Assembly: GCA_024278935.1 (NCBI GenBank) | Contig: JAJRSF010000020.1 | Span: 1-32,191 of the forward strand | Source: Candidatus Zixiibacteriota bacterium | Lineage (GTDB): Bacteria; Zixibacteria; MSB-5A5; GN15; FEB-12 | Reading direction: 5' to 3' | DNA: 32,191 nucleotides | Part shown: positions 1 to 32,191 of the stretch, one piece after another | Position numbering within the stretch: the stretch's first letter is position 1 | Layout: the number at the start of each line of letters is the position of its first letter | Made by a program: the position numbers and the translations under genes | Notes under the pieces: model-generated | The model's database searches: none | The model's input: only the letters and a program-made list of their open reading frames with translations | Told to the model about the DNA's origin: nothing

Positions 1-2
1 AA

Positions 3-95
3 CGACAAAACTACTGGCAACTTTACAAGCTAACGTATGCTTTGAATGTCTTGACGAACGACACACTCGTTAACACTTACTTAATCAAAGTATGA
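3..95 (+). CDS. 3' end of an unidentified protein (partial at the window edge)
   Basis: An open frame enters from the left edge and stops with TGA at 93-95, eleven bases before a strong terminator in the same direction. The 30 visible residues (ending TNDTLVNTYLIKV) have the alternating polar and hydrophobic pattern of a beta-rich C-terminus. A second frame, 2-73, also stays open and ends in DERHTR, so the frame choice is not certain. I prefer 3-95 because its stop lies closer to the terminator. No function can be assigned. Confidence 0.35.
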   Translation, partial: RQNYWQLYKLTYALNVLTNDTLVNTYLIKV

Positions 96-105
96 CGATA
101 TTTTT

Positions 106-141
106 CGAGAGTTGGTCTAATTAACCAACTCTCGTTTTTTT
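106..141 (+). terminator. Rho-independent terminator of the left-edge gene
   Basis: Perfect 11-bp stem (CGAGAGTTGGT, 106-116, with ACCAACTCTCG, 124-134), a 7-base loop and a run of seven T at 135-141. The T-run lies on the + strand side, so it ends transcription coming from the left edge. Confidence 0.85.
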
Positions 142-179
142 ATATAGGCGAGGGATTTAAACATCGACTGTTGCACAAA

Positions 180-220
180 TAAAAAACTCTTCCACTCATA
201 AATAGATGAATGAAAGAGTT
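180..220 (-). terminator. Rho-independent terminator of the phosphomannomutase gene
   Basis: Read on the - strand, AACTCTT (220-214) pairs with AAGAGTT (191-185), with further pairing inside (CATTCAT against ATGAGTG), followed by a T-rich tail (186-180). It lies about 40 bases after the stop codon of the gene at 258-1601. Together with the terminator at 106-141 it separates two convergent genes. Confidence 0.7.
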
Positions 221-257
221 GATTCTAAAAATCAGATTTTAGTAATAAGAGAACTTT

Positions 258-1601
258 TTATAGACGAATAATACGTAACAATTCGTGAGTGATAATTTCA
301 AGAGTTTCTTTATCGTCAGCCTCAATATTTAATCGCAAGAGGGGGTCTGTATTTGACGGACGTAAGTTAAACCAGAAATTATCGTATTGAATTGTCAAGC
401 CATCTTCCCAGTCATGAGTTCCATCGGGATAGGCGCGAGCGACCGATTCTAATTTATCACTGATAGAATCGACCCGACTATTTATTTCGCCTGAGCGAAC
501 ATATGGGTCAACTTCTGAAATCAATTCTTCAAGTGGTCTATTTTCAATAGAAAGAAGTTCCAGGCAGACTAAGAATGCAATAAGCCCGGAATCGGCGAAC
601 CAGTTATCTCTAAAATAGAAATGTCCTGAATGCTCGCCACCAAAAATAGCATTATGTTTTTTCATTAATGGTTTTATGAGTGCATGTCCAACTCGAGTAC
701 GAATAGATTTTCCACCCATTTTTTCAACAAGTTCAGGGACAGCTTTTGAACAGATAATATTGTACAAAATTGTTTCGTCGGCATTTTTTGACAAGATAGA
801 TTTGGCAACAAGGGCGGTTACCATATCGCCGCCGATTTGTTTTCCATCTTTGTCCATCAAAAACATTCGGTCAGCATCGCCATCAAAAGCAACACCAAAA
901 TCTGCTTTTGTTTCCAAAATTCGTTTTTGTAAATCAAGAAGGTTCTCAAGTTCAATTGGAGATGCAGGATGATTAGGGAAAGTGCCATCAAGTTCAAAAA
1001 ACAATTTATCAACTTCAAGCGGAAGTTTTTCGAGTACCGGTGGAAGGGTTGCCCCTGCCATGCCGTTGCCAGTATCTATGACAATTTTAAATGATTTCAA
1101 TTTTGATATGTCAATAAAAGAGAGACAGTGCTCGGCATATTCTGAAGCGATATCTTTGCGAATGATATTTCCTTTTACAGATGCTTTGCCGTTCAAATTG
1201 CCCGCCTGAATTGATTTTAATATTTCATTCAGCCCATCACCACCTGAAAGAGGAATCGCTTCCTGACGGCAGATTTTAAAGCCGTTGTACTCTTTGGGAT
1301 TATGTGATGCGGTAATCATAACTCCGCCATCGTAGCCGTGTTTTCCGACGGCAAAGTATAAGCCGTCAGTCGAGCAGAGTCCAAGGTCGATAACATCGGT
1401 TCCATAGTCAGTTAATCCGTGCATAAAACTATCAGCGAGTTCATCGGATGAAACTCTCATATCTCGTCCGACGGCAATTCTGTTTGGTTTGAGATAGGCT
1501 GCTAAGGCAAAGCCGATTTGATATGCGATTTCGCTATCTAACTGGGTAGGAAAAATTCCTCTTATATCATATGCTTTAAATATACTTGGGTCTATATTCA
1601 T
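258..1601 (-). CDS. manB: Phosphomannomutase/phosphoglucomutase
   Basis: Alpha-D-phosphohexomutase of 447 residues, the usual length of the bacterial PMM/PGM group. It moves phosphate between C6 and C1 of mannose or glucose, supplying precursors for GDP-mannose or UDP-glucose and surface polysaccharide. All four signature loops are visible: the phosphoserine loop TASHNP (97-102, Ser99), the metal loop DGDADR (240-245), the sugar-binding loop GEHSGH (322-327) and the phosphate-binding loop RPSNTDP near 417. The N-terminus FKAYDIRG is typical. ATG follows GGAATT at a suitable distance. It is monocistronic, with its own terminator. The family overlaps with phosphoglucosamine mutase, but the GEHSGH loop fits PMM/PGM. 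The symbol is a family-level assignment. Confidence 0.93.
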   Translation of the reverse strand: MNIDPSIFKAYDIRGIFPTQLDSEIAYQIGFALAAYLKPNRIAVGRDMRVSSDELADSFMHGLTDYGTDVIDLGLCSTDGLYFAVGKHGYDGGVMITASHNPKEYNGFKICRQEAIPLSGGDGLNEILKSIQAGNLNGKASVKGNIIRKDIASEYAEHCLSFIDISKLKSFKIVIDTGNGMAGATLPPVLEKLPLEVDKLFFELDGTFPNHPASPIELENLLDLQKRILETKADFGVAFDGDADRMFLMDKDGKQIGGDMVTALVAKSILSKNADETILYNIICSKAVPELVEKMGGKSIRTRVGHALIKPLMKKHNAIFGGEHSGHFYFRDNWFADSGLIAFLVCLELLSIENRPLEELISEVDPYVRSGEINSRVDSISDKLESVARAYPDGTHDWEDGLTIQYDNFWFNLRPSNTDPLLRLNIEADDKETLEIITHELLRIIRL

Positions 1602-1714
1602 AATAATTCCTTAATCTGATTGGAGCTAAAAGCTTTCATTTTGAGATCATAATACTATCAAGGTATATTGTATGCGATTTTGAAATATATGGCAATATTT
1701 TAATTACAATCTGC

Positions 1715-1742
1715 TTGCTTTTTTTTTGATATTTGTTATACT
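1715..1742 (+). promoter_or_regulatory. Probable sigma70 promoter of the tRNA-Val/tRNA-Asp unit
   Basis: TTGCTT (1715-1720), a 16-base spacer and TATACT (1737-1742), about 60 bases before tRNA-Val. The rest of 1602-1803 is non-coding and AT-rich. Confidence 0.4.
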
Positions 1743-1803
1743 GGTTTTCTCTGTTAGCTTGGCTGATAGAGGTTGTTCTTTGTAATCGAAAAAATACTTG
1801 CAT

Positions 1804-1877
1804 GGGTGGTTAGCTCAGCTGGTTAGAGCACCTGCTTTACACGCAGGGGGTCATAGGTTCGAATCCTATACCGCCTA
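1804..1877 (+). tRNA. tRNA-Val (anticodon UAC)
   Basis: Full cloverleaf of 74 nt. The acceptor stem GGGTGGT pairs with ACCGCCT (two G-U pairs). The D-arm contains AGCTCAGCTGGTTAGAGC. The anticodon stem CCTGC/GCAGG encloses TTTACAC, giving anticodon TAC. The T-arm ATAGG-TTCGAAT-CCTAT is standard. The discriminator base is A1877. CCA is not encoded. It is separated from tRNA-Asp by 52 bases and probably co-transcribed. Confidence 0.95.
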
Positions 1878-1929
1878 TTTTTTTTATGGGTAAAGAGAAG
1901 TAAGTATTTACCGAAATATATAATATTCC

Positions 1930-2006
1930 GGGGTCGTAGTTCAGTTGGTTAGAACGCCTGCCTGTCACGCAGGAGGCCGCGAGTTCGAGTCTCGTCGACC
2001 CCGCCA
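1930..2006 (+). tRNA. tRNA-Asp (anticodon GUC), island integration site
   Basis: Full cloverleaf of 77 nt with encoded CCA at 2004-2006. The acceptor stem GGGGTCG pairs with CGACCCC, the anticodon stem CCTGC/GCAGG encloses CTGTCAC (anticodon GTC), and the discriminator is G2003. The recombinase gene on the other strand runs 42 bases into this tRNA and stops at 1965, the layout left when an element inserts in a tRNA 3' end and rebuilds the tRNA. Confidence 0.96.
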
Positions 2007-3452
2007 TTTTTTACTTTGAGTCCCTTCAGCAACATTGTTGAAGGGCTTTTTGTATGTATAGCATAGAGTTGCACCGTCTAAAACAAAGTTCGAATATAAC
2101 AAATCAACCATTTTTCTTTTATCGGTTAAATTCCTTGTATCCCAAAGTGACGGAAGAACTTGTAGGAGTTCTAATATTTTCTCAACAGTCTTAATTTTAT
2201 GGATCGGGGAACCATTCACCGCCATGCTATTTTGGAGTGTCGCCGTTTCATCCCCCCATTTTGCGGTGATATTTTGCCAATGGCTTTCGGTGATCTTTTC
2301 TTCAAGTTTATCGATATAACATTGCTCTGACCATTTTTGCAATTGAGCAAGTCTTTGTTCAATTCTATGCTTATCTTTTGATTGATTTGAATAGATAATC
2401 TCTTCTTGTTCTTTAAACTTATCTAGTATTTTATCAGCTGATTTTTGATTTATAGAAATCGGCAACAAACCATTTCTGAACTGTTGAACTATATTAGTTT
2501 CAGGAACGTAACTTTTCTTGTGCCTCTCTCTCATGCCTGTGCAATGGTAATATACATATTTACCTTTTTTGATTTGTGCTGTAATTTTACAACCGCATTC
2601 TGAACATACAATCAAACTACCAAAGGCAAAACTTTTTCTATTTAAGTGAGGTTTGTTATGAGATTTAAAAGCGTTTTGAACAGAGTCAAACAATGATTTA
2701 CTAATTATAGGTTCATGTGAGCCTTTGAATATTTTCCCAGCCCATCTAAATTCGCCATAATAAAAAGGATTTTTGAGAATTCGTTCAACTTGGCTTTTTG
2801 AAACTGATCGACCGCTTCTAGGCATTTTCAAAGATTTTGTTTTTGACCAAGCTGATATTAAACTTAACGATGCTTTCTTTTCAGCGTACATTTGAAACAT
2901 TTCTACAATTAAATGAGATCTACTTGAATCGACATAAATCTTTTTTGTATTCTTATCGATTAGATAACCTAGCGGAATACTGCCACCTGGAAAAATACCT
3001 TGAGACGCTTTTTCATTCATTCCCTTTTTAACTTCTTCAGAAAGATTATCTACATAGTTTTTAGCCATTAAAGCTTTAATGCCAAACATAAATTTTTCAT
3101 GTGATCGAGAATGTTTACTCAGTTCTGAATTCTCTTTTACTAGAATAATAGTTAGATCATTTTCGTTTATAAGCTGATCAAGAGTTGCTATATCTTTGAA
3201 GTTTCGAGACAACCTATCAGTTTTTTCACATAGTAGATATTTAATTTCTGGTTTTGCTATTATGTAATCAAGCATTTCATTAAACTGTTTACGCCCAGAT
3301 CCTTTTGCAGATTCAGATTCTTCATATATTTTAACTACTTGAAAATTATTATCTTCAGCATATTTTTTTAATAGCTTAATTTGTGCAGGGATAGAAAACC
3401 CATCACGTTCTTGTTCTTTGGAAGAAACACGGGTATAAATAATTGATTGCAT
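1965..3452 (-). CDS. Large serine recombinase (integrase of the island)
   Basis: A 495-residue site-specific recombinase. The resolvase catalytic domain spans about 1-140, with YTRVSS (6-11, catalytic Ser10) and the arginine motif EKTDRLSR (76-83). The recombinase domain follows (about 155-270), then a zinc ribbon with CSECGC near 282-288 and a YHC near 304, and a charged helical coiled-coil segment (about 340-400). The C-terminal 14 residues, WRGRRDSNSRPPA plus the residue before, are antisense tRNA-Asp sequence, so the gene's end is created or completed by integration. This tail type is common among tRNA-targeting serine recombinases. The stop at 1965 lies in the tRNA anticodon arm. ATG 3452 follows AAAGG. 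It probably directs excision and insertion at the tRNA. Confidence 0.93.
   Translation of the reverse strand: MQSIIYTRVSSKEQERDGFSIPAQIKLLKKYAEDNNFQVVKIYEESESAKGSGRKQFNEMLDYIIAKPEIKYLLCEKTDRLSRNFKDIATLDQLINENDLTIILVKENSELSKHSRSHEKFMFGIKALMAKNYVDNLSEEVKKGMNEKASQGIFPGGSIPLGYLIDKNTKKIYVDSSRSHLIVEMFQMYAEKKASLSLISAWSKTKSLKMPRSGRSVSKSQVERILKNPFYYGEFRWAGKIFKGSHEPIISKSLFDSVQNAFKSHNKPHLNRKSFAFGSLIVCSECGCKITAQIKKGKYVYYHCTGMRERHKKSYVPETNIVQQFRNGLLPISINQKSADKILDKFKEQEEIIYSNQSKDKHRIEQRLAQLQKWSEQCYIDKLEEKITESHWQNITAKWGDETATLQNSMAVNGSPIHKIKTVEKILELLQVLPSLWDTRNLTDKRKMVDLLYSNFVLDGATLCYTYKKPFNNVAEGTQSKKWRGRRDSNSRPPA
2022..2051 (+). terminator. Terminator after tRNA-Asp, embedded in the recombinase gene
   Basis: CCCTTCA (2022-2028) pairs with TGAAGGG (2039-2045), followed by CTTTTT. 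It can end tRNA transcription while its other strand encodes the recombinase C-terminus (KKPFNNVAEG). The related scar at 24665-24690 keeps the same hairpin (CCTTCA/TGAAGG). Confidence 0.6.
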
Positions 3453-3596
3453 TATGCTATTTACATACCTTTAAAAGTTTTTATTGAATAGCCTTTATAA
3501 GGTCATCAAAAGAAGAAGAGTTAGTTTGAGCTGAACTAAATGATATAAGGCTAAACAATTTTGGTGCATGAATAACTTTTTTATAATTTATTTTCA

Positions 3597-4073
3597 TTAT
3601 TTTTTTAGTTCACTAACTCCATTATGACCATCAAATTGATTTTGAACAGCAGAATCTATTATCAATTCATCTGCTGATTTTATACCATCAATATCTGCTA
3701 AAATCCAATTTTCAAACATTCGATCTGGTATACAAACAAAGATTTTATCAATTAGGTCAGCTTCTCGATGCCTCGTTCTGCTGATGACTTCATTGATTAG
3801 TGCGTTTTTTAATCTTGTAGCAAACCTAGGGCTTGATATATCTCTTGACTCTCTATCTACAATAAAAATAATGAAATGAAATGAGTCATTCAAAGCTAAT
3901 AATAATGTTCCAAAACTAGCCGATACATAACCATCAATGGATACATCCTTGCCATTACATCCTGTTATACGAACTACAGGACTTACATAATAATCTTGTA
4001 GAAATTTTCTCTTTAAAGAGTGTATCTCTGTTGGACCATCTACAAAAAAAACGCACTTATTTAAATCTTTCAT
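3597..4073 (-). CDS. DUF4276/RloB-like TOPRIM-type protein, truncated by a frameshift
   Basis: 158 residues resembling the DUF4276/RloB group, found beside AAA-ATPases in RloAB- and AbiL-like defence pairs. TOPRIM-like features are VDGPTE (11-16, putative catalytic Glu16), IVDRESRD (71-78) and FENWILAD (120-127). ATG overlaps the upstream ATPase stop as ATGA, so translation is coupled. The frame stops right after GVSELKK in a run of seven A (3606-3600). A -1 shift there continues KIMKINYKKVIHAPKLFSLI and on to a stop at 3481-3483, which looks like the missing conserved tail. The gene therefore seems to have lost one base, giving a full extent of 3481-4073. Alternatives are -1 slippage on A-AAA-AAA, or an assembly error. 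Function is inferred from family and neighbour only. Confidence 0.72.
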   Translation of the reverse strand: MKDLNKCVFFVDGPTEIHSLKRKFLQDYYVSPVVRITGCNGKDVSIDGYVSASFGTLLLALNDSFHFIIFIVDRESRDISSPRFATRLKNALINEVISRTRHREADLIDKIFVCIPDRMFENWILADIDGIKSADELIIDSAVQNQFDGHNGVSELKK

Positions 4074-4624
4074 TCGGGGACACCTCCAAGTGACCCAGAA
4101 ATATAATGATAACCTGGACCGAAACCTGAGTCCCTTATAGATTTACTTAGTTTGCCAAGATTTCTTATCCGTGTTCTCGTTGTTACTCCTTTTTTATTTT
4201 CTATAACAACAATTTCATTTGGTTTGACAGAATTAAGTACAGTCTCAGAGTGAGTTGTTATCAAACATACTCCACTTGAAAAGTGATCTCTTAACAAATC
4301 AATTAATAACTTGGGAGCCCAAGGATGCAGATAATTTTCGGGCTCTTCAATTATAGCGATCCCACTCGACTGCCTAAATACTCCAATGAGCAAAGCAATT
4401 AGTTTAATTGTCCCATCTGATAGACTTGACGCTGGACAATTCACATCATTTGTTTCCCTAATTTCAAATGACCTTTTTGTATTATTATCTGGTGTTGTTG
4501 GTATTATTTTCTTAAAGCTTGGAAGTACATGACCTATAAAATCTTCAATATCTGTTAAAGCAGAGCTTTTCGAATCGATCATCATATGAATAGCGTTAGA
4601 AAGATTTTTTCCATCAGATTGCAT
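4070..4624 (-). CDS. AAA-ATPase (AAA_15/RloA-like), C-terminal half
   Basis: 184 residues carrying the second half of an SMC/ABC-like ATPase head: signature loop SLSDGT (68-73), Walker B AIIEEPENYLHP (90-101) and the H-switch TTHS (123-126). It lies in the same frame as the upstream half (4628-5299) and is separated from it only by a TAA and one ATT codon. The continuous reading matches the normal family hinge, so this is one ATPase interrupted by a nonsense codon. ATG 4622-4624 may be an internal Met rather than a true start, because no convincing ribosome site precedes it. The downstream DUF4276-like gene overlaps its stop. The pair would act as an ATP-driven nuclease-type defence module if intact. 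Confidence 0.72.
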   Translation of the reverse strand: MQSDGKNLSNAIHMMIDSKSSALTDIEDFIGHVLPSFKKIIPTTPDNNTKRSFEIRETNDVNCPASSLSDGTIKLIALLIGVFRQSSGIAIIEEPENYLHPWAPKLLIDLLRDHFSSGVCLITTHSETVLNSVKPNEIVVIENKKGVTTRTRIRNLGKLSKSIRDSGFGPGYHYISGSLGGVPE

Positions 4625-4627
4625 AAT

Positions 4628-5299
4628 TTAAGATTCAATAAGATCAGAGTTCTTCTTTGCTATATGCGGATCAATGTTCCATGCTTTAGAAAAGAACATA
4701 TCATTTCTAACTTCTTCACCAAATGCAATATCTAACATTGATGCAGGGTTAAGCAAACTATTCATTGAAGTTCTTAAATCATAATTATGTACCCCTTCAT
4801 CTTCAAACAAATAAACCTGACCACGATCTGTACGATTTAGTTTTTCAACTTTAATAGTATTTGAATTAGCTTTTCTTTTTACAATAAAAACAGGAACTTT
4901 ATTTTCTCTTTTTTTGAATCTACATTCTACAACCAATGATTCACTTTTTATCGTAATGTTTTTTAAAAAACTTAGAGTAATTCTATATCTATAGTAAATT
5001 TTAACTAATTTACCTTGAAATTTTATTTCTTTTTCACCTTTGCAAAATACCTTCATTAGTGTAGGTTTATCTCTAACTCCTTCACTATTTTTAATAGTAA
5101 ATACAGAGGATACTCCTCCTAATGACAAAATATAATTAGTTAATTGATCTTCAGCAGCAGAAGCAATTAATCCAAGAGCCTGGCAAATGTTGCTCTTTCC
5201 AGCTCCATTTGGTCCAATTAGAACATTCAATCCATTATTTAATCTCATCGTAAACTTTTGAAGAGATTTAAAACCATCTATTCTAACGAAAGTAATCAT
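4628..5299 (-). CDS. AAA-ATPase (AAA_15/RloA-like), N-terminal half, ended by in-frame TAA
   Basis: 223 residues opening with the N-terminal pattern of AAA_15/OLD-like ATPases (ITFVRIDGFKSLQKFTM) and Walker A GPNGAGKS (29-36). The Q-loop/arm region follows, and the half ends KKNSDLIES at TAA 4628-4630. The Walker B and signature motifs are in the next ORF in the same frame (4070-4624). Read through the stop, the two give a single protein of about 409 residues, close to family size. Start ATG 5299 has GAGGTAGAAG just upstream. It could be a genuine pseudogene, a sequencing error, or a split protein whose halves reassociate. A half without Walker B is unlikely to hydrolyse ATP on its own. Confidence 0.75.
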   Translation of the reverse strand: MITFVRIDGFKSLQKFTMRLNNGLNVLIGPNGAGKSNICQALGLIASAAEDQLTNYILSLGGVSSVFTIKNSEGVRDKPTLMKVFCKGEKEIKFQGKLVKIYYRYRITLSFLKNITIKSESLVVECRFKKRENKVPVFIVKRKANSNTIKVEKLNRTDRGQVYLFEDEGVHNYDLRTSMNSLLNPASMLDIAFGEEVRNDMFFSKAWNIDPHIAKKNSDLIES

Positions 5300-5462
5300 T
5301 CTTCTACCTCATCAGTTATTCTTGTTTACAGAATGATCCGTTGAAATAACAGACTATTCTACATTTGTGATATCAAAGTAGTTTTTAACTATCAAGTTTA
5401 TGTTAAATTATCTTTTATTTTACTTATCACTAACTGTTTATTTTTATTGTTCAATAAGTCTT

Positions 5463-5615
5463 TCATTTTATATTATTTTTTATGAGAAGTGAAACCCATT
5501 CCTGTATTGTTAAGTCATTTTTAGCAACTTTGATTTTCAGTTTTTTATGTAACTTCTCATCTAGTCGTACGTGAATCATTTTTCCATCTTTACGAACTGA
5601 TTTTTTTTCCAGCAT
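5463..5615 (-). CDS. Small ribbon-helix-helix DNA-binding protein
   Basis: A 50-residue ORF starting at ATG 5615 with AGGTGA just upstream and ending at TGA 5463-5465. The segment MIHVRLDEKLHKKLKIKVAK (13-32) followed by NDLTIQEWVSLLIKNN has the RHH pattern: a short beta strand with alternating contacts (IHVRLD), then two helices. This matches CopG/Arc-type repressors of plasmids and mobile elements. Directly upstream is a consensus promoter whose -10 is buried in a perfect 18-bp palindrome, the arrangement expected for autorepression. It probably controls its own gene and perhaps the neighbouring element genes. It lies between the rep-like gene and the ATPase gene. Confidence 0.72.
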   Translation of the reverse strand: MLEKKSVRKDGKMIHVRLDEKLHKKLKIKVAKNDLTIQEWVSLLIKNNIK

Positions 5616-5641
5616 ATATCACCTGATTGTTTTTATGTTAT

Positions 5642-5659
5642 TGGTTATAATTATAACCA
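5642..5659. promoter_or_regulatory. 18-bp palindromic operator over the RHH gene promoter
   Basis: Perfect palindrome TGGTTATAATTATAACCA at 5642-5659, containing the -10 box. It lies 27 bases upstream of the RHH start codon and is a likely binding site for that protein (inference). Confidence 0.6.
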
Positions 5660-5679
5660 TGCCAAGCATAGCTTGTCAA
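5650..5679 (-). promoter_or_regulatory. Consensus sigma70 promoter of the RHH gene
   Basis: On the - strand, TTGACA (5679-5674), an 18-base spacer and TATAAT (5655-5650). Both hexamers match consensus exactly. A start point near 5643 would leave a short leader before ATG 5615. Confidence 0.75.
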
Positions 5680-5683
5680 GTAA

Positions 5684-6433
5684 TTATAATATCTTATTGT
5701 CCATTATTGTAAACCATTCCATTTCACCATCTTTATTAACATGTGAATCAGAACACTCTACTCCAACAGCTTTCACGAAACTATTAAGAGGTCTTTTGAT
5801 TAATTCCCACGTACCATTGCTTTGTTTTGGAAACATTTTAATATCACGAGAAGTTGTATATCTACGGTATTTTGAAAAAAAATGTGATAGTAATAATTCT
5901 TTGGTTAAATATTTAGATAAATAATTGCTAATGCGATGAATATCAACCTGTTTAATAAATACCATGCGACCACCACCAACAGACCGCCATTTATTAGAAA
6001 TCCATCTTTGATCTATATATCTATCTACAAGAATATGTAAATGTGCATGACCTGATTTTTGAGGTTCTACAATAGCAAAGAATGTGATCGATTGACCATG
6101 TTTTCTTTTTAAATATGTTCTGAATTTATTCCAACAATTCCGAATGTACATTAATGACTCTTCAGGTGTACAAGTTTTATGATCAAGTGTTAAAGTTAAG
6201 AAGCGATTGAGGTTCTTTTCTAGAGCAATTTTTGTTATCGCATGCTTTAACATTCGTACTCTCTTAATCCCACAATCAGGACATGTCCATCTTTTACATG
6301 GAAGCCGTGAATAACGGATTATATCTATATTATTCACTTTCATTTGACCTCTTAATGTCCAACATCCACAAAAGTTGTTGCGATTATTCTTATAAGAGTC
6401 AAGTGAAGGTAAAGATTTAAGAGATCTAGACAT
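5684..6433 (-). CDS. HUH-type rolling-circle replication initiator-like endonuclease
   Basis: 249 residues with the three rolling-circle Rep motifs in order: motif I RFLTLTLD (77-84), motif II GHAHLHILV (128-136, metal-binding His131 and His133) and motif III YLSKYLTKE (171-179, catalytic Tyr171 or Tyr175 plus Lys). An N-terminal Cys cluster (FCGC at 21-24, CPDCG at 51-55) probably binds zinc, as in related Rep proteins of plasmids and filamentous phages. Such enzymes nick one strand at an origin, become linked to the 5' end and start replication or transfer. It follows the small membrane-protein gene by two bases and ends the small-gene cluster. No origin hairpin was identified with confidence. 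A relaxase or transposase role of the same fold cannot be excluded. Confidence 0.82.
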   Translation of the reverse strand: MSRSLKSLPSLDSYKNNRNNFCGCWTLRGQMKVNNIDIIRYSRLPCKRWTCPDCGIKRVRMLKHAITKIALEKNLNRFLTLTLDHKTCTPEESLMYIRNCWNKFRTYLKRKHGQSITFFAIVEPQKSGHAHLHILVDRYIDQRWISNKWRSVGGGRMVFIKQVDIHRISNYLSKYLTKELLLSHFFSKYRRYTTSRDIKMFPKQSNGTWELIKRPLNSFVKAVGVECSDSHVNKDGEMEWFTIMDNKIL

Positions 6434-6435
6434 GA

Positions 6436-6636
6436 TTAACCTCTGAGAGTATTTCTAAAAGTGTGAGTTAATTTGAAAGCGAAAAGAAAAAGTTGGTAAA
6501 ATGAAGTGAGAAAAATTGAAATGCGATCTATAAACCGTAAAGGCGGATCTAATTCATCATTAAACCCACCTAGAACGGCTGTAGATCCTCTAAAATTGAG
6601 TGACCAGTATAGAGGACTACAAAATTTATTTTTCAT
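6436..6636 (-). CDS. Small membrane protein, unknown
   Basis: I prefer ATG 6636 (MKNKFCSPLYW), giving 66 residues, because that ATG lies in the last codons of the SpoVG-like gene and would be translationally coupled. A longer version starts at 6675. One hydrophobic stretch (about ISIFLTSFYQLFLFAFKL) could cross the membrane. It stops two bases before the Rep-like gene. Small membrane proteins next to Rep occur in filamentous phages and small plasmids, but no family is recognised here. Confidence 0.45.
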   Translation of the reverse strand: MKNKFCSPLYWSLNFRGSTAVLGGFNDELDPPLRFIDRISIFLTSFYQLFLFAFKLTHTFRNTLRG

Positions 6637-6922
6637 CTGTATGACAAAGGATTGAATATTCGTTAAGAACTGCATCGCTGATTGCTTTCTTTAACCTAGA
6701 TCCAGGAAAAACGATTTCGATATTTCGAAACTCGCCTGTATTTTTATCAGGATAATTTATTTGTGGAAATGCGATCCACGGTTCTTTGCCATCTTGATGA
6801 ATAACATTTAACTTTTTAATTGTTAATTCTCCGAGTGTAGTATCAAAAGTAATGTTGACTGTAGCTTTTTTAGATTTTTTATTTTGCAATGGTTTCATTT
6901 CGACAAGAATCTGATCTTGCAT
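6626..6922 (-). CDS. SpoVG-like nucleic-acid-binding protein
   Basis: 98 residues. The core (about 28-90) follows the SpoVG pattern: LTIKKLNVIH, then WIAFPQINYPD, then GEFRNIEIVFP and a final helix KKAISDAVLNEY, matching the family's central MPS-K and GEFRD-I-P segments and C-terminal AVLNEY helix. SpoVG proteins are small DNA/RNA-binding regulators. In mobile elements, similar proteins often accompany replication genes. ATG 6922 has AAAGGAG upstream at good spacing. It overlaps the upstream small gene by 44 bases and the downstream one by 11. A role as a single-strand-binding partner of the Rep protein is inference. Confidence 0.62.
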   Translation of the reverse strand: MQDQILVEMKPLQNKKSKKATVNITFDTTLGELTIKKLNVIHQDGKEPWIAFPQINYPDKNTGEFRNIEIVFPGSRLKKAISDAVLNEYSILCHTDEK

Positions 6923-7136
6923 TGAATAGCTCCTTTGATTTATTATTTTGGATTTGATTTTCTTGATCCCATTGAAAGAGTAGCTCTACAACCTGATAAA
7001 GACGATTGACATCTTCATCGGTTAGATCATCTTCGATAACTATACAAGGATCTTTTATTTCGCTTTGGAACATACCGCCAGTATAGACATGACTTATTAA
7101 AAAGCGTCCAACAGCAAACAATGCATTTGCTGTCAT
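6879..7136 (-). CDS. Small protein of the Rep operon, unknown
   Basis: 85 residues with no recognised family. The N-terminal third is hydrophobic (MTANALFAVGRFLISHVYTG). The middle is acidic and helical (IEDDLTDEDVNRLYQVVELL) and the tail is polar. It is first in the small-gene cluster and overlaps the SpoVG-like gene. The start could instead be Met22 (near 7073), which has a purine-rich upstream sequence. An inverted repeat, ATGACAC/GTGTCAT, lies 24 bases upstream. Confidence 0.5.
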   Translation of the reverse strand: MTANALFAVGRFLISHVYTGGMFQSEIKDPCIVIEDDLTDEDVNRLYQVVELLFQWDQENQIQNNKSKELFNARSDSCRNETIAK

Positions 7137-7159
7137 ATTCAGAGTTTGTTAGATAGATT

Positions 7160-7178
7160 ATGACACAAAACGTGTCAT
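7160..7178. promoter_or_regulatory. Inverted repeat upstream of the Rep small-gene operon
   Basis: ATGACAC (7160-7166), a 5-base spacer AAAAC and GTGTCAT (7172-7178), a perfect 7-bp dyad. It is a candidate operator for the operon starting at 7136. No clear -35/-10 pair could be fixed around it. Confidence 0.4.
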
Positions 7179-7217
7179 TTGATGTCTAAATTATTGTGGG
7201 ATATAGTAAAACTATTT

Positions 7218-7463
7218 TTATTTTTTGGGATATTTTTTTGCGACTTTATAACGATTACAAGCTTGTGCAAGAGTTGTTTCATCATGATAATTCTTAAAAC
7301 CATTTTGTTCTAGAAAGTCAGCCCATTCAGTATAAGGTTTATCTTCATATCCTAATTTTGACAACAAATGAAGAGCAAAGTAATTTCTATAATTGCTGAT
7401 ATTCCAAAACTTTGGATCTGGTTTTAAAGCTTTTGAAAGATCTTTCTTAAAATCAGATCTTCT
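7218..7463 (-). pseudogene. Displaced C-terminal part of the frameshifted hypothetical gene
   Basis: An 81-codon frame with no ATG or GTG start, beginning after a TAG at 7464-7466 and ending at TAA 7218-7220. It reads SDFKKDLSKALKPDPKFWNI at its beginning and ends with AQACNRYKVAKKYPKK. The composition is clearly coding-like. It overlaps the end of the 7424-8011 frame, and a -1 shift joins them into a protein of about 264 residues. The alternative, a separate gene with a non-standard start, is less likely. Confidence 0.55.
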
Positions 7464-8011
7464 CTAAGTTCACATTCGGAAAGAATTTTCCGACCGAATT
7501 CTGAAGTTAAAAATATAGAATCAAGTTTGACTAATTTTAGAAAAGCTTTGTGATCACCTTTTTCTGATAGAATAATTAACTCGTCAATATCTAGTTTATG
7601 CCGACAATCACAAGTCCATTTGATTCGAAGTATTCTAGTTGCTAAAGTCCATAGAACCATTCTTTCTCTAATTAAATCGGTCGAAATTGGACTATCAGCT
7701 GGAATGTGATCCTCATGGATAGATTTCAATCGTTCAATATTAGCTAATTGCTCTTGAATATTGGATTTTTCATCCATCGGAAACAAATTTGGAAAATCAC
7801 CAAGACTTGAAAATATAATTTGAGTAAGTTCTGAATCATCTTTCTTGTAATATTCGAGTAAATCTAAATATCCCATTTCCTTATATTGATCAATAAGTTC
7901 ATCTCTGTCGGGAATGTTAATTAGATTTTCTTTTGATGCAAAACTATCAAAAACCCTAACAAGATTTGAAAAAATTTTTTTTACTAAATCGTCTGGTATA
8001 TGGTCACTCAT
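7424..8011 (-). CDS. Conserved hypothetical protein, probably frameshifted near its C-terminus
   Basis: 195 residues, mostly helical. A conserved-looking block lies at about 140-185 (DELIILSEKGDHKAFLKLVK and the residues after it), as seen in helical hypothetical proteins of mobile elements. The frame ends LILRKIFQKL, but a -1 frame opening at 7463 continues a coding-like stretch to 7218 (next entry). A single-base loss around 7440-7465 is likely. The start ATG 8011 has only a weak ribosome site. The domain around CDCRHKLD (about 134-141) is polar and could bind a metal, but only two Cys and one His are visible. No function is assigned. Confidence 0.6.
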   Translation of the reverse strand: MSDHIPDDLVKKIFSNLVRVFDSFASKENLINIPDRDELIDQYKEMGYLDLLEYYKKDDSELTQIIFSSLGDFPNLFPMDEKSNIQEQLANIERLKSIHEDHIPADSPISTDLIRERMVLWTLATRILRIKWTCDCRHKLDIDELIILSEKGDHKAFLKLVKLDSIFLTSEFGRKILSECELREDLILRKIFQKL

Positions 8012-8210
8012 CTAATCAAAATGCATACAAGAAACTAAAGAGTCAATCATATTAATAGTACTATGATCATAATTTATAAATATTTTGTAATAAATTATTA
8101 GCATTATCTATTAAGTCGTCAAAAGTAATAAGTTCATATTTTTACTACGTTTATCATAGACGATTTTATCTTGAAACTAAATCCTATTATAGCCATATAA
8201 TTCTATTTTT

Positions 8211-8225
8211 GTTGATTTAATCAAC
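8211..8225. promoter_or_regulatory. Inverted repeat over the -35 of the restriction gene promoter
   Basis: GTTGAT-TTA-ATCAAC, a perfect 6-bp dyad with a 3-base centre, overlapping the TTGATT -35 box. Candidate operator. Confidence 0.45.
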
Positions 8226-8240
8226 ACTACTTCCTATAGA
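8212..8240 (+). promoter_or_regulatory. Promoter of the restriction endonuclease gene
   Basis: TTGATT (8212-8217), a 17-base spacer and TATAGA (8235-8240). It lies 45 bases before the TTG start at 8285. The rest of 8012-8210 is AT-rich with no gene seen. Confidence 0.5.
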
Positions 8241-8270
8241 TTAGGTATAAATTCTTATACTTAACCTATA
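8235..8270. promoter_or_regulatory. Long inverted repeat between -10 and ribosome site of the restriction gene
   Basis: Two 16-base arms (8235-8250 and 8255-8270) match at 14 of 16 positions when one is reverse complemented, with a 4-base centre. The repeat spans the -10, the expected start point and the leader, ending three bases before the GGAGG site. It could be an operator limiting endonuclease expression, or an mRNA hairpin. Confidence 0.5.
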
Positions 8271-8284
8271 AACGGAGGTAAATT

Positions 8285-9241
8285 TTGGGAAAAGCAGAAA
8301 GAGAATATGTAGAACTTTTAGAAAGAAATACTGATAAATATCTAAACAGCATAGGGCTAGATGTTCTTAGTGAACATGATGAAAGGAGAGTTACAAATTT
8401 AGGTGAATTTATAAAACTTAATTATCAATTCAGGAAATCGTGTCATATTGGTAATACTTACGGTACCTCAATAGGTGACATAAAGTTGATAGATGATTCA
8501 GATAAATATCTTGAGTTAAAGTTCTTAAAAAGTGGATCAGGTACAAGAGCAAACATATCTCAAGATGCCTTAACAAAAAACCTTCTCTTTAGTTCTGATG
8601 TTAAATCTTGGAATAAATATAGAGTAGAAAATAATTTTCAAATTGAAGTTCTTTCCATATTAAAAATTTATAGAAATTATAAAAAAGACATTTCACAGCT
8701 TAAAAACAATAATAGTACAATCTCAAAACTTGGTGCTATATTAAAAAAAGAAGCTGAAACAGATCAAGACGCAAAAAAGTTGAAAGAAGAGATTGAAGCT
8801 TTAGCTAGAATTGACAAGCTGAGGTATATCAAATATTTATCCCAACAAAATTACATTAAAGACAATGTAAAAAAATTCACTATTTTGCTTTTAATGGGAA
8901 GACATACAGAAGAGTCCCTAAATGAATTCAAAGATCTTAACTTAAAGCAAACCTTAGAATTGATTCCAGATAATTATGAGATAGTCTACATTTATAAAAA
9001 TAAAATTAAAAAAGATACTTATAAAATTGAAAAGATTTTCAACTTCATAAACAGAGTAGAAGATTATGATGTAAGAATTAGTTGCCCAATAGAACAAAGT
9101 AATCTTACAATAGATTTTAAAAAGGGTGACCACTGGTATAAAACTTTAAGATTTGCTTTTCACTGGAAAAACAAATTTCAAGGAATCGAAACACCATGTT
9201 TAAATGTCTTTGATGAAAATTTAGAACAATTATTCACCTAA
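8285..9241 (+). CDS. Putative type II restriction endonuclease
   Basis: 318 residues with a probable PD-(D/E)XK centre: IGDIKLID (63-70, Asp65) followed by YLELKF (75-80, Glu77, Lys79). The following segment SGSGTRANISQ is like those after the ELK motif in other restriction enzymes. A charged helical coiled coil spans about 145-185. The start is TTG (8285-8287) with a strong GGAGG seven bases before it, and no ATG lies near. It converges on the adenine methyltransferase gene, with a 12-base overlap of their 3' ends, the classic arrangement of a type II system. Its promoter is packed with inverted repeats, as expected if the toxic partner is tightly controlled. The recognition sequence cannot be read from the sequence. 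Confidence 0.7.
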   Translation: MGKAEREYVELLERNTDKYLNSIGLDVLSEHDERRVTNLGEFIKLNYQFRKSCHIGNTYGTSIGDIKLIDDSDKYLELKFLKSGSGTRANISQDALTKNLLFSSDVKSWNKYRVENNFQIEVLSILKIYRNYKKDISQLKNNNSTISKLGAILKKEAETDQDAKKLKEEIEALARIDKLRYIKYLSQQNYIKDNVKKFTILLLMGRHTEESLNEFKDLNLKQTLELIPDNYEIVYIYKNKIKKDTYKIEKIFNFINRVEDYDVRISCPIEQSNLTIDFKKGDHWYKTLRFAFHWKNKFQGIETPCLNVFDENLEQLFT

Positions 9242-10456
9242 ATCTAATGGCATAAGTTTTTCTAACTCTGTTTTAGATATTTGTGTATTCCCTGTTACTA
9301 GTTGCATGGTTTTAATTGTTTCTTTAGATGAAATTGCATCTGATATTTTTACTAGCTCTTCATAACTATACTTTTTTGTTTCACTTAAACTTAAAGTTAG
9401 TTCATCGTCTTGTTGAGGCGGATAAATTACGTTTACGTGATTTTCACCTAGAAATTTTACACCTGGCTTTATTACAGCAGATTTAATATTTACATTAGAT
9501 GCCGCACCTGTAATTCTATTAACTATTATAGCTGGACCAATATCAAATTTATCTGTATCTATATATTGTGCTTTTTTATCTGAATTCTCTAAGATGACAC
9601 CATTATCTGTAATATTATGAGCCCATATTAAAGGGATACCTTTTTCCCTATCGGCATATAACCTATCTTTGTTTTGATTCCAAACGACCTTACCTGTCCT
9701 AACAGTAAATCCAAGTTCACTCAAAGTAACTTTACCTTTAAAAGCATTATTTAGTTTTTCTGGATCAGTAGTAAATATATTTACACCGTTTTTGGTAAAA
9801 GTAAAATCACCTTTATTTTTACATTTTTTTAGAATCATAATCATAACTGTTTGTTGAGCATCATGAAACATATCGGAAGATTTTAATATATGGATATATT
9901 CAATATTTGAGTTTTCAACAATAAATTCTCTAAGCTTAGAAAAATATGCTCCATTATTCATAGAAGGTGGAATAACAAATGCTAAATAGCCATTAGGTTT
10001 TAGAAGTTCTATACCTAATTTAATAAACATGCTAAAAATATTTGGTCTGCCATTAATTACATCTCTAAATTTGTTCTTTAATTCAATTTCTGGTTTAAAT
10101 TCAAAATATGGTGGGTTACCAATAACAAAATCATAATATTCTTCATATTTTTGATTTAATGAATCGAGAGATTTAATTTTTGCTTCTGGAATCAATTTTT
10201 TTGAAAGTTTAACAAGTTTTGGATCTATTTCCCAACCAGTTAATTCACAATCACCAAAGTAATCTTTTGCCGCAGAAAGAAATTCACCTGTTCCATTGGC
10301 TGGGTCTAGGATTTTAGGGTTTTTCATTTTAGGCAACATGGAGATCAAATGATCTCTTACAAATTTAGGTGTAAAATATTGTCCTAGTTCTTTTCTATGT
10401 TTTAAGTCTGTCTCTTTCAGATATTTATCAGAAATCTCATGAAACTGATTGCTCAT
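9230..10456 (-). CDS. Type II N6-adenine DNA methyltransferase (gamma class, TaqI-like)
   Basis: 408 residues. Motif order is X-I-IV: GQYFTP (25-30), SAM-binding DPANGTGEFL (51-60), WEIDP (75-79, motif II) and catalytic NPPYFEF (114-120). A C-terminal target-recognition region extends to the end, including PLIWAHNI, as in TaqI/Eco57I-like enzymes. It methylates adenine in the target, protecting the host from the endonuclease encoded convergently at 8285-9241. ATG follows AGGAG at good spacing. The gene lies at the right side of the island and, with the endonuclease, would add a stabilising or defence function. Confidence 0.9.
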   Translation of the reverse strand: MSNQFHEISDKYLKETDLKHRKELGQYFTPKFVRDHLISMLPKMKNPKILDPANGTGEFLSAAKDYFGDCELTGWEIDPKLVKLSKKLIPEAKIKSLDSLNQKYEEYYDFVIGNPPYFEFKPEIELKNKFRDVINGRPNIFSMFIKLGIELLKPNGYLAFVIPPSMNNGAYFSKLREFIVENSNIEYIHILKSSDMFHDAQQTVMIMILKKCKNKGDFTFTKNGVNIFTTDPEKLNNAFKGKVTLSELGFTVRTGKVVWNQNKDRLYADREKGIPLIWAHNITDNGVILENSDKKAQYIDTDKFDIGPAIIVNRITGAASNVNIKSAVIKPGVKFLGENHVNVIYPPQQDDELTLSLSETKKYSYEELVKISDAISSKETIKTMQLVTGNTQISKTELEKLMPLDLGE

Positions 10457-10585
10457 TTTTACTCCTAAAATAGTTAAAAATAATGTTATTTCTTCAAAGT
10501 CTCAACTTTAGAAATTACCCTCTACAAGAATACGAATATTTATGTGTTAAAGTCAATTAACAATTTATCTAAACATTTCACTTCA

Positions 10586-10634
10586 TATTCTTCCAACGAA
10601 TCTAAATAAGTTCTAAACTCGTTAGCAACCTCCC
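10586..10634. repeat. Diverged copy of the island-end repeat
   Basis: Shares ATCTAAATA, GTTCTAA and AGCAACC in the same order and spacing with the copies at 10650-10757 and 24558-24657. On the - strand it can be read as an ORF of 33 codons starting MREVANEFRTYLDSLEEYE, parallel to ADDIRTYLDPLDEFY in the next copy, so a protein-coding origin is possible. Confidence 0.5.
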
Positions 10635-10649
10635 TCATATATAAGTCAT

Positions 10650-10757
10650 CCAATTAAAGAGATAATTTTTGTGTTTATATTTGTAATATAGAATTCGTCA
10701 AGCGGATCTAAATACGTTCTAATGTCGTCAGCAACCGCCCGCTTTAATATATCTCGT
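10650..10757. repeat. Island right-end repeat, copy A (candidate attR region)
   Basis: About 108 bases, closely similar to 24558-24657, with the identical block GGATCTAAATACGTTCTAAT followed by GTCGTCAGCA. Its GTTC, TCGTC and CCGCC (10716-10739) have the order and nearly the spacing of the same words in tRNA-Asp (1983-2005). On the - strand it reads ADDIRTYLDPLDEFYITNIN and stops, also parallel to the 24.6-kb copy, with several synonymous changes. It may be an attachment site, a small gene end, or both. Confidence 0.55.
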
Positions 10758-10946
10758 TGACTCACAAAGAATTATCGTAATTTTCATTTTTTAGAGTAAC
10801 CTCCCACTCCCAGTACTTTTTATTTTTCATTTATTTCAAAATATCTATACTCGTCTCTTACGAATGAGGAATTAAACTCATTTCTACATTGTAAAACAAT
10901 GACTTACACTCTGTTGTGACCGTTTTTATAAGAGCGTTCAACCAGA

Positions 10947-11132
10947 TTAGTTTCTTTTATTGTATTCTAATTTATCCAAACGGTTTTTCATCTTAGTTAG
11001 TTCATCTTCGAGAGTTTGATTCTGTTTATATAACGCTTTGATAGCTGCTAATGCGATACCGTCGGGATCCAATATATTGATATGCTTGTCATCTTCTCCT
11101 AAACTAAACGAACGAATAGAAATCGGTGCTTG
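10947..11132 (-). pseudogene. Tail of a phage tail-fibre/S74 intramolecular chaperone-type protein
   Basis: A 61-codon frame without start, ending at TAA 10947-10949. It reads SIRSFSLGEDDKHINILDPD, then GIALAAIKALYKQ and a final coiled coil (LEDELTKMKNRLDKLE). The DGIALAAIKALY-plus-coiled-coil ending is typical of proteins with an S74 peptidase chaperone domain, which cleave themselves after trimerisation. The rest of the gene is missing. A TPR fragment of opposite orientation begins at about the same point, so the break is a rearrangement joint. Confidence 0.55.
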
Positions 11133-11379
11133 CTATCGTATATTTACTCAACTTGAATATCGAAAAGGCAACAACGATAAAGCAAAAGAATGGTTCAAAA
11201 AATCTATTGATATGTTCCGTCTTATCAACTCCAATTATGAATTGGCAGTTACACGATACTCAGCATCAACTACCACCCTATATGTAAACGGTGAAAAATC
11301 TTCAATGCTCTATTTGGCAAAAGAGTATTTTGAATCAGAAAACATTACTCATTACAATTTGAATTTCTTCCTAAAATAA
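11106..11379 (+). pseudogene. TPR-repeat protein fragment
   Basis: The frame 11038-11379 has family-like sequence only from about 11106: EIGACYRIFTQLEYRKGNN, then DKAKEWFKKSIDMF and ELAVTRYSAS, a pattern of helical TPR repeats such as those fused to sensor or sigma54-type regulators. The first 20 or so residues are antisense S74 debris, and the end runs into the convergent lipoprotein gene. Both ends are missing, so this is a relic. Confidence 0.5.
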
Positions 11380-12679
11380 CAATAAATGTTGGCTCAGTAG
11401 TAAAAACAGAAGCAAAATTAATTGGTCCGATAGGAGTGGTTAATAACCCTGAACCATCACTTACAATAAGTATCTCAGCCTGCATTATATTTTCCATAAA
11501 GGTAAAGATCATAGGAAGTGGATCTGTAAAGTTTAGAAGTTCTTCATCAACGAGCATTGTACCACTTGTTAGAACAGTTGTTTGGGATAAGTTAGATCCA
11601 TCTGGAATAGTGAAACTGTATGATCCGCTTGAATTAATAGAAGCACCAGATCCGTTGACACCGCTAAGTAAAACTGTACCTTCCCAGTTTATTCCATCAC
11701 AAGAGGAACCTTGACCTGTGAAAGTTAATCCATCCGAAACAGTTCTTGTCCATTCAAAAGCAAATCCATCGCATACAGCATCTTCTATCCAATCACCATA
11801 TACTTGCCGAACAGCTTCAGAATTAGCCCCATTATTAATCATTGATTGAGCAGCTAATTCCATAATAGTATTATGATTTGAATTATCACCTGCTCCAAGC
11901 AATAGAACCACTGCGTATTTCTTAAGAAGGTCATCTACATCATTCACACTCTTTAAACAAGGATCAAAACTTTCAATAGTATCGTTTAATTCCTTTAATG
12001 CAAGCTCTTTTGCTTTATCAATTGCGTCTTCATCTAATCCTTCAATACCAAGCAGTTGAGCTTCAGCAGCAATACGGAGTGCTTCCTGTATGGTGGCTTC
12101 CGTCAACTGACCTTCAGCCCAAGTTGAATATGTAGAACGAGCATCATCCATATAAGCTAGTCCATCACCCCCTGCTTTCATATCATAAGCAGCAGCTCGA
12201 AGTAAATCACGAACCTTTTGCCTCACATCAGCTAAAAATGATGAAGTTAATTTTATATTATTTACCTGATCATATTTTGAAGTATTGCCATCCAATAAGG
12301 TAGAAAGTAATGATCGTGCCTCTGTATTTTTTCCTTCATTTAATAAATTTTCCACTTGTGTAAATATCGCAAGAAAAGAAGGTGATATATCTAACGAACA
12401 GAATCCATCTTCAGACATAAGTTCTTCAGTTATTGTTTCTGCTCCATCTAACCCTAGATTTTCAAATGTTAAATCTTCTTTGGGAATTGGAATTAGCGAT
12501 GCTTCTTCAATATTAAAACTAATACTTATTGGATTTTCGCATTCATCTGAAATGACAAATGATTGTAGTTCAGGATCTGTAGGGTTTTTATCTTCAGATG
12601 AACAACCAAAAACAATTAAAATCATCGGAACAATAATCATTATTATAGAAATATTCTTTATCAGTTTTTTAATAACCAT
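11345..12679 (-). CDS. Predicted lipoprotein of unknown function
   Basis: 444 residues with a lipoprotein signal peptide: basic start (KKLIKN), long hydrophobic core and lipobox VFGC (Cys26). It should be lipid-anchored on the outside of the inner membrane or in the outer membrane. The central region (about 110-290) is helical and Ala/Leu-rich (EALRIAAEAQLLGIEGLDED), TPR-like in appearance. The C-terminal part is beta-rich (LTFTGQGSSCDGINWEGTV). No family is recognised. ATG is preceded by AAGGATG. It is the last gene of the operon, about 105 bases after the CsgG-OmpA gene, so a shared role in cell-surface assembly is plausible but unproven. Confidence 0.75.
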   Translation of the reverse strand: MVIKKLIKNISIIMIIVPMILIVFGCSSEDKNPTDPELQSFVISDECENPISISFNIEEASLIPIPKEDLTFENLGLDGAETITEELMSEDGFCSLDISPSFLAIFTQVENLLNEGKNTEARSLLSTLLDGNTSKYDQVNNIKLTSSFLADVRQKVRDLLRAAAYDMKAGGDGLAYMDDARSTYSTWAEGQLTEATIQEALRIAAEAQLLGIEGLDEDAIDKAKELALKELNDTIESFDPCLKSVNDVDDLLKKYAVVLLLGAGDNSNHNTIMELAAQSMINNGANSEAVRQVYGDWIEDAVCDGFAFEWTRTVSDGLTFTGQGSSCDGINWEGTVLLSGVNGSGASINSSGSYSFTIPDGSNLSQTTVLTSGTMLVDEELLNFTDPLPMIFTFMENIMQAEILIVSDGSGLLTTPIGPINFASVFTTEPTFIVILGRNSNCNE

Positions 12680-12783
12680 AATTATTTCATCCTTAAGTTA
12701 TCTTGACTGGTTTCTAGTATTCCTATAAATGAAATTATTCTTTAACGAACTTTCTGCATGGTAAAATAAATTTCAACATCGTC

Positions 12784-14559
12784 TCATATTCGTATTAATT
12801 CAACTCTTCTATTATTTGCTTTACCCTCAGGTGTGTCATTTGTTTCCATAGGATTGGATTCGCCCCATCCCTTTGACTCCAAACGTTCAGCAGAAATAGA
12901 ATATGTAGTTATGAGATAATTTCTAACAGCCTCAGCTCTATTCTGAGAAAGAGATTGATTGCTTTCATCTGACCCATCACTGTCAGTGTGCCCTTCAATA
13001 GATAATCTTAAAGCAGGATCATCTTCAAATAAACGTCCGATTTCTTTAAGCGTCTTAAATGATTCACCTTTTATTTTATCAGAACCTGAGTCAAAGAGAA
13101 TACCGTGAGTAACAATCTTGCCATCATCTTCAAGTTGCTGACGCATTGTTTTTCCACCTTCAGCAAATCTGAAACCACGGAACAATGTTGGGTTTTCTGC
13201 TTTTTTTCGAGGATTGGTTGCTACCATAGACCCTACCGGATCAAAGCCATCAACTTTTGGAATATTTGCGACACGCTCGTTATCTATATAACATTTAATA
13301 GAACGTTTTGTTGCCATGATTCTCATAGTATGAATGCCTTTAGTAAGGTCACTTGATAATTTTTTGCGGGCAACATCTTTTTTTAGAATTCTTATCTTGG
13401 TCGCATTACTATTTGACAAGGCAAGATATCCAATACTTTTTCCTTTACGATCTATCCAATGGATATAAAAATAAGCACCAAGTTGGTCAGGACCATTTTC
13501 GTAAAATTCTAACTCAACCGTATATTTTAGTGGAGGCGGGGCGTCGGCAATCTTAGGACGAACTTTACCATTATCAGAACACATAATCCAACATTCCTTG
13601 CCTAACCGAACAACTTCATAAACACCTTTATCAAGATTCCAACGATATGGAAACTCTCCTTCTTCTTCATCTTTCATATCATCAAAAAAGATTACTTTAT
13701 TGCCAGGGACAAAATCATATTTGGTAAACAGTGTCATATCTTCAGCAGTAGATGCTGATGAAGAAGTATTGGATGTTACGTTAGAAACATTAGTCTGTTC
13801 ACCAGCTGAAGACCCTTGAGATCCATACTCTTTTGAGTATTGTCCTTTACCTTTATAGCGGTAATATTCATCAGGAATTTCTTTTGAAACCATTTCAAGA
13901 GTTTTTGCTAATGCCGTTCTGATTGCATTCTCCATTGGTTTATTAGAATACACTCCTAAACCTCCAACAAGTGCAACATCTTCAACCCATCCCCCGCCAG
14001 TCATACTTGTTTTCCATTTTGAAGATTTAGCTTTGATAGTTTTTGCTTTTATAATACGTCTTGTGCGAATGTCGATAATTTTTATATCAATTTGAATTTC
14101 AGCATTTTTCTTGTTAATACCAATTTTTCCAAATGCTTTTTTCTTAAGCCCTCCAAGACCACCGCTACTACCACCGGCATTCGGTTCAAATGCGGTTACC
14201 GCTCCGGTTATCAAAAGATCAGCCCCTTCCATAAGCCCTTTATCTGGACCACGTCCTTCTTCAACATAGCCTGATTGACCTAGCTCGATTTCATCAATCA
14301 GCTCTTCAACTTCCTCTTGATTGGCAAGAACAATAAATTTTTCATTGTTAGCCAAAGATGTTGATATCATTTCACCTATAGCTTCAGCAATATCGCGAGG
14401 ACATTTTGATGCTTTGGTTTTTATTTTACCAACAGTGATTCTTGCTTTGTTGCCTTGATAAGTTACATTGTCATCTGCAATTACAACTGTTGAGCTTAGA
14501 ATAAACATCAACAATAATGCCATAACAAAAAGGGTGCGGGCGTTCAATCTGTTTTGCAT
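12784..14559 (-). CDS. CsgG-domain and OmpA-domain fusion protein
   Basis: 591 residues. A signal peptide spans about 1-29. A CsgG-like domain spans about 34-240 (VGKIKTKASKCPRDIAEAIG, then MISTSLANNEKFIVLANQ, then GADLLITGAVTAFE). A Ser/Thr-rich linker follows near 248-275. A LamG/concanavalin-like middle domain spans about 285-460. The C-terminal OmpA peptidoglycan-binding domain spans about 485-591 (ILFDSGSDKIKGES, GHTDSDGSDESNQSLSQNRA and NRRVELIRI). CsgG proteins form or help outer-membrane secretion pores, and OmpA domains bind the cell wall. ATG has GGAGG four bases before it. The combination suggests an envelope-anchored secretion or sensing component. Here CsgG is at the N-terminus without a lipobox, unlike true curli CsgG. 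Confidence 0.88.
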   Translation of the reverse strand: MQNRLNARTLFVMALLLMFILSSTVVIADDNVTYQGNKARITVGKIKTKASKCPRDIAEAIGEMISTSLANNEKFIVLANQEEVEELIDEIELGQSGYVEEGRGPDKGLMEGADLLITGAVTAFEPNAGGSSGGLGGLKKKAFGKIGINKKNAEIQIDIKIIDIRTRRIIKAKTIKAKSSKWKTSMTGGGWVEDVALVGGLGVYSNKPMENAIRTALAKTLEMVSKEIPDEYYRYKGKGQYSKEYGSQGSSAGEQTNVSNVTSNTSSSASTAEDMTLFTKYDFVPGNKVIFFDDMKDEEEGEFPYRWNLDKGVYEVVRLGKECWIMCSDNGKVRPKIADAPPPLKYTVELEFYENGPDQLGAYFYIHWIDRKGKSIGYLALSNSNATKIRILKKDVARKKLSSDLTKGIHTMRIMATKRSIKCYIDNERVANIPKVDGFDPVGSMVATNPRKKAENPTLFRGFRFAEGGKTMRQQLEDDGKIVTHGILFDSGSDKIKGESFKTLKEIGRLFEDDPALRLSIEGHTDSDGSDESNQSLSQNRAEAVRNYLITTYSISAERLESKGWGESNPMETNDTPEGKANNRRVELIRI

Positions 14560-14606
14560 AGTACCTCCAATTATTTGCTTAATAATACATATTTGTTAAT
14601 TACTTA

Positions 14607-15536
14607 TTATTCCTCAAGTTTCGCTTCCAATCTTTTTATCCTCTCCCATATTCCGACTGGATATTCCGGAACATATCCTTTGCCTTCTTCAACTTTAAAC
14701 AACAACATGCTTTTTTGATACGCGGAAATAGCTTCTTTAATCATTCCGTTTTCTTCATATACCTGTCCAAGTAAGGTTCTGGCGTGAAACGACTCAGGTG
14801 AATCGTTCACTAACTCAAGCGAATTATTCAAAGCTTCCTGTTTTTTCCCGTCCATAATGAGGTAATGAATCATAGATATATCAATTTGCAGTTTATCAAG
14901 ATGGTCTTTTTTGAGAATAATAGATGTTTGAGATTCTAACTTTAAATTTCTATCAATATCATTGTAAAAGAGTTGAAGAGCATGAGTGTCTTCACTAACT
15001 ATTTCTCCGGGAGGAATCATGATACTCATTGAGCCGATCTCACCCTGACCAATATTTAGTTTTGATTTAATTGTATCAAGTGCATAGATAAATGATACAG
15101 GAGTTTTTTTCGTATCAATAACTTTGTATAAAGTTAAGTTATTTTTCCATGAAAGGTCTTCAGCACCTATAAAAAAATCTTCAAACTGAGGTTTCGGAAG
15201 ATCATCACTCAACCTATCCTTATATACCTGCGCAGCAATATATCTTGGATTATAAATTTCCACATAGAGTTCGATAGCTTCCTCTCTGTCAAAGATACCT
15301 TTAGGTCGCAGAGGATAAATTTGTATTGCTATATCTTTTTTTTTCGAGATAAACTCTTCAAATGTACTTGTACTTTTGTTATTTAACTTATCTTTTGATG
15401 TGGAGCTTTGATTGTCAGCAACAGATTCTTTTTTTTCTGTTTCTCCTTTTTGATCATCAGAAGAGCAGCTGATCAAAATGCATATCAAGTAAGATAAGAG
15501 ACTTAAAGTTAATAATTGAATATTATTTTTTTTCAT
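14607..15536 (-). CDS. TPR-containing lipoprotein
   Basis: 309 residues with a lipoprotein signal peptide (lipobox LISC, near residue 24) followed by a Ser/Lys-rich linker (24-58). A beta-rich domain spans about 70-210. At the C-terminus are at least one clear and one weaker TPR (HARTLLGQVYEENGMIKEAI and the residues before it). Its ATG overlaps the stop of the upstream metzincin-like gene as TAATG, so the two are translationally coupled. It probably works on the periplasmic or outer-membrane side with the neighbouring secreted proteins. No named family is recognised. Confidence 0.75.
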   Translation of the reverse strand: MKKNNIQLLTLSLLSYLICILISCSSDDQKGETEKKESVADNQSSTSKDKLNNKSTSTFEEFISKKKDIAIQIYPLRPKGIFDREEAIELYVEIYNPRYIAAQVYKDRLSDDLPKPQFEDFFIGAEDLSWKNNLTLYKVIDTKKTPVSFIYALDTIKSKLNIGQGEIGSMSIMIPPGEIVSEDTHALQLFYNDIDRNLKLESQTSIILKKDHLDKLQIDISMIHYLIMDGKKQEALNNSLELVNDSPESFHARTLLGQVYEENGMIKEAISAYQKSMLLFKVEEGKGYVPEYPVGIWERIKRLEAKLEE

Positions 15537-16570
15537 TATTCATCACTCACATGAACTTGACTGAGACAGTTGCCTTTCTCAGCGGATCCTAATTGAGAAC
15601 TTTTATTACCGACCTGTCCATTTTCATCTACACATAATTCATTAGCTCGTCTTTTCCAAAAGGTATTTATAAAGGGTATTGGTTGTTTTCGTTCATCAGT
15701 AGCTAACTCACCATTTTTTTGTTTAAAATATTTACCATGTCCATACACCATTACACATTCTATATTACCTGCATTTACTCCATTCCACAATGCTATAGAT
15801 TTTGTCTTACCATTTACTTCAATATCTTCATTTAATTCTCCATGATGATGAACCCCGCATCCATGCATAAATTCATGTATAGCTATACTATTAAAAACAT
15901 CTTTACTCCAACCAAGACTGGCTATTTTGTTTAAATCTAAACCTATACATTTATTTGATTTAGGTGAGCCAAGTTCACCATAAGCAACTCCTAATGATCC
16001 TAGTGCTGAAAGATTATAATGATAAACAGCGAGTCCATGTTGCTCACATACAGACCACTCACCCCTGTTGGGATTAATTACTTTAATTGTTGCATTCACA
16101 AAATCAGTCTGTTCATCTAAAATTATGATTCTAATTTCATCCTCTACAATAAATTTGTCTATTAAGTTTGATTTAATTTCAGCAGAAACACAGTAAACAA
16201 ATAAGTTCATCAACTTTTCAGGGTCTGTAGTGATATGAACACCACCCTCTCCGCCAAGCATAAAGCCACGATATTCCTCATAGGCTGTCAGACCATCACC
16301 AATTTTCTGACTACCCTCTTCATCCTGCATCGTCTCAATTCCTTCGTTCCAACGATGTTGAATTTCAAAAGCATCGGCTATCTTGTTATCTATTCCACCT
16401 CTTTCATCCAGTGGAATAGTGATATACCCCTCACCTTCTTTAGTATAAATAGGCATCCAGGCATCTTCTTCAATCTCAATTTCAGCTTTAATTTTCCCCC
16501 ATGCACCCCAATCAAGGGCGATAACATTTATATTTGCGTTACCTACTTTATTTGATGTTTCTACTTCCAA
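15536..16570 (-). CDS. Metzincin-like zinc metalloprotease domain, C-terminal part of a gene split by an in-frame TAA
   Basis: 344 residues (TTG start as drawn) with HEFMHGCGVHH at 232-242, an exact match to the metzincin motif HExxHxxGxxH (zinc His232, His236, His242; catalytic Glu233), and a plausible Met-turn VMVYG near 273-277. It has no signal peptide. The frame continues upstream through TAA 16586-16588 into 16586-17638, whose product has one. Between the stop and the TTG only ETFEG is encoded, and the joined sequence reads smoothly. One secreted protease of about 700 residues is therefore likely, broken by a nonsense codon. A separate gene starting at the weak TTG is less likely. Substrate is unknown. 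Confidence 0.75.
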   Translation of the reverse strand: MEVETSNKVGNANINVIALDWGAWGKIKAEIEIEEDAWMPIYTKEGEGYITIPLDERGGIDNKIADAFEIQHRWNEGIETMQDEEGSQKIGDGLTAYEEYRGFMLGGEGGVHITTDPEKLMNLFVYCVSAEIKSNLIDKFIVEDEIRIIILDEQTDFVNATIKVINPNRGEWSVCEQHGLAVYHYNLSALGSLGVAYGELGSPKSNKCIGLDLNKIASLGWSKDVFNSIAIHEFMHGCGVHHHGELNEDIEVNGKTKSIALWNGVNAGNIECVMVYGHGKYFKQKNGELATDERKQPIPFINTFWKRRANELCVDENGQVGNKSSQLGSAEKGNCLSQVHVSDE

Positions 16571-16585
16571 TCCCTCAAATGTTTC

Positions 16586-17638
16586 TTAAGGAGCTTTAAA
16601 TTGAGTTCCTGATGAATTGATCTGAAATTCAAGATCAAAATCTTCACTCTCTCCTGAATTTAGACAAAATCCTTTTTCATTAGTAACCTCATATAAAGTG
16701 AACCGGATTTTTCCTTTTACACCATTGAATCCATCACCTGTTACTTTAATAGTCACAGGTTTTTGTTCTTCAGGATTTGGTATCCAGTCTTTATCGGCTT
16801 TCTCCAGAACCAGCGGTATAGCTTTTTCACCGGGCGATAATGACCAGCTCTTAATTCCGTTCTTGCCTGAGTAAGAATCTTTCAACTGCATTCCGCTTTT
16901 AGGAAGGGGATACTCTTTTGGTTCATCCATATCAGGGAAAAGTTCAAATCCGGCTAACCCGCCAACCATTATTCCCCGAGCATCTTCAAGAGGACCTTCA
17001 TAGGTCGCCCATTTCTCGGCTACTTGACCCATCGGTAGAAATATCTCTCGCATTCCTTCAGGAAGGTCTTCCAGTGAAGAATAATCTGTTGGCAAACCTG
17101 TAACAGTTCTTGTGAGGGTCGCTGTTCCTTCGTCCTCGGGTCCACCTAACCCCACGCTATATGTTCCTGAATAAGCATCTATCATAAGCGAACCACCCCA
17201 AAACTCTCCGTATTCATTTCTCGATGGATCTCCAATTGTCCCGCTTGCTTCAGAGTGGGTGTGTTCGGTAATAACTATCTCGCCACCTTCAATAGAGCTA
17301 GTCATAGTTACTATCTGATCCATTGTCGATGATCCCGAACCAAAACCATACCACTCACCGTAGAACTGACCATCAGAGTCCAGACTATCGAGAGTAAAAC
17401 TGCCAGAGTATATGTTTTTTACACTTGTTTTCATTACAACACCCGGTCGCATTTCCCAAGTTTTTTCTGACGTATACGTTTCATTATAGGATGCAGTCCA
17501 ACTCTTAACAGTGAGCCATTTGTCTGCTAATTTTTTCAGCTCTTTATTAGACGGATTATTTGACTCTACCGGCTGTCCAAGATGGATGACAGCTATCAGT
17601 ATCAAAATGACTATAACGGATCTAAAAATTATTTGCAT
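16586..17638 (-). CDS. Secreted protein, N-terminal part of the split metzincin-like gene
   Basis: 350 residues starting with a signal peptide (MQIIFRSVIVILILIAVIHL, cleavage near residue 27). The mature part is beta-rich, with many Gly/Ser/Thr and repeated YSGSFTLDS / YSGTYSVGLG-like strands. A domain near 285-345 (KVTGDGFNGVKGKIRFTLYE) looks like an extracellular beta-sandwich. It stops at TAA 16586-16588 and stays open in the same frame into the metalloprotease region. Alone it would lack catalytic residues. It follows the 187-residue gene by 27 bases in the same operon. Confidence 0.7.
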   Translation of the reverse strand: MQIIFRSVIVILILIAVIHLGQPVESNNPSNKELKKLADKWLTVKSWTASYNETYTSEKTWEMRPGVVMKTSVKNIYSGSFTLDSLDSDGQFYGEWYGFGSGSSTMDQIVTMTSSIEGGEIVITEHTHSEASGTIGDPSRNEYGEFWGGSLMIDAYSGTYSVGLGGPEDEGTATLTRTVTGLPTDYSSLEDLPEGMREIFLPMGQVAEKWATYEGPLEDARGIMVGGLAGFELFPDMDEPKEYPLPKSGMQLKDSYSGKNGIKSWSLSPGEKAIPLVLEKADKDWIPNPEEQKPVTIKVTGDGFNGVKGKIRFTLYEVTNEKGFCLNSGESEDFDLEFQINSSGTQFKAP

Positions 17639-17665
17639 TTAGAGAATTTTCTAAATAGATAATAT

Positions 17666-18208
17666 CTATTTTTTTACAGGTTTATAAACAATTGTAATTG
17701 CTGTCTTTGCTTCAGGCATAAAATTTGGTTCTCCATCTGTTGATTCAAAAACGACAATATTAGGAATTGTCATCCCCTGTGTCATATCTATATTATTAAA
17801 TTCATCGGGACCATCCCAGAAAATATCAAACATATCAAACGTGTTTTTATATTTCCAATCTTTCAATTTCTCTTTGTAAAAACTCACAACTTTAGCTTGA
17901 TCATCAACCGTAGCCATAGTAATTAAGGGTAACATCACAAGCGTATCATCATTTACTTCTATCGGACCACCTTGCATCAGTGCCACTATGAACGCACCTG
18001 GATAAACAGGCAGACCGACTTCTTCTTTGCTCGGAACCTTCCAACTATCAACTAAAGTTACCCAATTCGCTCGATTCTCAATTTTCTCAGGTAATTTAAT
18101 TTTAGGAGCGAATGGTTCTTCTGCTACAACAGTTGAATAGCTTAAGGCCATTACTCCAAGTAAAAAAATAACGATAAATAATTTTCTGTGTGAAATAAAA
18201 GATAGCAT
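17666..18208 (-). CDS. Exported protein of unknown function
   Basis: I start at ATG 18208 (AAAGGA six bases upstream), giving 180 residues. A TTG at 18229 would add seven residues. A signal peptide is clear (RKLFIVIFLLGVMALSYSTVVA, cleaved near AEE). The mature protein has the pattern of small periplasmic proteins that begin with a proline-rich strand and contain LPVYPGAFIVALMQ and VVSFYKEKLKDWKYKN. The latter resembles the amphipathic segment of proteins with a 'pseudo-protease inhibitor' look, but no family can be named. It is the first gene of the operon reaching to 11345, directly after a sigma70 promoter at 18299-18327. Confidence 0.7.
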   Translation of the reverse strand: MLSFISHRKLFIVIFLLGVMALSYSTVVAEEPFAPKIKLPEKIENRANWVTLVDSWKVPSKEEVGLPVYPGAFIVALMQGGPIEVNDDTLVMLPLITMATVDDQAKVVSFYKEKLKDWKYKNTFDMFDIFWDGPDEFNNIDMTQGMTIPNIVVFESTDGEPNFMPEAKTAITIVYKPVKK

Positions 18209-18283
18209 AGTAAATCCTTTCTTCCTCAATTATTCTAATACTGTAATTCATTTATTGTCTGCTGTGTGATTATAAAATATGAT

Positions 18284-18299
18284 TGTGCTATAATAGACA
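18284..18299. promoter_or_regulatory. Imperfect dyad at the start of the exported-protein operon
   Basis: TGTGCTATAATAGACA directly downstream of the -10, matching most positions of the palindrome TGTCTATATATAGACA found in the same place at 22759-22774. Confidence 0.5.
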
Positions 18300-18327
18300 T
18301 ATTATTACATAATTTACGAGATGTCAA
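18299..18327 (-). promoter_or_regulatory. Promoter of the exported-protein operon
   Basis: On the - strand, TTGACA (18327-18322), a 17-base spacer and TAATAT (18304-18299). Same hexamers and spacing as the promoter at 22774-22802. The remaining bases of 18230-18465 hold no gene. Confidence 0.7.
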
Positions 18328-18465
18328 CGAAAATGCTCTTGTTTCACCTTAATAGCATGATCGCTAATTGTTCAATTTTTATCAAATATCTGTATAACTA
18401 TTGGGACCAAAATTCTATTCCTGAAATAGATTTATATAATCCTTGAGATAATTATTTATTATTGT

Positions 18466-21400
18466 CTATTTTAGTAATAACATTTTCTTTGAACTAGTGT
18501 AGTTTTCTGTAACTAATTGATAAAAATATATTCCACTTGCAACTTTATTTCCAGAAGTGCTAGTACCGTCCCACTCTATCATATATTCACCAATCGATAG
18601 TCGTTTGTTAACTAAAGTTACTACTTTTTGTCCAATTATATTAAAAACTTGCAACTCTACATCACTATTTACCGGTATAGCAAAACGTATACTTGTCGAC
18701 GGATTAAAAGGATTAGGATAGTTCTGGTAGAGTTCAAATTTCTTAGGAAGTAATAAATTTTCTTCATCATTCACTGATACCGGTGAATCACTATTACCAG
18801 AAAGTATTGTTAATACATTTGGTTGAGTTTGAAGAATAATAATATCATCATCACCATCAGCATCTAACCTAGCACCTTCGATAGAAACAGGTCGACTGGC
18901 ACACCAATAAAGGTCAGTTGAGTCTACCGTTTGGAATGCCCCTCCTCCAATGTTGTGTGATACTGTTGACACATAATAACTTCCTCCAAAAGTAGAACCT
19001 ACTCCTGTGATACTGACACTCTCGCCTGACTTGAGGATTCCAGCATATAAGTCGCTAGGACGATAACCAAATTCTCCTTGCCATCCTAAGTAAAATGTTC
19101 CATCACCGTTATTGAGTAAAACTGTAACAGTATCAGTAATATAACTAGATACTAATATATCAATATCATTATCACCGTCAAAATCAGATGTCGTGATTGT
19201 TTTAAGTTGACGATCGGCAGCATATGATTTTGCGGGAGCAAAACCATTTCCGTTGCTCAGTAAAACCCATACATGACCGGTGGAAGCATCGGCGACAGCC
19301 AAATCAACACTTCCATTGCCGTCAAAATCATCACCCGCCATATCAATCGGAGAAGCTCCAGCAAAGTGCCATACTCCTGGACTGCACACTCCATTACTAT
19401 CGTTCTTGAGAAGATAAACACCGGCAGTAGAGTCTGCACGCGCAATGGCTATATCCATATCATTATCGAGATCAAAATCTGCGGCAACAACCGAGTTACC
19501 GCCATTTGGATAGACTACAGAAGCAGAATAGATTCCACTGCCGTTATTCATCAAAATATCTATTATGTTGGCACTGTCACTGGCAACAGCAATGTCAATA
19601 TCCAGGTCGCCATCGAAATCCCCGATTGCCATTGCAGAAGGCGGTCCGGAAAGTCCATGGCTTCCAAAAATCTGAAATACTGCGGCACCATCATTTGACC
19701 ATACTTCGACAGTGTTTGGAGTAACTGTGCTGATGACAACATCTTTGTCGTTGTCATTATCAACATCAGCTGTTGCAACTGCTGTTGGGGTGCCAGATAG
19801 CTGATAATCTACAGGATGGCTAAACAGACCGTCCCCATTGAATACAACTATTTGGATATCATGCTGCTTAATATCAAGACCATCGGAAGCAAACAGACTC
19901 ACCGGGTATCGGCCAGCCTGATTAAATCCAGGTGTAAATGTTAAATCTGCAGTCCCGTTATTATTATCAAAGAGAGATGCCCCAGAGGGTAAACCAGATG
20001 CTGTGATGGCAGCTACTTGACCGTCTACATCTGTAGTACTAATTATAGCTTTTAGTGTGTCTCCCTCAATAACAGTTAATTGATCATAATTTAATGCCAG
20101 GAAAATAGGAGGGTGGTTGCTAACCAGTGTATTGTTTGTAACAATTTGAACCCCTTGAGCACCTTGATCTGTAACAATTGCATCTATATCGCTATCACCA
20201 TCAATATCAGCAATGGTTATTCCAAATACGCCACCTCCTGCACTATAGTTGACAGGTTGAGTAAGAGTTCCATTTCCATTATTCTGGAATACTTGAAAAA
20301 CACCACCACCAAAGTATGAATTATTGCTGGCAACCAGGACATCCAAACTGTTATTGCCATCAATATCCGCAAGGTCAAGATAAGTCATGTACCTGATTGT
20401 GACAAAATCTATAAATGTAAAGCGACCAGAACCATTGTTTAACATTACTGTTAAGGTATCATCTCTGGTAACAACCATATCTATGTCACCATCAGCATCC
20501 ATATCACCAGCTTTTATATCAGATACGGATCGAGCGCTTATATATGCAGTATCAAATACAAATGTTCCATTACCGTTATTAAGGTAGACTTGAAATTCTG
20601 GATGTAGTGGCCATAATCTTCTTGCTGGAATTACTAAATCAAGATCATTATCGCCATCAATATCCCCACTGGCAATTGATTTGGGTTGGCCAACAGCAGA
20701 AAATGAGGTTGGTGCTCCAAAAGTTCCATCACCATTATTTAGTATGGTGGCAATTGTCGAATCATCAAAGGCAATAGCTGAGATATCTATATCATTGTCA
20801 CCATCAGCATCGTAGAGATGAACATATCTAGATCCAGGACCTGTTTGATACAGGACTGAAGGAGCAAATGTTCCATCACCATTGTTTATCATAACTGCTA
20901 TCGAATCATAGCCAGGGATGTTATTAAAATCATAGTATGGAATTACAATATCTGGGAATGTATCACCATTTAAATCTGCTGTTGCAGGAGCAATTGGATT
21001 GTGCGGGAGTGTATCTTCAAGTATTTGTGTAAAAAGTCCCGTTCCATCGTTGTCGAGCAACCTCAAGAAATAATAGCTTAATGATGCTGAAACATATTTA
21101 CCTCCTGTTTCAATGATATCAATATCACCATCTTTATCAAAATCTGCTGCAGCAGTTCCATGAGGGCCACCCGGCCAATAAGGAAAGCTGTAGTCAACCG
21201 GTGGGTTGAATAGTGGTGTACGGTCGTTGACAATAACTGTTACTGTAAAAAAGGATGTATCATCAATATCACTTGCCTGGAATGTAACATTATGTGATCC
21301 AGCTTGATTCCAATCAGGTAAAAATGTCACTTGCAGTGAGTCAACATCATATCCCCCAACAAAATCCTTGAAAAACATATTAACAGGATTGATGTTTGAT

Positions 21401-22647
21401 GTATCAATTTGAGCTCCGCAACCATCATCTTCATAAGCATAAACGGTGAATTTTAGTTCTTGTCCTTCATTTACATAATATGTATTCTGAACTGAAAAAT
21501 ATGGCGGGCGTGGTATGTCCGTAAAACGATACACCTTGAGTGAGTCAAAAATTCCGTAACCAACTCTATTAACCGTTGTAGTGAAGATATATTCACCTGA
21601 ACGCTGAAAGTCCCGATAATTTCCCGGGTCAGTTGATTTAGTTCCAGACCACCACGATCCAGAATGATTTGCAGTATCCTCAACATAGATAGTGCCACCG
21701 TTAAACCATAACATATACTTATCATTTAATTTACCTTTTCTCCCAAAGTCTTGTACTGTACCTCTTAATCCTATTTGTACAGGTAAGGAAGGACTTGAAA
21801 TGTTATAATAATTTAACGAGTTCCCTAGAGGTTGATAAGAAGTGTAGTTTCCGGTAACGAGTAGACGATCACCTTGTACTGAAAGAGATGTAGCTGTTTT
21901 TTCACCGGTTCCGGATGTTACTTTAAGCGATGCTACTGGACCATTTTGTGGAAGAAGAGTATTGTCATACACCAACAGCCCACTGTCACCGGCAGCAAGG
22001 TACGTATATCGTCCACTGGTATCTGAAGCAACATCAAATACCCAATTGGTGGGATTATTCCACCATAAGTCATGCCCAACCTCCACTGGCATAGAACTGT
22101 TGGAGAAATCAATTAGAGAATAACCAGTCTTAAAGTATACCGTCCTTATTGCTACAAATACTTTATTGTTGTGGGCACTTAACTGCCACACACCTCCAAC
22201 AACATCAACCCCCGATAGTTGGATAGGGTTGAGTGGATCGGTCAAATCAAAACGAGCAACAACACCTCCACCTCCAAAAAGACCTAAGGAGTCAACTCCG
22301 ATTGTAGTTTGATGTGTTCCTACATATAGGATATTTGAATCCAGAGCAATTGATGATACCAGGTTGTACATGGACACACTATCAATCACCGCTACAATTT
22401 GTGGTGCATTAGGATCAGCGATATTTACAATAGTTATTGCAAGTGAGTCCGTATTCTGGCGAATTATCGCTAACGTATCCTGATATAGGAGAATTTGGTT
22501 TGGATTGATCGGCAAGCTGATCGATGATACTTGATCAATATAACTACATTGTGCTTTTGTTTCTGAGAAGGTCAAAAAAGACAAAATTAGTGTCACTATT
22601 ATAGCACAATATTTATACTTAAAATTGACAATTTGGAGAGTAAACAT
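18466..22647 (-). CDS. Giant FG-GAP/VCBS surface protein with a type IX-like sorting domain
   Basis: 1393 residues. An N-terminal signal peptide is present, then LVIVD-type repeats (about 40-330). Cadherin-like Ig segments follow, near 380-470 (YYVNEGQELKFTVYAYEDDG) and 840-935. There are two long arrays of FG-GAP/VCBS repeats, with more than ten DxDxDxD-type calcium loops (such as DFDKDGDIDI), near 490-830 and 945-1280. The C-terminus (about 1308-1393) is a sorting domain: LYQNYPNPFNPSTSIRFAIP, then VFNIIGQKVVTL, then SGIYFYQLVTENYTSSKKML. This domain normally directs export and surface attachment through a type IX-like system. The RBS AAAGGAG precedes ATG. The protein is probably an adhesin or calcium-stabilised surface propeller. 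ORFs on the other strand within it are shadows of the repeats. Confidence 0.92.
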   Translation of the reverse strand: MFTLQIVNFKYKYCAIIVTLILSFLTFSETKAQCSYIDQVSSISLPINPNQILLYQDTLAIIRQNTDSLAITIVNIADPNAPQIVAVIDSVSMYNLVSSIALDSNILYVGTHQTTIGVDSLGLFGGGGVVARFDLTDPLNPIQLSGVDVVGGVWQLSAHNNKVFVAIRTVYFKTGYSLIDFSNSSMPVEVGHDLWWNNPTNWVFDVASDTSGRYTYLAAGDSGLLVYDNTLLPQNGPVASLKVTSGTGEKTATSLSVQGDRLLVTGNYTSYQPLGNSLNYYNISSPSLPVQIGLRGTVQDFGRKGKLNDKYMLWFNGGTIYVEDTANHSGSWWSGTKSTDPGNYRDFQRSGEYIFTTTVNRVGYGIFDSLKVYRFTDIPRPPYFSVQNTYYVNEGQELKFTVYAYEDDGCGAQIDTSNINPVNMFFKDFVGGYDVDSLQVTFLPDWNQAGSHNVTFQASDIDDTSFFTVTVIVNDRTPLFNPPVDYSFPYWPGGPHGTAAADFDKDGDIDIIETGGKYVSASLSYYFLRLLDNDGTGLFTQILEDTLPHNPIAPATADLNGDTFPDIVIPYYDFNNIPGYDSIAVMINNGDGTFAPSVLYQTGPGSRYVHLYDADGDNDIDISAIAFDDSTIATILNNGDGTFGAPTSFSAVGQPKSIASGDIDGDNDLDLVIPARRLWPLHPEFQVYLNNGNGTFVFDTAYISARSVSDIKAGDMDADGDIDMVVTRDDTLTVMLNNGSGRFTFIDFVTIRYMTYLDLADIDGNNSLDVLVASNNSYFGGGVFQVFQNNGNGTLTQPVNYSAGGGVFGITIADIDGDSDIDAIVTDQGAQGVQIVTNNTLVSNHPPIFLALNYDQLTVIEGDTLKAIISTTDVDGQVAAITASGLPSGASLFDNNNGTADLTFTPGFNQAGRYPVSLFASDGLDIKQHDIQIVVFNGDGLFSHPVDYQLSGTPTAVATADVDNDNDKDVVISTVTPNTVEVWSNDGAAVFQIFGSHGLSGPPSAMAIGDFDGDLDIDIAVASDSANIIDILMNNGSGIYSASVVYPNGGNSVVAADFDLDNDMDIAIARADSTAGVYLLKNDSNGVCSPGVWHFAGASPIDMAGDDFDGNGSVDLAVADASTGHVWVLLSNGNGFAPAKSYAADRQLKTITTSDFDGDNDIDILVSSYITDTVTVLLNNGDGTFYLGWQGEFGYRPSDLYAGILKSGESVSITGVGSTFGGSYYVSTVSHNIGGGAFQTVDSTDLYWCASRPVSIEGARLDADGDDDIIILQTQPNVLTILSGNSDSPVSVNDEENLLLPKKFELYQNYPNPFNPSTSIRFAIPVNSDVELQVFNIIGQKVVTLVNKRLSIGEYMIEWDGTSTSGNKVASGIYFYQLVTENYTSSKKMLLLK

Positions 22648-22758
22648 ATTTCACTCCTTTATTAAATACAATTTATTATCATTTATTAGATAAAAGACTA
22701 AACCGTTTTATTATTTAATATATTTATTGTCTGTTAAATATATGTGCTATATAATTAT

Positions 22759-22774
22759 TGTCTATATATAGACA
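22759..22774. promoter_or_regulatory. Perfect 16-bp palindrome at the VCBS gene promoter
   Basis: TGTCTATATATAGACA, touching the -10 box. It is a candidate operator shared, in imperfect form, with the exported-protein operon at 18284-18299. Confidence 0.55.
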
Positions 22775-22802
22775 TATTATAACATTTTAATCAAATTGTC
22801 AA
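22774..22802 (-). promoter_or_regulatory. Promoter of the VCBS surface-protein gene
   Basis: On the - strand, TTGACA (22802-22797), a 17-base spacer and TAATAT (22779-22774), leaving a leader of about 120 bases. The leader also contains AGACAATAAAT, as does the leader of the operon at 18208. Confidence 0.7.
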
Positions 22803-22891
22803 CCAAATAACTCTGGTTTACTTAAACACATAATCGGTAAATGCGATGTCTCTTTTCGTTCTCTAGTTTGCTAAGCTGGCTAAATTGTATT

Positions 22892-22917
22892 GATAGTATC
22901 TACTACAGTCTACTATC
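22892..22917. promoter_or_regulatory. Inverted repeat between divergent surface-protein genes
   Basis: GATAGTA (22892-22898) and TACTATC (22911-22917), a perfect 7-bp dyad 12 bases apart, upstream of the dockerin gene promoter. Confidence 0.35.
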
Positions 22918-22944
22918 TGGCAACTTCATCATCATTAAAACAAT

Positions 22945-22973
22945 TTGCATAAACCCCAATTACCTGAGATAAC
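22945..22973 (+). promoter_or_regulatory. Possible promoter of the dockerin-protein gene
   Basis: TTGCAT (22945-22950), a 17-base spacer and GATAAC (22968-22973), about 43 bases before ATG 23016. The match is moderate. Confidence 0.35.
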
Positions 22974-23015
22974 ATGGAGTAATACTAACTTATTTCAGAA
23001 TTAGAGAGGGATTCG

Positions 23016-24464
23016 ATGAAACATGTAAATCAAAGCGTAATTTGTATTGTAACTCTCTTATCAACTACTTTAATGGCAGAAGTCCCTCCACTTATTAGCT
23101 ATCAAGGTCGACTTACTGATTCAGGTAATAACCCTGCAGCTGATGGAAGTTATGAAATTACATTTAGCATATATGATGTAGAAACCGATGGGACGCCTTT
23201 TTGGACGGAAACACATAATTCTATTTTAGTCCAAGATGGTTTGTTTAATGCAATTTTAGGAGCTACAACTCCCTTTGGTCCTTCTCAAAATAAAAATGCG
23301 ACCTCTTCAAAATCTTTAGGGATAAAGTCGGCAGCGCCGTCTATGTGGTTGGGTGTACAAGTAGGTTCCGACCCTGAACTGACTCCTCGGTCTCGACTTT
23401 TGTCAGTACTTTTTGCTTTTAATGCTGACCGAGCGGACACAGCTCAATTTTCTTATAATTCACAAAGTACTATTTACTCAGATACAGCCTTTTATACTCA
23501 TGGAGCAAGTGTTATTGAGCAGGCAAAAAACTATATGATAGCTGGGGATACATCGGGAGTAGCTTTTTATATCGATAGTATAGAAAATTCAATTGAAAAC
23601 ATACAGACATATCATGATGATATTAAAACAGTTGTTATCTCTACTTATCAATCAGCAATTAAAACAATTCCAAATGATGATAGTTTAATCGAAAATTACC
23701 AATTTGTTATCAATGAATCATTTTGGAGACAATACCAATCACTGTTTGCTTTATCTTTTTATTTGCTTGATCCAAATAATGTAACATTACAGGCAACAGC
23801 AATTGCGATAATTGATAGTGCAATCATAAGTACGGAAAATTCAATAGTAACAGCAAACTCACTTAGGCAGATGATTTTTCTTTCAGCTTCAAAACCTGCT
23901 TTGAAAATTGACTTATCAGATCATAGTAATACTCCTAATTCAGGTGATACTGCGATAGTTGATATTGTTGTTACTAATATTGGTGGAGGCGAAGCTCAAA
24001 ATAACTATATCACAATTAGCTTAGAACCGGATTTAATATTGCTAACTGAAGATACAGTTACTATACCCAATCTACTTCCAGGTGATTCAGCAGTAACTTC
24101 GATGATGATTTATTTTGATGATCTGTTGCATCCACAAATTTCAAATTATATGGCAACTGCGATAATCACTCCAAATTCTACAACCGCAATGAGTAGATCT
24201 AAAGCGACAACATATTTTGTTAATACTACTTACTGTTGTGTCCCACCTACACGAGGCAATACTGATGGTGATGTGCTTGATGCGGTTGATATTTCAGATA
24301 TTGTATATCTTGTAGACTTTATATTCACTAATGGAGAAACTCCATTGTGTGCTGATGAAGCAAATGTAGACGGTAATCCAGGAGAAGATATTGACATTTC
24401 TGACTTAGTTTGGCTTGTTGACTTTATCTTTACTGGTGGACCTCCACCTGCTAACTGCCCTTAG
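23016..24464 (+). CDS. Secreted protein with a C-terminal type I dockerin-like module
   Basis: 482 residues. A signal peptide spans about 1-21 (cleavage before EVPPLI). The mature N-terminus LISYQGRLTDSGNNPAADGS then TFSIYDVETDGTPFWTET (about 26-65) is a repeat common in exported proteins of Zixibacteria- and Marinimicrobia-like genomes. The helical middle spans about 160-295. A CARDB-like beta domain spans about 300-400. The C-terminus has two dockerin-like calcium loops with helices (GNTDGDVLDAVDISDIVYLV and NVDGNPGEDIDISDLVWLV, about 412-475) preceded by CC. No cellulosome context is seen, so the module probably serves surface attachment. ATG follows GAGAGGG. A terminator follows at 24493. 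Confidence 0.85.
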   Translation: MKHVNQSVICIVTLLSTTLMAEVPPLISYQGRLTDSGNNPAADGSYEITFSIYDVETDGTPFWTETHNSILVQDGLFNAILGATTPFGPSQNKNATSSKSLGIKSAAPSMWLGVQVGSDPELTPRSRLLSVLFAFNADRADTAQFSYNSQSTIYSDTAFYTHGASVIEQAKNYMIAGDTSGVAFYIDSIENSIENIQTYHDDIKTVVISTYQSAIKTIPNDDSLIENYQFVINESFWRQYQSLFALSFYLLDPNNVTLQATAIAIIDSAIISTENSIVTANSLRQMIFLSASKPALKIDLSDHSNTPNSGDTAIVDIVVTNIGGGEAQNNYITISLEPDLILLTEDTVTIPNLLPGDSAVTSMMIYFDDLLHPQISNYMATAIITPNSTTAMSRSKATTYFVNTTYCCVPPTRGNTDGDVLDAVDISDIVYLVDFIFTNGETPLCADEANVDGNPGEDIDISDLVWLVDFIFTGGPPPANCP

Positions 24465-24492
24465 GCAAAAGATTACATTATTTATAATTACA

Positions 24493-24525
24493 AAGCCAGT
24501 AGGTTCACACTTACTGGCTTCTTTT
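24493..24525 (+). terminator. Rho-independent terminator of the dockerin-protein gene
   Basis: AAGCCAGTA (24493-24501) pairs perfectly with TACTGGCTT (24512-24520), with a 10-base loop, followed by CTTTT. It lies 29 bases after the stop codon. Confidence 0.85.
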
Positions 24526-24557
24526 AATATTTCAAAAATTTAGTTAACTTGTTATCC

Positions 24558-24657
24558 GGCAATTGAGGAAATTTTATTATTTATCTTTGTAAGATAGAAT
24601 TCATCAAATGGATCTAAATACGTTCTAATGTCGTCAGCATCGCCGCTTTATATTTAT
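24558..24657. repeat. Island right-end repeat, copy B, joined to a recombinase remnant
   Basis: About 100 bases closely similar to 10650-10757, including TAGAATTC, then GGATCTAAATACGTTCTAAT and GTCGTCAGCA. The similarity ends near CGCTTTATA. It is followed directly by the decayed recombinase tail. On the - strand it reads ADDIRTYLDPFDEFYLTKIN and stops. Confidence 0.7.
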
Positions 24658-24745
24658 AACAAGTCCTTCAGTGAATACGTTGAAGGCTTTATTGTATGTG
24701 GGATATAGTGTTGCATCTACAAATTACTTGGGAGTTTTATATCTC
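24658..24745 (-). pseudogene. Decayed C-terminal tail of a serine recombinase
   Basis: On the - strand one frame reads FVDATLYPTYNKAFNVFTEG, which lines up with the end of the island recombinase (NFVLDGATLCYTYKKPFNNV and AEG). A shift or stop near 24725 separates it from a preceding LPSN. The DNA also keeps the CCTTCA/TGAAGG hairpin of the intact copy. No catalytic domain remains. It is a relic of a related element. Confidence 0.65.
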
Positions 24746-24818
24746 ATTAATTCGTGCATTCAAATAATCAACAATTCTATTTGAATTATAATTAATCCTG
24801 TCGCAAATCCAGTTTCAT

Positions 24819-26021
24819 TTACTCGCTTGTCATTATAAAGAGTGGTTGCATTTCAAAAGAATCGTAAATTGTACTGAGTCTCTCAGTATTATAATGTTTT
24901 TTTACATTAACCAATTTTGATTTACTGGTGACAACATCAATTGGAACATTGTCATATCGTCCATTATGCAACACAACCAATCGACCATGGATTCCCTTGA
25001 GAATCAAATCAAAAGCAAGATTGCCATACGCCATCGGCACAATTGAATCAATAGCATCAGGGTCACCTCCACGAACAAGATAGCCAAGTCTTTGAGTAAT
25101 CACATTTGTTGCTAAGCCATTATTATATTTTGGAGATAGCTCTTTCAGTTTTACAGACACAAGTTCACCAATACCACCTAACTTTGCATGACCATATGCA
25201 TCTATCTCAGAGTCAGCATAAACCATATCTCCACCCTCAAACATCGCCCCTTCAGAAACAAGTACAACTGAATATTTACTTGGGTTATTGTTCCGATCAT
25301 AGGTTAGTAATTCAGTTAATTGATCTATATCAAATTTATGTTCAGGGATAACACATCGATGAGCAGCACCTGCCATAGTTGGAAGCATAGCAGTAAATCC
25401 GGCGTAACGCCCAAAGACTTCTAAAACTAAAAATCGCTCATGTGACCCTGCCGATGTTCTCAAGTTGTTTGTCATTTGAATAGTGCGAGTAATACATGTA
25501 CTAAATCCGATACAATAATCTGTTCCCGGCACATCGTTATCCATCGTTTTTGGAATTGCGATAACCTTGACGCCTTCTTGGTGCAACCTGACACCATAAC
25601 TCAATGTATCATCGCCACCAATCGGAATCAGATGATCAATTCCCAAAAAATCAAGATTCTTGATGACTTCTTCAGTTAAGTAATTCATCTCATTATTATA
25701 TTTATCTTTTAAATGTATTGGTACATTTGCTTTTGATACTTTCCCGGGGTGTGTTCTTGAGCTATGTAAAAATGTTCCACCTGTTCTTCCTGCTTTATTG
25801 ACAATGTCTTCAGTGAGTAACATATAATTGTCAGAATTGTCAATTTTTTCATCTCGCTGCACACACATCAAACCAGCCCAACCTCTTCGAATACCAATAA
25901 CTCGATAGCCTTCTCTGATAGCTCGAATGGTCAACGCCCGAATAGCAGGGTTTAATCCCGGGACATCACCGCCGCCGGTTAAAATTCCGATAGAACCTTT
26001 TATCTTATTTATATTTGTCAT
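24819..26021 (-). CDS. pfp: Phosphofructokinase, probably PPi-dependent
   Basis: 400 residues of the PFK-A superfamily. It phosphorylates fructose 6-phosphate to the 1,6-bisphosphate. The nucleotide or PPi loop is LTGGGDVPGLN (14-24), and the active site is PKTMDND (157-163, catalytic Asp161). Two diagnostic positions are those of PPi-dependent enzymes: Asp138 in GGDDT (Gly in ATP enzymes, GGDGS) and Lys158 in PKTMD (Gly in ATP enzymes, PGTID). The substrate segment SHERFLVLEVFGRYAG (193-208) is also typical. The length exceeds the 320 residues of E. coli PfkA. The gene is monocistronic, its start is ATG 26021, and no terminator was seen. PPi use would make the step reversible and save ATP. 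Confidence 0.9.
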   Translation of the reverse strand: MTNINKIKGSIGILTGGGDVPGLNPAIRALTIRAIREGYRVIGIRRGWAGLMCVQRDEKIDNSDNYMLLTEDIVNKAGRTGGTFLHSSRTHPGKVSKANVPIHLKDKYNNEMNYLTEEVIKNLDFLGIDHLIPIGGDDTLSYGVRLHQEGVKVIAIPKTMDNDVPGTDYCIGFSTCITRTIQMTNNLRTSAGSHERFLVLEVFGRYAGFTAMLPTMAGAAHRCVIPEHKFDIDQLTELLTYDRNNNPSKYSVVLVSEGAMFEGGDMVYADSEIDAYGHAKLGGIGELVSVKLKELSPKYNNGLATNVITQRLGYLVRGGDPDAIDSIVPMAYGNLAFDLILKGIHGRLVVLHNGRYDNVPIDVVTSKSKLVNVKKHYNTERLSTIYDSFEMQPLFIMTSE

Positions 26022-26454
26022 TTTATTCCTCGTTTATTTTACGAACAAAATTATCCGTTTCTTTGAAACAATTTATTTTAGATTTAGATTGGATATTGCT
26101 TTTGAAAATAATGATATGCTAAAAATCGTTTTTCCTACAACGGATATGAAGTAAATTTATTTTACTTAAAAATATAACTTTTTTGAAACATCGCAACAAA
26201 ATTTATAGAATTTTTAGTCTTTTATAAAAATAGCAGTCTCTTTAAGAACTATAATTTAAATTCTTATAATGAGGACAAAACCCCCACAAATTTATCCATT
26301 ACAAATATTTTTAAATAAATAATTTAATTTTGATTTAGATAAATTTAAAAATTGCATAGAAGGAACAACGCCCTCTTTTTATAAACCATCGCACAGCACT
26401 CTTTTACGAGCAACCCTAGATTAGAATTTTTAGTAAGAGATTACTATATTAAAG
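26022..26454. other. AT-rich intergenic stretch without a recognisable gene
   Basis: About 430 bases between the start of the phosphofructokinase gene and the end of the nap operon. No ORF with coding character, tRNA or clear terminator was found. Only a loose AAGAACTAT/TTCTT-type dyad near 26243-26262 is seen. The phosphofructokinase promoter must lie here but could not be fixed. Confidence 0.4.
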
Positions 26455-28002
26455 TTACATTAAGCTGGTGCGCATGTTCATATCAAGATGCATAATCCAA
26501 AGTGAAATAAACGAAAAGAGAACCATCGCTATCAAAAGTGGTAATTGTGCCGCAAACGATTTTGCTCCAGAACCAAACATCTGTTCACCTGCTTTGGCGG
26601 CAATTTTGATTCCAATAACATGACCGACGACAACTAAGAAAACTTGAATTATCCAAACCGATGTGTCCCCCAGAAGCATCGGATAGGTTTTTCCGACAGT
26701 ACCAAACAGATCCCATCCGAATCCAAATGGGTCAGACAAAAGCGGAATCACCATCTGCCCTTCCATCGCAACATGCATCCCATTATGAGCAAGATGATAG
26801 AACAATGCGATTGGTATCAGACTATATGAGAAACGAACGAATATTTCTTTGGCCGTCATACCATTGTTGGCAATTTTTTCAGAAATTTTACAAAGAAGAA
26901 GATAGAGTAAAAATGGAACCAACAAAATAGCTGCCATACCTACTGAGAATGAAAAAAGAGGACCTAAACCAAAGTATGCATTCAGAGTGGAAATTATAGA
27001 GTCTCCCCCATTTGTTAAATCTTCCCACACCGGAGTCATTGATAAACCATGAAACGAAGTAAGTGATAAAAGTATCACCGCTAAAACTGCTTCATCCAAA
27101 CGAGGTTTACGGTAATCTAAAATATCGGAAGCAAACGGTCGCAGATTGAGAGCAACATTGTCTTCGGGACACGACTTAAAACATTCCGTACACATAATAC
27201 AATATGTATTTTCATTAAGCCCGGTTAGGTTTAAACCTGTTGGGCAGGCGTAACCGTTTTCATTGCCGTTATAACAGTCTTTAGTCGTACAACTGATACA
27301 GACATCATGGTTCTTTGAACGAATTTCTATCGGTGAAACATTGGCATACAGACCAGAGATACGACCGATCAAACATCCATATCTGCAGAATGATTTTTTT
27401 TCAAAGATGAAAATCGGAAGTACAACCATCAGCGTCATTGCAAGTCCCATGATAGCTGTCGCAAAAGGATCCGAGGTAACTTTATAACCGAGTTCTAACC
27501 AGGTAAGAATTATAAAGAGTCCAATTGCTAAAACAATATTTCGTCCATATTTCGGCCATTTCATATTTAACGAGAGAGGTTCTTTGTTCACATTCCAAAA
27601 ACGTAAACGACTGACAAGCGATGCTATGAAATCCCATGGACAGACAAAGCACCAAATTTTTCCAAAGAGTAAAATTGCAAATATGAGTCCGCCCCACCAG
27701 ATTGTCCATGTCAGCGCCGGGGCAACATTGACTTGTGAGTTTCCAAATAGTCCGGCATAGAGTATTATAAAAAAGAGAATAACTAGTGGCAGTTGGAAAA
27801 CAAATTGCAACCATCTCCGTTTGAGTAGCCATCCGATAAAAGAGATTTTTGACAGATCAAATCGAAATTTTAATTGTCTGTCATTCTTTTTAAAGTATAG
27901 GAGAAATGAGACAAGCAACGTAAGACCTATGCCGGTGTAAAACATCCAGTCAGGATTACCGGGCATCATATGTATTCCATTTTCAACTTTACAACAATCC
28001 AT
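26455..28002 (-). CDS. Membrane polyferredoxin (NapH/NosR/CcoG-like 4Fe-4S protein)
   Basis: 515 residues with about nine or ten transmembrane segments. The membrane motifs are CFVCPW (near 120) and CRYGCLIG (near 207). Two ferredoxin-type cysteine clusters follow: CISCTTKDC with a later CP (near 236-255) and CIMCTECFKSCP (near 268-279), after which five or so helices end the protein. This arrangement belongs to the NapH/NosR/CcoG superfamily, which passes electrons between quinol and periplasmic redox partners. The start abuts the previous stop (0 bases apart). Length is nearly twice that of a normal NapH. An extra CC lies at residues 3-4. It is the last gene of the nap operon and could be a second quinol-linked electron path for the nitrate reductase. 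Confidence 0.8.
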   Translation of the reverse strand: MDCCKVENGIHMMPGNPDWMFYTGIGLTLLVSFLLYFKKNDRQLKFRFDLSKISFIGWLLKRRWLQFVFQLPLVILFFIILYAGLFGNSQVNVAPALTWTIWWGGLIFAILLFGKIWCFVCPWDFIASLVSRLRFWNVNKEPLSLNMKWPKYGRNIVLAIGLFIILTWLELGYKVTSDPFATAIMGLAMTLMVVLPIFIFEKKSFCRYGCLIGRISGLYANVSPIEIRSKNHDVCISCTTKDCYNGNENGYACPTGLNLTGLNENTYCIMCTECFKSCPEDNVALNLRPFASDILDYRKPRLDEAVLAVILLSLTSFHGLSMTPVWEDLTNGGDSIISTLNAYFGLGPLFSFSVGMAAILLVPFLLYLLLCKISEKIANNGMTAKEIFVRFSYSLIPIALFYHLAHNGMHVAMEGQMVIPLLSDPFGFGWDLFGTVGKTYPMLLGDTSVWIIQVFLVVVGHVIGIKIAAKAGEQMFGSGAKSFAAQLPLLIAMVLFSFISLWIMHLDMNMRTSLM

Positions 28003-28557
28003 CTATGCGACCTTTTTCCGTGTTCTTTTTTGTTTTTTACGCATGACGCCAATAACAGCCGCAAAAAGAATTACAATTGCTATAGAAATCAAAAGATACA
28101 TCCATACATTGTTTTTATTTCCAACATTCATATCAAAGAGAACATTATGCTGCTTTGATGAATCAGAAAATGTTACCCGAACGAAGTAGATTCCTTCTTC
28201 TTCGTAGACCCACCCTACTTTATAAATATTTGTTTGATTGCGATAAGCGACAAAGGGATGAGATTCGCTTGGATCCTCATGTTTCCCAAAGACCAAAAAC
28301 TCAACAGGTTCGGTATACGGTTTATCTGTAATTGTATCGCGTACATATACTGCTAAATCAAATGCTGTTGATGCCGGGATTTTATAATAAGTAAAAGTTA
28401 CTTCGTAGTGAGAAACGTTTTCAATCATTTCATAGACCGGAGTTTCGGGATAGTTATCACGATAACTATAGTGAGGTATGCCTCGAATATGATGACTCTC
28501 TACTATTGAAGAAGATAACAAGAGAAATATGAGAATAAGAAAAATGTTTTTTTTCAT
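28003..28557 (-). CDS. Membrane-anchored periplasmic protein of the nap operon, unknown
   Basis: I start at ATG 28557 (MKKNIFLILIFLLLSSSIVES), giving 184 residues. A longer start at 28581 lies inside napH. A signal peptide ends near SHH. A beta-rich periplasmic domain (HYEVTFTYYKIPASTAFDLA onward, about 45-145) is followed by one transmembrane helix (VWMYLLISIAIVILFAAVIG) and a basic cytoplasmic tail (RKKQKRTRKKVA). The layout resembles small periplasmic YtkA/FixH-type domains beside membrane redox complexes, but I do not recognise the family. It begins one base after the napH stop and abuts the polyferredoxin gene, so it is probably part of the same complex. Confidence 0.65.
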   Translation of the reverse strand: MKKNIFLILIFLLLSSSIVESHHIRGIPHYSYRDNYPETPVYEMIENVSHYEVTFTYYKIPASTAFDLAVYVRDTITDKPYTEPVEFLVFGKHEDPSESHPFVAYRNQTNIYKVGWVYEEEGIYFVRVTFSDSSKQHNVLFDMNVGNKNNVWMYLLISIAIVILFAAVIGVMRKKQKRTRKKVA

Positions 28558-28558
28558 A

Positions 28559-29452
28559 TCAGACCTTAAATCGAATAACATTTTTTAAAGCATTACGATT
28601 ATTATTTATACACGCATCTATACACAAAGAACAGTTATCACATTCAGACGGAAAATATCCCGCCGATGGATTCAGATCATACGGGCAAGCAGGATTGCAA
28701 ACTCCACATGAATCACATTGAGATTCAATCTTCTGAATTTTCCATATCCGCCATTTTCCAAGCAAAGAAAACAAAGCACCACCTGGACACAAACGACGAC
28801 AAAAAAGATGTGGTGAAAAAATAATTTCTCCCAGCCACAGAAAAATAATAAAGATTAAGCCCGAAGTAATGAACCCGGAAAGAATCAGATGATAAATCCC
28901 TTCGGTGAAAATCCGAGGTGGATATATAAGAGTTGTAATCGGAATTGAAATAATTGCACCAAGGGTAAGAGAAATAATAAGGTAAAATAGAGGTGTCCTC
29001 TTGGGTAAATCGAATCGAAAATATTCAATCCCAAATTTAGATAAAATTTTTCTTATAGAATTTCCAAGTTCAGCAAACAACGAATACGGACAAATCCAAG
29101 CACAGAAAAACCGACCGAATAATAACACTAACCCAAGTGGAATCAGAATTGATAAAAACATAGTAAAATTAAATTCTAATGCGGTCACTGTTGAGACTAC
29201 AAATGATAACGGATCAGACATTGATAAAGCAAAGAACCGAAAGCTCCAAAGTCCTCCTTCGAAATCCCCCTGAAAAAGCATTGGTTTGTTGTTATCACCA
29301 AAAACATAATCATAGGCAGTAAGAACTTTTGAATTTTCTATTTCAATTTCAGCACCGATCTGTCCTGCTTTTTTTTCATACAAATTGTAAAAGACAAGCA
29401 CTACCATAAGAATGAGAACAAGCGAACGACTGAGGATTCTATATTTTCTCAA
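28559..29452 (-). CDS. napH: NapH, quinol dehydrogenase membrane subunit of nitrate reductase
   Basis: 297 residues with four or five transmembrane helices, the size of NapH. Cys motifs in the membrane part are FFCAWICPYSLFAE (about 115-128) and LFCRRLCPGGALFSLLG (about 218-234). At the C-terminus are two ferredoxin-type clusters, CDSCGVCNPACP and CDNCSLCIDAC. NapH with NapG oxidises quinol and passes electrons toward NapA. It overlaps napG by 14 bases. The long periplasmic loop near 30-75 is acceptable for the family. The CxxxCP pairs are shared with the larger polyferredoxin downstream, so the operon has two related members. Confidence 0.85.
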   Translation of the reverse strand: MRKYRILSRSLVLILMVVLVFYNLYEKKAGQIGAEIEIENSKVLTAYDYVFGDNNKPMLFQGDFEGGLWSFRFFALSMSDPLSFVVSTVTALEFNFTMFLSILIPLGLVLLFGRFFCAWICPYSLFAELGNSIRKILSKFGIEYFRFDLPKRTPLFYLIISLTLGAIISIPITTLIYPPRIFTEGIYHLILSGFITSGLIFIIFLWLGEIIFSPHLFCRRLCPGGALFSLLGKWRIWKIQKIESQCDSCGVCNPACPYDLNPSAGYFPSECDNCSLCIDACINNNRNALKNVIRFKV

Positions 29453-30056
29453 TGGTCACCTCTTTTTCTTCAACCGTATGCACCACTCGTATTGCCTGTG
29501 GATAATGTATACATGCTTGTTCGCATAGTCCGCAACCAACACATTTGTCCGTCACAACCGGTTGCTCCCATGTATCCCCCCATATGGCGATGTTTGTATA
29601 TGGACATGCAAAAACACAAACACCACAAACAAAGCCATTAAAGGAATTGCAAATATTTTTATCAACGACTGCTTTTCCAATTTTTACTTTGCTTAAGATT
29701 GCATCCGGGTTTTCAGAGATAGGTTCCAAGGCACCGCTTGGGCATGTGTTGTTGCATTTCATGCAGAGGATACATCCTTTTTCACGAGGTACAAAATATG
29801 GCGTGCCTGCCATGACCGGATCAAGCGTATCAAAATATTTAATCGTTTCATTCGGACATACCTGACCACACCGACGGCAGCGAATACACTTTGCCAAAAA
29901 TTCAGATTCAGCCAATGCACCCGGCGGTCTGAAAGGTGGAGCTTTTCTTTTTGGTAACAATTTCATAAAAGAAAACCAACTGCCACTCACAAGTATTGCC
30001 GAGGGGATTAGCGATGCCACCAATGATTTTATAAATTCTCTTGTATCCATATACAT
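29439..30056 (-). CDS. napG: NapG, 4Fe-4S ferredoxin-type electron transfer protein
   Basis: 205 residues, the family size. The N-terminal segment with a hydrophobic run (LVASLIPSAILVSGSWF, about 12-28) is a probable export signal or anchor. Four ferredoxin-type clusters follow: CIRCRRCGQVCP (57-68), CILCMKCNNTCP (95-106), a cluster of CGVCVFACP (near 142-150), and CVGCGLCEQACIHYP (about 170-184). NapG takes electrons from NapH in the periplasm. ATG 30056 lies 65 bases after napA, with a hairpin between. The start could also be Met3. Confidence 0.88.
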   Translation of the reverse strand: MYMDTREFIKSLVASLIPSAILVSGSWFSFMKLLPKRKAPPFRPPGALAESEFLAKCIRCRRCGQVCPNETIKYFDTLDPVMAGTPYFVPREKGCILCMKCNNTCPSGALEPISENPDAILSKVKIGKAVVDKNICNSFNGFVCGVCVFACPYTNIAIWGDTWEQPVVTDKCVGCGLCEQACIHYPQAIRVVHTVEEKEVTIEKI

Positions 30057-30059
30057 CTA

Positions 30060-30095
30060 AAAGAACTGTCATGCAATTATGCCCGACAGTTCTTT
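30060..30095 (-). other. Intergenic hairpin between napA and napG
   Basis: A perfect 11-bp stem (30060-30070 with 30085-30095, AAAGAACTGTC on the - strand) with a 14-base loop. No real T-run follows (TTAG), so it is more likely an mRNA-stability or partial-termination element that sets the napA:napGH ratio than a true terminator. Confidence 0.6.
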
Positions 30096-30121
30096 AGTCT
30101 CTCAAAAAAAGTAAGTTCAGT

Positions 30122-32191
30122 TTATATCTTCTCTATACGAGCAGCAAGTTTCTTAAAATCAACCTGTCCAGAAACAGGATCATAGGCACGATGCGAAGTT
30201 GCATTGACCAACCATTTGTTATGTTTTGGGTCAGCTGAATCGGCAACGGATAAGTTCCACGGTGAGAATAAATATCCGCGTGGTACTTCGTTCCGTGATG
30301 GTTTAATTTTTGAACGTACACCACCTATAGAAACTCTACCTTCATAATGTCCACGACTGGTATAAATGCGAATCTTATCACCATCGTTAAGCCCATTGAC
30401 TTCGGCATCTTTTGGATGCATCTCAACATACTGTTCAGGTACTAACCGTCTGGTAGTCGCACCTCGAATAGTTTTTGCAGTATGGAAATGTTCATAGACA
30501 ATACCGAGTCCTAACCAGAAAGGGTACTTCCCTTTTGGTATAGATTTCCAATGAGTTTTTAAATGTTTAAAATCAGGTAATTCTGGCGTAAGACCCATAT
30601 CACGAGCTTTTCTTAAAAGGTCTTCATTGTCTACGGCATAAAATCCCGGGACAGTTCCAATTTTTTGAAGCTCTTTTGTTATCGCTTTGCGTTGTGAATA
30701 ATCCTGACGACAAACTTTGAAATGCATTTTACCATCGGAATGTCTGAAGGCACCATACGGTTTATCGCTCCATTCTTCCTGTTCCATATATCTGCGAGGT
30801 GTTCCACCTGCTTTGGCAGATTCATAGGTAGGAGCCGGCCATTGGATTCCACGTAATCTGCGAAGTTGGTCATAGAGTCCAATGCCATCTTTGTCACGCA
30901 CGGCAAGCATACCGGTTATATCGGAATCGGTACCTTTGGATCCTTTGATGATTTCTTCAAAGACTTCTTCGGCATCATAGAATTCAGGTCCGTCAGGATG
31001 GAACCGTTTTTTCCTGTAAGGGAAAATTTTCTCACCATCTAAACCTAAAAGGTTCGCCATTAGTTTTCCTTTGTCGATAGCCATATCTAAATCAGGAATA
31101 CAATTTTCAAGACCCGGGGCACCTTTACCAACACCATCTACAACATTAAAACGTCGTTCCGATGAAATGTAAGTTCCACCCGGCCATTCACCCCAGGTAA
31201 GAGCAGGGAAAATAACATCGGCGTACAGATTGTTCGGAGCATGACGATAAATATCTTGCACCACCACAAACATTTTTTTGAGTGCAGGGTGAACAAGATT
31301 ATTTAAATCGGGTTGATGCACATGTGTTGTGTACATATAGAACATCGCTTTCACGTCACCTTTTAAAGCACGTTCAAACATTCCAACCATCATACCCGGA
31401 TTTTTTTCTTTATTTGTTAAATCAAGACGGTTCTCAGGAAGCGACCAAATTTCATTCATCCACTTGCGATGTTTATCATTTTTAAGAGCGATATTAAATG
31501 GAAGTCTTCCTGTCAGTCCTCCCATCAAACGTTCACCCATCGCATTCGGTTGACCTGTCATAGAGAAAGGACCCGCACCAACACGACCAAGGTTCCCTGT
31601 TAAAGCATGTAGGTTGACAATCGAAATCACATTGTGTTGTCCGTGGATATGTTGATTGTAGCCGATACCCCAGAAAGTAACAACGCCACCTTTACCTCGT
31701 TTTTTACCTTTGACAGAAGCCTTCGCCCAGTCAGCAGCAATATCACGAATCATTTTTGGAGAAACTTGAGTACGGTCTTGCACTTGTTCAGGAGCATACT
31801 CTTCTTTCATAACTTTGATATACTCCTCCCATCCTTTGGTATGTTTTTTCAACAGTTCATAATCAACTGCTTCAGGATGGTCATTAATAATTACATGAGC
31901 TATCGCATTCAAGATAGAAATATCACCATTGATAGATTGCAGATGATATGAGTTGCGAGGGTTGATAGATTCAAAAGCCTGCACTGTACCTGTACGACGT
32001 GGATCAGAAATCACTGTTGTAATATTATTTTTCTTTTTATGGTCAGCGATTCTCCAGAAAACAATTGTGCGAGCTGCTCTGGCGTTATGACCCCAATGGG
32101 TAATCATATCTGATTCTTCGATATCATCATACGACAATGGCGGAGTATCGGAACCAAGAGTTGCAAAGTATGCAGTCACCGCAGAGGTCAT
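30122..32191 (-). CDS. napA: NapA, periplasmic nitrate reductase catalytic subunit (N-terminus beyond the window)
   Basis: 689 residues are visible. The gene enters from the right edge, so this is a partial entry. Molybdopterin oxidoreductase family. The visible start (MTSAVTAYFATLGSDTPPLS) matches the segment right after the Mo-ligand cysteine in NapA, so that Cys and the N-terminal 4Fe-4S cluster lie outside. Features seen are DPRRTGTVQAF, GRVGAGPFSMTGQPNAMG (the molybdopterin segment), VVVQDIYRHAPNNLYADVIF, ERRFN and the C-terminal domain (WLVNATSHRAYDPVSGQVDF near the end). Segments such as EWPGGTYISSERR differ from the classical EKEGAYGNAERR, so this is a divergent NapA. Stop TAA 30122-30124. 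The neighbours napG and napH support the role. No napB or napD is in the window. Confidence 0.85.
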   Translation of the reverse strand: MTSAVTAYFATLGSDTPPLSYDDIEESDMITHWGHNARAARTIVFWRIADHKKKNNITTVISDPRRTGTVQAFESINPRNSYHLQSINGDISILNAIAHVIINDHPEAVDYELLKKHTKGWEEYIKVMKEEYAPEQVQDRTQVSPKMIRDIAADWAKASVKGKKRGKGGVVTFWGIGYNQHIHGQHNVISIVNLHALTGNLGRVGAGPFSMTGQPNAMGERLMGGLTGRLPFNIALKNDKHRKWMNEIWSLPENRLDLTNKEKNPGMMVGMFERALKGDVKAMFYMYTTHVHQPDLNNLVHPALKKMFVVVQDIYRHAPNNLYADVIFPALTWGEWPGGTYISSERRFNVVDGVGKGAPGLENCIPDLDMAIDKGKLMANLLGLDGEKIFPYRKKRFHPDGPEFYDAEEVFEEIIKGSKGTDSDITGMLAVRDKDGIGLYDQLRRLRGIQWPAPTYESAKAGGTPRRYMEQEEWSDKPYGAFRHSDGKMHFKVCRQDYSQRKAITKELQKIGTVPGFYAVDNEDLLRKARDMGLTPELPDFKHLKTHWKSIPKGKYPFWLGLGIVYEHFHTAKTIRGATTRRLVPEQYVEMHPKDAEVNGLNDGDKIRIYTSRGHYEGRVSIGGVRSKIKPSRNEVPRGYLFSPWNLSVADSADPKHNKWLVNATSHRAYDPVSGQVDFKKLAARIEKI

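Follow-up and report, generated by a model that had tools for sequence, protein, structure and literature searches.

An island at a tRNA-Asp gene of a Zixibacteria genome whose large serine recombinase gene appears to be cut by its own integration

Integrase genes that contain attP are already known. Mx8, a phage of Myxococcus xanthus, targets a tRNA-Asp gene, and integrase genes of the SSV type (fuselloviruses) are split when integrating into a tRNA gene. According to PMC4701971, which deals with its intP and intX, a 112-residue C-terminal sequence of the Mx8 protein is swapped for 13 residues. In the streptococcal rumA ICEs, the att site lies inside a serine integrase gene, so that the integrated form encodes a protein of another length and C-terminus than the excised form (PMC4701971). 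Mx8 and SSV are both named as having integrases that span attP (PMC4383910). Mycobacteriophage BPs carries attP in a coding gene as well, from which integration takes off 33 C-terminal residues with a degradation tag (PMC4557955). Concerning tRNA genes, a 2014 paper on tRNA islands stated that no serine integrases were known to target them (PMC4383910), and a word search covering part of the later literature returned no report of a tRNA-targeting serine-recombinase family with attP in the gene.

The island studied here resembles Mx8 in that attP apparently lies within the integrase gene and the C-terminus is replaced by integration, but the Int of Mx8 is a tyrosine recombinase. With the rumA ICEs it shares, going by their description, a serine integrase gene holding the att site, whereas their target is a protein gene and not a tRNA. 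Integrases of the SSV type likewise reach across attP, but are archaeal tyrosine recombinases. In BPs, too, a coding gene contains attP; however, it is the repressor that is split instead of the integrase, and the Zixibacteria tails are without such a tag. Domain order and the very short core are those of large serine recombinases of the type Resolvase, Recombinase, Zn ribbon, while the targeting of tRNA 3′ ends is unlike the usual members of that group. We rate a tRNA-targeting serine-recombinase family of this architecture as a new variant of what is known from Mx8 and the rumA ICEs.

The island and its ends

The window, i.e., the whole stretch of DNA that was analysed, is the complete contig C20 (32,191 nt) of an assembly of 3.4 Mb in 68 contigs. 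Positions 2007-10742 are an integrative element composed of a large serine recombinase, an HUH Rep, a SpoVG-like protein, and swappable defence cargo. Its target is a tRNA-Asp (gtc) gene, found intact by ARAGORN at 1930-2006 on the plus strand; the order PMM, tRNA-Val, tRNA-Asp is conserved in genome G002, and PMM with tRNA-Asp in G004. The recombinase gene in its integrated form (1965-3452, minus strand) matches the Pfam families Resolvase, Recombinase, and Zn_ribbon_recom. The rolling-circle (HUH) Rep of the backbone (5684-6433, minus strand; Pfam REP_ORF2-G2P, 2.7e-15) has counterparts with 94% amino-acid identity in G003, which is Candidatus Zixiibacteriota Dive96_bin3.155 from the same genus as the genome of the window, and with 49% in G055. 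An N6-adenine methyltransferase (9230-10456, minus strand) and its neighbour of unassigned family (8285-9241) are replaced by other cargo in G003.

The backbone common to window positions 3597-10456 and G003 contig C81 (39.6-48.2 kb) consists of the recombinase, the HUH Rep, the SpoVG-like protein, and the gene at 7424-8011. The cargo of the window element comprises the N6 methyltransferase and an ATPase/DUF4276 pair, that of G003 a different pair, of methyltransferase and helicase, both named from their sequence and not by family search. The ATPase at 4070-5299 is akin to the PADLOC models HEC-01A/AriA and is interrupted by one in-frame TAA codon; the DUF4276-like partner adjoins it.

In G003 the element occupies C81:39461-48240, at a different insertion site and with the same boundaries. 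DNA identity between the two elements is 92% in the recombinase, 89% in the middle, and 94% at the right end, and the stretches between these blocks are unshared. Since the left and right flanks in G003 are unlike those in the window, the shared sequence marks the ends of the element, with GACCCCGCC as left and CGCTTTAA as right boundary in the comparison of both. An empty tRNA-Asp site is available in G002 (GACCCCGCTTTAAT), where GACCCCGC-TTTAAT fits both flanks. From this site it follows that attB contributes GACCC..GC to the left flank and TTTAA to the right one, and that CCCGC is the core they share. This core, GCGGG on the recombinase strand, is located at 2000-2004 in attL and at 10738-10742 in attR and recurs in the empty site (GACCCCGC/TTTAAT); the comparison of window, G003, and G002 places the chromosome from TTTAA onward. 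Similarity between attL and attR is limited to GCGGG.

The repeat at the right edge had been predicted to be the right end of the island, and G003 bears this out, its own element having a copy with 94% identity at the outer edge. In the G055 element, no tail with the motif described below was seen where its right end is expected, a point against the split-gene reading set out below. The further suggestion that the repeat mirrors the tRNA-Asp gene did not hold (alignment score 18, shuffle mean 17.8). The tRNA and the repeats have the 5-bp core alone in common, as is expected of a serine recombinase.

As far as can be judged from sequence, the repeat is instead the cut-off 3′ portion of the gene for the large serine recombinase, with attP inside that gene. 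On the minus strand, the attR arm (10646-10742) reads RAVADDIRTYLDPLDEFYITNINTKIISLIG followed by a stop and continues the left end in frame across GCGGG. The two ends thereby fuse to one C-terminus, ...KKPFNNVAEGTQSKKW-RAVADDIRTYLDPLDEFYITNINTKIISLIG, in the window, where the fusion was put together from two separate halves, and in G003, where it was read directly; left end, core, and right end together give ..LCYTYKKPFNNVAEGTQSKKWRAVADDIRTYLDPLDEFYITNINTKIISLIG and the stop. The severed part carries the tail motif W.a..DD(I/F/V)RT(Y/F)L. The final codons of the integrated recombinase are antisense tRNA-Asp (RGRRDSNSRPPA), so that, by this reading, a native tail of about 31 residues was exchanged for RGRRDSNSRPPA upon integration. 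A terminator-like hairpin for the tRNA, brought by the element, lies at 2022-2045 on the plus strand (one found, 0.1 expected), and its bases double as the KPFNNVAEG codons of the minus-strand recombinase.

An attP inside the 3′ end of the gene implies that insertion into a tRNA gene would remove the tail of the enzyme and leave it at the far end of the element. In the circle, the recombinase gene would be whole, with attP about 31 codons ahead of the stop. The recombinase, presumably that of the island itself, would cross attP with the 3′ end of tRNA-Asp at the GCGGG core. The tRNA would stay intact and gain the hairpin of the element as its terminator, while the integrated gene would drop its native tail and run into antisense tRNA, the cut-off 3′ end arriving at the far (attR) end. 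Excision would make the gene whole again. For the recombinase strand, with 10742 joined to 2000, the predicted attP is ..GAAGGGACTCAAAGTAAAAAATGGCGGGCGGTTGCTGACGACATTAGAACG..; as neither a circle nor reads were seen, excision and this sequence stay predictions. The tail swap may also affect activity.

Taken as a whole, an attP-split recombinase gene, together with a truncated and frameshifted uncut 3′ end of a related gene at 24.6 kb, is the best explanation, to which we assign a probability of roughly 0.88. Split, frame, core, empty site, and uncut relatives are all apparent at the level of the sequences compared.

Cut and uncut forms in relatives

Open reading frames that run uncut from KPF..AEG into the tail motif were found at locus L131 (EDWYAQEDDVRTFL) and in the genomes G013 (QKWRGWLYEFRNFL), G070 (SWLPWLDVIRTF), G116 (IKLPLLDEFRNFL), and G054 (DFWLAIVDYFRTAA). 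A tail alignment of eight rows, of which those of the window, G003, and the acidobacterial locus L090 are composites of two ends, has one invariant Arg. L090 shows the same layout as the island: its distal KWSALADDFRTYIVKNAG with stop and its attL at tRNA-Pro have the 9-bp core AATGGTCGG in common.

One pair stems from Melainabacteria, where the proteins of L121 (uncut) and L122 (cut at tRNA-Val) are 94% identical over the pair. Over the stretch shown, the DNA of both is identical up to AAAATGGTGG; past this point L121 continues with its native tail (AKDAKLELLCKYF..) and L122 with antisense tRNA-Val. In G147, to which L122 belongs, the free-form tail of L121 was not found, which speaks against the split-gene reading. 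Viral contigs have uncut tails at L139, L141, L142, and L144-L147, with tRNA-like tails in relatives of 79-84% identity; conservation in these contigs was insufficient for an alignment-based hunt for uncut forms. Within the phylum set no full-length uncut copy was seen; L121 of the Melainabacteria is one. Plasmid and phage records contributed only distant recombinases, with at most 28.6% identity among the matches listed. Cut and uncut forms thus both exist in nature, as given by L121/L122, L131, and the remnants in the phylum.

Free-form tails of Melainabacteria/Gastranaerophilales (L139, L141-L147, L121) end in LAA, FAA, DVA, LVA, or NVA and are degradation-tag-like; those of Zixibacteria are not.

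Tandem double tails at the end of an element were observed in two genomes, at 10540-10640 in the window and at approximately 1660-1890 of L179 (G116). In the window, the older second copy (minus strand, REVANEFRTYLDSLEEYEVKCLDKLLIDFNT with stop) has 41% amino-acid identity to the severed tail with neither gap nor stop; just inside the right end, it is a third and weaker copy of the repeat (score 51, shuffle maximum 30). Such double tails are possibly traces of an earlier exchange of recombinase or cargo.

The 24.6-kb feature

The original prediction interpreted the sequence around 24.6 kb as an attP scar, on the grounds that a second repeat copy is followed by a recombinase tail, right end then left end, in the same orientation. 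This arrangement was confirmed: 10651-10752 against 24560-24657 reaches a local score of 110, with 35 as the best of 1000 dinucleotide shuffles, and the tail at 24662-24715 against 2019-2073 reaches 35, which was equalled by 1 of 1000 shuffles. Similarity of the right-end copies does stop at CGCTTTA, and we agree that two related elements are involved. The right-left order stands, but the prediction missed that the repeat itself is coding, so that the 'junction' looks as it would wherever such a gene is left uncut. In all, the interpretation is partly supported. A survey of the remaining contigs added no strong copy to those at 10.7 kb and 24.6 kb, the only two in the 3.4-Mb genome, and a dispersed repeat family was rejected on this count; the weaker tandem copy at 10540-10640 had been overlooked.

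According to its sequence, the feature is what is left of a related recombinase gene: a decayed 3′ end whose parts stand in uncut (attP) order, with the 5′ part missing and a frameshift of 2 nt. Its tail part (24552-24646, minus strand) ends in ADDIRTYLDPFDEFYLTKINNKISSIAG with stop and has 86-87% DNA identity to 10651-10752 and 75% amino-acid identity. The remnant core CCGC is located at 24643-24646. Between the EG codons and the tail motif the remnant has 2 nt fewer than its uncut relatives, which leaves the two halves out of frame by 2 nt and counts against the overall explanation. Next to it, 24662-24745 (minus strand) encodes the C-terminal recombinase fragment FVDATLYPTYNKAFNVFTEG, the upstream part of the gene being absent. 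Positions 24665-24713 match the DNA immediately 3′ of tRNA-Gln, -Asp, -Ser, and -His in relatives (74-88%), and one frame of them, VDATLYPTYNKAFNVFTEG, fits the family motif TL[CY]PTY[RKN]KPFn.iAEG.

That the match at 24.66 kb is mere terminator, resembling that of the tRNA by chance, is suggested by a hairpin followed by T-rich DNA at both sites. However, the similarity runs past the hairpin in the recombinase frame, eight relatives have the match beside tRNAs, and a recombinase tail directly adjoins. We consider a chance or terminator-only match highly improbable and rejected it on the tRNA-adjacent matches in relatives and the recombinase frame.

How the decayed recombinase end arose has two readings that we hold about equally likely, namely a junction of tandem elements and a single uncut gene. 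For the former, two elements would have integrated in tandem, the right end of one against the left end of its older neighbour (a chimeric att site), and both bodies would have been lost, which by itself we put at slightly under even odds. Where elements lie in tandem, chimeric attI sites have been described (PMC5704250), and the second tail beside the right end of the island, like the double tail of G116, suggests accretion. The broken frame across the join points the same way, as does the uneven similarity to the island: the right part is 86-87% identical, whereas among the matches of the left part the left end of the island ranks only 12-13, other elements being closer. Unequal affinity of this kind would fit two source elements. 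Yet the divergence from the island, 26% in the left and 13% in the right half, gives only p = 0.076 in Fisher's test; neither a tRNA nor another attB is present at 24.6 kb; and five similar remnants in the phylum run uncut through this point, in three cases with open frames. Given a non-significant gap, a left part nearer to other elements, and a right part of 86-87%, both origins stand.

The scar implied by the original prediction would require a circular element to have arrived by a different route, e.g., a Rep-mediated or illegitimate one. The right-left order and the HUH Rep encoded by the element are in its favour, and so are the 5′-truncated uncut remnants between ordinary genes in five other genomes of the phylum (G013, G030, G054, G070, G116); on the other hand, the recombinase end is all that remains at 24.6 kb. 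We regard this route as possible, with somewhat less than an even chance. Downstream of PFK, G001 and G004 have differing neighbours, which leaves the insertion not datable by synteny.

Direct repeats at 10.7 and 24.6 kb could also delimit a second element between two right-end copies. The genes in between look chromosomal, though, and G004 has orthologues of two of them in one place, next to a two-component system; neither a recombinase nor a left end is found beyond 10.75 kb. A second element is thus very unlikely and was rejected on the chromosomal-looking genes and the G004 orthologues.

tRNA targeting across the family

In 45 of 86 relatives with a full recombinase N-terminus, the 3′ end of the gene meets an antiparallel tRNA; 12 isotypes occur at these sites. 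The 30 loci examined in the phylum divide into 21 with a tRNA at the 3′ end, two with a non-tRNA site, five uncut and truncated, and two unclear cases. Non-tRNA sequence is the insertion site of G003 and of G042 (L061).

We tentatively propose, as an idea more likely wrong than right, that in this wide family of tRNA-targeting serine integrases the nested attP acts as a state switch, in which antisense-tRNA residues of the host replace the native tail and alter stability or direction. The split gene makes the difference between the integrated and the free enzyme testable. It also explains a common oddity of annotation, serine recombinases with tRNA-like terminal peptides such as RGRRDSNSRPPA, and provides a rule for locating the far end of such elements, i.e., to search for the lost tail. 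Furthermore, it yields predicted attP sites for tRNA-targeting serine integrases, a class useful in genome engineering.

The non-tRNA site of G003 and L061 is a member of a family of short sequences, which in G008 has a copy 3′ of tRNA-Asp; its members are located at L047 5217-5345, at L061 11438-11548 and 20865-20933, and at the end of L054. At L012, L015 (tRNA-Gln), and L028 (tRNA-Asp), recombinase-tail remnants follow right after the tRNAs, with no recombinase match beyond the last 20 codons or so; apparently they are terminators abandoned by lost elements. In G071, a tail-like peptide (KLAIADDLRTYID) is encoded at a distance of 1.2 kb from tRNA-Gln, with no recombinase recognised there.
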